DNA of 64,000 nt from Verrucomicrobiaceae bacterium (lineage in GTDB: Bacteria; Verrucomicrobiota; Verrucomicrobiia; Chthoniobacterales; Terrimicrobiaceae). The stretch covers positions 1 through 64,000 of the forward strand of contig QYQL01000004.1 of assembly GCA_007280915.1 (NCBI GenBank). Reading direction: 5' to 3'. Made by a program: the position numbers and the translations under genes. The notes beneath the pieces are model-generated. The model saw only the letters and a list, made by a program, of their open reading frames with translations. It searched no databases and was not told the origin of the DNA. Of this stretch, positions 1-64,000 are shown one piece after another (positions within the stretch are counted from its first letter, which is position 1; every line of letters begins with the position of its first letter).

Positions 1-2
1 GT

Positions 3-245
3 AAGTCTTTGACCGACGTTTTGCTCTTGGAAGTCGGTCATTCACCCCTCTCGGGAGATCGAGTCCTACGCGTCTATTCCGTTCCATCCCAATATTCAGA
101 GGCTGCGTGGGATTACTTGCTTGCGGAGTTGCCTCAAGTCCGACGACAATTATTGGCCGCAGGTTCATCCTCGAATCAATCGAGAATATTGGTTGCTTTC
201 AGTCTTACTGAGGCGGAACGAGCAACTACATCAAATTTCCCGTGA
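3..245 (+). CDS. Possible 3' end of an unrecognised protein (partial)
   Basis: The reading frame is open from the left edge to a TGA at 243-245. A TTG at 9 could start a 78-residue protein, but the frame has no stop upstream, so it may be the end of a longer gene. I recognise no domain. The residues are ordinary for a soluble protein (a hydrophobic/acidic segment, then LLAELPQVRRQLLAAG). Base composition is close to 50% GC, like the next two genes and lower than the rest of the window. It could equally be non-coding. Confidence 0.3.
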   Translation, partial: KSLTDVLLLEVGHSPLSGDRVLRVYSVPSQYSEAAWDYLLAELPQVRRQLLAAGSSSNQSRILVAFSLTEAERATTSNFP

Positions 246-273
246 ATAGACGCCCTCCGGTTTGATTTCACCC

Positions 274-672
274 ATGCTCACCATTGCCACATTCAGCAAG
301 CCGGAGGAAGCCCACATGCTCCGGTTGCGACTTGAGGCGGGTGGTGTGCCTGCATACATCCAGGACGAGAATATGGTTCAAACAGACTGGCTGTATTCAA
401 ATGCGATTGGTGGGGTTCGGGTCCAAATTGATGAGGATGATGAGGATCGAGCCAAAGAAATACTCCAAGACCCCGGCATCGAAGCCGACCCTGTGGGGAT
501 ACCAGCCTGCCCGAAATGCTCCTCTACGAGCACAGCACCGGATGAACTTCCCAGAAGATTGTCCTTCCTCTCGTTGCTGCTGGCCGGGATTCCATTCCTC
601 TTCTCCAAGACAAGATGGAGATGCGGTCGCTGCAACCATGCGTGGAATGAGAGGAATAAAGAAAATGGTTGA
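274..672 (+). CDS. DUF2007-type putative signal-transducing protein with C-terminal zinc ribbon
   Basis: 132 residues from the ATG at 274. An alternative TTG four codons upstream would add MISP, but the family normally begins close to the MLTIATF-like strand, so ATG is preferred. Residues 1-70 match the small DUF2007 fold: an N-terminal strand, EEAHMLRLRLEAGGVPAYI, an acidic stretch and AKEIL. A hydrophobic segment lies at 98-111. Two CxxC pairs (C79/C82 and C117/C120) flank it and probably bind zinc. The function of DUF2007 proteins is not established. The 3' end overlaps the next gene by 8 bases (ATGGTTGA), which suggests translational coupling. GC is lower than in the rest of the window. 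Confidence 0.7.
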   Translation: MLTIATFSKPEEAHMLRLRLEAGGVPAYIQDENMVQTDWLYSNAIGGVRVQIDEDDEDRAKEILQDPGIEADPVGIPACPKCSSTSTAPDELPRRLSFLSLLLAGIPFLFSKTRWRCGRCNHAWNERNKENG

Positions 673-1018
673 GTCCACTCTCTCCTCTGAAGTCGAGCGC
701 CAGAAGAGAATAGCCGCCCGAAATCGTGATCGCATGCACTGGATTATTCTCGGTTCGTTTGTCGGTGGGGTAATCAGTGCAGTTGTCTGGCTTTCCCTTT
801 TTCCAGGTCCTCGCCCAGGTGATGTCGTGGGGACCGCTGTTGGATCTGGTATTCTGGTGGGCATTTTGCTCAACGTTTTGCTCCATAGACATCAGGCCAA
901 GTGTCCCGTGTGTGGGTATGATTGGGAGATTGACGACCGAAACGAGACGCACATGCTCACATGGAATTGCTGTCCCGGTTGTGGATTGAAAATGGGACAA
1001 GAACAAAAAACCGAGTGA
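665..1018 (+). CDS. Small membrane protein with zinc-ribbon tail
   Basis: 117 residues. The ATG at 665 is chosen because an AGAGGA ribosome-binding site lies at 650-655 and because it overlaps the stop of the upstream gene. The frame is open further upstream, but there it only shadows the DUF2007 gene. Two hydrophobic segments (about 25-45 and 52-74) should form a membrane hairpin. The C-terminus carries C80-x2-C83 and C103-x2-C106, a likely zinc-ribbon knuckle pair facing the cytoplasm. I recognise no named family. Its pairing with another zinc-ribbon protein suggests a common role, but nothing in the sequence says which. Confidence 0.6.
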   Translation: MVESTLSSEVERQKRIAARNRDRMHWIILGSFVGGVISAVVWLSLFPGPRPGDVVGTAVGSGILVGILLNVLLHRHQAKCPVCGYDWEIDDRNETHMLTWNCCPGCGLKMGQEQKTE

Positions 1019-1311
1019 CGAATGCGCAGAAAAGCTACCGAGGAGCTACCTGCTTCCAAGAGCCCATGATGTTCTGGAAAACCCGAAAAGGAAATCGAAG
1101 CAGATTACCGGGTTAAAAAATGCTGGTCGAAGGGCTGAGATTCGGGGAGTTGCTGCCGCTCGAAAGTAGACCTTCAGAGGTTCCATAAACCACTCCCCTG
1201 CTCATCAGTTGCCAATTTTTAAAGGCAACTTAAAGGCAATGGCGATTGCCCTTATTGCCCTGTTCGTTTATTCTTCCGATTCAATTAACTCATTAACAAT
1301 AAGTTAAAAAA
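1019..1311. other. Intergenic stretch with a weak hairpin, no gene seen
   Basis: No coding frame is convincing here. A short stem, GGCAAT-GGCG-ATTGCC, sits at 1235-1250, just after a tandem-like TAAAGGCAA repeat. It is followed by a U-poor tract, so it is not a clear terminator. The right end (after 1290) is A/T-rich and on the minus strand supplies a run of U immediately downstream of the tRNA gene. Confidence 0.4.
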
Positions 1312-1385
1312 TCGGGCCGGAGAGATTCGAACTCTCGACCTCTTGAACCCCATTCAAGCGCTCTACCAAGCTGAGCCACGGCCCG
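1312..1385 (-). tRNA. tRNA-Pro, anticodon GGG
   Basis: Read on the minus strand, the cloverleaf is complete. A seven-base acceptor stem pairs CGGGCCG with CGGCCCG, including the C1-G72 pair typical of bacterial tRNA-Pro. The D arm is GCTC..GAGC-like. The anticodon stem CTTGA/TCAAG encloses the loop ATGGGGT, giving anticodon GGG. The T arm contains GTTCGAATC. The discriminator base is A and CCA is not encoded, so it must be added by tRNA nucleotidyltransferase. The 3' end faces the lower-GC segment at the left edge of the window. Confidence 0.95.
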
Positions 1386-1497
1386 TTGCGGAAAAATGAG
1401 GTTCGCCCAGTGGGTGGCGGGATTCAAGAAGGAAATTTGAAACGCTATTGCGTGATGCGCGCCGAGTGGGTAAGGTTCCCGTTCACTTCTTACCGAT

Positions 1498-2262
1498 ATG
1501 CGCAAAAAGATCATCGCCGCGAACTGGAAAATGAACATGACCGTCAGCGAGACGGCGGGATTTCTTGAGGACTTCCGCCTCGACATCGAGGATGTCAACG
1601 GAGTCGAGATCGTCATCGCTCCGCCGTTCACGGCGCTCGCGAAGCTGTCCGAACTTCTGGGCGGGTCGCAAAAAATTCGGCTTGGCGCGCAGAATATGTA
1701 TTTCGAGATGTCCGGTGCCTTCACCGGCGAGATCAGCCCGGCGATGCTCCGCGAGCTGTTCGTCCGTTACGTGATCCTCGGTCACAGCGAGCGCAGGCAG
1801 ATCTTCGGCGAGACCGATGCGCTCATCAACAAGAAGGTTCATGCGGCGCTGGCTTCCGAGCTGAAACCGATCCTCTGCGTGGGAGAGACCCTTGCGGAGC
1901 GGGATGCCGGAAAAGAGAAGCAGGTTCTCGAAACCCAGCTGAAGGGCAGCCTTGCCGGAGTGACCGCGGAGCAGATGCTGGACGTGGTGGTCGCCTATGA
2001 GCCGGTCTGGGCAATCGGGACCGGCCGCAACGCCTCTCCCGAGCAGGCGCAGGATGCCCACGCGCATGTCCGTGCTGTGCTGGCCGCTCTGACCAATGCG
2101 GAGACGGCCGACAAGGTCCGGATCCAATATGGCGGGAGCGTGAAGCCGGCCAATGCGGCGGTAATTCTCAGCCAGCCGGACATTGACGGGGCATTGGTTG
2201 GCGGAGCCGCCCTGGAGCCGCGCAGCTTTTCGGAAATCGTCAAGGCGGCGGTCCCCCAGTAG
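1498..2262 (+). CDS. tpiA: Triosephosphate isomerase
   Basis: 254 residues, normal for the family. It interconverts dihydroxyacetone phosphate and glyceraldehyde 3-phosphate in the cytoplasm (glycolysis/gluconeogenesis). The N-terminal AANWKMN motif with catalytic Lys11, His96 in the LGHSERR motif and Glu168 in AYEPVWAIGTG are all present. The C-terminal phosphate-binding YGGSVKP and DGALVGGA loops are intact. It starts at an ATG preceded by a short pyrimidine-rich leader and no obvious Shine-Dalgarno. It lies alone, 112 bp after the divergent tRNA-Pro, and ends 14 bp from the convergent tatD gene. Confidence 0.98.
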   Translation: MRKKIIAANWKMNMTVSETAGFLEDFRLDIEDVNGVEIVIAPPFTALAKLSELLGGSQKIRLGAQNMYFEMSGAFTGEISPAMLRELFVRYVILGHSERRQIFGETDALINKKVHAALASELKPILCVGETLAERDAGKEKQVLETQLKGSLAGVTAEQMLDVVVAYEPVWAIGTGRNASPEQAQDAHAHVRAVLAALTNAETADKVRIQYGGSVKPANAAVILSQPDIDGALVGGAALEPRSFSEIVKAAVPQ

Positions 2263-2276
2263 GGCCCAGCGGGTCG

Positions 2277-3125
2277 TCAGCCCAGTTTGAAAAATCCGGC
2301 GGCGGTCTTTTCCGTCGCCGAGGAGATGGATTCGATGGCCGCGCCGCGGACTTCTGCGATTTTTTCGGCGACGAGCCGCGTGTGCGCGGGTTCGCACCTC
2401 TGGCCTCGGAAGGGAACCGGGGCCAGATACGGACAGTCGGTTTCCACCATGAACGCATCTTCCGGAACGAAAGCTGCGACCTCGCGGACGAGGGCCGCAT
2501 TTTTGAATGTGATGATCCCGGTGAAAGAAACCAGATGGCCCATGGCGAGGATTTCCCGCGCCTGATCGGGAGTGTTTCCGAAACAGTGAAAAACCCCGCG
2601 GAGCCGCCCGGTGTAGGGCTGTAAAATCTTCAGGGTGTCATCCCACGCGTCACGCTGATGGATGACGACGTTCAGTCCGAGCTCGCAGGCCAGATCGAGC
2701 TGGGCCGAGAAGGCTTCCGCCTGGGCCGCCTTGTAGGATCCGTCCACGATGAACGCCTCGGTATCTTCGGTCAGTTCCGCCTGGAGTGCGCTCAAAGCCG
2801 GGGAGGAAGACAGGTTCTCGGAGGGAAGGTGGCGGTAGTCGAGGCCGGTCTCGCCGATCGCGGCAACTTTCGGATGTGCGGCCAGTCCGCGCAGGACATC
2901 CAGCCAGACGGAGGATTCCTCCTGCACATTCGTGGGGTGGAGGCCGACCACCGCAAAAACCTCCGCGTATTTCTCGGCGAGGGCGACAGCCCGGCGGCTG
3001 CTCTCGATGCCGGTCCCGATCGTGATGATCCGATGCACGCCCTCCTCCTTCGCCCGCTGGAGGACCCCGTCAATATCGTTGGAAAAATCCGGGTAATCGA
3101 GGTGGGCGTGGGTGTCGGTAAGCAT
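2277..3125 (-). CDS. tatD: TatD-family metal-dependent deoxyribonuclease
   Basis: 282 residues. It has the metal-binding TDTHAHLD motif at the N-terminus, the GLHP motif, the GETGLDY motif near residue 92, the HQRDAWDD motif and the C-terminal ETDCPYLAP motif, which together define TatD amidohydrolase-fold nucleases. A roughly 20-residue insertion after GLDYRHLPSE (AELTEDTEAFIVDGS region) is compatible with the family. Family members are cytoplasmic 3'-5' exonucleases linked to DNA repair and quality control. The gene starts 4 bp after the stop of mqnC, so the two are probably cotranscribed, although no functional link is obvious. Confidence 0.93.
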   Translation of the reverse strand: MLTDTHAHLDYPDFSNDIDGVLQRAKEEGVHRIITIGTGIESSRRAVALAEKYAEVFAVVGLHPTNVQEESSVWLDVLRGLAAHPKVAAIGETGLDYRHLPSENLSSSPALSALQAELTEDTEAFIVDGSYKAAQAEAFSAQLDLACELGLNVVIHQRDAWDDTLKILQPYTGRLRGVFHCFGNTPDQAREILAMGHLVSFTGIITFKNAALVREVAAFVPEDAFMVETDCPYLAPVPFRGQRCEPAHTRLVAEKIAEVRGAAIESISSATEKTAAGFFKLG

Positions 3126-3129
3126 AAAT

Positions 3130-4221
3130 TCAATTAAGAAGCTGATACCAGGTGCTCCGCCGGTGCGGTTCGTATCCGGCCTGGCGGATGAGGCGCTCGA
3201 TGTCGTCGGCTCTGAGATGGAACGTCGTTCCCGCGCTCGAGACCACGTTTTCCTCCATCATCACGCTGCCGAAATCATTCGCGCCGAACTGCAGCGCGAC
3301 CTGCCCGATTTTCGGGCCCTGGGTGACCCACGAGCTCTGCACGTTCTCGAAGTTGTCGAGGAAGATCCGCGAGATCGCCTGCATGCGAAGGTATTCCGCG
3401 CTGCTCACGGTCTCCGCTTTCAGCTTTGTGTTTTCCGGCTGGAACGTCCAGCAGATGAAGGCGGTGAAGCCGCCGGTTTCGTCCTGCAGGTCGCGGAGCC
3501 GGCCGAGGTGCTCGATCCGGTCGTCGAGCGACTCGACGTGTCCGAACATCATCGTCGCGCTCGATCGGAGGCCGAGTTCGTGCGCCTGGCGCATCACGTC
3601 GAGCCATCCGTCGCTGTCGCATTTCAGCGGCGCGATCCGGTTGCGGACGCTGTCCACGAGGATTTCTCCACCGCCGCCCGGAATCGAACCGAGCCCGGCT
3701 CCGATGAATTTCTGAATGACCTCACGGACCGGCATTCCGAAGACCCCGGCGAAGTGGTTGAACTCCGGCGGGCTGAACCCGTGGATATTGATGTGCGGGT
3801 ATTTTCCGCGGATGTGCGAGAGCATCGAGAGGTAGAAATCGATGCCGAGTTTCGGATGGTGCCCGCCCTGGAGGAGGACCTGAACCCCGCCCTCGGCGGA
3901 GAGCTCATCGAGCTTTGCGTCGATCTCGTCGAGCGACAGCACGTAGTGGTCGGCATCTTTTTCCGTCCGGTAGAACGCGCAGAACTTGCAATAGACGTTG
4001 CAGACGTTCGTGTAGTTCACGTTTCGGTCCACGATATAGGTGACCACGTCATTTCCGCGTCCATCGTAAGCCGCCGCCTTTGCCGCGCGCCGGCGCGCGT
4101 CCGCCAGAGAACCCAATTCCTCCAGGGGCATCGTGTGGAGGGCGCGGGCGTCGTCCGGCGTGATCCTCCCGCCATCCAGGACTTTGTCCACCAATTCGTC
4201 TTCCGAGCATGCAACTGCCAT
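3130..4221 (-). CDS. mqnC: Cyclic dehypoxanthine futalosine synthase (radical SAM)
   Basis: 363 residues. MqnC makes cyclic dehypoxanthinylfutalosine in the futalosine route to menaquinone. The radical-SAM iron-sulfur motif is C74-x3-C78-x2-C81 within NYTNVCNVYCKFCAFY. The LLQGGHHP and SIPGGGGEIL motifs are characteristic of MqnC; the related aminofutalosine synthase MqnE differs at these sites. It implies a menaquinone-based respiratory chain and absence of the classical Men route for these steps. The other mqn genes are not in this window. It is transcribed divergently from the LPS fusion gene and upstream of tatD. Confidence 0.92.
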   Translation of the reverse strand: MAVACSEDELVDKVLDGGRITPDDARALHTMPLEELGSLADARRRAAKAAAYDGRGNDVVTYIVDRNVNYTNVCNVYCKFCAFYRTEKDADHYVLSLDEIDAKLDELSAEGGVQVLLQGGHHPKLGIDFYLSMLSHIRGKYPHINIHGFSPPEFNHFAGVFGMPVREVIQKFIGAGLGSIPGGGGEILVDSVRNRIAPLKCDSDGWLDVMRQAHELGLRSSATMMFGHVESLDDRIEHLGRLRDLQDETGGFTAFICWTFQPENTKLKAETVSSAEYLRMQAISRIFLDNFENVQSSWVTQGPKIGQVALQFGANDFGSVMMEENVVSSAGTTFHLRADDIERLIRQAGYEPHRRSTWYQLLN

Positions 4222-4322
4222 ATCTTCGGAAGATAGCGGCCGTCCGGATCCATTTCAACCGTGCTGTTCAGAGGGATTTGCTTTCCGCCGGGCAGTTGAT
4301 GCGGCTAAATGTGCGTTCCGAC

Positions 4323-6209
4323 ATGGCAGATCGTTTGGTTTATCTTCTGGCTTCTCTTTTGGTAGGCGTCATCCGCCGGCTTCCGCTGTCCGTTTGTTTC
4401 GTCCTCGGGCAGTGGGTGGGGGCGTTGCTCTGGGCGGTGCTGCCCGGATACCGGAGGCTCGCGAGGGAAAATCTTTCCAAGGCATTTGCGGGGGAAAAAT
4501 CGTCTTCCGCCATCCGGGCGCTGACGTTCCGTCACTTCACCACTCTCGGTGCGAATGCGGTTTGCGCGTTCAAGATGCCGGCGCTCTCGCAGGAGGAGAT
4601 CGCACGGATCGCAAAGATCGAGCGGCTCGACCGGATCCACACAAACATCGAGGCCGGCCGGCCGGTCGTGCTGGCGATCAACCATATCGGAAACTGGGAG
4701 CTCTACGCGCAGCTGGTCTTCCAAGTCCCGGAGGCGCGCTTCGGGACGGTCTACCAGTCGCTGCGCAACAAGCTGGTGGATGATCTAGTGAACCGCGACC
4801 GCCGCCGCCTGGGAGTCGCGACATTCGACCGGAAAAAGGGATTCAACGCAGCGATTGCGCTCCTCCGCGAGCCCGGGATCGTCGGCGTGCTGGTGGATCA
4901 AAATGCGGGAGACGCCGGGATCTGGGCGCCATTCTTCAACCGCCTGTCCTCGACATCGCCGCTGGCCGCCACGCTCGCGATCCGTACGAATGCGGCGGTG
5001 ATCCCGACTGCCATCTACACCGACGGTTTTGCGAAGTGGCGCGTTGTACTCAGCGAGGAAATTCCATGGAATGCGGAGCAGCCGGAAAAGCTCACCGCCG
5101 ACATCAATTCCGCGCTCGAGCGCCAGATCCGGGTCTCGCCACAGGATTGGTTCTGGGTCCACAACCGCTGGAAAACGCCATGGCCGAATTTTCTCACCGC
5201 CTCCGCGAAGCGCGGGACCTGCATCCCTCCCGATGCCTCTCCGCTCCAGCCGTTCCGGATTGTTCTGCGTTCGCCGAACTGGCTGGGCGACGCGGTGATG
5301 TGCCTCCAGGCGGCACGGGCATTCAAGACCAGCCGTCCGGACGTGCGGCTTGCTGTACTCACCCCGGCGAAGCTTGCGGGTCTCTGGAGGCGCGTGCCGG
5401 AAATTGACGAGGTCATCGAGTTCGATCGCGCGGATTCACTTTTATCCATCGCAAAAAAACTTCGCGGGCAGTTCGACGCGGCCGTTCTTTTCACGAACTC
5501 CCTCCGGTCCGCCCTCGAAGTCTGGCTGGCCGGGATCCCTCGGCGGGTTGGGTTTGACGGCCACCACCGGAGCGCGCTGCTCAACCAGATCATTCCTCCT
5601 CCGAAAAAGAAGCTGCGTCATCCCGAGCACCATGCCGACAGGTATTGGAGGATTTCCGCCCGCTGCGGAGCTGAACTTCCACCGGCACTGCCCCCGCAGT
5701 GGATGCCGCCCTCCGGTGAGGCGGTCATCGGGATTTGCCCGGGCGCGGAATTCGGACCGGCCAAGCGCTGGCCGGCGGAACGTTTCAGCGAAACCATCGC
5801 CGCACTCAACGCCCGGATTTCCTGCCGCTGGGTGATTGTCGGCACATCTGCCGATGCTGCCGTCGCGGCAAGCATCGCGGAAGGATTTGCGAACATCACC
5901 GACCTGACCGGAAAAACCTCGCTGGAGGAACTCATGCACGCGCTCTGCGGGATGTCCGTTTTACTGACCAATGACACCGGGACCATGCATCTTGCCGATT
6001 TCCTCGGTGTTCCCCTCGTCGCGATCTTCGGCTCCACTGAGCCCTCCCTCACCGGCCCTCGCGGCCTCGCGAGCACCGCGCTGCGTCACCAGGTCGAATG
6101 CAGCCCGTGCTTCCTCCGCGAGTGTCCTCTGGACTTTCGCTGCATGCGTGAGATCAAAACGGAAGATGTGGTTTCTGTTCTCCTGCGGCACCTGCCCGCT
6201 GCGAGCTGA
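4323..6209 (+). CDS. Fusion of lipid A-type acyltransferase (LpxL/HtrB family) and GT9 heptosyltransferase (WaaF-like)
   Basis: 628 residues from the ATG at 4323 (MADRLVYLLASLLVG). In-frame ATGs at 4299 and 4209 are possible, but 4209 would overlap mqnC. Residues 1-300 form an inner-membrane lysophospholipid/lauroyl acyltransferase: an N-terminal hydrophobic anchor, the catalytic H121-x4-E126 motif in NHIGNWELY and GVLVDQNAGDAG. Residues 311-628 form a glycosyltransferase family 9 domain resembling ADP-heptose:LPS heptosyltransferase II, starting at FRIVLRSPNWLGDAVM. It has the CPGAEFGPAKRWP motif and the nucleotide-sugar motif NDTGTMHLADFLGVP. In well-studied Gram-negatives these are separate proteins acting on lipid A and on the inner core. 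A single frame covers both with no stop, so the fusion appears genuine. Confidence 0.88.
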   Translation: MADRLVYLLASLLVGVIRRLPLSVCFVLGQWVGALLWAVLPGYRRLARENLSKAFAGEKSSSAIRALTFRHFTTLGANAVCAFKMPALSQEEIARIAKIERLDRIHTNIEAGRPVVLAINHIGNWELYAQLVFQVPEARFGTVYQSLRNKLVDDLVNRDRRRLGVATFDRKKGFNAAIALLREPGIVGVLVDQNAGDAGIWAPFFNRLSSTSPLAATLAIRTNAAVIPTAIYTDGFAKWRVVLSEEIPWNAEQPEKLTADINSALERQIRVSPQDWFWVHNRWKTPWPNFLTASAKRGTCIPPDASPLQPFRIVLRSPNWLGDAVMCLQAARAFKTSRPDVRLAVLTPAKLAGLWRRVPEIDEVIEFDRADSLLSIAKKLRGQFDAAVLFTNSLRSALEVWLAGIPRRVGFDGHHRSALLNQIIPPPKKKLRHPEHHADRYWRISARCGAELPPALPPQWMPPSGEAVIGICPGAEFGPAKRWPAERFSETIAALNARISCRWVIVGTSADAAVAASIAEGFANITDLTGKTSLEELMHALCGMSVLLTNDTGTMHLADFLGVPLVAIFGSTEPSLTGPRGLASTALRHQVECSPCFLRECPLDFRCMREIKTEDVVSVLLRHLPAAS

Positions 6210-6343
6210 ATCAAATGCGGCCGCCATGCCTGCTGATGGGCTGATTCCCCTGGAGCCTGCGCTGTCCGAAAAAGGCATCAATACGCGGGTGCCGCCGAAG
6301 TATTCAGTGGCGCAGGTCATGGGGTATCAAAGCAGTTTATACT

Positions 6344-6359
6344 ATACAGATTGCTGTAT
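6344..6359. promoter_or_regulatory. Inverted repeat with overlapping -10-like box ahead of the sulfatase operon
   Basis: ATACAG-ATTG-CTGTAT is a perfect six-base inverted repeat. A TATACT -10-like hexamer at 6338-6343 abuts it, about 80 bases upstream of the first sulfatase ATG. I see no good -35 element at the right spacing. The position at the head of a long operon suggests an operator, which is inference only. The rest of 6210-6425 holds no gene. Confidence 0.3.
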
Positions 6360-6425
6360 TGTGCAGATATTTTGTATCCCCATAACGTCTGTCCTATTCA
6401 ATCCGTCCAGTATCTTTTTCCACTT

Positions 6426-7895
6426 ATGAAAGTCCCTGTATTTCTCGCGGTGCTCTTGATTCCTTTCGGCATCCTATGCGCTTCGGATTCGAAGCCGAAC
6501 GTGCTGTTCATCATCGTTGATGATCTTACGACGACGCTGGGCAGTTATGGCGACAAGGATGCGCTGACTCCGAACATGGACAGTCTTGCCGATCGCGGCG
6601 TGCGATTCGAGCGCGCCTATACCCAGTTCTCGCTCTGCAATCCGAGCAGGGCGTCGTTTCTGACCGGATGCTATCCCGAGCGCACGAAGGTTTACGATCT
6701 GAGCACGGACTTCCGGAAGGCGATGCCGGATGTCGTCACGCTGCCCGAGCTTTTCAAGAATGACGGCTACGTTGTGGGCCGGCTCGGGAAGGTCTTCCAC
6801 AAGGGCGGGACAAAGGAAAAGTTGGATGTGCAGGAGGGGGCTCCGCTCTCCAAGGACAGTGCCATTTTCGAGGAGGCCAAGCTGGCCGAGGCCAGCGAGG
6901 GGGACCTCTCCGATCCGCCGAGGAAAAAGAACAAAGAGGGGAGCGGAAAAGGAGAAGGAAAAGAAAAAGAACACGAGGATTCCGGCTACAATCGCACCTA
7001 CGCGGCATCCTCCCATCCGGATGTGGATTTTACGGATTACGAGATCGCGAGCAGGGCGATCCAGACGCTGGAGGATTTCAAAAAGACCGACAAGCCGTTC
7101 TTTCTCGCCGTGGGGTTCATCCGTCCCCACACCCCGTATGTCGCCCCGAAGGCATTTTTCGAGAAGATCGATCCCCAGAAGATTGCCATGCCGCAATACT
7201 ATCAGGCGGGAGGGGAGGACACTTCCAAGATTCCGAATCCCGCGCTCCGTCCGAACAACAACATCTTCCGCTACGAGGCCGCCAAGGGAAATGAACCCCG
7301 CGAGGCGCGGCGCGCTTATCTGGCTTCAGCATGCTGGGCGGACTCACAGGTCGGCCGCGTGCTGGACAAGCTGAAGGAGCTCAATCTCGACAAGGATACC
7401 ATTGTTGTTCTCACCGGCGACCACGGATACCAACTCGGCGAGCACGGCCTGTGGGCGAAGCAGACGCTCTTCGAGGAGGGCACGCATGTGCCGCTCATCG
7501 TGGCGGCTCCCGGTGTGAAGCCGGGCGTCAGCAAGAGCCTGGTGGAGCAGGTGGACATCTATCCCACGATTGCAGGGCTTGCCGGCCTCCCCATACCCAA
7601 GGATGTGCAGGGAGTCAGTCTGCAGCCGCTTCTTGCCGACCCCTCGGCGAAAATCAAGCCAGCAGCTTTCAGCACGATGCTTTCCACCCACACGAAACTC
7701 ATGGGGCACGCGATCACCGACGGCCGCTTCCGGTTTATCGAGTGGGATGGAGGAAAAGGCGGGAGCCATCTCTATGACCACGAGACCGATCCACACGAGC
7801 TGAAAAACCTTGCCGCTGATCCGGCGCAGAAGGCCCGCGTAGTCCAGTTCAAGGCGCAGCTCGAGAAACATGTTCAGGATGTGGGAGGAGAATAA
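6426..7895 (+). CDS. Secreted sulfatase (iduronate-2-sulfatase-like)
   Basis: 489 residues. An N-terminal hydrophobic signal peptide (MKVPVFLAVLLIPFGILCAS) predicts export. NVLFIIVDD supplies metal ligands. C71 in CNPSRASFLTG is the Cys converted to formylglycine. GKVFHKGG, FLAVGFIRPHTPY and LTGDHGYQLGEHG complete the alkaline-phosphatase-superfamily sulfatase core, and HLYDHETDPHELKNLA closes it, as in iduronate-2-sulfatase-like enzymes. An unusual lysine/glutamate/glycine-rich linker occurs near residues 160-185. The gene is first in a tight operon with the next gene starting one base after its stop. The substrate is unknown; a sulfated polysaccharide is likely from context. Confidence 0.92.
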   Translation: MKVPVFLAVLLIPFGILCASDSKPNVLFIIVDDLTTTLGSYGDKDALTPNMDSLADRGVRFERAYTQFSLCNPSRASFLTGCYPERTKVYDLSTDFRKAMPDVVTLPELFKNDGYVVGRLGKVFHKGGTKEKLDVQEGAPLSKDSAIFEEAKLAEASEGDLSDPPRKKNKEGSGKGEGKEKEHEDSGYNRTYAASSHPDVDFTDYEIASRAIQTLEDFKKTDKPFFLAVGFIRPHTPYVAPKAFFEKIDPQKIAMPQYYQAGGEDTSKIPNPALRPNNNIFRYEAAKGNEPREARRAYLASACWADSQVGRVLDKLKELNLDKDTIVVLTGDHGYQLGEHGLWAKQTLFEEGTHVPLIVAAPGVKPGVSKSLVEQVDIYPTIAGLAGLPIPKDVQGVSLQPLLADPSAKIKPAAFSTMLSTHTKLMGHAITDGRFRFIEWDGGKGGSHLYDHETDPHELKNLAADPAQKARVVQFKAQLEKHVQDVGGE

Positions 7896-8768
7896 ATGAG
7901 AACCGGAAAAATATTTTGGTTCGCCGCCGCCGTGCTTGTCGCCACGGTCGCTGCATTTGCAGAGGGACCCCAGGCACCCGCACCGGATATTTCAAAACTT
8001 CCGGATGGGGTGAAGCGGCTCGATCTGTTTCTGCTCATGGGGCAGTCGAACATGAAGGGTCGGGGGGCCGTTCCGGCTGACCAGAAGCTCAATCCCCGCA
8101 TCGTCTCGATGCAGATGAAAAAAGACAATTGGGTTGTTGCGAGCGACCCCCTGCACATCGATGGACGCGTGGATCCTCTCGACCGTTCCGGCAATGCCGG
8201 GGTCGGTCCAGGGCTTTCCTTCGCTCAGGCCCTTGCCGCGCGCGAGCCCGATGTGATGATCGGTCTGATTCCGTGTGCGGTCGGCGGTTCGAAAGTCGGC
8301 CAATGGCAGAAGGGCGTTCAGCGGAGCCTCTACGACGAGGCGTTGCGCCGCGCGAAACTCGCGCTGGAGCAGGGCCCTCCCGGAAAGACCCGCCTTTGCG
8401 GCGTTCTCTGGCTTCAGGGGGAATCAGACACCAAGGAAAATCTTTATTCCAATTACCAGACCAATCTTCTCAAGGTCGTGGACAACCTCCGCGCCGATCT
8501 GAACCTCCCGGAGCTTCCATTCATCGCCTGCACAATCGGCTCGTTCATCGAAGGCAAGGGGCCATATCCCCACGTGAAAGAGATCAATGCCATCCTGCTC
8601 GATCTGCCCAAACAGCGCCCGCTGACGGCCTGCGTCGATGCCCGCGACCTCACCGGGAACATCGGCGACAACCTGCATTACAACACCGAGTCACAGCTGG
8701 CGATCGGTCCCCGCTACGCGGAAAAATATCTGTCGCTGATCAACTCCAAGGGAGCCCCGTCGCGTTGA
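7896..8768 (+). CDS. Secreted SGNH-fold carbohydrate esterase (DUF303/CE6-like)
   Basis: 290 residues with a signal peptide (about 1-22, ending AFA-EG). The block-I motif LMGQSNMKG places the catalytic serine at residue 51. IPCAVGGSKV and LWLQGESDT are typical of the sialate O-acetylesterase/acetylxylan esterase group, and the His-containing block near NLHYNTESQ supplies the remaining catalytic residue. It probably removes acyl groups from polysaccharide or oligosaccharide in the periplasm or outside the cell. A strong GGAGGAG ribosome-binding site lies at 7884-7890, inside the end of the upstream sulfatase. It sits between two sulfatases, so deacylation and desulfation probably act on one substrate. 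Confidence 0.88.
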   Translation: MRTGKIFWFAAAVLVATVAAFAEGPQAPAPDISKLPDGVKRLDLFLLMGQSNMKGRGAVPADQKLNPRIVSMQMKKDNWVVASDPLHIDGRVDPLDRSGNAGVGPGLSFAQALAAREPDVMIGLIPCAVGGSKVGQWQKGVQRSLYDEALRRAKLALEQGPPGKTRLCGVLWLQGESDTKENLYSNYQTNLLKVVDNLRADLNLPELPFIACTIGSFIEGKGPYPHVKEINAILLDLPKQRPLTACVDARDLTGNIGDNLHYNTESQLAIGPRYAEKYLSLINSKGAPSR

Positions 8769-8816
8769 TTGTTTTCCTTGTTGGCGGTCCGCCCCAATTT
8801 TTCAAAGACTAACACC

Positions 8817-10685
8817 ATGTCCTCCCCATGTTTCCGCGCCAGTTTGTTTGTCGCATTCACCGCACTGCTTTTCTGCTCCCTGCTCAACGGTGCGGAAACC
8901 AAGCCGCCGAACATCCTGTTTTTGCTCACGGATGACCAACGGGCCGACACACTGGGGGCGACCGGAAATCCCCTGGTGATCACTCCCGAGATGGACAAAC
9001 TCGCGGGAGAAGGAACGCTCTTCCGGAACTCCTTCGTTGTGACTTCCGTCTGCGCCTGCAACCGCGCCAGCATCCTTTCCGGCCAGTATTCGCGGACAAA
9101 CGGCGTGCGGGGATTCGCGGAGACGCTGACCGACGAGCAGATGAAATCCACGTATCCGGCGCTGTTGCGGAAAGCGGGGTATTTCACCGGTTTTATCGGC
9201 AAATGGGGGGTCGGCGCCACGATCGAGAGCATCGTGGATCGCGCGGCGGTCGGCTTTGATTTCTGGAAGGGGCTTTACGAGCAGGGGGAATACTGGCCGG
9301 AGGGAAAAAGCGGACGCCACCTGACGAACATCATGACCTCACAAGTCGAGGAGTTTTTGAACGCGGCTCCCAAGGATAAGCCGTTCTGCCTGTCCGTGAG
9401 CTACAAGGCGCCCCACGGCCCGTGGAGCGAGGTGGATCCTGCCTGCCTCGCTCTCTATAAGAATACAAAAATCCCCATTCCGAAGAGCCTGAATGCGGAA
9501 ACGATCGCGAAGTTCCCGGAGTTCCTCCGGACCGACCGACTGACCCTCAATGGCAAATCGATCGCGGAGATGCAGACAATCAACGAGACATGGACCCGCC
9601 AGTATTACGGACTCATCACCGGGATTGACCGTTCGCTGGGGGAAATCCGCGCGATGCTCAAAGCCAGGGGGCTCGCCGACAATACGGTGATCGTTTTCAC
9701 ATCGGACAACGGCCATTTCCTCTTTGAATACGGGATGTATGGCAAATGGCTGATGTATGAGCCCAGCCTCCGCGTGCCGCTGGTCATCTACGATCCCCGC
9801 ATCGCGGCGGACAAACGGCCAAAAACCGTCGACGCATTTGCTCTCTCGATCGACATGGCTCCAACGATGCTTGCTTTTGCCGGGCTGAAGGCGCCGGAGC
9901 CCATGCAGGGCCGCAGCCTGGTGCCCTGGGTGGATGGCGGGGTTCCTGAAAATTGGCGGAAGGACATGTTTTACGAATACAATTTCGTGATGTTTCCCGG
10001 AGATATTCCTTCCTCCATCGGGGTGCGCGATGCCCGCTGGAAATACATCCGCTACCTGGATCCCCGGTTTGAGTTCGACCAGCTCTTCGATCTTGAGAGC
10101 GATCCGGACGAGGCCACGAATCTGGCGGCCGATCCGAAATATACCGCCGAGCTCGCCCGCCTCCGCGCACGTCTCGCCGCCTACCGCACGGAAATCCCGG
10201 ACAATGCCCCCGAGTTCATGGAATACCGCGACAAATACCATGTCGTGGCCACGGGTTTCACCCCGCCCGCCATGGACCAGCCGCTGGATCTGCAGAAAGA
10301 GAAAACCATCGGGCAGACGTTTCCAGCTGCTGGCGATTTCCTTCATGCGGTCAGCTGGATTCTCCCCTACCAGATGAAGAACTACTCCCCATCGGATCTC
10401 CTGGTCGATCTCCGGCGTGGAGGTCCTGACGGAGAGGTCCTGGCTTCGACCGCCATCCCCAAAAATCAACTCTACTCGCTCTACCCGTGCGTGGCGAAGT
10501 TCGACGTGCCGGTGAAACGCGGCGAAACGCTTTATGTCGAGATGAGGGCGAAGGATGCCATCCGGCCAAAGGATCTCCGGTTCTGGGCCTATCCATCAAA
10601 TGTCTTCGAGGGCGGACAGGCATACCTCGACCGCAAGCCGGTGGACTCCGACATCGCGCTGAATTTCATCTACCGAAACCCATGA
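8817..10685 (+). CDS. Secreted sulfatase with variant CxCxR site and extra C-terminal domain
   Basis: 622 residues from the ATG at 8817, followed by a signal peptide ending near GAE. The sulfatase core is clear: NILFLLTDDQRADTLG, then SVCACNRASILSG, IGKWGVG, YKAPHGPW and TSDNGHFLFEYGMYGKW. The formylglycine site reads C79-A-C81-N-R83, with Cys where Pro (or Ala) normally stands. Residues from about 495 to the end form an additional all-beta segment rich in aromatic residues, possibly a carbohydrate-contacting module. The gene overlaps the next one by ATGA. The substrate is unknown. Confidence 0.9.
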   Translation: MSSPCFRASLFVAFTALLFCSLLNGAETKPPNILFLLTDDQRADTLGATGNPLVITPEMDKLAGEGTLFRNSFVVTSVCACNRASILSGQYSRTNGVRGFAETLTDEQMKSTYPALLRKAGYFTGFIGKWGVGATIESIVDRAAVGFDFWKGLYEQGEYWPEGKSGRHLTNIMTSQVEEFLNAAPKDKPFCLSVSYKAPHGPWSEVDPACLALYKNTKIPIPKSLNAETIAKFPEFLRTDRLTLNGKSIAEMQTINETWTRQYYGLITGIDRSLGEIRAMLKARGLADNTVIVFTSDNGHFLFEYGMYGKWLMYEPSLRVPLVIYDPRIAADKRPKTVDAFALSIDMAPTMLAFAGLKAPEPMQGRSLVPWVDGGVPENWRKDMFYEYNFVMFPGDIPSSIGVRDARWKYIRYLDPRFEFDQLFDLESDPDEATNLAADPKYTAELARLRARLAAYRTEIPDNAPEFMEYRDKYHVVATGFTPPAMDQPLDLQKEKTIGQTFPAAGDFLHAVSWILPYQMKNYSPSDLLVDLRRGGPDGEVLASTAIPKNQLYSLYPCVAKFDVPVKRGETLYVEMRAKDAIRPKDLRFWAYPSNVFEGGQAYLDRKPVDSDIALNFIYRNP

Positions 10686-11446
10686 GAATCCCCCGCATGT
10701 TTGTTTTTTCACTGCTGGCCTCGGCGGCTTTTCTCCGTGCGGAATCCGTCATCCAGGAGGATTTCTCCTGCGGTCCCGGGGTGCCGGGCCGGGAGAAGAT
10801 CACGCCGGGCACCCGGCTCAAACAAAGCGGCGCCGTCACGCCGGACAACGCCGCATGGGAGACTGCCGGGGCGGTTGTTTTTGCTTCAGGCGGCAAGGGG
10901 GTTACGCTCGTCGGCAAGGAGGGCAACGCGGGAGTGTTCATCGAGGTGGACCCCGGGCTGTTTGAAAGCGGATCTCCTGTCAGGGCGGAAATCGAGTTTG
11001 TCCCCGGGGACGCCTGGGTCGAACCCACCGGGATTCCCGGGATCTGGCTGGGATTCGCAAATTCCAGTTCCGCGAAAAAGGAGCTTCTCGCAAATATCAA
11101 CGCGACGGGGGATCATGTGGTCCTGCGCTACGCCGCGGCTCCGGACCCCGTCAATTGGTGCCTCCGGGCGGAAACCGGCGTCAGCGGGGAAACTGGCGGC
11201 GCGGCGGGTCCCAAGGTTCCCATGCGGCCGGACGCAACCTATCGGATGACGCTGGTTTACGATCCTTCCAATCATTCGTTTCAGGGGGAGTTGTCGGATC
11301 CGGAATCCGGGAGCGTCAAATCACTGAAGGGAACACTGCCCCTTCCGCCGGTTTTCAATCTCCTTCGCGTGGATTTCACCGGATTCAACATTGGCCCGGG
11401 GCCGATCCAGCCGCTGATCAAATCCATCTCGCTGACAAAGGAATGA
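10682..11446 (+). CDS. Secreted protein of unknown function, possible lectin-like (LamG/concanavalin) fold
   Basis: 254 residues. It has a signal peptide (MRIPRMFVFSLLASAAFLRA). The mature part is rich in beta-strand-like alternation (VFIEVDPGLF, RAEIEFVPGD, IWLGFANSS, YRMTLVYDPSNHSFQGEL). This pattern resembles concanavalin-A-like jellyrolls such as LamG or DUF1080, but I see no diagnostic motif. The start is fixed by a four-base ATGA overlap with the upstream sulfatase, and its own stop overlaps the next gene the same way. It is probably a carbohydrate-binding or accessory protein of the operon. The function is otherwise unknown. Confidence 0.7.
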   Translation: MRIPRMFVFSLLASAAFLRAESVIQEDFSCGPGVPGREKITPGTRLKQSGAVTPDNAAWETAGAVVFASGGKGVTLVGKEGNAGVFIEVDPGLFESGSPVRAEIEFVPGDAWVEPTGIPGIWLGFANSSSAKKELLANINATGDHVVLRYAAAPDPVNWCLRAETGVSGETGGAAGPKVPMRPDATYRMTLVYDPSNHSFQGELSDPESGSVKSLKGTLPLPPVFNLLRVDFTGFNIGPGPIQPLIKSISLTKE

Positions 11447-12714
11447 GGGTCGCATTCCTTCTTGCTCTCATATGCGTTTCGATGCGGTGTCCGGCGGCCG
11501 GGCCATCGCCGGTTGTGAAGCCAAGCGATCCCTTCGCGGTGACCCACAAGTTCATGATTGGCGAGATCACCATCGGCGTCAGCGATCTCGGAGGCGGCTA
11601 TCTCAACTTTATCGATCTCGGTGACGGGAAGAACATCGTCTCGGGGAACTATGGGCGCGGATGGCAGGGGTCCGTGCGCGACCAGCTTCATGGCGGACGC
11701 TACAATCCCACCCAGGCTGGCTTCCGGGACGACGTCGGTGCACCGGTGACGGTGGTTGCGACCGAGCACTCCATCAAGATCCCGAAATTCAATCTCCCGC
11801 TCTACGGAGATCCGGTTTTTGATTTTACTGAGCACGAGGATATTGCTCCCGATTTCAAGGGCTACAAGGACAACGGGAACTCCGATACCGACGGGATCGA
11901 GGAATCGAACCTAACGCAGGATGACGAGGTGCGCAGCGAGTTCGATTTCGAGGGGATTTACGAGGACGCGACGGATCTCGCCGGAGGGAAAATTCCGGTT
12001 CTGCGGTTTTACTCTCTCTATACTTATGCCCGCCCGCCTGCGGCGATCCGGCAGTTCGGCAAGACCGCGCTTTTGTCCGACGGGAAGCCGGTGATCAATG
12101 AAACCGCCCGGGTGAAGGATGTTTCCCCCGCGATGACTGGCAATCAGCCCGCCGCGGATGACGACCTTTCCGGTGTCATCTTCACCGCCTACGGCGCCCG
12201 GCTTCTGGCTGATTCCGGCTATACCGTTCCCATGTGGCGGGAGAAGGAGACTTGGAAAATCCTCCCCGAACTGGAAAGCGGACGCGGCAAGGAAATGGAA
12301 TTCTGTCTTCCGGGACCGGCCGAGGCGGGGAAATCCCCGCCCGTCACGATGGATTCGGAATTTCTGGTTCTGGCCAAAGGCAATGATCCCGCCAACTCTC
12401 CCGCGATCGCATTGTATTCGCCCTCCAGTGACATCAACACGAACCAGATCCTCGGTCTCGACAAAGCCACCGGCCGAGTCATTTACAAGGAAGACCGCCG
12501 CACCCAGGGGAAAATTCTTTTCTCACGCGCCATTCCCGCCCAGGTGGACATGCGCAACCGATACTTCCTCACCGGCATGCTGGCTCCCGGGCACGGGAAG
12601 CCGAATGTCCTGGAGGCCCTGCAAAATGAGACGTTCATCCTGTTCGGCACGCCGGATCAGATTCTGAAGGCCGTTGAAGCTCTTAAGAAAAAATTGAACG
12701 TGAAAAAAACATAA
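11443..12714 (+). CDS. Secreted protein of unknown function
   Basis: 423 residues. It has a signal peptide (MRVAFLLALICVSMRCPAAG). The mature protein has many acidic and glycine residues (SDLGGGYLNFIDLGDGKNIVSG, YKDNGNSDTDGIEESN) and strands that suggest a beta-rich sugar-active fold. I recognise no catalytic motif. The N-terminal half resembles proteins that accompany glycoside hydrolases in Verrucomicrobiota/Planctomycetes clusters only in a general way. It starts within the stop of the upstream gene (ATGA) and is followed two bases later by the GH5 gene. It could be an uncharacterised polysaccharide lyase, hydrolase or binding protein. Confidence 0.7.
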   Translation: MRVAFLLALICVSMRCPAAGPSPVVKPSDPFAVTHKFMIGEITIGVSDLGGGYLNFIDLGDGKNIVSGNYGRGWQGSVRDQLHGGRYNPTQAGFRDDVGAPVTVVATEHSIKIPKFNLPLYGDPVFDFTEHEDIAPDFKGYKDNGNSDTDGIEESNLTQDDEVRSEFDFEGIYEDATDLAGGKIPVLRFYSLYTYARPPAAIRQFGKTALLSDGKPVINETARVKDVSPAMTGNQPAADDDLSGVIFTAYGARLLADSGYTVPMWREKETWKILPELESGRGKEMEFCLPGPAEAGKSPPVTMDSEFLVLAKGNDPANSPAIALYSPSSDINTNQILGLDKATGRVIYKEDRRTQGKILFSRAIPAQVDMRNRYFLTGMLAPGHGKPNVLEALQNETFILFGTPDQILKAVEALKKKLNVKKT

Positions 12715-12715
12715 C

Positions 12716-14041
12716 ATGAAAGGAATGCCCTGCCTGCTCCGCCCGGTCGCCTGCGCCCTGCTCGTCGCGCTGGCGGGTTCTACTTCCGCCCAGCAGCCCG
12801 CCCTGACACAAAACGATGTCCTGTCTCTGAAGGACGGACGCTTTTTTCTGGATGGAAAACCGTTCGCTGAGATCAGCTTTAATAAGTTCGATCTTTTCTG
12901 GAACCTCTGGGAAGAGGCTGTCAAGGGGAGGGACCTCGATGACGGAAACGAGGCGGTCATCCGCCAGAACAGTGCGCTGAAGGATCTCCACGACCTGGGT
13001 TTCCGCACGATCCGCATCTTCGCCTCCCCATGGGGCGGAAGGGAGTTTTTTGAGAACCCGCAGAAGCGGGAGGCCTTCTTTCAGGCCTTGGACAAGACGT
13101 ATGACCTCTGCGACCAGAATGGCATACTCGTCTATGCCTCCCTCGGTTGCGGGGATTTTTCGGAGATTCCAGCAATCGAGAAAAACCCAGATCCCGCCGC
13201 CGAGCATCTTCGCGAGCTGGTCGCAGACCCGCAGTCGAAGAGCCGCCAGCTTCTCTATGAATACCTCGACGCCGTGGTCGCCCGCTACAAGGACCGGAAG
13301 ACGGTCGTGATGTGGGAGATCACCAACGAACTGACCAACCAGGCCGACATCATGCCGGGAACGCACGTTGCCAAGGGGCGCCGGATGCCCACTCTCAAGG
13401 ATGTCGGCTCGTTTTACAACGATGTCACCGCCCGCATCAAGGCCATCGATCCCCTCCGCCTCGTCGGAAACGGCGGATCCCATCTGCGGGAATCCGCATG
13501 GAATCTTTACTCCGGGAACGGGTGGAAAAAGGACACTCTGGACGAGCATGTCGGCGCCTACAGACTCGCCCTTGGCGACACGGCGCTCGATGTGGCGGAC
13601 ATTCATTATTACGCGGTGCCGACGGACGGCTTCATCATCCAGGACAGCAGCGGGGGGGAGGTCCGTCTCAACCCTGCGGCCTACATGAAAATCGGGCAGC
13701 AGATCGGAAAGCCCGTCATATTCGGCGAATACGGACCGCTTCCGCACGTCTCGGATCCTGACGCGATCGAGCACACGGACAAGCCTCTCCCGCCAGGCTG
13801 GTTTGAAAGCTACGAGGAAAAGGATCTCGCCATCCCATGGTTCCAAAAGGCCGTTGACGACATCATCGAGGCGGGCATCCCGATCACCTACTGGTGGTGT
13901 TACCAGTCCGACCGGAAGTATGAGAAGGACAAGCCGGGTAGGTTCGATGTGTCATTGGACCTGAATCCCGAACTGGTGAACATCATTGCCGAAGGCAACC
14001 GGAGGCTTCAGGAAAAGCTCTGCAAGCCCGTCCTCCCTTAG
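12716..14041 (+). CDS. Secreted glycoside hydrolase, GH5-like (endo-mannanase/cellulase clan)
   Basis: 441 residues with a signal peptide ending near STSAQ. The (beta/alpha)8 clan-A pattern is visible: FRTIRIFASPWGG, VYASLGCGDF and MWEITNELTNQAD with the acid/base Glu205. ADIHYYAVP follows, and VIFGEYGPLPH carries the nucleophile Glu338, then ITYWWCYQSDR. Both catalytic glutamates are present, so the enzyme should be active. It is predicted to cut a beta-linked backbone outside the cytoplasm. Neighbouring families (GH2, GH42-like or GH39) are alternatives, and the exact subfamily cannot be set by eye. It lies in the sulfatase operon. Confidence 0.8.
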   Translation: MKGMPCLLRPVACALLVALAGSTSAQQPALTQNDVLSLKDGRFFLDGKPFAEISFNKFDLFWNLWEEAVKGRDLDDGNEAVIRQNSALKDLHDLGFRTIRIFASPWGGREFFENPQKREAFFQALDKTYDLCDQNGILVYASLGCGDFSEIPAIEKNPDPAAEHLRELVADPQSKSRQLLYEYLDAVVARYKDRKTVVMWEITNELTNQADIMPGTHVAKGRRMPTLKDVGSFYNDVTARIKAIDPLRLVGNGGSHLRESAWNLYSGNGWKKDTLDEHVGAYRLALGDTALDVADIHYYAVPTDGFIIQDSSGGEVRLNPAAYMKIGQQIGKPVIFGEYGPLPHVSDPDAIEHTDKPLPPGWFESYEEKDLAIPWFQKAVDDIIEAGIPITYWWCYQSDRKYEKDKPGRFDVSLDLNPELVNIIAEGNRRLQEKLCKPVLP

Positions 14042-14093
14042 TTTGTCCTCCCGGATCGGTGTTCAACGCCCCTCATCGCCCACTTTTCCATTC

Positions 14094-16817
14094 ATGAAAA
14101 ACATTCTCCTCCGATCTCTGTCGTGCGCGTGCCCGCGGAGCGCCCCCGCTCTGATTTTATCCGGTTGGCTTTTCAGCATTCCGGCGGTTGTCCTTCCGGC
14201 TTGCGCCGCCCCATCCAGTGAAGTGATTGAAGGCAATGTCAGGGTTCAGGCACTTTCCCCGACACTGGTTCGCATCGAGCAAAAGGGCCCCCAAGGGTTC
14301 GAGGATCGCAAGACTTTGACTGTGGTGAACCGTGAGTGGCCGGGTGTGCCGTTGAAGGTCGAAAAACAGGAAGGCCATGTTCTGTTGTCGTCGTCGTTCT
14401 ATCAGGTGGAGATTCCGGTGGACTCGAAGAATATTTTTGGAGTCAAAGTCCGCTCCGGTTCGGGTGAGGTGCTTCATACCATTGCGAAGTCCGATATGAA
14501 GTGCGGCTTTTTGCCGGCCCCCTCTGCGATGCCCTTGGTCTGGGTCATGCCGGATTCCCCGCGTCTTGTCCCCCCGGCGTGTGGGGCCTCGCCGGCTCCC
14601 GCCACCTGCACCGAAAACCAGGAGACCTCCGGCTGGGACATGGCGAACCAGGCGCAGGACGTCTATCTTTTCCTGCCGAAGCCGGGCGATTACGCCGCAT
14701 TCCGGCAGGAGTTTTTGAGTCTGACCGGTCCGGTCCCGATGCCGCCGCTCTTTGCGTTCGGCCTTTGGTTCAGCCGCTACTGGCCGTATTCGGAGGACGA
14801 GTCGCTGGCGATTATGGACGAGTTTCGGACGCGCGGGTTTCCGCTGGATCTGATGGTCAGCGATACCGACTGGCGCGTGGGAGCCTCCAGCGGTTACGGG
14901 GTCAATCAAAAGCTGTTCCCCGACATGGCGCGCTATATCGCCAGGGCGCATGAGAAAAACGTGCGGACGATGTATAACGACCATCCGGAGGCTCAATCTC
15001 CCGGCGCACTGGATCCCAAGGAAATGGCCTATCGCCAGGAGGGGCTCGACAGCCTGCTGAACATCGGGGCCGATGTCTGGTGGTATGATAAAAACTGGGG
15101 CAAGCACCTGAAGGCCCCGGATGGCCTGACCATCGAGTTCTGGGGGATGGTCGTCTATCACGACATGACGCTTCGGAACCGCCCGGACCGGAGGCCGCTG
15201 ATCATGTCGAATGTGGACGGGATCTGGGGCGGGATGCGCCTGGTCCCGAGCAATCCGGCGGCCCACAGGTATCCGCTCTGGTGGACTGGCGACACGCTGG
15301 CTTTCTGGGAGGAGCTGAGGTCGGGAATCGAAAACGGCGTCGGCAGCGGGATTGACCGGATGATGCCGTATGTCAATGAGGATTTGGGCGGACATATGCT
15401 TGTGGACACGCCCGAGTTGTTCACCCGCTGGTTCCAGTTCGGCGTTTTTTCGCCGCTGCCCCGCCCGCACAGCTATCCGACCGTGCATTTTCCATGGGCA
15501 TTCGGCGAAGAGGCGGAGAAGATCTGCCGCGAATACGCGCAACTGCGATACCGCCTGCTGCCTACGATCTACACGGCAGTCCGCCGCGCTTACGAAGACG
15601 GGATTCCGCTCCTGCAGCGCTGCGATCTCCAGTGGCCGCAATTTCCCGAAGCCGCCGACGGGCTCCAGTATCTTTTCGGCGAGGACCTCCTGGTCGCTCC
15701 CCAATGTTACAGCGGGCTGGATCCGATTCCTCTGGCTTTGCTCCAGGCCCCGGAGGGAAAGCCGGGGCTGCGCGCCGAGTATTTTGACAACGAAAAATTC
15801 GAGGGAAAGCCGAAGGTGGTGCGCACGGACAAAAAGCTATTCTTCGACTGGAAAGTGCGTCCCGACGGCTTGGCCATGAAGAATACGTCCGTGCGTTGGA
15901 CCGGCTCGCTCGGCCCGGTCGCGGAAACCGCCGAGTATGAATTCGGACTGACTTCGAAGGACGGCGCGAAATTCTGGATCGGGGATACCGAACTCATCAG
16001 CAAGACGGAAGTTTTGCAGAACCGGCAGAAGATCGAGATGACAAAAGCCCGCATCAAGCTGGAAGCGGGAAAGACCTATCCGATCAAGGTGGAGTTCTTC
16101 GCGAAGGACGGAGGCGAGTGCAATTTGTTCTTTGGTGCCGCCAACAAGACCGACGACAAGGAACACCAGACCCGCGCGCTCTGGATCCCGCCGGGACGCT
16201 GGCAGGATGCATGGACCGGCGAAGCGTTGGAGGGGCCGAAGCCGATCACCGTCACATCCGACCTCGAGCACACCCCGATGTATGTGCGCGAGGGTGGAAT
16301 GATTGTCACCACGCCCCTGCGCATGCATTCCGGCATTCCGGTTTGGGACAACCTCGTGGTCGATGCCTTTGTGCGTTCCGATCGAGGAACCGACCAGCGG
16401 GATATTTATGAGGATGACGGACTCTCGAATGGCTATCTCCAGGATAAATTCAGCCGGACCCGCATGTCCATGAATACAGAAAGTGGCAAAACCACCCTTC
16501 GGGTTGAGCCAACATCGGGCGGGATTCTCCCGGCGGGCTTCCGCCGCACCTGGACGTTCCGCTTCCATGTGCCCGCCGGATCTCCGGTGCCGGCGGTCAG
16601 CGTGAATGGCAAAGGCCTGAAACCCGGTCAAACGGAGGAGAGGAGCCTCCGTGTCACGATGCTCAAACCCGGAGAAACACGCGCCTTCCCGTTCCTGGGG
16701 CAGGGAGCGGTTCCGGGAAATAAAGCCGGCCCCATTGCAGAAATCTCCATTTCGGATTATCCGGCTGATCAACCTCTCACGATTACGCTCTCAACCGGAG
16801 AGACCCACCAAAAGTAA
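14094..16817 (+). CDS. Secreted GH31 alpha-glycosidase with inserted PA14 domain
   Basis: 907 residues from the ATG at 14094, with a long hydrophobic N-terminal export signal. The catalytic domain (about 200-555) has the nucleophile Asp332 in WWYDKNWG, the acid/base Asp400 in TGDTLAFWEEL and the NEDLGGHM motif. After GEDLLVAP a PA14-type module (about 558-683, LRAEYFDNEKFEGKP ... KDGAKFWIGD) interrupts the protein before the usual C-terminal beta domains resume at LWIPPGRWQDAWTGE. PA14 modules in GH31 xylosidases bind or shape oligosaccharide substrates. It is likely an alpha-xylosidase or alpha-glucosidase acting on side chains. It is the last gene of the operon. Confidence 0.88.
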   Translation: MKNILLRSLSCACPRSAPALILSGWLFSIPAVVLPACAAPSSEVIEGNVRVQALSPTLVRIEQKGPQGFEDRKTLTVVNREWPGVPLKVEKQEGHVLLSSSFYQVEIPVDSKNIFGVKVRSGSGEVLHTIAKSDMKCGFLPAPSAMPLVWVMPDSPRLVPPACGASPAPATCTENQETSGWDMANQAQDVYLFLPKPGDYAAFRQEFLSLTGPVPMPPLFAFGLWFSRYWPYSEDESLAIMDEFRTRGFPLDLMVSDTDWRVGASSGYGVNQKLFPDMARYIARAHEKNVRTMYNDHPEAQSPGALDPKEMAYRQEGLDSLLNIGADVWWYDKNWGKHLKAPDGLTIEFWGMVVYHDMTLRNRPDRRPLIMSNVDGIWGGMRLVPSNPAAHRYPLWWTGDTLAFWEELRSGIENGVGSGIDRMMPYVNEDLGGHMLVDTPELFTRWFQFGVFSPLPRPHSYPTVHFPWAFGEEAEKICREYAQLRYRLLPTIYTAVRRAYEDGIPLLQRCDLQWPQFPEAADGLQYLFGEDLLVAPQCYSGLDPIPLALLQAPEGKPGLRAEYFDNEKFEGKPKVVRTDKKLFFDWKVRPDGLAMKNTSVRWTGSLGPVAETAEYEFGLTSKDGAKFWIGDTELISKTEVLQNRQKIEMTKARIKLEAGKTYPIKVEFFAKDGGECNLFFGAANKTDDKEHQTRALWIPPGRWQDAWTGEALEGPKPITVTSDLEHTPMYVREGGMIVTTPLRMHSGIPVWDNLVVDAFVRSDRGTDQRDIYEDDGLSNGYLQDKFSRTRMSMNTESGKTTLRVEPTSGGILPAGFRRTWTFRFHVPAGSPVPAVSVNGKGLKPGQTEERSLRVTMLKPGETRAFPFLGQGAVPGNKAGPIAEISISDYPADQPLTITLSTGETHQK

Positions 16818-16993
16818 GCGGAAGGCTCAACCCGAAAACCTCCTTTGCTTCGGGGCGACCTGGCACAATCTGCTGGCCGCAAAGGGCCTTTGTCAGCACT
16901 TACCGGATCACAGCGGATACGCCTCGCGCCTCCGCAGGCCCTATCGGCCAGCATTTTGCACCATCTCTTCCCCTCCAAAGGACGTTTTCGGGT

Positions 16994-17683
16994 TCAAGGA
17001 ACAGAATAATTCATAAACGCGCAAAGGCGGGCGATTCCGATTTCGTGTTCCGTATTGGCGTTTTCCAAATCGATTTTCAGCTGTCCATCGTCTGGCGCCG
17101 TGTAGGCGTAAACGAAGTATTTCCCGCTATCGCCCGTCACCGTCAGGACTTCCGGCTTGTCAGGAGTATCACTTGCCGTCGCCGTGATTTTTTTCCCCCC
17201 GGGGGTCGAGTCGGGTATCAGGATCTGCGGTCCGAATAATACCAGATTGTAATTTTTCCCCGGCTGCAACCCTGTCAGTTCCAGTGAAAGCCCTTTGTTT
17301 TTTCCTTTCGGAACGATTCTTCCCTGGAGAAGCGCTGCGCTGCTTCCCTCCATTTTTACGGAGTCCAGCAATTTTTCCGGCCGCCGGGTGACCTCCACCG
17401 AGGCGGCATGTTCCGGATACGTCCAGACCGACCAGTTGTCTCCGGCAATGCGTTTGGTGATCTCGAACGGCGGAGGCGGAGCGGGCTCGGTTTCAATTCC
17501 GAATACCACCGCATGGGTGACCGAGTCAGGAGCGGCTTTTGGAAGATACTGATCGCCGGTCCACTTGGCAGCGGACCAGGTTCCTGCTTCCAAGGCGGGC
17601 GCCGCGAGTGTCAGCGCAGACAGAATTGGTAGTGCAATACGGATTCCGCTGCGGAAAAACCGGTCCGGGGAGAGCGTTTTCAT
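16994..17683 (-). CDS. Secreted protein of unknown function
   Basis: 229 residues. The N-terminus is a signal peptide (basic start, then ALPILSALTLAAPALEA). The rest is beta-strand-rich, with LTGLQPGKNYNLVLFGP and GKYFVYAYTAPDDGQLKIDLE, reminiscent of a fibronectin-like or carbohydrate-binding module. No diagnostic residues are visible. It starts 43 bp downstream of the minus-strand sulfatase, so the two are probably cotranscribed. The 176 bp between its stop and the convergent GH31 gene holds no gene. Confidence 0.65.
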   Translation of the reverse strand: MKTLSPDRFFRSGIRIALPILSALTLAAPALEAGTWSAAKWTGDQYLPKAAPDSVTHAVVFGIETEPAPPPPFEITKRIAGDNWSVWTYPEHAASVEVTRRPEKLLDSVKMEGSSAALLQGRIVPKGKNKGLSLELTGLQPGKNYNLVLFGPQILIPDSTPGGKKITATASDTPDKPEVLTVTGDSGKYFVYAYTAPDDGQLKIDLENANTEHEIGIARLCAFMNYSVP

Positions 17684-17726
17684 TCCACGAAAACTGGCGG
17701 AATTCCTTCCCGTTTGTCGAGAGATT

Positions 17727-19256
17727 TCACTCCGCTCCCGGGGTTGCCTGCTTTTTCTCGTTCGCGGGCACGATGGCGTCGGAGTCCTTGTAGAGCGCGC
17801 GCAGGCGGGTCAGTTCGGCCTTGAGCTCCTCCACGGTTTTTGCGTAGGCGGGGTCGGCATACACGTTGTGAAGCTGGAGGGGGTCCTTCTGGTTGTCGAA
17901 AAGCTCCCACTCGTTCTTGTCGTAAAAAAAGGCGAGCGTGTAGCGGTCTGTGCGTACGCCGTAGTGTTTCGCGACGTGGTGGCTGTTTTCCCCATAGTAG
18001 TGGTAATAGACGCTCTTCCTCCAGTCATCCGGGGTTTTTCCGCGGAGGATCGGGACCAGAGAATGACCGTGGAGTCCTTCGGGCACTTTGCCGCCCGCCA
18101 TGTCCACAAATGTTTCGGCATAGTCGATGTTCTGGATGAACGGGGTGAAGCGGGTGTCCGGCTTGACCACTCCCGGCCAGCGGACGATGAATGGCATGTG
18201 GATGGATTCGTCGTAGATCCAGCGCTTGTCAAACCAGCCGTGCTCGCCGTTGAAGAAGCCCTGGTCGGATGAGTAAATGACGATCGTGTTGTCTTCGAGG
18301 CCGAGTTTTTTCAATTCCTCGACGATCCGTCCCACGCTGTCGTCCACCGATTTGACGCACCGCAGGTAGTCCTTCATGTATTGCTGGTATTTCCACTGCG
18401 TCAGCTCGCGGCCTTCGGGCTTGTTCTTTTCAAAGTCGGCGTTGCGCGCCGCGTAGTTCGGATTTTTTCCGTTCTTTCCACCGACCTTCACGTCGCCAGC
18501 CATGGTCATATCCTTTTCGATGCTCATCTTCTGTTCCCGGGCAGGCGAGGCTTGGTCCGCGTAGTCGTCAAAGAGGGTTTCCGGTTCGGGGACTTTCACG
18601 TCGTCAAGCCATGTGGCGTATTTCGGCGAGGGTTCCCATGGGCGATGCGGGGCCTTGTGGTGAATTGCCAGGAAGAACGGCTTTGAAGTGTCCCGGTTTC
18701 TCAGCCATTCGAGGGCCATGTCGGTGATGACGTCGGTGACATACCCCTGAGTTTGAATCTTCTCGCCCTTTGAGTTATTGAAGCTCGGGTTGAAATATAT
18801 GCCCTGCCCCGGGAGAATCATCCATTCATCGAATGTGGGTGTGGTTTTCTCCAGATGCCATTTTCCCAGCAGAAACGTCTGGTAGCCGGCTTCGCGCAGG
18901 CCCAGCGGGTAGCTCCACATTTCCTTCGGGATCGCCGGCTGGCCGATGATCGACATCACTCCGTTCGCATGGCCGTGTAGCCCGGTGAAGATGGCCGCCC
19001 GGCTCGGCGAACAAATCGAGTTGCCGCAAAAGCTGTTCACAAAAAGCCCTCCTTGCTCCGCCAGCTTGTCAATGTTCGGAGTGATGTTGTTCTGCTTGCA
19101 GAATTCCGACAGCCGCGCCCCGTAGGCGCCGATTGTTTGGAGGGAATGGTCGTCGGAGAGGATGAAGACGATGTTCGGCTTTTTCGGTGTGGTTTCCGCG
19201 CGGGCGGAAAGCGATGCTGCTGTGACGATTATCGAAAGAACGAGGGGGAATTTCAT
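17727..19256 (-). CDS. Secreted sulfatase (arylsulfatase/heparan-sulfatase-like)
   Basis: 509 residues from the ATG at 19256, chosen because it directly precedes the signal peptide MKFPLVLSIIVTAASLSARA; an upstream in-frame ATG at 19310 would add a non-signal extension. NIVFILSDDHSLQTIG gives metal ligands and C82-S-P-S-R is a canonical formylglycine site. LLGKWHLEK, IHHKAPHRPWEP and YSSDQGFFNGEHGWFDKRW follow. The C-terminal WELFDNQKDPLQLHN matches sulfatases of this group. It is the third sulfatase of the region, on the opposite strand to the other two, and thus likely a separately controlled part of the same degradation programme. Confidence 0.93.
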   Translation of the reverse strand: MKFPLVLSIIVTAASLSARAETTPKKPNIVFILSDDHSLQTIGAYGARLSEFCKQNNITPNIDKLAEQGGLFVNSFCGNSICSPSRAAIFTGLHGHANGVMSIIGQPAIPKEMWSYPLGLREAGYQTFLLGKWHLEKTTPTFDEWMILPGQGIYFNPSFNNSKGEKIQTQGYVTDVITDMALEWLRNRDTSKPFFLAIHHKAPHRPWEPSPKYATWLDDVKVPEPETLFDDYADQASPAREQKMSIEKDMTMAGDVKVGGKNGKNPNYAARNADFEKNKPEGRELTQWKYQQYMKDYLRCVKSVDDSVGRIVEELKKLGLEDNTIVIYSSDQGFFNGEHGWFDKRWIYDESIHMPFIVRWPGVVKPDTRFTPFIQNIDYAETFVDMAGGKVPEGLHGHSLVPILRGKTPDDWRKSVYYHYYGENSHHVAKHYGVRTDRYTLAFFYDKNEWELFDNQKDPLQLHNVYADPAYAKTVEELKAELTRLRALYKDSDAIVPANEKKQATPGAE

Positions 19257-19343
19257 GAATAGATCAATGGGAGGACATAAAATGTTTTTTCGGGCCGCGT
19301 TTGTAAACAAATATGATCCCGCCGGAATCCCGCCCGATGCTGC

Positions 19344-19736
19344 CTACAATCCCGTGGGTGCGACCGGGGCGTGTTTGCGCAGGAAATCCTGGCGGCTCGC
19401 GGCCAGATCTTTAAGTTTGATTCTCTGCTCGGGGGTCAGCTCGGAAGTCAGTTCCTTTTGGGCGTCGAGCAATTCCGCATCAACTTTTTGGATCGTCTCG
19501 GCATAGATCCCCATGATCCGGGCCATCGAGCGGTCGACAAGGAGGCGCGTGGTCTTCTGCTGGGCGTCATCAAGGCCGAGTTTTTGTGTGAGTTCCTTCT
19601 CAATCCGGGAAGCCAGTGCTTTGGGATGCAGGGCCTTCACGAGATACTGTTTCGTCAATGTGGCCCCGAGCAGGCCGCCGGTCAGCGCGCCCACGAGGAA
19701 GATCGCTGCAAGATAGAGGTAGGTTTTCCGGTTCAT
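19344..19736 (-). CDS. Membrane-anchored periplasmic protein, CpxP/Spy-like (LTxxQ)
   Basis: 130 residues. One N-terminal transmembrane helix (about 5-27, glycine-rich) is followed by a charged helical domain with DDAQQKTTRLL and the ELTPEQRIKLKDL stretch, typical of the CpxP/Spy/heavy-metal-resistance family. These proteins are helical stress sensors or chaperones in the periplasm. It overlaps the upstream 87-residue gene by four bases (ATGA) and is the third gene of an ECF sigma operon. It may help modulate the sigma factor. The assignment rests on the LTPEQ motif, length and context. Confidence 0.65.
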   Translation of the reverse strand: MNRKTYLYLAAIFLVGALTGGLLGATLTKQYLVKALHPKALASRIEKELTQKLGLDDAQQKTTRLLVDRSMARIMGIYAETIQKVDAELLDAQKELTSELTPEQRIKLKDLAASRQDFLRKHAPVAPTGL

Positions 19737-19996
19737 GGTTGGATGGCTTCGTAGAGGGCTGCATTCGCGAGAAGGATCGTTGGGCTTGCCGGCTCGAAAA
19801 GCGGACCGAAAGACACCGCCGAGGCCAGGATGAGCGCTGCGCAGGCAAATGCCAGAGCCGCGCGGTAGTTCGGCGCGGGCTCGGCGGCATTACGGCTGCG
19901 CCATGCCGAGATCACGCGGGCCTCGAGGCGTTGGGACGGAGCGGGAGCAGGGGACCCCGCCAGCGAAAAGATGCGGTCAAGGTGAGGATGTTTCAT
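19733..19996 (-). CDS. Small single-pass membrane protein, putative anti-sigma factor
   Basis: 87 residues. A soluble N-terminal part of about 45 residues (LDRIFSLAGSPAPAPSQRLEARVISAWR) precedes one hydrophobic helix (about 45-66) and a short outer tail. It starts within the stop codon of the ECF sigma gene and ends within the start codon of the CpxP-like gene, both ATGA overlaps. Position and topology suggest a compact anti-sigma factor holding the sigma factor at the membrane. No zinc-binding HxxxCxxC motif is present, so it is not a ZAS-type anti-sigma factor. The function is inferred. Confidence 0.6.
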   Translation of the reverse strand: MKHPHLDRIFSLAGSPAPAPSQRLEARVISAWRSRNAAEPAPNYRAALAFACAALILASAVSFGPLFEPASPTILLANAALYEAIQP

Positions 19997-20571
19997 GCCT
20001 TTTGGTTTTCAGTGAGTCTCTGGAGCGCAAGGTTCAATTTCCGGCGGGCGCGGAACGCGCGGATTTTTACGACAGCCTGAGGGAATCCCGTCAGCGCGCT
20101 GACTTCGGCGACAGGGTGTTCCTCGATGTGGAGGAGGGAAATGACGAGTCGGTCGGCGGGTGAAAGCGCGGTCAGCAGTTTGCCCACGAGTTCGCGCGCA
20201 TCGGCAGCGGCTTCGGTCCTGTCCCGGGTCACATCCGCCACACGGGCCAGGAGATCGCGTTCCTCCTCCCCCAGATCCGCCTCCCGGAGCTCGTGGCGGC
20301 TCCTTTGCCTCTTGATCTCGTTCAGGCAGGTGTTGACCGCAATACGGGAGACCCAGTGTGAGACCGGCATCCGGCCGGAATACTGGTCCAGCTTGGAAAA
20401 GACTTTTGCGAAAATCATCTGGCAGAGATCCTCCTCAGTGTGCGGCGCGGGAAGGTGGTTCCGGACGATCTTGAAAACCGCCGGATACAGGAGGTGGAAA
20501 AACTGCCTTGCCGCATCCTCGTCTCCGGAGCGAACCCGTTGCAGCAATTCCCCGCCGATCTCATCACCCAT
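19993..20571 (-). CDS. ECF-type RNA polymerase sigma factor
   Basis: 192 residues. Region 2 is evident in FFHLLYPAVFKIVRNHLPAPHTEEDLCQMIFAKVF followed by WVSRIAVNTCLNEIKRQR. Region 4 is the C-terminal helix-turn-helix in LSPADRLVISLLHIEEHPVAEVSALTGFPQAVVKIRAFRARRKL. There is no region 1.1 or 3, as expected for ECF proteins. It redirects RNA polymerase to stress or envelope promoters. It is followed by two coupled membrane protein genes that probably control it. An unusual palindrome just upstream carries a likely autoregulated promoter. Confidence 0.9.
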   Translation of the reverse strand: MGDEIGGELLQRVRSGDEDAARQFFHLLYPAVFKIVRNHLPAPHTEEDLCQMIFAKVFSKLDQYSGRMPVSHWVSRIAVNTCLNEIKRQRSRHELREADLGEEERDLLARVADVTRDRTEAAADARELVGKLLTALSPADRLVISLLHIEEHPVAEVSALTGFPQAVVKIRAFRARRKLNLALQRLTENQKA

Positions 20572-20616
20572 GGCAATTCGTCCACATTAGAAGAAAGACC
20601 GCGGCAGCCTGCCTGC

Positions 20617-20640
20617 GGTTACAAAAACTTTTTTGTAACC
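20617..20640. promoter_or_regulatory. Palindromic bidirectional ECF promoter core
   Basis: An 11-base perfect inverted repeat with a CT centre holds two outward-facing TGTAAC(C) elements, the classic ECF -35 type. On the plus strand TGTAAC (20634-20639) is followed after 17 bases by TGTCT (20657-20661). On the minus strand TGTAAC (20623-20618) is followed after 17 bases by GGTCT (20600-20596). The two halves have the same spacing and similar -10 boxes and drive the sigma operon and the divergent membrane protein. The start sites lie about 15-20 bases (minus) and under 10 bases (plus) from the ATGs. That the sigma factor itself recognises them is inference. Confidence 0.6.
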
Positions 20641-20674
20641 AACCGCCGGCCCGTGCTGTCTGTCTGTAATAGCC

Positions 20675-21148
20675 ATGAAACTCTTTTCGCTCCGGTCTCT
20701 TTTGATTCTTGCAGTGGCCCTCGCCATTGTCGCCAACATTTTGTGGAGAATGCCCTCCGGCTCCTCCGCAAAGCCGGCATCCGCTGACTCGATGAGCACC
20801 GCCGAGATCTGGGCGCCCGAAAACATTCTGCCATCGGTCTCCAACCTTCGCGCTATGGGCAAACAGTGGGAGGCGCGCCTTGCCACCCTTCCACCGGAGG
20901 AGCGCGCAAAATCCGAGGCGCGACTCAAGGAAGAGACCCGTTTTTTCGTCGAGGCCCAGTTCCTTCCCCGCGAGGAGCGGAAGGCAAAGGTCCGGGAGCG
21001 AATCGAAACTCTGATGAACGATCCCGGTATCCAGTCCGACTGGGCGGCCGAGCGGATGAAGATGCTTGCAGGCATGACCCCCGAACAGAGGCATGAAGTT
21101 TTGAAAAAATATGTGCAATCCAAAGACAAACAAAAGCAGTCTCAGTAA
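20675..21148 (+). CDS. Single-pass membrane protein with long charged helical domain
   Basis: 157 residues. One N-terminal transmembrane helix (about 7-24, [19 protein letters not shown]) precedes a strongly charged, helical exported region ([38 protein letters not shown] and [14 protein letters not shown]). The TPEQ motif echoes the CpxP/Spy-like protein across the divergent promoter, so it may be a related periplasmic helper. It is transcribed from the plus side of the palindromic ECF promoter with a very short leader. Its last 38 bases overlap the pseudopilin gene in another frame. Confidence 0.6.
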
Positions 21149-21749
21149 TGCGTTCACCCTTCTGGAACTCCTGTTGGTTATTGCGCTGATCGCCCTGCTG
21201 GCTGGGCTTGTATTTCCCGCCGTCGGGACTATCCGCAAGCGGGCGGAGAGGACGGTCTGCGCAAACAACCTGCGTCAGATCGGTTTGGCTGTCATGCAGA
21301 AGGTGCAGGACAACGGGAATATCTACCCGTATGTCGAGGGAGACAACTCGGCCAAGGTGTATACGGGGACGACACATGAGAGCGAAGCGAAGAGTCTGGC
21401 GGCGACATTGAAAGAATACGGATTCACCGACACGGGGGACAAAACCGACAAATCGCTCCGGTGCCCATCGGACACAATGGCTAAAAACTATCTCCCGACA
21501 AACAAGGGGAGCAGCTACGAGTGGTATTCCTTTATCGATGGAGAAAGTGCCGCCAGCGCAAAAATCTACATCAGCGAGGGAACGCTTGTTCTCCCGCTGT
21601 CGCGTTTTCCCATCGCCGGCGATTATGATTCCGTGCATCCGCGAAGCAGCAAGAACATCCTCTTTGCCGATGGGCATGTGGATTCCTACACGGGGCTGGG
21701 CATAAAGAATGATATCAAGACGGAGGTAGAAAAGGCCACCCAGCCCTGA
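21111..21749 (+). CDS. Type II secretion-like pseudopilin with H-X-DG motif
   Basis: 212 residues starting at the ATG at 21111, which lies inside the preceding gene. The N-terminus has the prepilin cleavage/methylation signature [22 protein letters not shown] after a short leader. The mature part has [12 protein letters not shown], common in the DUF1559-like family of planctomycetes and verrucomicrobia. The C-terminus has [18 protein letters not shown], the prepilin processing-associated H-X9-DG motif, here with ten intervening residues. Such proteins are extremely abundant in PVC bacteria and their function is poorly known. Sharing a promoter with an ECF regulon member is unusual. Confidence 0.85.
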
Positions 21750-21946
21750 TTTTGTTCGCGGCAGGCAGGTTCGAGAGAAAAACAATGTCAGGGGCGAATG
21801 GATTGGTTTGGAGAAAGCATGGATGTGCTGAAGGCCAAGTAGCCGGTTAGGGCTGAATCCTCTCGCGGCGTTTTCCTTTGCGCTTTGCAAGCGCTGGCTC
21901 CGCGCTGTAAAATCTGCAGCCATGCTCGAAGCCATCCCCCTCCATT

Positions 21947-23032
21947 ATGTTTTCTGACGTCGCCTTGCCGCTGCCTGACGACTTCGGGAAAACCCCCGAC
22001 GGAATTCCCGTGAAAATCTTCACCCTGACCAATTCCCATGGCGCGAAGCTGCGGGTGATGAACTTCGGTGCCATCGTGCTGAGCATTGAGGTTCCGGACC
22101 GCAACGGGAAGTCAGGAGACATCGCGCTCGGATACAAGACGCTGGCGGAGTATATCAAGGACACCCCCTATTTTGGCGCTGTTGTTGGACGGTATGGCAA
22201 CCGCATTGCGAACGGCAAGTTTACTTTGGATGGAACCACCTACACGCTGGCCACCAACAACGAACCGGGAGGAATTCCCTGTGCCCTGCACGGCGGGCTG
22301 AAAGGCTTCGACAAGGCGATCTGGGATGGCGTTGGCGTCGAGAAGCCTGGTGCCACGGGTGTCAGGTTCGACTATCGGAGCAAGGATGGAGAAGAGGGAT
22401 ATCCCGGCAACCTCGACGTCACCGTGACCTACTGGTTGACGAACGACAACGAGTGGCAGATCGATTACGCCGCCGCCACGGACAAGGCGACTCCGGTCAA
22501 TATCACCCAGCACAGCTACTTCAACCTCAAGGGCGAGGGCAATGGCGACATTCTCGGACACGAGCTCACGCTCAACTCATCCCGGTTCACGCCGGTCACG
22601 GCCGGACTCATCCCGACCGGCGAGCTGCGGCCCGTCGCCGGCACGCCGTTTGACTTCACGTCTCCGCATGCCATCGGGGAGCGGATCGATGCGAAGGACG
22701 ACCAGATCCAGTTCGGCGGCGGCTATGATCACAATTGGGTTCTCGATGGCAAACCGGGGGAGCTCTCCCCGGCCGCCACGGTTTATGAGCCGACCACCGG
22801 ACGGGTTATGGAGGTCCTCACGACCGAGCCGGGCATCCAGTTCTATGCCGGAAATTTTCTGGACGGCAGCCTGACCGGCAAGCAGGGGAAGCCGTATGCC
22901 CGCCGGAGCGGACTGGCGCTGGAGACGCAGCACTTTCCCGACTCACCGAACCACCCGGATTTTCCCAACACAATCCTCCGTCCGGGAGAGGAGTTCAAGA
23001 GCACCACCGTCTATCGCTTCAGCGTCCGGTAG
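21947..23032 (+). CDS. galM: Aldose 1-epimerase (mutarotase)
   Basis: 361 residues without a signal peptide, so cytoplasmic. It interconverts alpha and beta anomers of aldoses entering central metabolism. Key motifs are FGAIVLSIEVPDR, VVGRYGNRIANGKF, LHGGLKGFDKAIW with a catalytic His, NITQHSYFNLKG with the second His and GLALETQHFPDSPN with the catalytic Glu. Length is typical. It begins at an ATG after a 197-bp intergenic region that contains a short GCGCTT-TGC-AAGCGC hairpin at 21880-21894. Its neighbour on the other strand is apbE. It fits the sugar-catabolic theme of the window. Confidence 0.96.
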   Translation: MFSDVALPLPDDFGKTPDGIPVKIFTLTNSHGAKLRVMNFGAIVLSIEVPDRNGKSGDIALGYKTLAEYIKDTPYFGAVVGRYGNRIANGKFTLDGTTYTLATNNEPGGIPCALHGGLKGFDKAIWDGVGVEKPGATGVRFDYRSKDGEEGYPGNLDVTVTYWLTNDNEWQIDYAAATDKATPVNITQHSYFNLKGEGNGDILGHELTLNSSRFTPVTAGLIPTGELRPVAGTPFDFTSPHAIGERIDAKDDQIQFGGGYDHNWVLDGKPGELSPAATVYEPTTGRVMEVLTTEPGIQFYAGNFLDGSLTGKQGKPYARRSGLALETQHFPDSPNHPDFPNTILRPGEEFKSTTVYRFSVR

Positions 23033-23041
23033 AGCGGGACT

Positions 23042-23881
23042 TCAACCGCGTGTCGGATGGATCATATTTCCATCCCTGTCTTCGACGATGATGTCGGCGA
23101 GGTCAGGGATCGCTGAAAGAAACTTTTCCCGTTCTTCGCTGGTAGCAAGGAAGCAGGCTGTCGAAAGGGCATCTGAAAGAGCGGCGGAATTCGCGACGAC
23201 CCACACCCTGCGGGGGAAGGAAGTCTCTTCCGGTTTAAGGAATGGATGGATGATGTGGTTCCCCTGGATGCCGGTTCCGGATGCACTCAGGGAATTGTTC
23301 TGCAGTTCGATGGTGCGGGATTCCGAGTCTCCGATCAGTTCCATCGGCCATGTCGCATCCCCGAGCGCAAGGTGAGTGCTGGCTCCTGCGGAGAGAAGAA
23401 AATCCCCCACTTCGAGTTCGCGGAGTGTGTCCGCCATGCGGTCGAGCGCATAACCCTTGCCGATTGCGCCAAGATCGATCTGGCGGCCCGGCTCGATGCA
23501 CGTGATCTCCGGCCGATCCGGATTCAGGCTCAGGCGGCCGTGAAGTTCTGCTGTGCGTTCGGGAGCCGTCAGCGAACCGATCGTGACATCGAAAAGCCCT
23601 GCGGTCATCGCATGCGCTTCCAGCGCGATCCGAAGGCAGGACCACGTTTCCTCGTGCAGCAACAAGGATTCTCCCGCGCGCAGGTTGTTGACGGCCGAAA
23701 TATCGCTGTCCTCCCGATACCGGCTGAGAAGAGACTCGAGATTTTCCAACTGCCGGAAGCACTCGCCGGCGAGAGCGGCCGATTTCCGTTCATCCGCCAT
23801 TTTCAGGCGGATGGCGAAGAGTGTGTTCATTGCAGGGTGCGTGTGCATCTGCCACGGCCCGGCCGGCAGGGAAATACTCAT
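23042..23881 (-). CDS. apbE: FAD:protein FMN transferase (ApbE)
   Basis: 279 residues. ApbE enzymes attach FMN covalently to Thr/Ser of partner flavoproteins such as NqrB/RnfG. Motifs include MNTLFAIRL, SRYREDSDISAVNN, the AMTAGLFDVTIGSL stretch and IDLGAIGKGYALDRM, followed by FLLSAGASTHLALG. No lipoprotein or clear signal peptide is seen, so the site of action is uncertain; ApbE usually acts in the periplasm. The gene overlaps the Agl23-like membrane protein by four bases (ATGA). No flavinylated partner is encoded nearby. Confidence 0.9.
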   Translation of the reverse strand: MSISLPAGPWQMHTHPAMNTLFAIRLKMADERKSAALAGECFRQLENLESLLSRYREDSDISAVNNLRAGESLLLHEETWSCLRIALEAHAMTAGLFDVTIGSLTAPERTAELHGRLSLNPDRPEITCIEPGRQIDLGAIGKGYALDRMADTLRELEVGDFLLSAGASTHLALGDATWPMELIGDSESRTIELQNNSLSASGTGIQGNHIIHPFLKPEETSFPRRVWVVANSAALSDALSTACFLATSEEREKFLSAIPDLADIIVEDRDGNMIHPTRG

Positions 23882-25368
23882 CGGGAATTGCCTGTTGATT
23901 TTTCCCAGATGTCTTTTCTGACAAAAAGGAGGACCGGTGTATCCGAGCGCAGGCCCTCGGGGATGGCCACATGGGAGTCAGCGAGTTGTTCGCTTAATGC
24001 GGGTGCAAATTCCGGCATGGCCACCACCAGTGCGTGTGAGGCGAGACCGTCCGGCGGGGTCGGCCAGTAGCCAGCTTTTGGCAGGCCGCGGAAATACCAG
24101 GGAAGCGGCCAATACCTCGGGCCAATCACGCTCACCGTCTCGCCAATCCAGCCGCCATCCTTCAGCCACCCGATCGATCGCGCCGTCCATGTTTCCAGCC
24201 CCGGTGCGGTCGGGACATAGGCAAAAGGGTTTCTGGCATCGGAGGGATATTTGAATGCAACCCTCCAGGCTTGCAGCCCTTGGAACGCGAGCAGAGCGGC
24301 GAGTGCAATGCCAGCCGCCACACGGACCAGCGGACGAAGTTGCAAAAGGGCGGCAGCACCGATGCCGGCCGCGATGAGAATATGCAGCCACGGCACCAGC
24401 ATGAGCCACGGAGTTTTGTAGGGCAGGAGAGAATACACGCCCGCCTGGATCACCCCTGCGAGGAAACAAAATCTGGCGGCGGCGGGAACAGGAGTGGCGT
24501 CCGGTTTTTGGAAAAGGGAAATGATTGCCAGCAGAAAAATGCCGCCCTGCCACCACCAGAGCCGTCCGTGGTGGGAGGGGAAAAGAAACAGGTTTGCGTA
24601 ATAGAGCAGGGACTTTTCATGTCCTTCACCGGTTTGGTAACTCCAATACGTCGAGACAAAGTCCCAGACCCCGCCGGGATGGGTGCCGAACCCCGAATAG
24701 AAAAACACGACTATGGCAAGGAATGCGGCTCCCACAGTCAGGAGCTGGGGGAGAAGCAGTCGGATTGAGGCGATCGACGGACGGTAAATCCATACTGCCG
24801 CCACCGCCCATGCCACGGGAGTGAGAACAAACGTCTCTTTCGTGGTGGCAGCGAGTCCGAGACAGATTCCGGCCGTCCACAGAGGCATGCGGAATCGCAC
24901 GTGATATCCCAACAGCAGCAGCGCTCCAGCCATGCACAGCAGCAACAGATCCTCATGGATGAACAGACGGCTGTAGTAGACTAGAAATGGAGACACTGCA
25001 GCGAAGGCTGCGGCCCCGAGCGCGGCGATTCGTCCGATGAGTGGAGCAGAGGCTAGAATGAGCAGTACGACGGTGATGCCGGACAGCGCCGGAACAATCC
25101 TCAGGGTGAACTTGGTGAGGCTCAACCAGGATTCCTCCCCAGCGAACTTTGCGGAGACGACCGCTGCATCGATGGGAAGTGGGCCGTGAAAATGGTGTGG
25201 ATTGAACATCATGGTTCCGCTTTTTGCATCGCCCGGGAATTGGGCGGCCACGATGCGGGCCTGCGTGGCCTCGTCAAAGTGGAGGGGCGCAGAGGAAAGA
25301 TCGGCGGTTCGCATCCATGCGGCGACCGCAACAATGGCCGCTCCTGCAAGAAGGAAGTTCACCCGCAT
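23878..25368 (-). CDS. Agl23/TIGR03663-like GT-C membrane protein (glycosyltransferase 39 superfamily)
   Basis: 496 residues with about ten transmembrane helices and a soluble C-terminal part. The N-terminal LHFDEATQARIVAAQF contains an acidic motif like the DE pair of GT-C (dolichyl-phosphate mannose) glycosyltransferases. The motif FYSGFGTHPGGVWDF followed by HEKSLLYYANLF, and LPYKTPWLMLV, recur in the gene at the right end of the window (FYSGNFLDF, HEKTSFQIGPLNYY, IPYKTPWCI), so the two are paralogues. Members are annotated as flippase activity-associated Agl23, but the biochemistry is not settled. It is translationally coupled to apbE. Confidence 0.8.
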   Translation of the reverse strand: MRVNFLLAGAAIVAVAAWMRTADLSSAPLHFDEATQARIVAAQFPGDAKSGTMMFNPHHFHGPLPIDAAVVSAKFAGEESWLSLTKFTLRIVPALSGITVVLLILASAPLIGRIAALGAAAFAAVSPFLVYYSRLFIHEDLLLLCMAGALLLLGYHVRFRMPLWTAGICLGLAATTKETFVLTPVAWAVAAVWIYRPSIASIRLLLPQLLTVGAAFLAIVVFFYSGFGTHPGGVWDFVSTYWSYQTGEGHEKSLLYYANLFLFPSHHGRLWWWQGGIFLLAIISLFQKPDATPVPAAARFCFLAGVIQAGVYSLLPYKTPWLMLVPWLHILIAAGIGAAALLQLRPLVRVAAGIALAALLAFQGLQAWRVAFKYPSDARNPFAYVPTAPGLETWTARSIGWLKDGGWIGETVSVIGPRYWPLPWYFRGLPKAGYWPTPPDGLASHALVVAMPEFAPALSEQLADSHVAIPEGLRSDTPVLLFVRKDIWEKSTGNSR

Positions 25369-25428
25369 TGCGGAAACATAGCCGGATTGACGCCAGAGAA
25401 CAATGGCGACTCAAAACCCGTTAGACTC

Positions 25429-26568
25429 TCACCGGCTTCGGGTGATGCAAGACACGGGCAGTCGCCGCACATCTCCCGGCGTCACTGGTATTCCGGAATC
25501 GGCGCTGGCGACGGCGGCGAAGCAGATTTCCAGACTGCGTAAATTGTTCCGGGCCGAGTTGATCGGCTCGCGGTTCTCCTCGATCGCGCAGAGGAGTTCC
25601 CCCATCGTGCCGTGCATTCCGTCTGGAACCCATTGCCCCTGAAGGTTCGGGCTGGCAATCCCTGCAGTTGTGTGAAGGGTGACGGTTTGATTTTGCAAAT
25701 CCGGCCCGATGCTTCGCAGGGTTCCTCTGCTGCCGATCACACTGGTGCGGTCCTCCTGTCCGATGACGGTATCCCCGTTGAACGCGATGGTCGCCTGCGC
25801 TCCATCGAAATCAACGGTGACGTGGGCGAGGAGCGGTGGCGTTGCTTTCTGGCTGCCCGAGCGCTCGATCGACGCGAAGACTTTTCTTGCCTGGTGACCG
25901 GTGAAAAAAATCTGGATCAGATCGAACCAGTGGACCGCAAAGTCATACAGGACGAGATGGTGAAGATCGTTGAACGGAGTCGTTGCCGTCCAGTTGTGAT
26001 CCCAATTCACCTCGAAACTAACGCTGCTCAGTTCTCCGATGACTCCTGCTTGAATCGCGTGGCGGATATAGGAAAAGTGAGGTGCCCAGCGGGCGTTCTG
26101 ATTGATTGCCAGCTTCACGCCCATCTCGTCGGCAAGGTCGGCGAACCGGAGCCCGAGGTCCAGATCGACGACAAACGGTTTCTGGCTCAGCACGTGTTTG
26201 CGCGCGTGCAGGGCGGCGGGAATGATCTCCTCGCGTTCGACCGGATGAGCTGCGATGTCCACGACTTCGATGTCGGTGCGTGACAGTAATTCGCGGTAGT
26301 CAGTATGGATCAGCGCTTCAGGATAAAACTCTTTCCGGCGCTCTTCCGCCTTTTCGCGGACTGGATCGCAAAGTGCGACAACCCGGTATCCGGCGGCTTT
26401 GTAAGCTTGGAGATGGGTCCGGGTAATTCCTCCGCACGCAATCAGGCCGATGTTCGGACGGTAGTTTTTCGGGTCACGCGGACGGTAGGGCATTTCCGTA
26501 GCGGGAATTGCCCCCCCCGTTTGGGCCGCCGTGAAGCCGTAGGATTTTTCGGGCGCTTTGTCGTTCAT
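25429..26568 (-). CDS. Gfo/Idh/MocA-family oxidoreductase
   Basis: 379 residues from the ATG at 26568. The frame is open further upstream but runs into the neighbouring gene. The Rossmann nucleotide site is NIGLIACGGITRTHLQAY, followed by VVALCDP. SQKPFVVDLDL carries the conserved catalytic lysine of the family's EKP motif, and INQNARWAPHFSYIR follows. HWFDLIQIFF holds the usual His. No signal peptide, so it is cytoplasmic. The family oxidises or reduces sugar derivatives with NAD(P). It is last of five close genes (8 bp after the previous), so likely part of a sugar-catabolic operon. Confidence 0.9.
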   Translation of the reverse strand: MNDKAPEKSYGFTAAQTGGAIPATEMPYRPRDPKNYRPNIGLIACGGITRTHLQAYKAAGYRVVALCDPVREKAEERRKEFYPEALIHTDYRELLSRTDIEVVDIAAHPVEREEIIPAALHARKHVLSQKPFVVDLDLGLRFADLADEMGVKLAINQNARWAPHFSYIRHAIQAGVIGELSSVSFEVNWDHNWTATTPFNDLHHLVLYDFAVHWFDLIQIFFTGHQARKVFASIERSGSQKATPPLLAHVTVDFDGAQATIAFNGDTVIGQEDRTSVIGSRGTLRSIGPDLQNQTVTLHTTAGIASPNLQGQWVPDGMHGTMGELLCAIEENREPINSARNNLRSLEICFAAVASADSGIPVTPGDVRRLPVSCITRSR

Positions 26569-26576
26569 CGGGGGAG

Positions 26577-27659
26577 TCAACCGAGCAGCGGCACCGTGCG
26601 TTTTTCCCGCGCGCTCAGGACGGCGGAGTCCACGATCTGCTGTCCGATTCGGGAAATCTCCGGCGAGAGCGGACCGTCGATTTTTTCGCCGTGTTCCAAG
26701 CAGTGCAGGACATGGTTGATCGGGTTGTTTGCAGGCGGCTCCAGCTTTTCGGCGGGGAGTTTGAGGGGCTCCGGCTGTCCTGTCGTCTGCACGCTCACGA
26801 AAGGCTCGTAGTCGTAGGAGCAGATCGTGCCCTCCGTACCGACGACGACAAACCCGCATTTCGGCTGGGGTTGGTGCGTCCAGGGATCGGTGAAGGTTCC
26901 CCAGCGGGTTTCAAATTTTGAGAGCCCGCCCGCATAGCGCGCGATGGTGATCGAGTGTTCGTCGACCTCCAGCCCCTCAGGTTCGTCCACCATGGCTGTC
27001 ACCTCGATGGGGAGCCTGCCGCTGTGGAACCAGGTTCCGAGCGTCGTGCCGTAGCCAAGGTAATCCAGCAAGGAACCGCCGCCCTGGTCTTTCTGGTAAA
27101 ACCAGCTTTCGGATTTTTTTCCGGGCTCGGATTCCACTTTGTCCGCCCCATGCCGCAGCGGCCCGCGATTGCCGTCATAGTAATGGACTTCGAGCACATC
27201 GCCGATCCGGCCCTCATCGATCATCCGCTTGGTCATGACATGAGGCGGATACCAGCGCAGCGGCCAGTTGATGATGAGTTCCCGTCCGGTTTCAGCCAGC
27301 GCAGCAATCATCCGGTCGGCTTCCGCAAGAGATGCGGCGAACGGCTTCTCCACCATGACGTGAGAGCCGAAGGGGGCGACCTTTTCCGTCCACTCAGCAT
27401 GCCTTGCCGTCGCCGGACACAGGATCACGAGATCGGGCTTTGTCTTTTCAAGGCACTCGCAATAATCGGAAAAAACCCGGTCCTGCGGGATGGACAATGC
27501 CTCGGCTGCTGCCACCATGCGGGCGGGTTTCGCGTCGCTGATCCCGACGATTTCGGCATCCGGATGCGCGAACACCTGCCGCAGCAGGTCGCCCATATGC
27601 ATGTGGTCGAAGTTGATTCCCGCGATCTTCCATTTCTTGTCGAACAGGCGATTTTTCAT
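26577..27659 (-). CDS. Gfo/Idh/MocA-family oxidoreductase
   Basis: 360 residues from the ATG at 27659. WKIAGINFDHMHMGDLL replaces the usual glycine-rich GxGxxG loop with GINFDHMH, so cofactor binding may be altered. VGISDAKPAR, VILCPATARHAEW and HVMVEKPFAASLAEAD match the family, with the EKP lysine present. WPLRWYPPHVMTKRMI and a C-terminal alpha/beta sheet domain follow. It is cytoplasmic. It lies 20 bp after the GH127 gene and 8 bp before another Gfo/Idh gene, suggesting the two work in sequence on the sugar released by GH127. Confidence 0.88.
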   Translation of the reverse strand: MKNRLFDKKWKIAGINFDHMHMGDLLRQVFAHPDAEIVGISDAKPARMVAAAEALSIPQDRVFSDYCECLEKTKPDLVILCPATARHAEWTEKVAPFGSHVMVEKPFAASLAEADRMIAALAETGRELIINWPLRWYPPHVMTKRMIDEGRIGDVLEVHYYDGNRGPLRHGADKVESEPGKKSESWFYQKDQGGGSLLDYLGYGTTLGTWFHSGRLPIEVTAMVDEPEGLEVDEHSITIARYAGGLSKFETRWGTFTDPWTHQPQPKCGFVVVGTEGTICSYDYEPFVSVQTTGQPEPLKLPAEKLEPPANNPINHVLHCLEHGEKIDGPLSPEISRIGQQIVDSAVLSAREKRTVPLLG

Positions 27660-27679
27660 GATGTGGGCTAAGAGCCTGC

Positions 27680-30106
27680 TTATTCGCCGGGCGCCTTCTT
27701 GAAGACAGCGATCTCTGAGAATCCGGCCGATCTGGTGGTCGGGCTCACGCGGGTGATGATGACCTCCATCCACGTGATCGTCTTTTCCGGGAAGTTCATT
27801 TTGAAAGGGGTGATGCCGTCGTTGGGAAGTTGATCCACCATTTCGGACGAGCCGTCGCTGAAGTTCACCCAGGCGCTCAGGACCTGGTCAGCCTCATTGG
27901 GGCGATCAAAGAACCAGACATCCTCAATGGTGATGGGCTTGTCCCACGTGAGTTTTACCTTGGTTCCCGTTGTGGCGTGATCGCTGGCCCACTCCGCCTT
28001 CTGGTTTTGGGGATAGCCTTCGGCCACACCGTCGATGAGTGCCGCATCCGAAAACCCCTTGCTCGTACTGGTCACTTCGATCTTGGCTTTGGCGGCCAGA
28101 TTGTCGCTTTTCTTGATCAGCCCGACCGACTTCATGTCGGTGAAGGCTGTGCGCCGCAGGAGGCTGGTCCCGATGGGAACGAGACGGACTTCCTCCAACT
28201 TGTTCGTCTTCCGGTTGAGAAGACGTCCCTTTAACGCCACGGGCGATGCACACCAGGGCAAACCGGAGGATGCCTTCGGGGAGCGTTCCAATTGGAAATC
28301 TCCGCTATCCTTGTCCACCGCATAATCCCAGATTGCACCCTCCTTCGGCGTGATGTCCCAGTCGGCGAATCCCTCCACGGCATACTTTTTCGTCGGAGTC
28401 TGCTCGGATGGAATCGGGAGCGCGAAAACCAATGGTCCCCGGCGCCAGAAGATCTCGCCGTTCGGAGCCTTCTTCTGGACGATCTCGGGGGCGAAAGACA
28501 ACGTGATCTTGTCTCCCGTATTCCATTTCTTCGTCACGATCTTCCAGCCCTTTTCCTCGCGGATTTCCGCGCCGGGGGCGTCCACGCGGACACTGCCCGG
28601 CCAGGCCGGGATCCTCAGCCAGATCGGGAACTCGACGGGCTTGTCGGCTTTCAGCGTCATCCTCACTTCATCCTCGAACGGATAGCTCGTGTCGGTATCA
28701 ATCGTGACAGGAACCCCGTCCACTTTTGTCTGCAAGGAGTTCGGGGCGTAGGTCACAGCGGCCAGGCCGTTGCCGCGAGCCTCCTTCATCCACAGATAAT
28801 TGGTGAGGTAGGCATACATCTTGCCCGCGGTGGGCGGGCAGCAGACGGCCACGTCCTCGTGCGTCGGCGAATACTTGCAGCGTCCGCCACGTTCCTTGTG
28901 GGTGGCCTGGAATTGGTTGTCGTATCCCTCGTATTGGATTCCGCACGTGGCCTGATTGCCGTCGCGCATCCGCGCGCCCTGGGCGGCGCTGTAGGCGAGC
29001 CATTCGATCCAGTCACCCAGATCGGCGCGCCCGGTCTTTTCCACGCCTGATTGAAGGCTGTTGAGAAGCTCGAACATCGTGCATTGCTCGTGGGTGAGAT
29101 AGGGGGATGAAAGCCTCTGGCGGATATCCTCGTCGCCGATGCAGGCCCCGCTGGCACCGGTGTGGCGGGCGGTTTTCATGAATTCGTTTTCCACCGCCAC
29201 CCGGTATTTGTCGTCGCCGGTGGCGTAGTAAACAAATAGCGGAACGCGGAGGTGTTCCGTGATATGCGCGCAATGCCCGGCAAACAGCTTGTCAGGATCG
29301 GCGAGATTCCTCAGAAGGATGTCCGCATCGAAGACTTTTTCCGGCACGTTGTATCCGTCGTAGAGGAACTGCGCGAAGTCCACGTAGCGCTTCTCGCCCG
29401 TGATCCGGTAAAGGTATTCGCACACGTCAACGAACATCAGGCTGTGTGGCGGGCCTCCGCGGGGGATCGCCTCGGGCCAGTAGGGACGGTCCTTGCCATA
29501 CTTCGAGAGCGTCAGGTCCACCGCCCGCTGGACTGCGGCCAGCACATCCTTGCGGCCGGTCAGTTCGTAATAGGCCAGCAAACCTCGGAACAGGCAGGCC
29601 TGATCCCACAACTCGCCGTTGTTCGGCTGGCCGAGCGGGCTTTGATAGCGCAGCCCACGCGGATAGGCACCCAGATAGCCGTCATCCTCCTGCATGGCCA
29701 GGACTTTGGAGACCAGTTCATCCACACGGGCCTTCGCCTGTGGGTCGTCGGCCAGGTAGGCCATCCGGATGAAGCTGTCCAGCCAGTTCCCGGTGGTTTC
29801 ACCGACCCACCAGACGCCGCCGATTTTCGGCTGCTCCATATCCGCTTTTTTGCGGGTGTCGAATGTGGAGAGGTTGCAGTAATCCGGAGTGAGCTTGTCG
29901 AGCACGGGAGTGAATCCGTTTTTCACATCGTTGCGGAGCTGCTCAAGCAGCCAGCCGCGCGGCTTCACTTCCCCCGCCGGAAGGAATTGGAATTTTGGCG
30001 TCACCGGCTTGGCGGACTCCGCGCTCCAGCCGGTGTGCAGAAGAACTGGGACGATGGCGAGGATTGCGAGTTTTTTCATAAGGGGTTTCTTCGGTTCGGA
30101 GGTCAT
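27680..30106 (-). CDS. GH127-type glycoside hydrolase (DUF1680) with C-terminal discoidin-like domain
   Basis: 808 residues. The ATG at 30106 overlaps the stop of the transporter gene (ATGA); a second ATG at 30079 directly precedes the signal peptide KKLAILAIVPVLLHTGWSAE and could be the real start. The catalytic part has the metal/nucleophile signature of beta-L-arabinofuranosidases: HEQCTMFE (Glu-x-Cys) and VAVCCPPTAGKMYAY with Cys422 and Cys423, corresponding to the zinc-cysteine pair of HypBA1. The last 130 residues (IEVTSTSKGFSDAALIDG ... WMEVIITRVSP) resemble an F5/8 type C module. It is predicted to be exported and to release L-arabinofuranose-like residues. Confidence 0.88.
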   Translation of the reverse strand: MTSEPKKPLMKKLAILAIVPVLLHTGWSAESAKPVTPKFQFLPAGEVKPRGWLLEQLRNDVKNGFTPVLDKLTPDYCNLSTFDTRKKADMEQPKIGGVWWVGETTGNWLDSFIRMAYLADDPQAKARVDELVSKVLAMQEDDGYLGAYPRGLRYQSPLGQPNNGELWDQACLFRGLLAYYELTGRKDVLAAVQRAVDLTLSKYGKDRPYWPEAIPRGGPPHSLMFVDVCEYLYRITGEKRYVDFAQFLYDGYNVPEKVFDADILLRNLADPDKLFAGHCAHITEHLRVPLFVYYATGDDKYRVAVENEFMKTARHTGASGACIGDEDIRQRLSSPYLTHEQCTMFELLNSLQSGVEKTGRADLGDWIEWLAYSAAQGARMRDGNQATCGIQYEGYDNQFQATHKERGGRCKYSPTHEDVAVCCPPTAGKMYAYLTNYLWMKEARGNGLAAVTYAPNSLQTKVDGVPVTIDTDTSYPFEDEVRMTLKADKPVEFPIWLRIPAWPGSVRVDAPGAEIREEKGWKIVTKKWNTGDKITLSFAPEIVQKKAPNGEIFWRRGPLVFALPIPSEQTPTKKYAVEGFADWDITPKEGAIWDYAVDKDSGDFQLERSPKASSGLPWCASPVALKGRLLNRKTNKLEEVRLVPIGTSLLRRTAFTDMKSVGLIKKSDNLAAKAKIEVTSTSKGFSDAALIDGVAEGYPQNQKAEWASDHATTGTKVKLTWDKPITIEDVWFFDRPNEADQVLSAWVNFSDGSSEMVDQLPNDGITPFKMNFPEKTITWMEVIITRVSPTTRSAGFSEIAVFKKAPGE

Positions 30107-31467
30107 TGATCGATCCACATTTTCTCGATCTGCTCGAGCGTGCGGCCTTTGGTTTCGGGGATCATGGCAAGGACGAACAGGAACGAGAGAAGGCTGACGG
30201 CCCCATAAATCCAAAACGTCAGCGCCGGTCCGATGGCGGGGTTGTCATTCATCATGGGGAAAGTCTGTGCGACGATGAAGCAGGAAACCCAGATGGTGAC
30301 CCCAGCCACCGACATCGCGCGTCCGCGGACCTTGTTTGGAAAAATTTCCGAGCAGATCAGCCAGGCGAGAGGGCCCATGGCCATCGCATAGGCGGCTGTG
30401 AAGCCGATCACACACAGGAGCAGCGGCAGGCCGCTCACGCCGGTATGGAACATCCAGCCGACAAGTCCGAGCGCGACGGTCTGCACGGCTGTGCCGATGA
30501 GCAGCAGTGGACGCCGACCCGCCTTGTCCACGAAACCGATGGCGACGAATGTGAAAAACAGGTTGATGAGGCCGACCCAGACGGACGAGGTAAAGGCAGC
30601 ATTCGTGCTGCCGCCGGCGGTGGCGAAGATCTTGGTGGAGTAATACATGATCGCGTTGATGCCGCAGAACTGCGAGCACATCATCAATATAACCGCTATG
30701 ATGAGAGGCTTTCGGAACGGGCCGACCAGGAGTTCGGACATCCGCCCTTCCTCGTGGCTCATGGATTCGCGGATGGCACTCATTTCCGCCGCGGCGTGTT
30801 CCGCGCCATCCACCTTGGTGAGGATTTCGCGGGCTTCCTCATCGCGGCCTTTTTGCGCGAGCCAGCGCGGGCTTTCGGGCACGGTGAACAGCAGGGCGAC
30901 GAACGCGAGGGCTGGCACAACCTCCATGCCGAGCATCCAGCGCCATCCGTAGGCGGTGTTCCATGCCTCGTCGCCCATGCCCTGAATGAGGCTGTTGATG
31001 AAGAGCGTGAGGAAGATCCCCGTGACGATGCCGAGTTGGAAAAGCGTGCCGAGGCGTCCGCGCCATTTCTCCGGCGCGATTTCCGCGATGTAGATCGGGC
31101 AGATCATCGAGGAGGCCCCGATGCCGAGCCCGCTGATGATGCGGGCGACAAGAAACTGATTGAAGGTGTTCGGGATTGCGGAGAGCACACCGGAGATGGC
31201 GAAGAGCAGCGCGCAGACAAAAAGCATTTTCTTCCGTCCGAATCGGTCGCTCAAAAAGCCGGCGCACATCGCGCCGGGTATGCATCCAAGAATTGCGCTC
31301 GCAGCGGCCAGCCCCACCTGTGCGGGACTGAGGTTCATGTGCGCCTTCAGATAGGAATTCGCGCCGTTGATGACCGCAGTGTCATAGCCGAAGAGAAAAC
31401 CGCCGATGGCGGTGACCGCGGTGGCGAACAGCACGAAACGGATGTTGGATATGTGGGGGGCATTCAT
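30103..31467 (-). CDS. MFS sugar porter (sugar:proton symporter family)
   Basis: 454 residues, 12 transmembrane helices. Family motifs are clear: FGYDTAVINGA in helix 1, FLSDRFGRKKML between helices 2 and 3, ISGLGIGASSMICPIYIAEIAPEKWRGR, VPESPRWLAQKGR at the central loop, FCGINAIMYYST in helix 7, VDKAGRRPLLLIG and PETKGRTLEQIEKMW at the C-terminus. It belongs with XylE/AraE/GalP-type symporters. It overlaps its neighbours on both sides by ATGA and probably imports the monosaccharide made by GH127. No binding protein or TonB system lies nearby. Confidence 0.94.
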   Translation of the reverse strand: MNAPHISNIRFVLFATAVTAIGGFLFGYDTAVINGANSYLKAHMNLSPAQVGLAAASAILGCIPGAMCAGFLSDRFGRKKMLFVCALLFAISGVLSAIPNTFNQFLVARIISGLGIGASSMICPIYIAEIAPEKWRGRLGTLFQLGIVTGIFLTLFINSLIQGMGDEAWNTAYGWRWMLGMEVVPALAFVALLFTVPESPRWLAQKGRDEEAREILTKVDGAEHAAAEMSAIRESMSHEEGRMSELLVGPFRKPLIIAVILMMCSQFCGINAIMYYSTKIFATAGGSTNAAFTSSVWVGLINLFFTFVAIGFVDKAGRRPLLLIGTAVQTVALGLVGWMFHTGVSGLPLLLCVIGFTAAYAMAMGPLAWLICSEIFPNKVRGRAMSVAGVTIWVSCFIVAQTFPMMNDNPAIGPALTFWIYGAVSLLSFLFVLAMIPETKGRTLEQIEKMWIDQ

Positions 31468-32843
31468 GATTTCCAGAGATCTTCTCCATATTCCCACCCC
31501 TTGGGTGCCGGCTCCTTGATGAATGCGTTGAGCTCGGGGCGGTTGGTGATTTTCATGGCGGCGGAATCCCATTCGATGCGGCCGCCGTAGAACTGCGCCA
31601 AGGCCCCGAGGCACGCGACCTCGGTCAGGCGTGCCGAGTAATCGAAGTTCGAACCGGGCTCCGGACCCTCGCCCTTGATCGCACGGATCCATTCCGGCAT
31701 CGGGCCGGAATCCGGTGCGTTCTGCGGCAGGCGCGGATATTTTTCCGGGGGCATTCCGGACTCCTTGAACGCCTGCATCTCCTCCTTGTTGACGAGGCGG
31801 GGATTGTTCGAGAGTTCGTCGAGGAAAACGGTTTTCTTCGAGCCGCGGAAGAAGGAACCAAATTTTGGCAGGGTGCCCCACGACCAATCCGGCGGCATGG
31901 GAGGCTGGTTGCCGCCGTCATACCACCGCAGCGTGCAGGGGGGCATTTCTCCGCGTGCGGGGAAATCCCATCGAAGAATCGAGCCGTCTGGGCACATACC
32001 GGGATTCGGGCCGTCGATTTTTTCCGCTTCGATGACGGTCGGTTCGAAGAGCCCGAGCGTCCAGACCGGACCGTCGCATATGTGGCAGAACCAGTCACCG
32101 ATCATGCCGCTGCCGAACCGCGGAAATCCGCGCCAGGTCTTGTATTCGTAAATCGTGTTGAACCCGGGATCCTCCGCCGGGCCGAGCCAGAGCGGCCAGT
32201 CGAGTTCCGGAGGGACCGGCATGCGCTCCGGCGGGAAGGTCTCCGGCTTTCTGAAAGCCGGTCCATTCCAGTTCGGGCCAGGATACCAGGAATCCACTTG
32301 GGCAACGGATCCTGGAACGCCAGCCTCGAACCACTCCCGCATCTGGCGGATGCCGGAATACGTGTGGCCCTGGTTGGCCATGTTCGTCACCACTCCGTAT
32401 TTTTGCTTTGCCTTCCGCAGCGTTCTGGCTTGCCAGACATTGTGAGTCAGAGGTTTTTGGGTAAGCACATGTTTGCCGCGCTGCATCGCGTCCATCGTTG
32501 CGGCGAAGTGTGTGTGATCGGGCGTGCAGATGACGACGCCATCGATGTCCTTGCCCATCTTGTCGAGCATCACGCGGAAATCCCGGAATCGGGCCGCAGT
32601 TGCCATCTGGGGGTTGAGGTCGGCGTGAACGCTCAGATTCTTTTCGTTCACGTCGCAGATGGCCACAAGGTTTTCACCGATGGCCGCCTTGACTGCCACC
32701 CCGGCGATGCCTCCCGTGCCGATCAGCGCGAGGTTCAGCTTGGAATTGGCCGGTTTGCCGGACTGTCCGATGGCGAAGCGGGGAAGCGCCCACGATCCCG
32801 CAGCAGCGGCGCCCGTTTTGAGGAATACCCTTCTGCTGATCAT
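31464..32843 (-). CDS. Tat-exported Gfo/Idh/MocA-family oxidoreductase
   Basis: 459 residues from the ATG at 32843. The start is set by the Tat signal: SRRVFLKTGAAAAGSW with the twin arginines at residues 4-5, then a hydrophobic stretch. The Rossmann motif is LALIGTGGIAGVAVKAA, and HVLTQKPLTHNVW carries the family lysine. A long C-terminal part contains WPLWLGPAEDPGF and DWFCHICDGPVW, as in the PVC-type subfamily. Export in folded form with bound NAD(P) or a related cofactor is implied. It is the first gene of the five-gene operon and faces the PAS-AraC regulator. Confidence 0.9.
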   Translation of the reverse strand: MISRRVFLKTGAAAAGSWALPRFAIGQSGKPANSKLNLALIGTGGIAGVAVKAAIGENLVAICDVNEKNLSVHADLNPQMATAARFRDFRVMLDKMGKDIDGVVICTPDHTHFAATMDAMQRGKHVLTQKPLTHNVWQARTLRKAKQKYGVVTNMANQGHTYSGIRQMREWFEAGVPGSVAQVDSWYPGPNWNGPAFRKPETFPPERMPVPPELDWPLWLGPAEDPGFNTIYEYKTWRGFPRFGSGMIGDWFCHICDGPVWTLGLFEPTVIEAEKIDGPNPGMCPDGSILRWDFPARGEMPPCTLRWYDGGNQPPMPPDWSWGTLPKFGSFFRGSKKTVFLDELSNNPRLVNKEEMQAFKESGMPPEKYPRLPQNAPDSGPMPEWIRAIKGEGPEPGSNFDYSARLTEVACLGALAQFYGGRIEWDSAAMKITNRPELNAFIKEPAPKGWEYGEDLWKS

Positions 32844-32913
32844 ATTATTCACGATAAAGCACCGGCACAGCCAGCGCTTGTAGAAACATGCCAAGTTTGT
32901 GTATTTTCAACGC
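32844..32913. promoter_or_regulatory. Divergent promoter region between operon and PAS-AraC regulator
   Basis: These 70 bp separate the Tat-Gfo/Idh gene (minus) from the regulator (plus), so both promoters and any AraC-type operator must lie here or inside the coding ends. The segment is A/T-rich next to each start codon, but I cannot name convincing -35/-10 boxes or repeated half-sites. Confidence 0.35.
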
Positions 32914-33660
32914 ATGAATAAGCGTCATTCTCAACAGGAATTTTTGGGGAGGATGGACTGGCACCGCACCTTTGGACAAATTCTGGACCTCCTGCCCGAT
33001 GTGGCATTTTTCATGAAGGATCGGAGGGGGAGATTCGTGATGAACAACCGCCGTGCCTGTGAATACTGCCGGGCCGCATCGGAGGAGGAAACCCTCGGAA
33101 AAACCGACGCCGATTACTGGCCGGCGGACCGAGCCAGTTCCTATTCGGAAGGGGACCGGCAGGTCATGACGACCGGCCAACCGATTCTGAACGCGGTGAG
33201 TTCCGCGCCGGAGGAGGCTGGCTCCGACCGGCTGATCATCTATAGCAAAGTGCCCGTGCGCGATCTCAAGGGCCGCATCATCGGGATTGCCGGCATCCAT
33301 CGGGAGATCGACGCGAAGCGATTCGCGATGGCGTCCTACGGTCGCATCGGCGAAGCCGTCCGGCTGATGCACGCCCGGTTCGCCGAGGACTTGAAGACGC
33401 GTGATTTCGCGAAGGTGGCGGGCCTTTCGCCCAGCCAGTTCAACCGCCGTTTCCGGGCTCTCTTTGGCACTACTCCTCGCGAGTACCTGCTGCGGGTGCG
33501 TGTGAATTCGGCGTGCCGGTTTTTGGAAACCACCGGCTGGACGGTGGCGCGCGTCGCGCTGGAAACCGGCTTCTTCGACCACAGCCACTTTACCAGGATC
33601 TTCCGTCGGCTCATGGGGTTGACTCCGGCAACCTACCGGAAGATGCACTCGCCGGGATGA
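32914..33660 (+). CDS. PAS-domain AraC-family transcriptional regulator
   Basis: 248 residues from the ATG at 32914 (an upstream GTG at 32899 would add five residues). The N-terminal half (about 15-135) is a PAS-like sensor: LLPDVAFFMKDRRGRFVMNN, EETLGKTDADYWP and IYSKVPVRDLKGRIIGIAGIHREI. The C-terminal half has the two AraC helix-turn-helix motifs, LKTRDFAKVAGLSPSQFNRRFRALF and WTVARVALETGFFDHSHFTRIFRRLMG. It is expected to sense a small molecule or redox signal and control the divergent GH127/transporter operon. Confidence 0.9.
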   Translation: MNKRHSQQEFLGRMDWHRTFGQILDLLPDVAFFMKDRRGRFVMNNRRACEYCRAASEEETLGKTDADYWPADRASSYSEGDRQVMTTGQPILNAVSSAPEEAGSDRLIIYSKVPVRDLKGRIIGIAGIHREIDAKRFAMASYGRIGEAVRLMHARFAEDLKTRDFAKVAGLSPSQFNRRFRALFGTTPREYLLRVRVNSACRFLETTGWTVARVALETGFFDHSHFTRIFRRLMGLTPATYRKMHSPG

Positions 33661-33971
33661 CGGGAAAATGAAAGAATATGAACAGGCCCCCAGTTCTCAT
33701 CTCTCGAGGAATCCGCAACCCAGCTCTGGCCCAACTACGGGGGTAAGCTCAAGCCTCTTGATCAATGGCAAGGTGAAATCCTGTCGAGGGTGGACACTTT
33801 TTGGGAGCGTAATACCCCATGGCTTCCGTGACTCCAGACCCTGGAGTCATTCAGAATCAGACCAGGTGAAGATGCTCAGTCCCGCGTATTGACGCATTCA
33901 GGGTCCATCAAATCCGGAAGCGAATACTGGCGACCGCTAACCCGGTCTGAGCGGCTGAGGCACCGGACGGC
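33661..33971. other. Intergenic region, possible degraded coding fragment
   Basis: This stretch between the regulator and the convergent discoidin gene holds no complete gene. In one plus frame, 33680-33831, a protein-like fragment ending in TFWERNTPWLP then a stop is readable after an early stop upstream. It could be a relic of a lost gene, but this is weak. An inverted GGTCTGG/CCAGACC-like match occurs around 33830-33870. I see no RNA gene. Confidence 0.3.
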
Positions 33972-34625
33972 TCAGGAAGCCGGGGAACCGTAGACCTCGA
34001 CCTCGATGTAGTGGTTCGAGTCGTTGGAGGTGTTTCCCTTGCTGGAGAGGCGGACGTAGCGGCCCTTGGCACCTTTTGCGTCCACGAGCAGTCCATAGCG
34101 CGAGTCCACATACGGCTTGTCCGAGCCCTTGCCGAGCTTGGAGGAATCATCGAAATCGTTGTTGTAGACGGTCGTGACGCCGGTCTTGAATTCCGGATCG
34201 TCAGAGATCTGGATGACGACGTCATGGTAGGCGCGGAGCTGGCTGTGGAAGTGCCAGACCCAGACGGCCGCAATGGAATCCGTCTGCCCGAGATCGATCT
34301 GGATCCACTGGGGGCCGTCCATCAGCTCGACATAATATCCCTCGCCGCCTTCCTTTTCGCCGTCGGTGATAAGTGTGAGTTCGCCGACCACCGGGAAGTC
34401 GTCGCTGCTCGTGACCTTCTTGCCTTTGGAGAGGAGTGCCGTGCCGGCGGGGACGTTGAGCGTCGGGGCCACCTTGGGGGCGGGGACGAGGTCCTTGACA
34501 TTGATCGGCATCGGCGTTCCCTCGATGACTTCCGGCGGGATGGCCGTGGTGAGCGGAACGGTGTCCGCGGCTTGGGAGGCGCCGATGAAGGCGAGGAGGA
34601 TGGTGGATAGTGCGAGGGTTTTCAT
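33972..34625 (-). CDS. Secreted discoidin (F5/8 type C)-domain protein
   Basis: 217 residues with a signal peptide ending near SQA-AD. After a proline-rich linker (about 22-60), the segment from about residue 70 (TSSDDFPVVGELTLITDGEKEG) to 217 shows the discoidin pattern: WIQIDLGQTDSIAAVWVWH, VVIQISDDPEFKTGVTTVY and GRYVRLSSKGNTSNDSNHYIEVEVYG. Such modules bind carbohydrate at the cell surface. No catalytic domain is attached. It lies two bases after a Tat-exported Gfo/Idh gene and is probably cotranscribed with it and a DoxX-like gene. Confidence 0.85.
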   Translation of the reverse strand: MKTLALSTILLAFIGASQAADTVPLTTAIPPEVIEGTPMPINVKDLVPAPKVAPTLNVPAGTALLSKGKKVTSSDDFPVVGELTLITDGEKEGGEGYYVELMDGPQWIQIDLGQTDSIAAVWVWHFHSQLRAYHDVVIQISDDPEFKTGVTTVYNNDFDDSSKLGKGSDKPYVDSRYGLLVDAKGAKGRYVRLSSKGNTSNDSNHYIEVEVYGSPAS

Positions 34626-34627
34626 AA

Positions 34628-36013
34628 TTATACGTGGAGGTGTTCTGTGTCGAAAATGATGGTCTGTCCGCTTTCGGCGGCCGGGTTGACCCAGTAGATC
34701 GGAGCTTCGGATTCGAGCGCGTGCCTGGCGTCGCAGTTCAGTTTCGCCTTTCCGCGGATGGCCTCGAAGAAGTTCTCAAGGTGCGGCTGGTGGGGCGGCT
34801 TGCTGAGGCCTCCCGGGAGTTCGTAGGTCTCCGGAGCGGCGGATTCGTAGGACGCAATGGCGTCTGAGGAGTCGGCGGCGGCCTTCGGGGCGGCGCTTCT
34901 TTTCAAGTAGCCCTGAGCGACGAGATGGTCCCAACTCGGCGCGGTTCCCGCCTCGCGGAAGATGTTCGTGTAGGCCGCGCGCTCGGAGATGTTGATCGTG
35001 CCGTCAATGCCCATGAAGGATTCAAAGTATCCGCCGCCGGCGCTGGTGGTGGTGAGCACCTGATAAAAGGCCCGTGCGCCGCCATCCGGGGTGGCGTAGT
35101 CGAAGATGCACATGACATTGTCAAAATGCTCGCGGTCCTTGAAATAGTTCCGTCCGCCCGAGGCCATCACCCGCCACGGCTGCATGCCGAAGAACCAGTT
35201 GAAGACGTCGATCTGGTGGGCGCCGAGGTCAGAGATCGGACCGCCGGAGAGATCCTTGTAGAACCTCCAGTTCAAAAACCGGTGCTGGAGTTCCTCAAGA
35301 GTGAGGTCTTTGCCCGGACGGCCGAACCCGTATTTCAGGAGCGTCTCCTTATCCGGCAGAATCGAGGCCTTCACCTGGATGTCCTGCGAGGAGCCGACCG
35401 CGCGGTTCCACTGGCCGTTTGCGTTGACGATCTGACCGCAGATTCTATGGCGGCGCAGAAGCTCGTTCAGCGTGAAAAGGTAGCGGGGATTGCTGCGGCG
35501 CTGGTGTCCGATCTGGCAGAGCTTTCCGGTGCGCTCCATGGCGGCGACCATCGCGCGGGCGTCGTCCAGCGTGTTCGACATCATCTTTTCGCAGTAGACG
35601 TTCTTTCCGGATTCGAGCGCCCAGACGGTGTGGCGGGAATGCCAGAAGTCCGGGGTCGCCACGATGACGGCGTCCAGATCCTTCTCCTTGGCGAGCATCT
35701 CCTCGGCGTCGGTGTAGCGGGCGGGCTGGTTGCCAAAGGCGTTCTTGATGCGAGAAAACGCGCCACCGACGCGGTTTTTCATGATGTCGCAGACCGCGTT
35801 GAAATGCAGTCCGGGAATATTTTTCACCGCGTTGAAGAGCACTTCGTGCTGCTTGCCGAGGCCGATGAATCCGACGTTGATTGCATCCGGGGCGGACTGG
35901 CCGGTTGCCGCACGGAGGATGGATGGCGCGCCGAGCACGAGGCCCGCGCCGACAAGGCCGCCCATCTTCAAAAAATCCCGGCGCGAGCCGGTTTGAGCCA
36001 AGCTGGGTTTCAT
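34628..36013 (-). CDS. Tat-exported Gfo/Idh/MocA-family oxidoreductase
   Basis: 461 residues from the ATG at 36013. The Tat signal SRRDFLKMGGLVGAGLVLG has twin arginines at residues 11-12. The Rossmann motif is NVGFIGLGKQHEVLF, the catalytic region VYCEKMMSNTLDDAR keeps the lysine although EKP reads EKM, and LGAHQIDVFNWFFG holds the family His. A PVC-type C-terminal domain ends in YWVNPAAESGQTI. It is predicted to act in the periplasm on a sugar derivative. It sits 8 bp after the DoxX-like gene and 2 bp before the discoidin gene. Confidence 0.9.
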   Translation of the reverse strand: MKPSLAQTGSRRDFLKMGGLVGAGLVLGAPSILRAATGQSAPDAINVGFIGLGKQHEVLFNAVKNIPGLHFNAVCDIMKNRVGGAFSRIKNAFGNQPARYTDAEEMLAKEKDLDAVIVATPDFWHSRHTVWALESGKNVYCEKMMSNTLDDARAMVAAMERTGKLCQIGHQRRSNPRYLFTLNELLRRHRICGQIVNANGQWNRAVGSSQDIQVKASILPDKETLLKYGFGRPGKDLTLEELQHRFLNWRFYKDLSGGPISDLGAHQIDVFNWFFGMQPWRVMASGGRNYFKDREHFDNVMCIFDYATPDGGARAFYQVLTTTSAGGGYFESFMGIDGTINISERAAYTNIFREAGTAPSWDHLVAQGYLKRSAAPKAAADSSDAIASYESAAPETYELPGGLSKPPHQPHLENFFEAIRGKAKLNCDARHALESEAPIYWVNPAAESGQTIIFDTEHLHV

Positions 36014-36021
36014 CGGAGGAG

Positions 36022-36564
36022 TTACCACTTGCGCCCGAGGAGCACGCACTTGTCTCGGTCGGAGTAAATCAGGGCCATGGCGATCAAGATAATATGGATT
36101 GCAAGCCACGCAACCCCGGCATCCTGCTTGAGCAGAATCAGGCCGAAGGTGAGGCTGGTATAAAGCAGCCCCATCGCAAACAGGGAGAGCCGGGGAAGAA
36201 TCCCGAGCAGGACCGTGATGCCAAGGATGATCAGCGCAGGGCCGAGCACTTTGTCGTAGATGTCCAGCGAGAAGCCTGGAAGGAGCGGTTCCGCCTTGAA
36301 CGCGGAGCGGAGCCCCTCGGGGATCCCGTGGTAATGCGAGAGCCCGTAAACTTTCTCCGAAGCGGATTCCGTGAGGCCGTAGCCGTTCGGCTTTCCGTCG
36401 ATCAGGACCGCCGCCTCGGAGGCTTTGCTCCCCGCAAATTTTTCAATCCCGGTCGCTAGGGCGCGCAACCCGAGCCAGATGCGGATGGTCAGGAGCCCGA
36501 GGGCCGGGCCGAGTGTTGAGGAGCAGCACGCTTTTGAGGAGGGAAGGGGGTCGTCTGAGTTCAT
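36022..36564 (-). CDS. DoxX-like membrane protein
   Basis: 180 residues from the ATG at 36564 (an in-frame ATG at 36600 would add 12 residues). Four hydrophobic helices are predicted: about 30-50 (LGLLTIRIWLGLRALATG), then LGPALIILGITVLLGIL, LSLFAMGLLYTSLTFGLILL and AWLAIHIILIAMALIYS. The GIEKFAGSK stretch after helix 1 fits the DoxX/TQO small subunit-like family (GxxKl). The loop between helices is long (about 65 residues). It is first in an operon with the Tat-Gfo/Idh and discoidin genes and may pass electrons for the exported oxidoreductase; that role is inference. Confidence 0.6.
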   Translation of the reverse strand: MNSDDPLPSSKACCSSTLGPALGLLTIRIWLGLRALATGIEKFAGSKASEAAVLIDGKPNGYGLTESASEKVYGLSHYHGIPEGLRSAFKAEPLLPGFSLDIYDKVLGPALIILGITVLLGILPRLSLFAMGLLYTSLTFGLILLKQDAGVAWLAIHIILIAMALIYSDRDKCVLLGRKW

Positions 36565-36591
36565 GATGAGAATCGGATTCGAGCAGAACAT

Positions 36592-36618
36592 TTTATACAA
36601 ATGCTGTCACGATTGCAA
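36592..36618 (-). promoter_or_regulatory. Possible promoter of the DoxX/Gfo/discoidin operon
   Basis: On the minus strand TTGCAA (36618-36613) is followed after 15 bp by TATAAA (36597-36592), giving a start near 36585, about 20 bases before the ATG at 36564. The spacing is short and the -35 is not consensus. The surrounding intergenic region 36565-36795 is strongly A/T-rich compared with the neighbourhood, consistent with a regulatory region. Confidence 0.35.
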
Positions 36619-36795
36619 TAGTTGTTTTTTTTCATTCAATCGATTTTACGGGCTGACAAGCAGAAAACAGCCGAGAAAAAACATTTCTAATCAATTTGAT
36701 ATGAATGAATAATAAAAAATGATAAAAATGTTTACAGTTTGTCATGGCCGGGTTTTTTTCATGAAAATCTTGGCGAATGCCGTCAAAATTTCCAT

Positions 36796-37665
36796 TCACT
36801 CCGTGTGATGTTCGCGCCGGTATTCCTTCGGGCTGGCCCCGGTGAGTTTGCGGAAGCGGAGGTTGAAATTGGAGAGGCTTTCAAAGCCGCTTGCGTAGGC
36901 GATTTTGGAGACGGGATGATCGGTCTCGATGAGGAGTCTGGATGCATGGCCGATGCGGACCTCGTTGATGAAGTCCGTGAGCGTGCGGCCGGTGACCCGC
37001 TTGAAATAGTGGCAGAATGCCGAGAGGCTCATCGCCGCCTCGCGCGCAATATCCTCGTGCCGGATGGGCGCCGCGAAATTTTCAAAGATGAACCGGTAGG
37101 CGCGGTTGATGCGTTCGCCGGCGAATGCGTCGAGCACCGGCAGGAACCCCGGACTTGAGAGGATGCGGGCCTCGTCCGATTCCATGAGCCGTTTGAAGAT
37201 GTTGAGGAGGGCGAGGACGCGGTCGAAGCCTTTGCCGGATGGCATGCCTGTCATGAGTTCCGCCACGGCGTCGCGTGTTTTTCCGGTGAATTGGAGCCCC
37301 CGCCGTGCGCGCAGGAGGAGGTTGCGGACGCCGGTCAACTCGGGGAGTCCTAGGAAGTCCGCTCCGAAGCATTCCTCGCGGAAATGCACGACCACCGCCT
37401 GCGATGGCGTCTTTTTTCCCTGTTCGCCGTTCCTCCAGAAGTGAGGCAGGTTCGAGCCGATAAGAACGAGATCCCCAGGAGAGAACGGCTCGATGCTGTC
37501 GCCGACGAACCTCCTCCCGCTGCTCTGAACGATGAGGGTGAGTTCACATTCGGGATGGAAATGCCAGGGGACTTTGAAGCGGGGCAGCGTGAATTCCTTC
37601 ACCGCGAATGAATACAGATCGCTCTTTGGGATCAATTCGAACCCGGCTTTGCTGGGGAGTTGCAC
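36796..37665 (-). CDS. AraC-family transcriptional regulator with cupin sensor
   Basis: 289 residues. The N-terminal half is a cupin-type sugar-sensing domain (WHFHPECELTLIVQSSGRRFVGDSIEPFSPGDLVLIGSNLPHFW). The C-terminal half has two helix-turn-helix motifs, APIRHEDIAREAAMSLSAFCHYFKRVTG and HPVSKIAYASGFESLSNFNLRFRKLTGASPKEYRRE. It lies between the DoxX operon and the divergent P450/UroD operon and could control either or both. Its own promoter shares the 135-bp region 37666-37800 with the plus-strand operon. Confidence 0.93.
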   Translation of the reverse strand: MQLPSKAGFELIPKSDLYSFAVKEFTLPRFKVPWHFHPECELTLIVQSSGRRFVGDSIEPFSPGDLVLIGSNLPHFWRNGEQGKKTPSQAVVVHFREECFGADFLGLPELTGVRNLLLRARRGLQFTGKTRDAVAELMTGMPSGKGFDRVLALLNIFKRLMESDEARILSSPGFLPVLDAFAGERINRAYRFIFENFAAPIRHEDIAREAAMSLSAFCHYFKRVTGRTLTDFINEVRIGHASRLLIETDHPVSKIAYASGFESLSNFNLRFRKLTGASPKEYRREHHTE

Positions 37666-37800
37666 GACCGTGGCAGGCTAATGACACCCGCCAGTCCGGG
37701 CAAGTCCGGTTCCGTCAATACAGCGGAAGTCTTTAGCCATGTAGGAGAAGACAGCGCGCCAGGTGTGTGTTAAGCAACGACGGCCAAAATAAAATCCAGA

Positions 37801-38631
37801 ATGAAACTAAAGCTCATCCGTCATCTTTGGGGAGTGGACCTGACACACGGTCTTCAACAGTATCTACCGCGCTGGCGCGAAGCCGGCTACGAGGCGATCG
37901 AGTCATCGATCCGCACCGTGCCCGATCGCGCCGAGTTGCTGCGCTTCCTCAATGAAAGCGGCTTCGAGTGGGTGCCGCAGATCTTCAGCCGCGACTTTGT
38001 GGCGGGCGGCTCGGTGGACGAGCATCTGGATTCGCTCCGGATCCAGATCGAGGAGTGCCTTGATCACGGGCCGATTTTCTTCAACGCTCACTCCGGCTAC
38101 GACAACTGGAGTCCCGCCGAGGCGGAGGAATTTTATGGCCGGATGCTCGACATGGAAAAGAAACTCGGCGTGCCGGTGGCACACGAAACGCACCGGTTGC
38201 GCTGGTTCGGCACTCCATGGCAGACCCGGCACATCCTGAAACTTTTTCCCGACCTGCGCCTGACCTGCGACTTCAGCCACTGGGTGTGTGTTTGCGAGCG
38301 TCTGCTGCCGGATTTGGATGAGACGATCGCGATGGCGGCACGGCAGTGCCTTCACCTTCACGCCCGCGTCGGGTTTGAGGAAGGACCACAGGTTCCGGAT
38401 CCCTCCGCGCCGGAATACGCCGTTCACCTGGCAGCGCACGAACGTTGGTGGGATGTCATCTGGCAGGCCCAGCGGGAGCGCGGGGTCGCCGAGTCGTTCC
38501 TGACGCCGGAGTTCGGTCCGCCGCCCTATATGCACACGCTGCCACACACGAATGTCCCCGTGGCGGATCTCGCCACAGTCTGCGACTGGATGGCTCGCCG
38601 GCAGGTCGGTCGCTTCGCTTCGATCAATTAG
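37801..38631 (+). CDS. Sugar phosphate isomerase/epimerase (AP endonuclease family 2 fold)
   Basis: 276 residues, cytoplasmic. The TIM-barrel xylose isomerase-like fold is indicated by YEAIESSIR, FFNAHSGYDNWSPAEAEEFYGRM, VPVAHETHRLRWFGTPWQ with a metal-binding Glu, TCDFSHWVCVCE, CLHLHARVGFEEGPQ and FLTPEFGPPPY with the second metal Glu. It probably isomerises or epimerises an unusual sugar. It is first in a five-gene plus-strand operon. The P450 gene starts four bases after its stop. Confidence 0.85.
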   Translation: MKLKLIRHLWGVDLTHGLQQYLPRWREAGYEAIESSIRTVPDRAELLRFLNESGFEWVPQIFSRDFVAGGSVDEHLDSLRIQIEECLDHGPIFFNAHSGYDNWSPAEAEEFYGRMLDMEKKLGVPVAHETHRLRWFGTPWQTRHILKLFPDLRLTCDFSHWVCVCERLLPDLDETIAMAARQCLHLHARVGFEEGPQVPDPSAPEYAVHLAAHERWWDVIWQAQRERGVAESFLTPEFGPPPYMHTLPHTNVPVADLATVCDWMARRQVGRFASIN

Positions 38632-38635
38632 CGCG

Positions 38636-39772
38636 ATGAATTCCGATCCCTTCCGCGAAGCACGGAATGACACCGGCATCCTGAAGTGTCCGTTTCACGG
38701 TGAGGAAATCCCCATGCTCCTGCGTCATGAGGACGTGCGACGTGCGGCGAAGGATTGGAAGACATTCAGCTCGGACGCGCCGTTCCGCGTGCCGATTCCC
38801 TCCGAGGAGGAGGTTCGCACGATGCGTCAGCTTCCGATCGAGACCGATCCTCCCGAACACACCGACTACAGGAAGATCACCGATCCGTTTTTTCAACGTC
38901 CGAAGGACCCCGCGTTCATCGCGAAAATCGAAGGCATGGTTGACGGGATGCTCGCGGATGCGATGGGCCGCGATTCGGTCGAGATCGTAAACGGGTTTGC
39001 GCTGCCGCTTCAATCCCGCGCGCTCACCCACCTTCTCAACGTGCCGGAATCCGAAGCGGAGACTTGGATCGGCTGGGGGATCCATGTTTTCAAGGTCACC
39101 GGAGGCGAATTCAAAAAAGGCAACGTGCTCGAGGATTACCTGCGTGGGCAGTTCGATCGCGCTGAAGCTGCTCCCGGGGAGGATTTTTTCAGTGTTCTCA
39201 CGCAGGCGACCTTTCGCGGCCGGCCGCTCACCTGCGAGGAGATGATGGGCTTTGCCAATCTCGCATTTGCCGGCGGACGCGACACGATCATCCACACGAT
39301 TTCCTGTGCGCTTGGATATCTGGCAGAGCATCCCGGGGAGCTGGAGTTTCTGCGCGGGGACCCGAAGCGGATCACCCACGCAAGCGAGGAATTTTTCCGC
39401 GTGTTCATGCCGCTCACCCACATCGGGCGCGTGTGCCCGGAGGAGACGGAGGTGAACGGCGTCACGGTCCGGGCCGGGGAGCGCGTTTCGCTCTGCTGGG
39501 CTTCCGCCAACATGGATGAGCGGGCCTTCGACGCTCCGGACGAAGTGCGGCTCGACCGCAAGCCCAACCCCCATCTGGCATTCGGCTTCGGCACGCACCT
39601 CTGCATGGGCGCGCCCCACGCGAGACTGATCCTCCGGACGCTTCTCCAGAAATGCACTGAACGGATCGCCCGCATCACCGTGCTCGAATCAAAGGAGCGT
39701 GTGGAAAGCGAGGCCAGTTACACGCGCACGCTGGGATACGAGTCGCTGACCGTCCGCCTGACGCCGCTTTGA
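38636..39772 (+). CDS. Soluble cytochrome P450
   Basis: 378 residues from the ATG at 38636. The haem thiolate is Cys323 in FGFGTHLCMGAPHARL. The I-helix reads LAFAGGRDTIIHTI, with the oxygen-activating acid/threonine pair, and the K-helix ExxR is EFFR in SEEFFRVFMP. DPPEHTDYRKITDPFF matches the helix-C region. There is no membrane anchor, so it is a bacterial class I type needing a ferredoxin and reductase, neither of which is encoded nearby. It is one of a very few P450s found with sugar isomerases, suggesting O-demethylation or hydroxylation of a sugar. Confidence 0.93.
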   Translation: MNSDPFREARNDTGILKCPFHGEEIPMLLRHEDVRRAAKDWKTFSSDAPFRVPIPSEEEVRTMRQLPIETDPPEHTDYRKITDPFFQRPKDPAFIAKIEGMVDGMLADAMGRDSVEIVNGFALPLQSRALTHLLNVPESEAETWIGWGIHVFKVTGGEFKKGNVLEDYLRGQFDRAEAAPGEDFFSVLTQATFRGRPLTCEEMMGFANLAFAGGRDTIIHTISCALGYLAEHPGELEFLRGDPKRITHASEEFFRVFMPLTHIGRVCPEETEVNGVTVRAGERVSLCWASANMDERAFDAPDEVRLDRKPNPHLAFGFGTHLCMGAPHARLILRTLLQKCTERIARITVLESKERVESEASYTRTLGYESLTVRLTPL

Positions 39773-39788
39773 AAAACCACAACAGAAT

Positions 39789-40799
39789 ATGAACTCAAGA
39801 GAACGTGTCTTCGCCCACTTGAAGGGGGAGCCGGTGGATCATCTGCCGCTGCTGCCCATCACCATGCAATTCGCCTGCCAGCAGATCGGCGCGAAATACC
39901 GGGACTACTGTACCGATTACCGGGTTCTAGTAAAAGGCCAGATCCATGTCGCGCGGGAATTCGGGCTGGATTACGTGAACACGATGTCCGATCCAGCGCG
40001 CGAGGCTGCGGACTGCGGTGCGGAGGTCGAATATTTTGAAGAGCAGCCGGTGGCGCTCATCGAGGACCGCGCGCTGCTGGCGGACAAGGCGCGCCTTGCC
40101 AGCTTGAAAATTCCCGACCCGTTGGGTGGCGGACGCATGCACAACGGCATTAAAGCGCTCGCACTCTTCAAGGAGCAGGTCGGCGGAGAAAAAATCATCG
40201 AGGGATGGGTCGAGGGACCGATCGCCGAGGCGGCCGACCTGCGCGGGATCAACACGCTCATGCTGGATTTTTATGACGACCCGGAATTCGTGCGCGACCT
40301 TTTCGCGTATGTCGTGGAGATGGAACTGCGGTTCGCCCGGGAGCAGGTGAATGCCGGGGCGGACATGATCGGGATCGGGGATGCCGCCGCTTCGCTGGTC
40401 GGGCCGGATATCTATGAGGAATTTGTCTGGCCGTATGAGAAGCAACTCGTCGATGGCATTCACGCGCTCGGCGTGCCGACGCGCCTGCACATCTGCGGGA
40501 ATACACGCCGCATCATCGGCGGAATGGGCCGGCTCGGCTGCTCCATCGTGGAAGTGGACTCGCTCACTCCGCTGGATCTCGCTCGTGCGGAAATGCCCTC
40601 ACAGATCATCCTGGGCAACCTCAACCCCGTGACCATCCTGCGCAATGGTAATCCGGAGATCGTCTCCGAAGCGGTGGCGCAGTGCCATCGCGATGCCGGC
40701 GGCCGGTTCATTGTCGGAGCCGGCTGCGAGGTTCCGCGCGACACTCCGCCGGCGAATCTCCACGCGCTTGGAAACTACGCACTGCACAACAGCCCGTGA
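39789..40799 (+). CDS. UroD/MtaA-family protein (methyltransferase-like)
   Basis: 336 residues in the uroporphyrinogen decarboxylase superfamily: MNSRERVFAHLKGEPVDHLPLLP at the N-terminus, YVNTMSDPAREAADCGAEVEY and GADMIGIGDAAASLVGPDIYEEFVWPYEK. A likely zinc site is H234-x-C236 (LHICGNTRRI) with C313 (GAGCEVPRDTPP). This is the pattern of the methylcobalamin:CoM methyltransferases MtaA/MtbA, rather than true HemE, whose catalytic Asp/Arg residues differ. It could transfer or accept methyl groups, but no corrinoid protein is present. It lies 16 bp after the P450. Confidence 0.8.
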   Translation: MNSRERVFAHLKGEPVDHLPLLPITMQFACQQIGAKYRDYCTDYRVLVKGQIHVAREFGLDYVNTMSDPAREAADCGAEVEYFEEQPVALIEDRALLADKARLASLKIPDPLGGGRMHNGIKALALFKEQVGGEKIIEGWVEGPIAEAADLRGINTLMLDFYDDPEFVRDLFAYVVEMELRFAREQVNAGADMIGIGDAAASLVGPDIYEEFVWPYEKQLVDGIHALGVPTRLHICGNTRRIIGGMGRLGCSIVEVDSLTPLDLARAEMPSQIILGNLNPVTILRNGNPEIVSEAVAQCHRDAGGRFIVGAGCEVPRDTPPANLHALGNYALHNSP

Positions 40800-40859
40800 C
40801 CGGGCTTGAAGTTCCATTGGACATCAAGCCGGGTAAAATGAGATTCATGCCTTGATTCC

Positions 40860-41672
40860 ATGACCGCCTCTTCCCGCCGCCTTGCCGTATGCAGTTGGTC
40901 GCTCCAGCCGACTGGCCCGCAGGATTTGCTCGCCAAGCTGGATGCGACCGGCATCCCGCGCCTTCAGATTGCGCTCGATCCCCTGCTCGAAGCCCCTGGT
41001 ATTTGGGAGGAAGTATTGCTTCGCGCGGATGGCGTGGAGATCGTCTCCGGGATGTTCGGCTGTGCGGGGGAGGATTACACGACGCTGGAATCGATCCGGC
41101 TCACGGGCGGGGTCGCGCCCGATGCGACATGGGAGAAAAACCTCGCTCACATCCGCGCTGCTGCAAAACTCGCCGTGGATCTGGGGCTGAAACTTGTCAC
41201 GTTCCACGCCGGGTTTCTCCCCCATGATGATTCGGATCCTGCCTTCGGCAAAATGCTCGGACGCCTTGAGACGGTGGCGGGGATTTTTTCGGATGCGGAA
41301 ATTCTCCTCGCCATGGAAACCGGTCAGGAGACCGCAGACTCCCTTGCGCTCTTGCTTCAAAGCCTGCCCGGGGTCGGGGTGAATTTTGATCCCGCGAATA
41401 TGATTCTTTACGACAAAGGGGATCCGATTGCGGCTGTGCGCACGCTCGGGCCATGGATCCGGCAGGTTCACATCAAGGATGCCATCCGGACCAAGGTGCC
41501 CGGCACATGGGGTGGGGAGGTCGCCGTCGGCAGCGGAGAGGTGGACTGGCCGGGATTTTTCCGGGCGCTTGAAGAGTTGAGCTTCACCGGAAATTATGTG
41601 ATCGAGCGCGAGGCCGGGACGCAGCGGATCGCAGACATACTCACCGCACGCGAACTTGTCTTGAACCACTGA
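40860..41672 (+). CDS. Sugar phosphate isomerase/epimerase (AP endonuclease family 2 fold)
   Basis: 270 residues. A xylose isomerase-like TIM barrel is indicated by LAVCSWSLQPTGPQDLLAKL, LGLKLVTFHAGFLPHDDSD, ILLAMETGQETADSL with a metal Glu, GVNFDPANMILYDKGDP with Asp, RQVHIKDAIRTKVPGTWGG with His, and GNYVIEREAG with the second Glu. This set of metal ligands is complete. It overlaps the downstream Gfo/Idh gene by one base (TGATG), a sign of coupling. The two genes likely catalyse successive steps on one sugar. Confidence 0.88.
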   Translation: MTASSRRLAVCSWSLQPTGPQDLLAKLDATGIPRLQIALDPLLEAPGIWEEVLLRADGVEIVSGMFGCAGEDYTTLESIRLTGGVAPDATWEKNLAHIRAAAKLAVDLGLKLVTFHAGFLPHDDSDPAFGKMLGRLETVAGIFSDAEILLAMETGQETADSLALLLQSLPGVGVNFDPANMILYDKGDPIAAVRTLGPWIRQVHIKDAIRTKVPGTWGGEVAVGSGEVDWPGFFRALEELSFTGNYVIEREAGTQRIADILTARELVLNH

Positions 41673-42694
41673 TGTCCGCTCAATCCAACAAGCAGGTGAA
41701 CGTGGCCGTGGTCGGCCTGGGATTCATGGGAGTGACCCATCTCCGCGCGCATCTCGACAATCCGGCAGCCCGTGTCGTCGCCGTTTGCGATGCCACCCGC
41801 ATTCCGGTCGATGGAGTGATTCCCGGCGTCGCGGGCAACATCAAGAAGTCCGACGACATCCGCCTGGGTCCGGAGGTGAAAGTCTTTCGAGATCTCGCAG
41901 GGGTGCTTGCGGATCCGGAGGTGGAGATCGTGGACATTTGCACGCCGACCGCATTGCACCCTGAGCAGGCCATCGCCGCATTGCGGGCGGGTAAACATGT
42001 CCTCTGTGAAAAGCCGCTTGCCCGCACGTCCGCGGAGGCGATGGAAATCCTCAAGGTTGCGGCGGAATCCCCGGGCATGCTGATGCCCGCGATGTGCATG
42101 CGGTTCTGGCCCGGATGGGCCTGGCTTAAACAGGCGGTCGAGGAGGAATCCTTCGGCCGGGTCCTGGCTGCCAACTTCCGCCGCGTCTCAGAAATGGCCC
42201 CGTCCGCCCGCCAGGGATCGTATTCCGGCGGCGCGCTGTTCGACCTGCACATTCACGACAGCGACTTTGTCAACTTCCTCTTCGGACGTCCCGAGAGTGT
42301 TTTTTCGACCGGCGTCACCGGCCCGGCGGGCGATGTCAACCACGTCGTGACCCAATATCATTTTCCCGGCGGTCCGGTCGTCCATGCCGAGGGAAGCTGG
42401 CTCCTTGCCAAAGGCTTCAATATGGCCTACACGCTCCACTGCGAGCGGGCTACGCTGGACTTCGACCTGGCCCGCGGGGCGGATGCGCTGCACGTCACGG
42501 AAGAAGGATGCGAGCCCCGCATCGTGAAACCGGACGGGCCGGATGGCTACGGTGTGGAAACACGCTACTTTGTGGACTGCGTGACCAAAGGCCGCCCGCC
42601 GCAGATCGTCACCGCGCAGGATGGTGTGACCGCACTCCAGATCTGCGAGGCGGAGGAACAGTCCATTCGCACAGGAAAGCCGGCCGGAATTTGA
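41672..42694 (+). CDS. Gfo/Idh/MocA-family oxidoreductase
   Basis: 340 residues, cytoplasmic. NVAVVGLGFMGVTHLRAHL is the classic GxGxxG Rossmann motif. HVLCEKPLARTSAEAME carries the EKP lysine, and LFDLHIHDSDFVNFLFG holds the conserved Asp/His pair, so it has all key residues and should use NAD(P). It is probably an inositol- or sugar-type dehydrogenase or an epimerase-coupled oxidoreductase. It is last in the five-gene operon beginning at 37801. A 40-bp gap separates it from the convergent proB gene. Confidence 0.92.
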   Translation: MSAQSNKQVNVAVVGLGFMGVTHLRAHLDNPAARVVAVCDATRIPVDGVIPGVAGNIKKSDDIRLGPEVKVFRDLAGVLADPEVEIVDICTPTALHPEQAIAALRAGKHVLCEKPLARTSAEAMEILKVAAESPGMLMPAMCMRFWPGWAWLKQAVEEESFGRVLAANFRRVSEMAPSARQGSYSGGALFDLHIHDSDFVNFLFGRPESVFSTGVTGPAGDVNHVVTQYHFPGGPVVHAEGSWLLAKGFNMAYTLHCERATLDFDLARGADALHVTEEGCEPRIVKPDGPDGYGVETRYFVDCVTKGRPPQIVTAQDGVTALQICEAEEQSIRTGKPAGI

Positions 42695-42734
42695 TTCCGC
42701 CAGATCAATAAACCCTGTGACGGCTGCGCGCAGG

Positions 42735-43502
42735 TCAGCGCTTCTTTTTTGAGGGAACAGGGAATCTTGTTCCGACATCTTTTCCGGCGAGGGCGGCGGC
42801 GATCTGGCCGGGTTTGCGTCCGTCGAGGATGGTGCAGGGGATGCCGGAGGAGACGGCAAGCTTGACGGCTTCGAGTTTTGTTTTCATGCCGCCGACGGAT
42901 TCCTCGCCCTTGTCGGGGCGGACGAGCGAGGTGACGGCGGAGATGTCTTTGACTTCGGGAATGCGCGTGCCGGAGGCGTCCTGGAGCCCGTCGACGCTGG
43001 TGAGGACGATGAGGTGGTCGGCGCGGATGAGCTGGGCGACTTCAGCGGAGAGACGGTCGTTGTCACCGAAGCGGAGTTCCTCGACGGCGACGGAGTCGTT
43101 TTCGTTGATGATGGGGATGACGGAGCCTGAGGAGAGGAGGCGGTCGAGCGTATTTCTGGCGTTGGAGCGGTGCATCCGGCTGTCGATGTCGCCGTGAGTA
43201 AGAAGGAGCTGGGCGACGTGGAGGCGGTGGGTGCGGAACGAGGCGGCGTAAAGGCGCATGAGCTCGGGCTGTCCGGCGGCGGCGCAGGCCTGCTTGCCGG
43301 GGAGGTCGTCGGGCCGGCGGGCGAGGCCGAGGACGCGGACGCCGGCTGCGATGGCGGCGCTGCTGACGAGAATGCAGGAGATACCGTTTTTGCGGAGGGC
43401 GGCGACCTCGCGGGCGATGCGCCGGAATTGAGCGGTGTCGAGGGCGCGTCCGCCGGAGCGGGAGAGGACGCCGGTGCCGAGTTTGATGACGAGACGTTTC
43501 AT
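42735..43502 (-). CDS. proB: Glutamate 5-kinase, short form without PUA domain
   Basis: 255 residues. It phosphorylates glutamate in the first step of proline biosynthesis. KLGTGVLS is the N-terminal nucleotide/phosphate loop, then VSSAAIAAG, NARNTLDRLL, PIINENDSVAVEELRFGDNDRLSAEVA and GGMKTKLEAVKLAVSSGIPCTI follow, all typical of the amino acid kinase fold. The C-terminal PUA domain found in E. coli ProB (total about 367 residues) is absent. It starts at 43502, overlapping the holB stop by ATGA, so holB and proB are cotranscribed. Confidence 0.93.
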   Translation of the reverse strand: MKRLVIKLGTGVLSRSGGRALDTAQFRRIAREVAALRKNGISCILVSSAAIAAGVRVLGLARRPDDLPGKQACAAAGQPELMRLYAASFRTHRLHVAQLLLTHGDIDSRMHRSNARNTLDRLLSSGSVIPIINENDSVAVEELRFGDNDRLSAEVAQLIRADHLIVLTSVDGLQDASGTRIPEVKDISAVTSLVRPDKGEESVGGMKTKLEAVKLAVSSGIPCTILDGRKPGQIAAALAGKDVGTRFPVPSKKKR

Positions 43503-44452
43503 GAGTGAGGTGCGATCATTTCCAGAAATCCGCTTTCGAGGGCAAGCGCTTCCTGCACGCCGCGCGCGAGGAGGTCGCGGGTGCGTTCGAGGGCGGCGAG
43601 GCGTTTGAGAAGGACGGCCGGAGGATTGGCTTGCGCGACTCCGGCGATGTCGGGAGAGGAGGACTCGGAGGGGAGGTGATGGTGGCGCAGCGCGGCGGCG
43701 AGGACTTCGCCCGCAGACTGGAGGAGTTTTTCGCGTTCGCGGACAACGGCGGATTCGGCCTGGGCTTTGATCTGGTCCCCGCGGCTCTCCTCCCATTTGG
43801 CGCTGGCGGATTCGCGGTAATGCTTCATCTGCTGTTTGAGCTCGGCGTCGAGTTCGCGGGTGAGCTGTTCGCGGACGGCTGCTGTGGTCTGTTGGAATGT
43901 TCGTGTGAAGCGCATCGCGGAGGCGATGTCGGGTCCGCCGGGTTTGAGAAGCGCTTCCGTGAGAGCGGCTGCGAGCGGGCTTCCGATGGTCTGTTGTCCG
44001 CCAGCCGCGGCGCGCAGTGGGACGGCGATGCAGCGGGAGACGATAGTTTCCAGGATGGCGTTGGGAAGGGCGGTGAGGAGGAAGATGTGACAGCCCGGGG
44101 GAGGCTCCTCGAGTGTCTTGAGGAAGGCGTTGGCGGCCTGGGGCTGGAGCCGGTCGGCGTCGTGAATGACGGCGACCTTGGTGTGGCCGCGCATGGGTTT
44201 CATCTGGAGCGTCTGCTCCATGGTTCGCATCTGCTCGATGACGATGCGGCGGGATTTCGATTCGGGAGCGACGCTGTGGTAGTCGGGATGCGTGGAAGGG
44301 GCGGGCGTCTCAAGAACCTCGGCCGCCATCTGCATGGCGAGCCATTCTTTTCCCGAGCCTACGGGCCCGGTGAGCAGGTAGGCGTGGGCGAGCCTTCCGG
44401 CTTTCCGGGCGGCTTTCAACCGGTTCAGGGCATTATCTTTCAACAGGGCCAT
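43499..44452 (-). CDS. holB: DNA polymerase III delta' subunit
   Basis: 317 residues. It is a clamp-loader AAA+ subunit. LKAARKAGRLAHAYLLTGPVGSGKEW has the P-loop (about residues 29-36), VAVIHDADRLQPQAANAFLKTLEEPPPGCHIFLLTA is the Walker B/sensor region typical of DnaX/HolB, and ETIVSRC holds the SRC motif. The zinc module cysteines that follow the P-loop in many clamp loaders are missing; the corresponding segment (VLETPAPSTHPDYHSV) is short and Cys-free. It forms an operon with proB. Confidence 0.9.
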   Translation of the reverse strand: MALLKDNALNRLKAARKAGRLAHAYLLTGPVGSGKEWLAMQMAAEVLETPAPSTHPDYHSVAPESKSRRIVIEQMRTMEQTLQMKPMRGHTKVAVIHDADRLQPQAANAFLKTLEEPPPGCHIFLLTALPNAILETIVSRCIAVPLRAAAGGQQTIGSPLAAALTEALLKPGGPDIASAMRFTRTFQQTTAAVREQLTRELDAELKQQMKHYRESASAKWEESRGDQIKAQAESAVVREREKLLQSAGEVLAAALRHHHLPSESSSPDIAGVAQANPPAVLLKRLAALERTRDLLARGVQEALALESGFLEMIAPHS

Positions 44453-44786
44453 CGAGCGCTGAATCCTCTCTCCGGTGATTCCTCAAGTCGATGGGATTTT
44501 TTCCGGCGGTGATCGCGTCGGAAAACCGGAGGGGAGGCAGGAAAAGCGATACAAGGCATGACAGCAGGGATGCAAATTTTTTTTGTGGTGTTGTGCTTTA
44601 CATTGGGTCAATTGCGCGGATGCTCTTGCATCCCGTTCCCGCAGGGGTGCCGACGAGGCAGGGAGGCGCGGGCAACAAACGGGTCGGAACCTCGGAGCAG
44701 AAGGCGGAGATGCGCGCGGAGTTTGAAAAATCATTTACTTTGAAATCAATCCTGCAAACCTAAACTTTTTAAGGAAACAGCCTGCT
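44453..44786. other. Intergenic region between divergent holB and spt
   Basis: No complete gene or RNA is evident. It holds the divergent promoters of holB (minus) and the sphingolipid genes (plus). An A/T-rich segment near 44570-44600 and another at 44720-44770 are the likely control regions. A TTGAAA/TAAACT pair at 44740-44766 has only 15-bp spacing and would start transcription beyond the ribosome-binding site, so I do not call it. Confidence 0.4.
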
Positions 44787-46118
44787 GTGGCACGAGACTT
44801 ATACCAAAAATGCCGGGATTACCGCGACAGCGCCGATGCGCGCGCCCAAGGTTTTTATCCCTATTTCCGCTGTATCGAAGAACCTCACGGAAACTACGTG
44901 GTCTGCGAGGGGGAGCCGAAAATCATGATCGGCTCGAACAACTATCTGGGACTGGCTCAAGATCCCCGCGTTATCGAGGCGGCATGTGACGCGACCCGGC
45001 TTTATGGGGCGGGTTGCACGGGGTCGCGCCTGCTGAACGGGACGATCAAGCTGCATGTCGAACTGGAGGAGGCTCTCGCCGCGTTCCTCCAGCGCGAATC
45101 GGTCGTTCTTTTCTCCACCGGATTTTTTGCGAATCAGGGGGCGCTGGCGTCGCTGACCGAGGAAGGTGACGCGATCCTCTGCGACCGCGAGAACCACGCG
45201 AGCATCATCGACGGGTGCCAGTTCGCCGAGGCGAAGCTGATCCCGTATCGCCACAATTCCGCCCCCTCGCTCCGGAACCGGCTCAAGCGCCTTCCGGAGG
45301 ATGCCGGGCGGCTGGTGGTGATGGACGGGGTCTTCAGCATGTCAGGGGACATTGCCGACCTGCCTGCGATTGTCCCGGTGGCGAAGGAGCACGGCGCGTT
45401 TCTCTACGTGGATGAGGCGCATTCGCTGGGTGTCCTCGGTCCGAAAGGCCGCGGGACGGTCCATCATTTCGGCCTTAACGACGAGGTGGACATCGTGATG
45501 GGCACGTTCTCGAAATCGCTCGGTTCGATGGGCGGCTTCATCGCGGGGGATGCGCAGATGATCGAGTTTCTCAAGCACCGCGCGCGGTGCTTGATCTTCA
45601 CGGCCGCTCTTGCACCGGCTGTGGCCGGAGCGGTTCTGAAGGCTCTTGAACTGATGCAGGAGGAACCCGAGCGGATGGAGCAGCTCTGGAAAAACACGCG
45701 CAAGATGCACGAGGGCTTCAAGCGCATCGGCTTCAAGATCGGGACGACGCAGACCCCGATCGTGCCGATCCTGATCGGGAGCGAGGCGAAGGCATTCATC
45801 TTCACGCAGCGGCTTTTCGAGGAGGGGATCTTTGCCACGCCCGCGATCTACCCGGCGGTTCGTTACGGCGAGGCGATCGTCCGCACGAGCTTCATGGCCA
45901 CCCACACCGACTCCGATCTCGATCGCGTGCTCGAGATTTTTGAGAAACTTGCGCGCGAACTAGGAACCTTCGATGACCCCGCCTACGTCAACCCCACGCG
46001 CAGAAAAAACGTGTTTGATTTCCGCCTGCCGGAGTCGCCGGGAGAAGGCGAGGTTCGAGCGGACGGCGGAGATTCTCCACGGCACGGATCCGGCGTACGT
46101 CCCGCCGTTTCCCGGTAG
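44787..46118 (+). CDS. spt: Serine palmitoyltransferase-like alpha-oxoamine synthase
   Basis: 443 residues from a GTG at 44787, preceded by an AAGGA ribosome-binding site at 44771-44775. It is a PLP enzyme of the KBL/AONS/SPT family. The N-terminal GFYPYFRCIEEPHGNYVV, GSNNYLGLAQDP, GAGCTGSRLLNGT and VMDGVFSMSGDIADLP motifs resemble Bacteroides and Caulobacter serine palmitoyltransferases more than Kbl or BioF. The PLP lysine is Lys243 in GTFSKSLGSMGG. It would condense L-serine with palmitoyl-CoA/ACP in the first step of sphingolipid synthesis. The last 48 codons overlap the next gene in another frame. Confidence 0.85.
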   Translation: MARDLYQKCRDYRDSADARAQGFYPYFRCIEEPHGNYVVCEGEPKIMIGSNNYLGLAQDPRVIEAACDATRLYGAGCTGSRLLNGTIKLHVELEEALAAFLQRESVVLFSTGFFANQGALASLTEEGDAILCDRENHASIIDGCQFAEAKLIPYRHNSAPSLRNRLKRLPEDAGRLVVMDGVFSMSGDIADLPAIVPVAKEHGAFLYVDEAHSLGVLGPKGRGTVHHFGLNDEVDIVMGTFSKSLGSMGGFIAGDAQMIEFLKHRARCLIFTAALAPAVAGAVLKALELMQEEPERMEQLWKNTRKMHEGFKRIGFKIGTTQTPIVPILIGSEAKAFIFTQRLFEEGIFATPAIYPAVRYGEAIVRTSFMATHTDSDLDRVLEIFEKLARELGTFDDPAYVNPTRRKNVFDFRLPESPGEGEVRADGGDSPRHGSGVRPAVSR

Positions 46119-47127
46119 CATCGCGAAATACCTGGGGCCGGGGTCGGCATTCCACACTCGTCACGGGGAAATCATTCCCTTTGTTGCGGAGCGCGACGGG
46201 AAGCCGGTCGGTCGGGTGGCTGCGATCATCAACCGTTCGCACAACGACCTCTACGGCGACCGGACCGGATTTTTCGGATTTTTCGAGTGCGAGAACGATC
46301 CCCGGACCGCGCATGTCTTGATCCTGAAGGTGGAGGAGACCCTGCGCGGGGCTGGAATGAATTGCATCCGGGGCCCCTACAATCCGAGCATCAACGACGA
46401 GTGCGGGCTGCTCATGAGCAGGTTCGATCTTCCGCCCTGCATCGGCCTGACGTGGAATCCGGAGTATTATATCAGATTGCTCGAAGGGGAGGGGTTTTCC
46501 TTGGCCCGGATTTTGCACGGGTTGAATCTTCCCATGCACCGGCTCCCCAAGCCGGAGCGCCTCGGAAAGATTGTCGCGAGGCTGACATCGCGCTCGCGGC
46601 TCAAGATGCGGACGATGGATATTCGCCGGCTTCCGGAGGAATTGGAGATCGTCCGGAAAGTTTACAACGCGACGCTCGAGCGCAACTGGGGATTTGTGCC
46701 GATCTCGATGGAGGATCTGCTGGCGGCGGCGGATGACATTCGGGCGATCGCGGATCCGACCCTTCTGCTGATCGCGGAGATGGATGGAAAGGATGCGGGG
46801 GTTGCGATCACTCTGCCGAACTTCAACGAGATCCTCGCCGGGGTGAAACGGACGCCGCACTGGCTCAGGCTCCCGCATATTTTCCTGCTGATGAAGACGC
46901 AAAAAATCCGGACCTGCCGGCAGACCGTGCTGGGGGTGGTGCCGGAATGCCGTGATCGGGGGTTGCATGCGTGGCTGATCTACGAGCAGTTCGTCCGCGC
47001 GCAGGAACGCTATACCGATGCCATACTTGGCTGGATGGAGGACAACAACACCGAGATCCTGAAAAATTGCGAGATCGTCGGCGGTGAGCGCGAGCGGCAA
47101 TGGGCGATTTTTGAGAAGCCACTTTAA
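45973..47127 (+). CDS. GNAT-fold acyltransferase, putative bacterial ceramide synthase
   Basis: 384 residues if it starts at the ATG at 45973; a TTG at 46015 is an alternative. The core has GTDPAYVPPFPGSI near the N-terminus, then FVAERDGKPVGRVAAIIN, GFFGFFECENDPRTAHVLI, GMNCIRGPYNPSINDECGLL, WNPEYYIRLLEGEGF, and a C-terminal LGVVPECRDRGLHAWLIYEQFV that forms the acyl-CoA-binding signature of GNAT enzymes. In Caulobacter a large GNAT-fold protein encoded near spt is the ceramide synthase; the adjacency and length here suggest the same role. The start overlaps the end of spt by 146 bases in a different frame. Confidence 0.72.
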   Translation: MTPPTSTPRAEKTCLISACRSRREKARFERTAEILHGTDPAYVPPFPGSIAKYLGPGSAFHTRHGEIIPFVAERDGKPVGRVAAIINRSHNDLYGDRTGFFGFFECENDPRTAHVLILKVEETLRGAGMNCIRGPYNPSINDECGLLMSRFDLPPCIGLTWNPEYYIRLLEGEGFSLARILHGLNLPMHRLPKPERLGKIVARLTSRSRLKMRTMDIRRLPEELEIVRKVYNATLERNWGFVPISMEDLLAAADDIRAIADPTLLLIAEMDGKDAGVAITLPNFNEILAGVKRTPHWLRLPHIFLLMKTQKIRTCRQTVLGVVPECRDRGLHAWLIYEQFVRAQERYTDAILGWMEDNNTEILKNCEIVGGERERQWAIFEKPL

Positions 47128-47144
47128 CTCGCCAACCGTTTTAT

Positions 47145-47168
47145 GGGCCACAGAGGGCACAGAGAAAA
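47145..47168. repeat. Degenerate intergenic cacagag-type repeat
   Basis: The 54-bp gap after the acyltransferase gene contains GGGCCACAGAGGGCACAGAG followed by AAAA, a purine-rich, self-similar string (CACAGAGGG/CACAGAGAA). A related string in inverse orientation occurs at 48281-48309, on the other side of the flavoprotein gene. Such short repeats are common between genes in several bacterial groups, with unknown function. Confidence 0.5.
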
Positions 47169-47181
47169 CAGCAGACCCTGC

Positions 47182-48276
47182 TCAGACGACATCGCCTGCC
47201 GCGTGCGCACTTGCCCAGGCCCATTGGAAGTTGTAGCCGCCCAGCCATCCGGTCACATCCACCACCTCGCCGATGAAGTAGAGCCCGCGCTGGGTGCGGG
47301 ACTCCATCGTCTTTGAGGAAAGGTCGCCCGTATCCACCCCGCCCAATGTGACCTCGGCTTTGGAATACCCCTCGGTTCCCGCAATCTCCACCGGCCAATT
47401 GTGCAATAGCTCGTTGAATTTCTCCCGTTCTTGAAGCGACCATTGGGATGCCGGTTTTTGCGGCGCATGAATTTTGTTCCATGCCTCCACAAACCGGCGG
47501 GGGAGGGGATTCTGCCCGGGCAGAAGATCGATATTCAACTGCTCCCCGGCATTCCAATACGAAGAAATTTGAAGGATCGCCGGCCCGCTGAGCCCGCGGT
47601 GCGTGATCAGAAGAGCCTCCTCGAACGATGTTCCATTTCGGCTTTTCACGCGCACTGGGAATGACAGCCCGCTCAGGACTGAAAACGTCCGCAGATCGGA
47701 CTCCTTGAGGGTGAGGGGAACCAGTCCCGGACGCAGCCCGGTCACCCGCATCCCGAATTGTTTGGCGATCCGGTGTCCGAAGTCGCTCGCTCCCAACTTC
47801 GCAAACGAAAGGCCACCGGTCGCGATGACAAGCGAATCGCAGGAAATCTCCCCGGTGCTCGTCCTCAGCCGGTAGCCGGGCTGGACGTCTTCCACCCGGC
47901 ACCCGCACCGGATCTCGACCCCTGCGCATTCCGCCAGAAGCATCGCAATGATCTCCCGGGACGAGCCGTTGCAGAACTGCTGCCCGAGCGTTTTCTCATG
48001 AAATGCGATCCCGTGCTTCTCGACCATCGCGATGAAATCCCACGGCGAAAATCTCGCCAGCGCGGATCGGCAGAACGACGGATTCCCGGAAATATAATTA
48101 TCCGCCCCCGCATGGATGTTCGTGAAATTGCACCGCCCCCCGCCGGAAATTTTGATCTTCTCCCCAACCCGCTCGTTGTGTTCGATCACCAGAACCTTCC
48201 GACCCCGCTTGGCCGCTGTCGCCGCACAAAACAACCCCGCCGCCCCTCCCCCGATTACTGCGACATCGTATTTCAT
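47182..48276 (-). CDS. HI0933/BaiN-like FAD-dependent flavoprotein (NAD(P)/FAD oxidoreductase)
   Basis: 364 residues. YDVAVIGGGAAGLFCAATAA is the FAD-binding Rossmann motif, VGEKIKISGGGRCNFTN is the family signature (HI0933-like), and LVIATGGLSFAKLGASDFG and the C-terminal GLYFIGEVVDVTGWLGGYNFQWAWASAHAAG are diagnostic. Many members are annotated as aminoacetone oxidase or BaiN, but the substrate is generally uncertain. It is cytoplasmic. It starts 36 bp after smpB and belongs to the minus-strand rpoZ-smpB transcription unit. Confidence 0.9.
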   Translation of the reverse strand: MKYDVAVIGGGAAGLFCAATAAKRGRKVLVIEHNERVGEKIKISGGGRCNFTNIHAGADNYISGNPSFCRSALARFSPWDFIAMVEKHGIAFHEKTLGQQFCNGSSREIIAMLLAECAGVEIRCGCRVEDVQPGYRLRTSTGEISCDSLVIATGGLSFAKLGASDFGHRIAKQFGMRVTGLRPGLVPLTLKESDLRTFSVLSGLSFPVRVKSRNGTSFEEALLITHRGLSGPAILQISSYWNAGEQLNIDLLPGQNPLPRRFVEAWNKIHAPQKPASQWSLQEREKFNELLHNWPVEIAGTEGYSKAEVTLGGVDTGDLSSKTMESRTQRGLYFIGEVVDVTGWLGGYNFQWAWASAHAAGDVV

Positions 48277-48280
48277 CTCA

Positions 48281-48309
48281 TTCTCCGCGTCCCCCGCGCC
48301 TCTGCGTGG
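48281..48309. repeat. Degenerate intergenic cgcagag-type repeat, inverse of 47145
   Basis: On the minus strand this reads CCACGCAGAGGCGCGGGGG and then ACGCGGAGAA, a decayed version of the CNCAGAGG/CNCAGAGAA unit. It fills the 36-bp gap between smpB and the flavoprotein gene. With the copy at 47145-47168 it flanks the flavoprotein gene in opposite orientations. Confidence 0.45.
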
Positions 48310-48312
48310 GCA

Positions 48313-48771
48313 TCAGCGTTTCCGCTGGAAGTCGGCTATCGCTCGGTCGGTTTCCCGGTCGGTCACGCGCTTTTTGAGGTCGGCGCGCTTGTCGCCGGCG
48401 TCCTTGCCCTTGCCGAGACCGAGTTCGACCTTGACGCGTCGGTTTTTCCAATACATCCGGAGCGCGACGACGGTGTGTCCGCTCCGCTCGATCTCGCCGA
48501 CGAGGCGGTCGATTTCCGAGCGGTGCATGAGGAGCCTGCGGAGCCGTTTTGCTTCATGCTGCTCGTGGCTCGCGCGTTCGTAGGGCTGGATGCTGGACTC
48601 GCAGAGGCAGAGATTTCCGCCTTCCATGCGCACGAAGGCCCCCTGCAAGGAGACGAGACCGGAGCGGATGGATTTGACTTCCGTGCCCTTGAGTTCGACT
48701 CCGGCCTCGAACCTCTCAAGGATGTGATAATCCCGGAGGGCTTTCCGGTTCGTGGTGATCTCGGCCGACAT
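48313..48771 (-). CDS. smpB: SsrA (tmRNA)-binding protein
   Basis: 152 residues. It binds tmRNA and carries it to stalled ribosomes for trans-translation. TNRKALRDYHILERFEAGVELKGTEVKSIR is the conserved N-terminal beta-barrel start, GAFVRMEGGNLCLCESSIQPYE and HEAKRLRRLLMHRSEI follow, and the C-terminal basic tail (KGKDAGDKRADLKKRVTDRETDRAI) is the helix inserted into the mRNA channel. Length is normal. It follows rpoZ by 21 bp. The tmRNA gene itself is not seen in this window. Confidence 0.97.
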   Translation of the reverse strand: MSAEITTNRKALRDYHILERFEAGVELKGTEVKSIRSGLVSLQGAFVRMEGGNLCLCESSIQPYERASHEQHEAKRLRRLLMHRSEIDRLVGEIERSGHTVVALRMYWKNRRVKVELGLGKGKDAGDKRADLKKRVTDRETDRAIADFQRKR

Positions 48772-48792
48772 GGGGAGGCTCCCCCGGAGCCG

Positions 48793-48996
48793 TTAAGCCG
48801 CGGCCTTCGGGGCGACGGCGAGCTTGCCCTTGGCAATTTCCATCAGGGCGATGTCTGCCAGGCCCATGCGGAACTCCACCTCGACCATCGGACGGCTCCC
48901 GGCGGTCAACTGCCTCACGCGGCGCGAGACGGCATTGATGAGAACCTGGGGTTCGAGGATGACTTTGTTGGCTTCTTCGAGGAGTTGTGCGTTCAT
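48793..48996 (-). CDS. rpoZ: RNA polymerase omega subunit
   Basis: 67 residues from the ATG at 48996 (an in-frame upstream ATG at 49014 would add six). It matches omega in the LINAVSRRVRQLTAGSRPMVEVEF stretch and in GLADIALMEIAKGKL, the conserved C-terminal helix, equivalent to the xxVAARRARQ and ALREI segments of other bacteria. Omega assists assembly of beta' (RpoC), encoded 6 kb away on the other strand. It lies divergently to rplA with a shared 184-bp region. Short length makes the assignment less certain than the others. Confidence 0.78.
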   Translation of the reverse strand: MNAQLLEEANKVILEPQVLINAVSRRVRQLTAGSRPMVEVEFRMGLADIALMEIAKGKLAVAPKAAA

Positions 48997-49079
48997 GCTT
49001 GTGCTTTTCCCCATGGATCCACGGGGGCCGGAATCTTAATCCCCATATTCCCGGTGTCAAATTTAATTATATTTTTTCT

Positions 49080-49107
49080 TTGACATGCCGGATGACAGGG
49101 GTATTCT
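49080..49107 (+). promoter_or_regulatory. Sigma-70-type promoter of the ribosomal protein/RNA polymerase operon
   Basis: TTGACA at 49080-49085 is a perfect -35 hexamer, followed after 16 bp by TATTCT at 49102-49107. Transcription would begin near 49114 and give a leader of about 67 bases before rplA. The upstream flank (49060-49079) is A/T-rich, a possible UP element. It is the strongest promoter-like match I see in the window. The leader may carry the L1 autoregulatory site, but I cannot delineate it. Confidence 0.7.
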
Positions 49108-49180
49108 ACGCGGCTCCCGACAAGCGGGGAAAACCATAACCGCAGGAGACCTGACCGGTCGCTCGCACTGCAACCCATTC

Positions 49181-49882
49181 ATGCAAAAAAAACGAAGCAA
49201 ACGTTACCGCGCCGCCGCTGAAAAAGTGGACGGTGGAAAAAAATACCAGCTCGCGGAGGCCATCAAGACTCTCAAGACCCTGCCTCCGACGAAGTTCGAC
49301 CAGACCGTCACCCTCTCCTTCAAGCTGGGTGTGGATCCCAAGCAGAGCGACCAGATGGTGCGCGGCACCTGCCCGCTCCCGAACGGCAGCGGCAAAAACG
49401 TCCGGGTTCTTGTCTTCGCGACCGGCCAGGCGGCCGAGGCGGCGAAGGAAGCCGGCGCGGAATTTGTCGGATTTGAAGATCTCATCAAGAAAGTGACCGG
49501 CGGCTTTTCCGATTTCGACGTCGCCGTCGCGACCCCGGCTGCCATGTCGGAGGTCCGCAAACTCGGCAAGGTTCTCGGCCCGCGCGGCCTCATGCCGAAC
49601 CCTAAGACCGGCACCGTCACCGACGACACCGCCAAGGCGGTCAAGGAAGTGAAGGCCGGACGCGTGGAATTCAAGCTCGACAAAAATGCGAATGTCGCCG
49701 TCCCTGTCGGCAAATTCTCCTTCGAAGAACCCTCCCTAGTGGAGAACGGTTTGGCCGTGATCGAAGCCGTCGTCAAGGCCCGTCCCGCCACGGCAAAGGG
49801 CTCGTTCGTCGAAACCATCACCCTGGCCGCCACGATGCTGCCCGGCATTTCCGTTGACCCGTCCCCGTTCCTCAAAAACTAA
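49181..49882 (+). CDS. rplA: 50S ribosomal protein L1
   Basis: 233 residues from the ATG at 49181 (MQKKRSKRYRAAAEKVDGG). The frame is open upstream but lacks a better start. TKFDQTVTLSFKLGVDPKQSDQMVRGTCPLPNGSGK is the N-terminal signature, and LGPRGLMPNPKTGTV and RVEFKLDKNANVAVPVGKFSFE are diagnostic. L1 forms the L1 stalk and often represses its own operon by binding the leader. rplK, normally directly upstream, is missing here; the gene instead starts its own promoter unit. rplJ follows after three bases. Confidence 0.98.
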   Translation: MQKKRSKRYRAAAEKVDGGKKYQLAEAIKTLKTLPPTKFDQTVTLSFKLGVDPKQSDQMVRGTCPLPNGSGKNVRVLVFATGQAAEAAKEAGAEFVGFEDLIKKVTGGFSDFDVAVATPAAMSEVRKLGKVLGPRGLMPNPKTGTVTDDTAKAVKEVKAGRVEFKLDKNANVAVPVGKFSFEEPSLVENGLAVIEAVVKARPATAKGSFVETITLAATMLPGISVDPSPFLKN

Positions 49883-49885
49883 GCC

Positions 49886-50401
49886 ATGAGACCCGAGAAA
49901 ACTCTGATCGTCGCGGACGTCCGCGAAAAACTCAAATCCTCGCCCTACCTTCTTGTGGTGGATTACACCGGCATGAAGGTGCCTCATTTCGAGGAGCTCC
50001 GCACCCGGCTCGCCGGAGTCGGTGCCCGCATCAGCGTCGTCAGGAACACGTTCCTGAAAATCGCAGCCAAGGACCTTGCGATGCCCGAGCTCGACAGCTC
50101 GCTGACCGGGCAGACCGCCATGGTCACGGGGGAAGCCGACATCTGCGCCGCCGCAAAAATCCTCAAGGCATTCGCCGCCGAGTTCCAGAAACCGGTCGTC
50201 CGGGCGGGCGTTCTCGACAACAGCCCGCTTGCCGCCGCCCAGGTTGCCGAACTGGCCGACCTCCCGAGCAAGGAAGTGCTCCAGGCCAAGCTCCTGGGCC
50301 TGCTCCAGACCCCGGCCAGCCAGTTGGTCCGCCTCCTCAACGAGCCGGCCGCCAGCCTTGCCCGCGTCCTCAAAGCCAAGGGGGATGCGGCCGCCGCCTA
50401 A
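49886..50401 (+). CDS. rplJ: 50S ribosomal protein L10
   Basis: 171 residues. The N-terminal RNA-binding domain is typical (TLIVADVREKLKSSPYLLVVDYTGMKVPHFEELRTRLAG followed by ISVVRNTFLKIAA). VAELADLPSKEVLQAKLLGLLQTPASQLVRLLNEPAASLARVLKA is the C-terminal helix that holds L7/L12 dimers. It forms the stalk base with L12. It starts three bases after rplA. The 149 bp to rplL contains short G/C-rich hairpins, the clearest pairing CCCTGA with TTCGGG around 50500-50520. Confidence 0.97.
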   Translation: MRPEKTLIVADVREKLKSSPYLLVVDYTGMKVPHFEELRTRLAGVGARISVVRNTFLKIAAKDLAMPELDSSLTGQTAMVTGEADICAAAKILKAFAAEFQKPVVRAGVLDNSPLAAAQVAELADLPSKEVLQAKLLGLLQTPASQLVRLLNEPAASLARVLKAKGDAAAA

Positions 50402-50550
50402 CCCAAACAAATTTCGCAAAGCGTTCGAAGCCGCGCCGCGCGATGTCACAACACAAAACATAAATCCGGTTCCTTGTCGGTCGGGCGGCTGCCCGGCTCA
50501 AATGCCCTGAGGCTTCGGGGCGCGACGATACCAAAAAAGAAAATAATACA

Positions 50551-50931
50551 ATGGCAGATACACAAGCACTCGTAGACCAGCTCAGCGGACTCACCGTTCT
50601 GGAGATCGCAGACCTGGTGAAACAACTCGAAGAAAAATGGGGCGTCAGCGCCGCCGCGCCGGTTGCGGTTGCGGCAGCAGGTCCCGCCGGTGCCGCAGCG
50701 GCTCCCGCCGAGGAAAAGACCTCGTTCGACGTCATCCTCACCGAGGCGGGCGGCAACAAGATCGCCGTCATCAAAGAAGTGCGCGCGGCTGTGGCCGGAC
50801 TCGGACTCGCCGAGGCCAAGGCTCTCGTCGAGAGCGCACCCAAGTCCCTCAAAGAGGGCGTGACCAAGGAAGAAGCGGAAGAGATCAAGAAAAAGATCGA
50901 AGCCGCCGGCGCCAAAGTCGAAATCAAGTAA
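50551..50931 (+). CDS. rplL: 50S ribosomal protein L7/L12
   Basis: 126 residues. An N-terminal dimerisation domain ([27 protein letters not shown]), an Ala/Pro/Gly-rich hinge (about 35-55) and the factor-binding C-terminal domain ([24 protein letters not shown] and [42 protein letters not shown]) are all standard. The multimeric stalk recruits translation GTPases. It lies 149 bp after rplJ and 263 bp before rpoB. A strong stem-loop just after its stop may set the ratio between ribosomal protein and polymerase expression. Confidence 0.98.
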
Positions 50932-50941
50932 ATTCCCAACC

Positions 50942-50981
50942 CCGCAGAGAGATCTCGAAAAAAGTCTTGATCTCTCTGCGG
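50942..50981 (+). terminator. Strong stem-loop between rplL and rpoB (attenuator or RNase III site)
   Basis: CCGCAGAGAGATC and GATCTCTCTGCGG form a perfect 13-bp stem around a 14-base loop, starting 10 bases after the rplL stop. No run of U follows, so it is unlikely to be a complete intrinsic terminator; partial attenuation or RNA processing is more probable. In E. coli the same rplL-rpoB gap holds an attenuator and an RNase III site. The remaining 51000-51190 region shows no gene. Confidence 0.7.
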
Positions 50982-51194
50982 ATCCCATTAGTTTCTCACT
51001 TCCGCTGGAAGCCACGGCCCTGTCACACTGTCCTTTTCTGCCCAAGCATAAATCAATCCGTCAACAGACGGGCGGTATCAAACCCGTCTGCCTGCACGGA
51101 TGTTTTGCGTTTCGTGGAACGGGATATTTGACGGCGCTGAGGTAACCCGGCTGGCAGCACCAGTCTTCCGCGGAAACAGCCACTCGAATCCACC

Positions 51195-54989
<3,795 letters not shown>

Positions 54990-55019
54990 TCCCAACCCAA
55001 CCAAAGAAGAAACGATCCC

Positions 55020-58000
55020 ATGAAAGAGGTTAATATCCGCGAAGTATTTGGTGAACAGAAGCCGGTCGGCTTTGATGAGGTGGCCATCACCGTCGCTTCT
55101 CCCGAGGCGATGCGCAGCTGGAGCAAGGGCGAGGTCAAGAATCCCGAGACGATCAACTACCGCACGTTCAAACCCGAAAAGGGAGGTCTCTTCTGCGAGC
55201 GCATTTTCGGTCCGACTCGCGATTGGGAGTGCTCGTGCGGAAAATACAAGCGCATCAAGCACAAGGGTGTCATCTGCGACCGCTGTGGCGTGGAAGTCAC
55301 GCTGTCGCGCGTCCGCCGCGAGCGCATGGGACACATCGATCTGGCGGTTCCGGTTTCGCACATCTGGTTCTACAAGTGCATGCCTTCGCGCATCGGCCTC
55401 ATGCTCGACATGACGTCACGCCAGCTCGAGCGGGTGATCTACTACGAGGATTACATTGTGGTGGATCCCGGCAACACGCCGCTCCAGCGCTGCCAGCTCC
55501 TCACCGAGTCCGAATATCGCGAGGCGGAGGACCAGTATGGGGAATCCTTCACGGCGGGCATGGGGGCAGAGGCCATCCAGAAGCTTCTGGAGCAGACCGA
55601 CCTTTCCGTCCTGAACACCGAGATCGAGCAGCAGATGGTTTCGACCCGAAGCAAGCAACTCCGCAAGAAGCTCGCCAAGCGGCTGAAGCTCGTCCAGGGA
55701 TTCGCTTCCTCGAAGACACGCCCCGAGTGGATGATTCTCAATGTGCTGCCCGTGATCCCTCCGGATCTGCGTCCGCTGGTTCCTCTGGAGGGTGGACGTT
55801 TTGCAACCTCCGATCTCAACGACCTTTACCGCCGCGTCATCAACCGGAACAACCGTCTCCGCACGCTCCTCCAGCTCAAGACCCCTGAGGTCATCATCCG
55901 CAATGAAAAGCGCATGCTGCAGGAGTCGGTGGACGCCCTCTTTGACAACGGCCGCCACGGCCGCGCTGTCACCGGGGCTGCGAATCGTCCCCTGAAATCG
56001 CTCAGCGACATGCTCAAGGGCAAGGGCGGCCGCTTCCGCCAGAACCTTCTCGGCAAGCGTGTCGATTACTCCGGCCGCTCGGTCATCGTCATCGGGCCCG
56101 AGCTCAAGCTCAACCAGTGCGGTCTGCCGAAGAAGATGGCGCTCGTGCTTTTCGAACCGTTCATCATCCGCCGCCTCAAGGAGCAGGGCCATGTGCATAC
56201 CGTGCGCAGCGCCAAGAAGCTCATCGAACGGCAGACGCCCGAGGTCTGGGATATTCTCGAGGAAGTGACCAAGGGGCACCCGGTTCTTCTGAACCGCGCG
56301 CCGACACTTCACCGGCTTTCGATCCAGGCTTTCGAACCCCTCCTCATCGAGGGCGAGGCGATCCGCATCCACCCGCTCGTCTGCACCGCCTACAACGCGG
56401 ACTTCGACGGCGACCAGATGGCGGTGCACGTCCCGCTTTCCGTGGAGGCCCAGATGGAGGCCCGCATGCTCATGCTGGCGACCAACAACATCTTTTCGCC
56501 ATCCAGCGGCAAGCCGATCACGAACCCGTCGCAGGACATTCCTCTCGGCTGCTACTACCTTACCCAGAAGCCGCGCGGCGAGGACGCCAACAAGGACAAG
56601 CGCATGCCGCTCTTCGCGACCGCCGACGAGGTCGATCTGGCCATGTCCGAGGGCTCAGTCCGCACGCACACCCGCATCCGTTTCAAGAATCCGGATTTCG
56701 CCCGCGTGACGATTTTTGGCGACCCGGCAACCAAGATCCTCGAGACGACCGCAGGCCGCGTGATCTTCAATCAGATCTGGCCGGCGGACCTTGGATTCTA
56801 CAACAAGGTTTGCGGGAAGAAGCAGCTCTCGGATGTCATCTGGCGCTGCTACAAGATCGCCGGGCAGCAGAAGACGGTTGAGACGCTCGACAAGCTCAAG
56901 GAACTCGGCTTCCGCGAAGCGACCAAGGCGGGCATTTCGATCGGCATCACCGACATGATCATCCCGACGGAGAAAACCCAGCTCTTGGAAAAGGCCTACC
57001 GCGAGGTCGGCGAAGTCCAGAAGCAGTATCTCCGCGGTATCATCACCGACGGCGAACGCAAGAACAAGGTACAGGACATCTGGACGCATACCGGCGAAGA
57101 AGTCGCCAATGCCCTCTTCCGCACGCTTGACCACAACGACGGCCGTCGCGAAATGAACCCAGTCTTCATGATGGTCGACTCCGGCGCACGCGGCAACCGC
57201 ACGCAGATCAAGCAGCTCGCGGGAATGCGCGGCCTCATGGCCAAGCCCTCCGGAGAAATCATCGAACAGCCGATCACCGCGAACTTCCGCGAGGGTCTCT
57301 CTGTGTTGGAATACTTCATCTCGACACACGGCGCCCGCAAGGGTCTCGCCGACACCGCGCTCAAGACGGCCGATTCCGGCTACCTGACCCGCAAGCTTGT
57401 GGATGCCGCTCAGGATGTGATTATCCGGATCGACGACTGCCAGACGGCCAACGGCATCGTCGTCCGTCCGATTTACGAGGGCGACGAAGAGGTTGTCAGC
57501 CTCTCGACCCGCATCATCGGTCGGGCCAGCTGCGAAACCGTCAAGGATCCTGTCACCGGAAAGGCCATCATCAAGGCCGGCCAGCTCATCGACGAGGAGA
57601 TCGCCGCCGCTCTTGAGAAGATCGGCCACGAGCAGCTGAAAATCCGCTCCGCTCTCACCTGTGAATCCAAGCGCGGCATCTGCGCGAAGTGCTACGGGCG
57701 CAATCTCTCCACGGGAAACATGATCAAGCTCGGCGAGGCGGTCGGCATCATTGCCGCCCAGTCGATCGGCGAGCCGGGAACCCAGCTCACGATGCGCACG
57801 TTCCACGTCGGTGGAACCGCGAGCCAGACCTTCAAGCAGCCGGTCGTCAAGGCTAAGAACGAAGGCGTCGTTCGCTTCAACGAACTCAAAGTCGTCGAGA
57901 CCAGCGAGGGCACGTTCGTCGTTCTCAACAAGAACGGCACGGTCAGCCTCCATGCGGGCGACGGGCGTGAATTGGAAAGCCACAACATCGTGGTCGGATC

Positions 58001-59132
58001 GGTCATCTCGGTGGCCGACGGCGCGAAGGTCAAGAAGGGCGAAACCTTCATCCAGTGGGATCCCTACAACGTCCCGATCATCACCGAGCGGGCCGGACGC
58101 ATCGAGTTCAAGGACATGATCCCGGGCGTCACGATCCGCAAGGAGGTGGACGAGGCCACAGGTGTCATGGGCACTGTCGTCATCGAGCACAAGGAGGATT
58201 TGCACCCGCAGATCGTTATCCTCGACGAGGCCAAGAGCGTCCTCGCCAGCTATTCGATTCCGGCAGGCGCGCATATCGAGGTCAAGGAGAACTCGAAAGT
58301 TCCCGCCGGACAGCGTCTCGCCAGAACTCCGCGCAAAATCGCGAAGACCAAGGATATCACCGGCGGTCTCCCGCGGGTGGCCGAACTTTTCGAGGCACGC
58401 CGTCCGAAGGATGCCGCGGAAATTGCCAAAATCGACGGCGTTGTCGATATCGGTGGAACGGTCCGCGCCAAGCGCCGCCTCATCGTGACCGACCCGGAAA
58501 CCCAAGCCGAGGAAGAGCACCTCATCCCTCTCAACAAGCACATCATCGTCTTCAAGGGAGACACCGTAAAGAAGGGGCAGCAACTCACCGAAGGGCCGGT
58601 TGTGCCGCACGAAATTCTGGAGGTCTGCGGACCCCAGGAGCTTCAGGAGCACCTCCTGAACGAGGTGCAGGAGGTTTACCGTCTGCAGGGCGTTGAAATC
58701 AACGACAAGCACATCGAAATCATCGTGCGCCAGATGCTTCGCAAGGTCAAAATCACTGAGCCCGGTGACACCGGTCTCCTCTGGGGCGACCAGGTTGACC
58801 GACTCGCGTTTGAAGCCGAAAACGAACGTGTCGTCGAAAAGGGAGGCAAGCCCGCCGAGGCCAGCCCGGTCCTTCTGGGCATCACCAAGGCCTCTCTCGA
58901 GACCGACAGCTTCATTTCCGCCGCCTCGTTCCAGGATACGACGCGCGTGTTGACCGAAGCCGCCACTCTTGGCAAAGTGGACAAACTGCGGGGCTTCAAA
59001 GAAAACGTCATCATGGGCCACCTCATCCCGGCGGGCACTGGATTCCAGTCCTACCGCGAAACCGAGGTCGTTCACTTGGGCGATGCGCTTGATGCCGAGC
59101 CGAATCCTGAATCTGAAAAAGCTGCCAGCTAA
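55020..59132 (+). CDS. rpoC: DNA-directed RNA polymerase beta' subunit
   Basis: 1370 residues. The N-terminal zinc ribbon is [20 protein letters not shown], the catalytic loop [16 protein letters not shown] binds the active-site magnesium, the bridge helix and trigger-loop regions ([30 protein letters not shown] and [42 protein letters not shown]) are present, and a second zinc site [13 protein letters not shown] follows. The C-terminus contains the [19 protein letters not shown] segment. It ends directly before rpsB (GTG of an alternative rpsB start abuts the stop), indicating one transcription unit. Confidence 0.99.
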
Positions 59133-59141
59133 GTGACCACC

Positions 59142-59885
59142 ATGGAAAAATCCACCAACCCGAACGTCGAAATTATGACTGAACTGCTAGAAGCCGGCGT
59201 GCACTACGGCCACCAGACAAAGCGCTGGAATCCCAAGATGCGCGAATACATCCTGGAAGAGAAAAACTCGATCTACATCATCGACCTCGCCCAGACGGTT
59301 GAGCAACTCGAGCGGGCTGCAGCCTATCTCTCGACCCTCGTGCGCGGCGGAGGAAAGGTCCTCTTCGTGGGCACCAAGAAGCAGGCTCAGGAAGCCGTGC
59401 GCGAAGCCGCCACGGCAACCGGCCAGTTCTTTGTCAACCAGCGTTGGTTGGGCGGCACCCTCACCAACCTGACCACCATCCGCAAGAGCGTTGCCCGCCT
59501 CAAGGAAATCGAGTCCTCGGAAAAGACTCCGGCATTCTCCAAGATCAACAAGGCGGAAGCCGCTGCGATCCGACGGGAAGGGGCCAAATTGCGCCACAAC
59601 CTCGATGGCATTGTCGAGATGTCAAAACTTCCGGACGTGCTGGTCGTCATCGACACGCTCCGTGAGGAAATCGCCGTTGCCGAAGCGAACAGACTGAAGA
59701 TTCCAATTATTGCGATTGTGGACACCAATTGCAATCCGGAGAAAATCGAATACCCGATCGCCGGGAACGATGACGCGATCCGCTCGATCCGCGTGATCCT
59801 GCAGAAGCTCATCCAGTCGATGCTTGACGGCCGCGGCCCTGTCGGGAAATCCGCGCCCTCCGAACTCGCCGCCGTTTCCGAATAA
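59142..59885 (+). CDS. rpsB: 30S ribosomal protein S2
   Basis: 247 residues from the ATG at 59142; GTG at 59133 and ATG at 59175 are possible alternatives. LLEAGVHYGHQTKRWNPKMREYILEEKNSIYIIDL is the signature, followed by VLFVGTKKQAQEAVREAA, NQRWLGGTLTNLTTIRKSV and PDVLVVIDTLREEIAVAEANRLKIPIIAIVDTNCNPEKIEYPIAGNDDA. S2 binds late in 30S assembly. It directly follows rpoC. The combination of the rplA-rpoC string with rpsB-tsf is unlike E. coli, where rpsB-tsf is a separate operon. Confidence 0.98.
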   Translation: MEKSTNPNVEIMTELLEAGVHYGHQTKRWNPKMREYILEEKNSIYIIDLAQTVEQLERAAAYLSTLVRGGGKVLFVGTKKQAQEAVREAATATGQFFVNQRWLGGTLTNLTTIRKSVARLKEIESSEKTPAFSKINKAEAAAIRREGAKLRHNLDGIVEMSKLPDVLVVIDTLREEIAVAEANRLKIPIIAIVDTNCNPEKIEYPIAGNDDAIRSIRVILQKLIQSMLDGRGPVGKSAPSELAAVSE

Positions 59886-59893
59886 ACAACAAG

Positions 59894-59967
59894 TTTTCAG
59901 TGTTCAGTTTTCAGTGTTCAGCAGGGAGCTGTCTTTACCGAAAACTGAACCACTGAATCACTGAACA
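59894..59967. repeat. Tandem repeat and imperfect hairpin in the rpsB-tsf spacer
   Basis: TTTTCAGTGTTCAG occurs twice in perfect tandem at 59894-59921. Downstream, 59940-59967 contains the complementary pattern (GAAAACTGAACC ... CACTGAACAC), so the transcript can fold into a long imperfect hairpin ending about 10 bases before the tsf start codon. Sequences of this kind recur between genes in various bacteria. Here it could modulate tsf translation or act as a processing site. Confidence 0.6.
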
Positions 59968-59976
59968 CTTTTTAAA

Positions 59977-60579
59977 ATGCCCGAAATTTCCGCCTCACTC
60001 GTCAAAGAACTCCGCGAAAAAACCAACGCGGGGATGATGGATTGCAAAAAAGCCCTTTCCGAAGCCAACGGCGACTTGGCTGCCGCAGAGGAAATCCTCC
60101 GGAAGAAGGGGATTGCCAGCGCCGGAAAAAGATCCTCGCGCGAGGCCAAGGAGGGAACCGTCGCCTCCTACATTCATCTTCAGGGAAAAGTGGGAGTGCT
60201 CGTCGAGATCAATTGCGAGACCGACTTTGTCGCGAAGAACGACACCTTCCGCGAGTTCGTGAAAGATGTCACCCTGCACATCGCCGCCGCGCACCCTCTC
60301 TACGTGAGCCGCGAACAGGTTCCCGACAAACTCATCCAGGCGGAGCGCGAGATCTATGCGGCGCAGGTGGTGGGAAAACCCGCAAACATCGTGGACAAAA
60401 TCGTGGACGGGAAAGTCGACAAGTTCTACAGCACCGTCTGCCTGCTCGAGCAGGCGTTCATCAAGAACCCCGACATCACGGTCAAGGATCTGCTGACAAG
60501 CAAGATCGCTGAGCTTGGCGAGAACATGATCATCCGCCGCTTCACCCGCTACATGGTGGGCGAGGACCTCGGAGCATAG
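59977..60579 (+). CDS. tsf: Translation elongation factor Ts
   Basis: 200 residues, the compact single-core form (E. coli has about 283, Thermus about 196). The N-terminal UBA-like helix bundle is SLVKELREKTNAGMMDCKKALSEANGDLAAAEEILRKKG, the nucleotide-exchange region includes GVLVEINCETDFVAKNDTF with the TDFV motif that contacts EF-Tu, and the C-terminus has VCLLEQAFIKNPDITVKDLL. It recycles EF-Tu by GDP/GTP exchange. It lies 91 bp after rpsB, with the tandem repeat in between, and ends the core operon. Confidence 0.97.
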   Translation: MPEISASLVKELREKTNAGMMDCKKALSEANGDLAAAEEILRKKGIASAGKRSSREAKEGTVASYIHLQGKVGVLVEINCETDFVAKNDTFREFVKDVTLHIAAAHPLYVSREQVPDKLIQAEREIYAAQVVGKPANIVDKIVDGKVDKFYSTVCLLEQAFIKNPDITVKDLLTSKIAELGENMIIRRFTRYMVGEDLGA

Positions 60580-60615
60580 ATTCCTCCGACGTTTCCGGAT
60601 TTCCGCCGGACTTGT

Positions 60616-62265
60616 TCAGTTGTGTGTTTTTTGGGTTGGTAACCCGAGATAGAGAACCTTTGGCGGCGGCCCTTGGATAAACATCCAGTCGGTTCCGAAC
60701 TTGTGAAGCTCTTCCTGCCAGCCGGCATTTTTTTGAAGCGCGTGCTGTAGCGCGTTCCACTGTTCACGATAGTTCAGTCCGTGGCTCCAGAGGTGCCCCT
60801 CGTATCCGCAGAGAACCGGCCGGCCGAGGAGAATTACCGGATTGTTGAAGTCGGGCTTGATTGCGATGAGCGAGGTCAAAGGCACCTTTTTCAGCACTTC
60901 TTCTACGTCAGTCAGTTCTGAGCGGCTTGCCAATTTATAGCCGTGGCGGGCATCGAGTCCGCCTGCAAGCGAAAGCGCTCCTGAGAAGAACAGGGCGAAG
61001 CAAACGACCGCGCGGCCGAGCGGCTGCCACGTGGAAATCATGGTCCAGAGGAAGGGGGCGCAAGCCAGCCATGCCCAGAGCATGAGTTTTGTATTGTCCC
61101 ATTCCCACCGGGCAAAGCTGAACAGGCAGCAGATCACGAAAACCAAGATTCCGGTGCCTGCAAAACACAAAGCCCCGGGGGCCTTTTGTTTGAAAATCTG
61201 CCATGCGAGCAGGAGAAGCAACGGCAGCGAGATTCCGAAGTTCCAGATCCAGAACCCAAACCCGCCATCCGCCTGCATCCAGCCGGGAAGCCAGCGGATT
61301 CCGGAGGCCGCGAAAAAGCCGCCCGTGACGAAATACATGGCGAGCGAGGCCGGAATGATGGCGGAGCCCACAAAAACCAGGAGGCCCCGGCGGGCGGGCG
61401 GATGGATGATGAACGCGACGGCGAGCACAAGACTCAGAAACAGGAATGCGTGCACGTTGAAAAGCGGCATGCTTGCGTAGAGCAGGAAAGTGATCCATCT
61501 CGACACGCCTGATCCGTCGCGGAAGAAATCCTCCCTCCATGCACACAGCAAAAACAAACCGCACGGGAGCGCGTAAAGCAGGCCGCGCTGGGTCACGAGC
61601 ATGGACAGGAAAAAATTCTTCCATGCGAGTTCCGCCTGAAAATCCGCGATCTGGTGGGTTTGAAAAATCATGAATCCGGCCAGCCCACCGTTGAAGAGAA
61701 ATGCTGCGATGGTGAAAGCCCCACCCCAGCGCCAGAGCGCCCATCCCGTAAGAACCGCTCCGGTCAGCCCGGCCCAGACAAGCCCCCGCTCCACGGGAAC
61801 TCCGGTGCAAAACAGCAGGCTGTTCAGGAGGTCGGATCCGATTGGGTAAACGAGCGGCGTGCCGGACAGGATCGGACTGGCCGGCCAGAAATCGACCCCG
61901 CCCGCGAGATACCTGATCAGATGGATGTGCAGCGAGATGTCTCCGAGGTTGTTCGGGGAAAGCACCCGCCATTCGTCACCGACCGGATAGATCAGCCAGA
62001 GGAACGCTCGGAGAGAGGCCAGCGCGAAGACGGTCAGCATCAAAACATCCCAGGCACCCGGGCGGGGTGCAGGCGTCGGGCGAATCGACCGCCATGCCAG
62101 AACCGACGCGGACAGACCGATGGCGAAGGCCGTCCATGCCAGCGCACGGGAGAGACCTCCGCACGGGAATGCCAGCGCTACTGCAGCGCCGGCGCTGACG
62201 GCGAGGAAGACAAGGACGGCTCCGGCGGATCTCATGGAGAATGCTGGGACATGGGATATGGTCAT
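60616..62265 (-). CDS. Large polytopic membrane protein, possible GT-C-type
   Basis: 549 residues from the ATG at 62265 (a second ATG at 62235 is possible). About 11-12 hydrophobic helices are visible, from AVLVFLAVSAGAAVALAF to FALFFSGALSLAG. A loop with SPNNLGDISLHIHLIRYLAGG after the second or third helix and a soluble C-terminal part of about 110 residues (LTDVEEVLKKVPLTSLIAI ... FGTDWMFIQG) resemble GT-C glycosyltransferases or O-antigen/YfhO-like proteins. I find no decisive motif. It is convergent with tsf and separated from the next same-strand gene by the plus-strand vapBC pair. Confidence 0.6.
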   Translation of the reverse strand: MTISHVPAFSMRSAGAVLVFLAVSAGAAVALAFPCGGLSRALAWTAFAIGLSASVLAWRSIRPTPAPRPGAWDVLMLTVFALASLRAFLWLIYPVGDEWRVLSPNNLGDISLHIHLIRYLAGGVDFWPASPILSGTPLVYPIGSDLLNSLLFCTGVPVERGLVWAGLTGAVLTGWALWRWGGAFTIAAFLFNGGLAGFMIFQTHQIADFQAELAWKNFFLSMLVTQRGLLYALPCGLFLLCAWREDFFRDGSGVSRWITFLLYASMPLFNVHAFLFLSLVLAVAFIIHPPARRGLLVFVGSAIIPASLAMYFVTGGFFAASGIRWLPGWMQADGGFGFWIWNFGISLPLLLLLAWQIFKQKAPGALCFAGTGILVFVICCLFSFARWEWDNTKLMLWAWLACAPFLWTMISTWQPLGRAVVCFALFFSGALSLAGGLDARHGYKLASRSELTDVEEVLKKVPLTSLIAIKPDFNNPVILLGRPVLCGYEGHLWSHGLNYREQWNALQHALQKNAGWQEELHKFGTDWMFIQGPPPKVLYLGLPTQKTHN

Positions 62266-62338
62266 TTTACAGTGCCGGGGACAGGTTTGTCCGCGAAAAT
62301 GATCCCTGGAGGAATATTTGGCTTGCGGATTACCCTGA

Positions 62339-62359
62339 ATGCCATACCGTGTATGGCAT
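62339..62359. promoter_or_regulatory. Palindromic operator over the vapB start codon
   Basis: ATGCCATAC-CGT-GTATGGCAT is a perfect inverted repeat with nine-base arms, ending within the vapB initiation codon (ATG at 62358). Autoregulated toxin-antitoxin operons are repressed by antitoxin binding to such palindromes. An upstream GGAGGA at 62308-62313 precedes the operator rather than the start codon. The specific binding is inferred. Confidence 0.6.
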
Positions 62360-62612
62360 GAAGATGACAATGCACATTGACGAGGAATTGCTCGACCGGG
62401 TGATCGCCGCACACGGCTTCGCGAGCAAGACCGAGGCAGTCGAGATGGCGTTGAGGGAGATGGATCGGAAGGTCCGTCTCAAGGAATACTTCAAGAACGG
62501 GCTCGGGTTGACGCCGGAGGAGTTGGGAAATGCATTCGATCCCAACTACGATGTCATGGCGCTCCGCGCTGCGGAAATTCCCAAAAAATATGGCAGGCGC
62601 CGCGCTCATTGA
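62358..62612 (+). CDS. vapB: VapB-type antitoxin
   Basis: 84 residues from the ATG at 62358. The N-terminal ribbon-helix-helix is recognisable: MTMHIDEELLDRVIAAHGFASKTEAVEMALREM, as in DUF2191 VapB antitoxins. The C-terminal tail (LKEYFKNGLGLTPEELGNAFDPNYDVMALR) would wrap and inhibit the toxin. The gene overlaps vapC by 23 bases, typical of coupled TA pairs. The operator lies over the start codon. A frame extends further upstream, but that part overlaps the opposite-strand membrane protein and is not favoured. Confidence 0.85.
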   Translation: MKMTMHIDEELLDRVIAAHGFASKTEAVEMALREMDRKVRLKEYFKNGLGLTPEELGNAFDPNYDVMALRAAEIPKKYGRRRAH

Positions 62613-62979
62613 CAGCAATGTCTTCATCGCGCTGTCGCGACTCCGGGTGGATCCATCCCGGTGGCTCGGCAGCCGGTTTGAGGACATCTATACCTGCGGC
62701 ATGGTGCGATTGGAGGTTATACGCGGAATGAAAAGTCCCCACGAACGCGATGCCATGGTCTCGTTTTTTGATGTCCTTTGCAATGTGCCAACCGATAACA
62801 GGCTCTGGGAGGCTGCGGCGGAGCTTGGGTGGAAGCTTGATCGCGCGGGGGATACCATCCCGGCTCAGGATGTCCTCATCGCGGCCTGCGCCCTGCGCGC
62901 GGGGGTGCCGGTGCTCACGGCTGACCGGCACTTTGACGCGATCCCGGGTCTGGCGGTGATCCCTTTTGTCCTGTCCTGA
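62590..62979 (+). CDS. vapC: VapC-type PIN-domain toxin ribonuclease
   Basis: 129 residues from the ATG at 62590, inside the end of vapB. The PIN-domain metal ligands are complete: Asp8 (ALIDSNVFI), Glu42 (MVRLEVIRG), Asp94 (PAQDVLIAACALRAG) and Asp112 (VLTADRHFDAI). VapC toxins cleave tRNA or rRNA when free of VapB. Its stop is immediately next to the stop of the convergent membrane protein gene with no spacer. The system probably stabilises this region or acts under stress. Confidence 0.9.
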   Translation: MAGAALIDSNVFIALSRLRVDPSRWLGSRFEDIYTCGMVRLEVIRGMKSPHERDAMVSFFDVLCNVPTDNRLWEAAAELGWKLDRAGDTIPAQDVLIAACALRAGVPVLTADRHFDAIPGLAVIPFVLS

Positions 62980-64000
62980 TCAGTGTTTTGGTTGGAACTC
63001 GGGTTCTCCGCCGAAATAATTCCGGAACAGCTGTTCGGAGAAATACGCCGTGCAGTCATCCTGCCCGCTGCGCAGGCGGAACCGGCGTTTGAAGTAAGGT
63101 TGCCGGAGGTTTTGTTCGACCTCGGCTTCGCGCGGGGTTTCCACCGCGATGAAATCCGCATTCCAATCCCCCGGCGGCTGGTCCTTTTTGTAATATCCGA
63201 TGCGCGTGAAATCTCCGAGCATCCAGGGGAGGGGGTAGTAGCTGTCGAGCAGGATCAGTCCGTTCATGTGGAAGCGGCGCGGGTCTTGCGAGGCGAGATC
63301 GGTCAGGGGATTTGTGAACGTCCAGACGTCCGCGTAGGTCTGGACGTAGACATAAGGTTCTTTGTCATCGGTGAAATTCTGGAAGTTCAGCCGCCATGCG
63401 GAGAAGAGCGAGGCGGTGAGAAGCGGAACAGCCGGTGCCCACGGAAGGAGCAGCTTTTTCCATCGTTGTGAGGCTTCCGAAAGAATCGCTCCCAGGACCA
63501 GATAAAACGGCCAGATGATCGAGATGATGCACCAGGGAGTTTTGTAGGGGATGATCGAATACGCGAGTAGCACTCCGCCCGCCATGATGGCGGTGTATCG
63601 CAGGCGGGCGTCCGATGGCCAGATGTAGCGGACACAGGCGATAAGCCCTGCAAACGCCGGCCATTCGTAGCGGGCCATCAAAGCGATCCAGTAATAATTA
63701 AGCGGCCCGATTTGGAACGACGTCTTTTCGTGCCCGGCTGCATCGACTCCCGTGTGAAACCACGCGGCGAACGTCTGGTAGAGACCGTGCAGGGAGGAAA
63801 AGTCCAGGAAGTTTCCGGAGTAAAAAAAGATGATGAGAAGAACCGAGAGGCCCGCCGCGAGAATAGCGTCATCCCGGGTCCAGCGCTGCGGTGCCATGGG
63901 TTCCGCCGGCTGCGACGGAAGCGATCGCTGCCATGCCCACAACGCTCCAGTTGCCAGCACAAAACAACCGAGGTGGAGCAGGTAAGTTTCCTTGGTCAGC
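62980..64000 (-). CDS. Agl23/TIGR03663-like GT-C membrane protein (partial, cut by window edge)
   Basis: At least 339 residues; the N-terminal part lies beyond the right edge. The visible frame begins with LTKETYLLHLGCFVLATGALWAW, which aligns with ATTKETFVLTPVAWAVAAVW of the protein at 23878-25368. Other shared motifs are FYSGNFLDF, HEKTSFQIGPLNYYWIALM and IPYKTPWCII, and the C-terminal ILLDSYYPLPWMLGDF corresponds to GPRYWPLPWYFRG. So it is a paralogue of that protein, a polytopic GT-C family member. The first internal GTG at 63960 is unlikely to be the true start. It ends back-to-back with vapC. Confidence 0.8.
   Translation of the reverse strand, partial: LTKETYLLHLGCFVLATGALWAWQRSLPSQPAEPMAPQRWTRDDAILAAGLSVLLIIFFYSGNFLDFSSLHGLYQTFAAWFHTGVDAAGHEKTSFQIGPLNYYWIALMARYEWPAFAGLIACVRYIWPSDARLRYTAIMAGGVLLAYSIIPYKTPWCIISIIWPFYLVLGAILSEASQRWKKLLLPWAPAVPLLTASLFSAWRLNFQNFTDDKEPYVYVQTYADVWTFTNPLTDLASQDPRRFHMNGLILLDSYYPLPWMLGDFTRIGYYKKDQPPGDWNADFIAVETPREAEVEQNLRQPYFKRRFRLRSGQDDCTAYFSEQLFRNYFGGEPEFQPKH

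What the first reader, a model, noticed from the sequence alone, without database searches (positions are those of the whole stretch)
20572..20674. Symmetric ECF promoter: a palindrome with two outward TGTAAC -35 boxes driving divergent genes
Seen: an 11-base perfect inverted repeat at 20617-20640 whose arms are TGTAACC facing outward, each followed after exactly 17 bases by (T/G)GTCT. One side leads to the ECF sigma gene, the other to a membrane protein and a pseudopilin. Inference: the sigma factor autoregulates and co-activates the divergent pair from a shared core, with mutual exclusion possible because both -35 boxes touch.
Basis: partly seen in the sequence, partly recalled or inferred. 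Interest (0 to 1): 0.6.

Follow-up and report, generated by a model that had tools for sequence, protein, structure and literature searches.

The report
Back-to-back promoters of a self-controlling sigma
A stress-type sigma factor gene and the gene beside it face away from each other, each with a copy of the same promoter; this pair of promoters is widely conserved in related soil bacteria, while the striking palindrome is mostly a by-product of the two copies lying unusually close together here.

Summary
The pattern TGTAAC-N16-18-GTCT occurs only twice in the 3.56-Mb genome, both times here. Comparison strongly supports the promoter reading. Of 55 usable relatives of the sigma gene (57 found), 53 have [C/T]GTAAC-N17-NGTC on the sigma side and 48 have both promoters; about 0.5 matches are expected by chance. 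The operon is sigma, small putative anti-sigma, membrane-anchored LTXXQ-like sensor. In relatives the divergent gene encodes a secreted LTXXQ/Spy-like protein; here that place is taken by an unrelated membrane protein plus pseudopilin. The palindrome is not the conserved unit: the gap between the -35 boxes is 10 nt here, 8 nt in one relative, 20-150 nt in most, about 455 nt in two. Both boxes carry an A-tract, so abutting copies make a palindrome. Mutual exclusion is sterically plausible here but not conserved. Divergent promoters for one ECF sigma are a known kind (ecfG/phyR). Extra lead: a conserved (G/A)TGTGG element in the sigma leader opens a mini-ORF ending at the sigma start. No expression data exist.

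The parts
20618..20623 (-). -35 box TGTAAC of the sigma-operon promoter
   Evidence: conserved in 53 of 55 usable relatives
20596..20600 (-). -10 box GGTCT of the sigma-operon promoter, 17 nt from the -35 box
20634..20639 (+). -35 box TGTAAC of the divergent promoter
   Evidence: conserved in 48 of 55 usable relatives
20657..20661 (+). -10 box TGTCT of the divergent promoter, 17 nt from the -35 box
20617..20640 (.). perfect inverted repeat: two -35 boxes sharing one A/T tract (UP-like by inference)
   Evidence: A-rich upstream columns in relatives
19993..20571 (-). ECF sigma factor, 192 aa
   Evidence: Pfam Sigma70_r2 and Sigma70_r4_2 above cut-off
19733..19996 (-). 87-aa putative anti-sigma with one apparent membrane helix; overlaps the sigma stop by 4 nt
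   Evidence: family alignment A3; weak NCBIfam anti-sigma match, E 0.023
19344..19736 (-). 130-aa membrane-anchored LTXXQ-like protein, putative sensor
   Evidence: Pfam LTXXQ in 27 of 31 aligned members but not in this one
20675..21148 (+). 157-aa membrane protein in the divergent slot; C-terminal half resembles proteins next to pseudopilins elsewhere
21111..21749 (+). pseudopilin-like protein (N-methylation motif, DUF1559-like)
20564..20587 (-). possible mini-ORF ATG TGG ... TGA in the sigma leader, stop overlapping the sigma start
   Evidence: element conserved in 75 of 85 loci, function untested

Best explanation
The region holds two separate, outward-facing promoters of one class (TGTAACC-N16-(G/T)GTCW) read by the ECF sigma factor encoded here. 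One drives the sigma / putative anti-sigma / anchored LTXXQ-like sensor operon (autoregulation); the other drives the divergent gene. In relatives the divergent gene is a secreted Spy/CpxP-like protein, so the ancestral circuit is probably an envelope or metal stress loop: the sensor and anti-sigma hold the sigma, stress frees it, and it makes more of its own operon and of a periplasmic helper. In this genome the divergent slot holds a membrane protein and a pseudopilin, so the output appears to have been changed while the promoter was kept. The palindrome arises because each -35 box has an A-rich tract upstream and the two boxes lie only 10 nt apart, so that tract is shared. Shown: sequences, spacing, conservation, gene order. 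Inferred: recognition by this sigma, autoregulation, the signal, and control of the pseudopilin pair.
For: Both promoters present in 48 of 55 usable relatives, sigma-side in 53, against about 0.5 expected; matches peak at one spacing only (18 nt to GTC: 53 sigma-side, 49 divergent; directly neighbouring spacings 0 or 1). The flanks are otherwise very divergent (median ungapped identity 0.29 over 120 nt). Own-genome matches lie mainly here: 2 of 2, 2 of 3 and 2 of 4 for three patterns. Sigma, ~100-aa and ~140-aa ORFs overlap by 4 nt in most relatives, as here. In L039 and L044 about 455 nt lie between the promoters, yet each gene keeps its own. A-rich tract upstream of both boxes. For another ECF sigma, SigAb, a 17-bp spacer and an A/T run upstream of -35 matter for activity (PMC12153292, section 6 read).
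Against: No transcript or binding data. The window's -10 boxes end in T (GTCT) where A is the commoner base in relatives (39 of 53 sigma-side, 48 of 49 divergent). The window protein P0004 has no Pfam match itself, and fold comparisons were inconclusive. One of the two closest sigma relatives, L015 (54% identical), has the sigma promoter only. The divergent promoter here could be a relic left from a lost Spy-like gene.
Confidence: 0.8

Rival explanations
1. The palindrome itself is the functional unit: either an operator for a dimeric regulator, or a compact switch in which one polymerase at a time can bind, so the sigma operon and the divergent genes exclude each other.
For: Gap of only 10 nt here and 8 nt in L121 with both promoters intact; L037, L041 and L056 carry an extra TGTAACC 9-10 nt from the divergent -35 box with no -10.
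Against: 48 of 55 usable relatives keep both promoters with gaps of 20-150 nt; four congeners of L121 have 99-111 nt between the same boxes; about 455 nt in L039 and L044. A -35 box plus its A-tract explains the arms.
Confidence: 0.12
2. Only the sigma-side promoter works in this genome; the divergent box is a relic of a Spy-like gene that was replaced, and the pseudopilin pair uses another promoter.
For: The divergent gene is not the conserved one; P0002-like genes occur in genomes without this sigma, e.g. G007 and G010, and G010's lies next to a pseudopilin.
Against: The divergent box keeps the exact -35, spacer and -10 and sits 13 nt before the start codon; no sigma-70-like site was found between the two divergent genes.
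Confidence: 0.2
3. The inverted repeat is a bidirectional transcription terminator or RNA hairpin.
For: The strand folds better than shuffles (z -3.1).
Against: It lies between divergent genes, where nothing needs terminating; the palindrome was not called as a terminator-like site; no Rfam match in 16000-26000; stem not conserved in most relatives.
Confidence: 0.03

Closest known systems
ecfG-nepR / phyR locus of Alphaproteobacteria
   Same: ECF sigma operon and a divergent gene, both under promoters of the same sigma (PMC4814048, passages read)
   Different: Different promoter (GAAC-N16,17-C/GGTT), partner-switch genes instead of membrane anti-sigma and LTXXQ proteins
CnrH/CnrY/CnrX metal-responsive ECF system of Cupriavidus
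   Same: Sigma and a membrane-bound anti-sigma complex CnrYX encoded together (PMC9045368, passages read); the sensor role and small size of CnrX are recalled. PDB sequence match of the sigma to CnrH is weak (E 0.00028)
   Different: No efflux gene among the eight window proteins scanned; metal sensing untested; anti-sigma family has no PDB sequence match
Bacillus subtilis SigX promoters and Acinetobacter SigAb
   Same: -35 TGTAAC and -10 CGWC for SigX; SigAb has a 17-bp spacer, an A/T UP-like run and small anti-sigmas in its operon (PMC12153292, section 6 and passages)
   Different: -10 here is (G/T)GTCT; SigAb uses GTCAAC and CGTT
Spy/CpxP/LTXXQ periplasmic proteins
   Same: Divergent proteins of relatives match Pfam LTXXQ (27 of 27 scanned) and Metal_resist (26 of 27) and Spy in the PDB (E 0.0007)
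   Different: The window's own divergent gene is not of this family

Membership tests
ECF (group 4 sigma-70) factor | Sigma regions 2 and 4 only | tested here: met
   Pfam Sigma70_r2 41.6 bits and Sigma70_r4_2 33 bits, both above cut-off; 191-192 aa
ECF (group 4 sigma-70) factor | Conserved own-type promoter upstream of its gene | tested here: met
   53 of 55 usable relatives; sequence level only
ECF (group 4 sigma-70) factor | Sigma actually transcribes from that promoter | not testable with these tools
   needs transcription assays
CnrYXH-like signalling | Small single-helix anti-sigma plus membrane-anchored sensor in the sigma operon | tested here: inconclusive
   gene order, sizes and hydrophobic stretches fit; no PDB sequence match for the anti-sigma, fold comparison of P0004 inconclusive
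CnrYXH-like signalling | Metal binding by the sensor | not tested
   no call addressed it
LTXXQ/Spy family | Third operon protein (P0004) matches the LTXXQ model | tested here: inconclusive
   27 of 31 aligned members match, P0004 does not; profile of divergent LTXXQ proteins hits P0004 (E 4e-10 in a set of 5 proteins)
LTXXQ/Spy family | Window divergent protein (P0002) belongs | tested here: not met
   profile score -0.7 bits; no LTXXQ match
ecfG/phyR locus | Divergent gene encodes the PhyR anti-anti-sigma | tested here: not met
   P0002 and P0005 show no such domain

The most novel reading that the evidence does not exclude
The sigma mRNA begins at or next to a conserved (G/A)UG-UGG that is translated without a leader as a mini-ORF of about 5-12 codons, and its termination at the sigma start codon gates sigma synthesis: a translational brake built into an autoregulated ECF circuit, kept across Chthoniobacterales.
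Probability: 0.3. Interest if true: 0.6.

Novelty: new variant of a known kind. Interest (0 to 1): 0.45.

Why it matters
It gives a precise promoter and a very small predicted regulon for an ECF group in little-studied Verrucomicrobiota, so both can be tested with one reporter construct. It also shows natural variants of the same pair of promoters with gaps from 8 to about 455 nt, a ready-made series for asking whether close back-to-back promoters interfere. In this genome the output gene has apparently been exchanged, an example of rewiring by changing the gene and keeping the promoter.

Tried and rejected
Palindrome as a conserved operator: rejected as the main reading because gaps vary widely. 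Terminator: rejected. P0002 as a diverged LTXXQ protein: not supported. Large regulon in the own genome: not supported by strict patterns; their totals do not exceed the reversed-pattern controls (2 v 12, 3 v 4, 4 v 15). Fold comparison of P0004 and of the L016 divergent protein with the PDB: Foldseek best E 2.9 for P0004, VIA-align best Z 7.0 and 5.2, none convincing for helical models; neither Spy nor CnrX was listed, which proves nothing. Horizontal transfer of the sigma gene: sigma matches in 1 of 26 genomes of the family at E 1e-20, but the tree leaves the window row unplaced on a long branch, so undecided. Mini-ORF as a selected peptide: the synonymous-change test does not favour its frame (47 synonymous, 106 not; other frames 60/88 and 31/116). 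Missing Shine-Dalgarno as evidence for coupling: uninformative, since the divergent starts lack it too (45 of 48 against 46 of 51). A first leader script cut the search too short and was replaced (by 54); a first operon script mis-chose the window's downstream ORFs, for which one search is used instead.

Literature: eight searches; none listed a paper whose title or shown abstract deals with this sigma group in Chthoniobacterales; the large ECF reclassification paper (recalled) was not held.

Full report
Observation. The repeat GGTTACAAAAA-CT-TTTTTGTAACC is at 20617-20640, and each arm leads outward into TGTAACC, a 17-nt spacer counted from TGTAAC, and (T/G)GTCT. It is not chance: simulated windows give 0.1 such palindromes and 0.05 such promoter patterns each, and the whole genome holds the pattern TGTAAC-N16-18-GTCT only at these two places, against 12 for the reversed control.

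Genes. Leftward, an ECF sigma factor, an 87-aa protein with one hydrophobic stretch and a 130-aa protein with an N-terminal hydrophobic stretch follow one another with 4-nt overlaps. Rightward, a 157-aa membrane protein (P0002) and a pseudopilin-like protein. That the hydrophobic stretches are membrane helices is read from the sequence, not predicted by a tool.

Conservation. The sigma protein was searched in genome contigs: 57 loci, nearly all titled Verrucomicrobia, Spartobacteria or Chthoniobacterales. Two could not be used (L038, N run; L046, contig end). With the pattern [C/T]GTAAC-N17-NGTC, the sigma side is present in 53 of 55, the divergent side in 48 of 55, both in 48 of 55; 13 matches in 734,620 strand-bases elsewhere in the same loci predict about 0.5. 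The misses: L066 and L071 (28-30% identical, other phyla) have neither; L015, L039, L044 and L052 lack the divergent box within 260 nt; L067 has it with a 16-nt spacer. Matches are at a single spacing. Ten further distinct loci (eight, L006 and L013): seven have both, two the sigma side only, one (L124) neither by this pattern.

Palindrome. The distance between the two TGTAAC boxes is 10 nt here, 8 nt in L121, 20-150 nt in the other loci with both boxes within 260 nt, and 455-456 nt in L044 and L039, where an extra stretch with inverted-repeat ends lies between. In L121's congeners L122, L126, L128 and L131, 99-111 nt of repeat-like sequence lies between the same boxes. Both promoters have an A-rich tract just upstream of -35, so two abutting copies produce a palindrome. 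The palindrome is therefore a close-packed form of a conserved pair of promoters, seen in two lineages. Whether two polymerases can bind at once with 10 nt between -35 boxes is doubtful on recalled footprint sizes; mutual exclusion is possible here but is not what is conserved.

The divergent gene. In relatives the first divergent ORF is about 120-150 aa with a signal-like N-terminus; 50 such ORFs were taken as one family, and of the 27 scanned all match Pfam LTXXQ and 26 Metal_resist; a profile of these 27 finds Spy in the PDB at E 0.0007. The third gene of the sigma operon is a membrane-anchored relative (27 of 31 match LTXXQ); P0004 itself has no Pfam match. P0002 does not fit this family. 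Its C-terminal half matches ORFs of 280-564 aa in 22 of 97 genomes, own genome included, and in 14 of 19 fetched homologue loci a prepilin-like ORF was found close by (L102 read). So a membrane-protein/pseudopilin pair that exists independently elsewhere sits here in the slot of the Spy-like gene. A secreted LTXXQ-like gene exists elsewhere in the genome (C43).

Distribution. Sigma matches at E 1e-20 occur in 1 of 26 genomes of the window's family and at E 1e-40 in 80 of 213 of the order.

Leader element. Between the sigma-side -10 and the sigma start, (G/A)TGTGG is present in 75 of 85 loci, 48 of them distinct, at 9 nt after GTCN in 44 of 48 (8 nt in the window). It opens a mini-ORF whose stop overlaps or lies near the sigma start; the distance to the sigma frame is always 1 mod 3 (13, 16, 19, 22, 25 and one 34), which suggests frame is kept, though these loci are related by descent. 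Of the ten without it, four lack the promoter pattern (L038, L066, L071, L124) and six have the promoter but another leader (L006, L015, L021, L043, L059, L132). Against: no codon-level signal, and lack of a Shine-Dalgarno is general. The element is absent on the divergent side (0 of 51). GUGUG and AUGUG start sites are known to allow initiation in two frames in E. coli (PMC9841429, passages).

Verdict. A conserved, probably autoregulatory ECF module with two outward promoters, of a known general kind (PMC4814048, passages), in a new lineage, with an exchanged output gene and an unusually compact geometry in this genome.

Noticed in passing
window 20564-20587 (-); relatives: Conserved (G/A)TGTGG in the sigma mRNA leader opening a mini-ORF that ends at the sigma start; frame distance always 1 mod 3.
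   Followed up: partly
L037, L041, L056, upstream of sigma: An extra TGTAACC without a -10 lies 9-10 nt from the divergent -35 box, making a palindrome like the window's, while the working sigma promoter is further downstream.
   Followed up: partly
L122, L126, L128, L131, L039, L044, between the promoters: Repeat-like stretches with inverted ends (TCATTCCGAGCG... type) lie between the two promoters and push them apart.
   Followed up: partly
window 45572-45593: A second perfect palindrome, CAAGCACCGCGCGCGGTGCTTG, with no spacer.
   Followed up: no
own genome C43:24173-24547 (L146): A secreted LTXXQ-like gene elsewhere in the genome, possibly the counterpart of the divergent gene of relatives; none of the promoter-pattern matches in the genome lies on that contig.
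   Followed up: no
G050 and G058: Some relatives carry two or three copies of this sigma gene.
   Followed up: no
window 20662-20675: Only 13 nt separate the divergent -10 box from the start codon, so that mRNA would be nearly leaderless.
   Followed up: no

Follow-up and report, generated by a model that had tools for sequence, protein, structure and literature searches.

The locus described here raises the question of why a cytochrome P450 and a UroD-superfamily protein should be encoded side by side among sugar-catabolic genes, and of which substrate the two would serve. It belongs to a Verrucomicrobiaceae bacterium (phylum Verrucomicrobiota; assembly GCA_007280915.1, 3.56 Mb in 190 contigs, 91% complete) and was analyzed within positions 1 to 64,000 of contig QYQL01000004.1, a stretch of 64,000 nucleotides hereafter called the window. 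Five genes follow one another on the plus strand with intergenic gaps of 4, 16, 60 and -1 bases, encoding a xylose-isomerase-like TIM-barrel protein (Iso1; 37801..38631), the P450 (38636..39772), the UroD-like protein (39789..40799), a second xylose-isomerase-like TIM-barrel protein of the sugar isomerase/epimerase kind (Iso2; 40860..41672) and a Gfo/Idh/MocA dehydrogenase (GFO_IDH_MocA; 41672..42694). They face a minus-strand gene for an AraC-family regulator (36796..37665), which has a GTG start, an HTH_18 domain and a cupin-like N-terminal part with a weak Cupin_2 match. Both the ORF coordinates and the domain searches agree with this layout as given in the initial annotation, except that position 37666, where the operon had been taken to start, falls in the divergent intergenic gap, the first gene beginning at 37801. 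The P450 start was set at the in-frame ATG after Iso1, the mechanical ORF beginning at 38552. The operon is real and well-formed. A weak terminator-like hairpin (42754..42773, plus strand) lies 60 bases 3' of the last gene, at a frequency not above chance since such hairpins are at least as common in shuffled sequence. Promoter and terminator scans of the operon were uninformative, and no tRNA, riboswitch or other RNA features were found near it.

The P450 (PF00067), which is single-copy in the window genome, falls into the carbohydrate O-demethylase subfamily represented by 6G5O and 6G5Q, in line with the initial suggestion. By sequence, its best solved relative is 6G5O (E 1e-108, 47% identity). 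The top fold match of its model is 6G5Q, entitled "The structure of a carbohydrate active P450" (TM 0.91, 46-47% identity), as against TM about 0.8 and 22-29% identity for the next-best structure family; with a model pLDDT of 74, this match serves as supporting evidence only. The haem motifs noted initially are complete, and neither Cys323, which ligates the haem, nor the residues of the haem loop vary across 94 aligned relatives including 6G5O, so that the protein carries both the haem-thiolate site and the residues kept throughout the subfamily. It could be argued that at 47% identity to 6G5O the specificity has shifted, so that the P450 hydroxylates a sugar or cleaves an ether-linked substituent other than methyl, with an unrelated methyl donor as the substrate of the UroD-like protein. 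This appears highly improbable, because 91 positions are identical in at least 98% of the 94 sequences and in 6G5O, many of them outside the haem site, including R51, P55, E57, R61, R64, Q65, W144, W147, H150, R215 and D216.

The reading as a sugar O-demethylase is also consistent with the surroundings of related genes. A scan of GTDB genomes found 512 relatives of the window P450; the 80 examined are all labelled as Verrucomicrobiota or as one of its genera, many from lakes and ponds, and a cultured carrier of the gene is Brevifollis (L114). Sulfatases account for 29 of the 87 immediate neighbours, which fits methyl removal in the breakdown of sulfated polysaccharides. We take 6G5O and 6G5Q to be structures from the work on 6-O-methyl-D-galactose demethylase. 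Oxidative demethylation of 6-O-methyl-D-galactose has been reported in Zobellia and Formosa (PMC10033563), and the window shares with that system the P450 subfamily and the setting among polysaccharide genes and sulfatases. In contrast to it, the window P450 has no adjacent ferredoxin/reductase or zinc ADH, stands in an AraC-controlled sugar-isomerase/Gfo operon, adjoins a UroD-type methyltransferase and belongs to another phylum. No P450-type ferredoxin or reductase is encoded in the operon, as had been noted, and a 2Fe-2S Fer2 search for one elsewhere in the genome (91% complete) found the domain only in NuoG. The initial annotation had characterized known sugar-demethylating P450s by a dedicated ferredoxin and no UroD protein, a contrast that is not general, since in genome G002 (L045) a gene series AraC, UroD, 2Fe-2S ferredoxin and P450 combines both.

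The UroD-like protein (URO-D PF01208, 2.8e-60) is most likely a zinc-dependent corrinoid methyltransferase similar to MtaA and CmuA, judging from its family scores, fold and metal-site residues. Its best curated family is TIGR01463 MtaA/CmuA (2.5e-42), to which it is related while scoring outside the curated family (145.3 bits, cut-off 235.4), and its closest solved structures by both sequence and fold are those of MtaA, 4AY7/4AY8 (model pLDDT 88). The His-x-Cys...Cys site recognized initially is present as H234, C236 and C313, which align with the MtaA zinc triad; this triad is kept in all window-type UroDs and is missing from most other UroD subfamilies in the same genomes. The same fold is found in HemE (TM 0.87), so that the protein could in principle be the haem-synthesis enzyme or a decarboxylase that entered the operon by chance. 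We rejected this identity, whose probability we regard as negligible, because the zinc triad is present, the porphyrin-binding RQAGR motif of HemE is lost, the score against HemE TIGR01464 is 64.7 bits (cut-off 302.95), MtaA is nearest and the genome has a separate HemE gene on contig C61. The comparison of zinc-site and HemE residues thus favours the methylcobalamin-methyltransferase kind, as first supposed. With MtaA, MtbA and CmuA (TIGR01463; 4AY7) the protein shares the fold, the HxC...C zinc triad and full-length similarity, and its relatives likewise lie beside corrinoid proteins and MtaB. It differs from them in scoring under the family cut-off (145 vs 235 bits), in its bacterial host with an O2-dependent P450, in its sugar operon and in that no coenzyme M is known there.

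The company kept by relatives of the UroD-like protein further points to corrinoid chemistry. In the order sampled, window-type UroD occurs in 6 and RACo in 11 of 213 genomes, and all six genomes with UroD carry RACo (p 3.8e-9, kinship ignored); in the class sample, 46 of 384 genomes carry window-type UroD. Among the loci examined in that sample, the closest relatives of the UroD-like protein (73-75%; L193, L194, L195) lie in an operon of corrinoid protein, homocysteine methyltransferase (BHMT) and UroD, and further ones stand beside MtaB, corrinoid protein, DUF1638 or RACo (L157, L214, L215, L218, L221-L223, L225, L226). Split corrinoid methyltransferases are known to have RACo (DUF4445) and DUF1638 as partners (PMC5764234, PMC12478193). 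Among the loci examined, most of the UroD relatives occur without any P450 and far from one, but with corrinoid proteins. Moreover, an acceptor-type enzyme (PF02574) is already encoded in those operons, and the UroD-like protein may therefore be the donor-side methyltransferase. CmuA-like enzymes show that a zinc-triad UroD is capable of donor-side methyl transfer.

No corrinoid protein is encoded in the window operon. A separate contig of the same genome, C100 (L056), carries genes for a corrinoid protein, another protein of the URO-D family, DUF1638, MtaB of the methanol:corrinoid methyltransferase family (PF12176, 5e-162), RACo and homocysteine methyltransferase, with the domains PF02607+PF02310, PF12176, PF07796, PF14574 and PF02574. 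MtaB is likewise present in the clusters of G213, G214, G291, G048 and G065, and all components of a candidate three-component corrinoid demethylase (putative MT1, corrinoid protein, putative MT2 and activase) are co-encoded in those of G213, G214, G291 and G065, unlike in the window operon. In G213 (L152-L153), a cluster of about 27 kb contains, in order and with other genes interspersed, two Gfo genes and an Iso2-like gene, NagB, then Iso1, P450, UroD and ketohexokinase, and further on DUF1638, RACo, AraC, homocysteine methyltransferase, corrinoid protein, URO-D and MtaB. G214 (L106+L154) has one block comprising P450, UroD, Gfo, a gene for a protein of 273 aa, DUF1638, RACo and AraC, and a second one, about 13 kb further on, with corrinoid protein, URO-D and MtaB, and in G291 (L260-L261) about 20 kb holds P450, DUF1638, RACo and AraC and, after an interval, UroD, homocysteine methyltransferase, corrinoid protein, URO-D and MtaB. 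Gene calls at these related loci were made by a simple script, with a tblastn check for the key families only. The P450 and the whole corrinoid machinery lie within one cluster of 20-30 kb in three genomes (G213, G214 and G291), which suggests that two different chemistries serve one methylated-sugar pathway.

The clusters around the UroD relatives resemble several described systems. One group consists of corrinoid O-demethylases and split methyltransferases, namely MtvB, OdmB and MtoB (PMC13222342), MtgBCD, which is accompanied by RamA and DUF1638 (PMC12478193), and the split methionine synthase that has DUF4445 and DUF1638 (PMC5764234). Common to this group and the clusters is a methyltransferase, of the UroD superfamily or another kind, in combination with a small corrinoid protein, RACo/RamA, DUF1638 and a homocysteine methyltransferase. 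Unlike the window UroD, the group is not known to occur beside a P450 or within operons for sugar catabolism. In addition, the mlp gene clusters comprise bacterial homologues of soluble coenzyme M methyltransferases (PMC10418091); unlike the window, they are proposed for methyl-sulfur or methyl-selenium compounds in anoxic settings, and the main text of that study mentions no P450, DUF1638 or Verrucomicrobia.

The recurrence of MtaB in the C100 cluster and in the five other genomes, together with the distance of most UroD relatives from any P450, would also be expected if the two enzymes drew on different methyl sources released from the same polysaccharide, the P450 acting on a methyl-ether sugar and UroD, MtaB and corrinoid protein on methanol or another co-released donor, so that diet rather than one molecule brought the genes together. 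We regard this as rather unlikely, given that the window UroD sits between P450 and Iso2 in a tight operon without MtaB and that one clade of AraC regulators precedes both P450-only and UroD-only operons. This clade (SH-aLRT 97) joins the window regulator with AraCs on the P450 side (L041, L042, L045) and on the UroD/corrinoid side (L159, L225, L227), about 30 further AraCs from the same loci falling outside it, in a tree that sampled only loci selected for P450 or UroD, where other contexts would go unseen.

A P450 and a triad-bearing UroD are adjacent in four genomes, namely the window genome, G084:C1 (L038), G213 (L060, on the same contig as G352) and G214 (L106, the same match as G465). 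Under random placement, the chance of three adjacent pairs among the nine genomes with both genes is about 2e-8. Co-occurrence of the two genes at the genome level is not significant across the class (9 observed, 5.75 expected, p 0.10), and their link therefore rests on physical adjacency; within the order, P450 and RACo co-occur modestly (4/15, p 0.004, kinship ignored). On the UroD tree the pairing label needs three changes, two of them forced by strong branches, by which the pairing arose at least two times and probably three. The P450s of the window and L060 are 85% alike and their UroDs 42% alike, suggesting that different UroD lineages joined similar P450s. The majority of the window-P450 relatives have no neighbouring UroD. 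At L042 (G084:C20) and L045 (G002) a P450 follows a different type of UroD, with the same kind of AraC in front; because both of these UroDs lack the zinc triad, they were left out of the count of such pairs. In G291, however, a UroD with 64% identity to the L042 type lies directly after MtaB. The P450-UroD cluster of G084 also contains a carbohydrate esterase gene and glycosidase genes of the GH78, GH35, GH95 and GH9-like kinds, and from GH78, GH35 and GH95 a polysaccharide with rhamnose, galactose or fucose would be expected.

The initial annotation proposed that the UroD-like protein could take over a one-carbon intermediate arising from the P450 reaction, which would be formaldehyde or a derivative. 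The tight coupling of the two genes speaks for this. A zinc-bound thiol could in principle capture formaldehyde, and the formaldehyde-activating enzyme Fae was found in none of the 12 genomes searched, so formaldehyde needs some other outlet there. We nevertheless consider this role improbable, since the UroD relatives are mostly P450-free but accompanied by corrinoid proteins, and their contexts (corrinoid proteins, RACo, DUF1638, MtaB and homocysteine methyltransferases) favour a separate, formaldehyde-free route of methyl transfer. We know of no UroD-superfamily enzyme that uses formaldehyde. Members of the superfamily are given as methyl transferases in previous reports (PMC13222342, PMC10418091).

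The remaining genes of the operon are less constant. All five families occur together only at L060, so that conserved co-occurrence of the set clearly extends to one other genome, and the five-gene operon was rejected as a conserved unit; the recurring core is P450 plus UroD, with Iso1 in some cases. Homologues of Iso1 (52-53%) are encoded immediately 5' of the P450 in L060 and L062. The description of Iso1 and Iso2 as two sugar isomerases holds only at the level of the fold: Iso2 matches AP_endonuc_2, and Iso1, which has no Pfam match itself, is placed in this family through its homologue at L060 (53%), which matches AP_endonuc_2 at 8.6e-11. For the Gfo/Idh protein, the nearest characterized kinds are inositol 2-dehydrogenase and levoglucosan dehydrogenase, all scores being below every curated cut-off.

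The sequences establish to which families the proteins belong, that the zinc triad and the operon exist, that P450 and UroD pair recurrently and that these genomes also encode corrinoid machinery. On this basis we consider it moderately probable that the operon catabolizes an O-methylated sugar (or sugar acid or cyclitol), using the P450 with O2 and the UroD-like protein by corrinoid methyl transfer with partners borrowed from C100; the initial link to an O-alkylated sugar is plausible. The demethylation activity of each enzyme, their action on one substrate and the direction in which UroD moves the methyl group are what we infer here. The AraC protein would probably sense the sugar, making the operon inducible. 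The P450 would hydroxylate the O-methyl group with O2, which frees the sugar and releases formaldehyde. Methyl transfer by the UroD-like protein would take place between a corrinoid protein and some methylated substrate, or else from the former to a thiol or folate, with the corrinoid protein, the RACo reactivator, DUF1638, MtaB and homocysteine methyltransferase supplied by C100. Iso1, Iso2 and the Gfo/Idh protein would then process the demethylated sugar. More tentatively, the UroD-like protein may itself be an O-methyl-sugar:corrinoid methyltransferase, in which case the operon would hold two interchangeable demethylases for one sugar, the O2-using P450 and an O2-independent corrinoid enzyme.

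No paper on P450 sugar demethylation with corrinoid enzymes in Verrucomicrobia was found in the open-licence literature, and the initial annotation knew of no described pathway with the composition of this operon. Within the literature searched, the recurrent pairing of a putative O2-dependent sugar demethylase with a putative corrinoid methyltransferase has not been described before; all its parts come from known families, and what is new is their combination. Methyl ethers shield algal and plant polysaccharides from breakdown. Marine bacteria demethylate sugars oxidatively by means of P450s, anaerobes use corrinoid enzymes chiefly on aromatic ethers and amines, and these two routes have so far been known separately; the joined cluster would bring corrinoid chemistry to sugar ethers in aerobic-type Verrucomicrobia. 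Among the phylum's many UroD-like genes that lack an explanation, one branch would thereby gain a function, and the cluster would provide a concrete, testable enzyme pair. If the two enzymes are indeed alternative demethylases, algal and plant sugars would be demethylated on either side of the oxic/anoxic boundary.

In genome G002, the gene order is AraC, UroD, 2Fe-2S ferredoxin and P450 (L045:5285-8857); this version has its own redox partner, the ferredoxin at 7334-7645, but its UroD lacks the zinc triad. At L038 (G084:C1), the P450-UroD pair is enclosed by a glycan-utilisation locus containing GH78, GH35, GH95, GH9-like and SASA esterase genes, a content which hints at methylated rhamnose, galactose or fucose.

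The window itself contains a second sugar locus 4 kb distant from the operon, where minus-strand genes for a GH127-type glycosidase, an MFS sugar transporter and three Gfo/Idh proteins (25429-32894) face a further AraC gene, of PAS type (32899-33660).

A complete corrinoid methyltransferase cluster is encoded in the window's own genome on contig C100 (L056:3457-11704), comprising genes for AraC, a corrinoid protein, URO-D, DUF1638, MtaB, AraC, RACo and homocysteine methyltransferase. A protein family with a weak DUF455 match and no confident Pfam family adjoins UroD or corrinoid operons (L225:5666-7141, L195:6365-7789 and L159:11445-12008), and in L225 and L159 it is the first gene, directly after the shared AraC. 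In G291, three nearly alike, secreted-looking proteins of 402-407 aa are encoded in tandem (L260:8864-13129) between a P450 and DUF1638/RACo genes; no Pfam match was found for the first of them.

UroD candidates reach 30-40 per genome in some genomes, and tandem arrays of at least six divergent UroD-like genes are present in L212 (G280), L216 (G258) and L215 (G242), with a corrinoid protein adjoining those of G258 and G242. Moreover, a three-gene unit encoding a corrinoid protein, a homocysteine S-methyltransferase (PF02574) and a triad UroD (L193, L194, L195 and L213) is present in several families of the class, and looks like a compact methyl-transfer system without a named donor.
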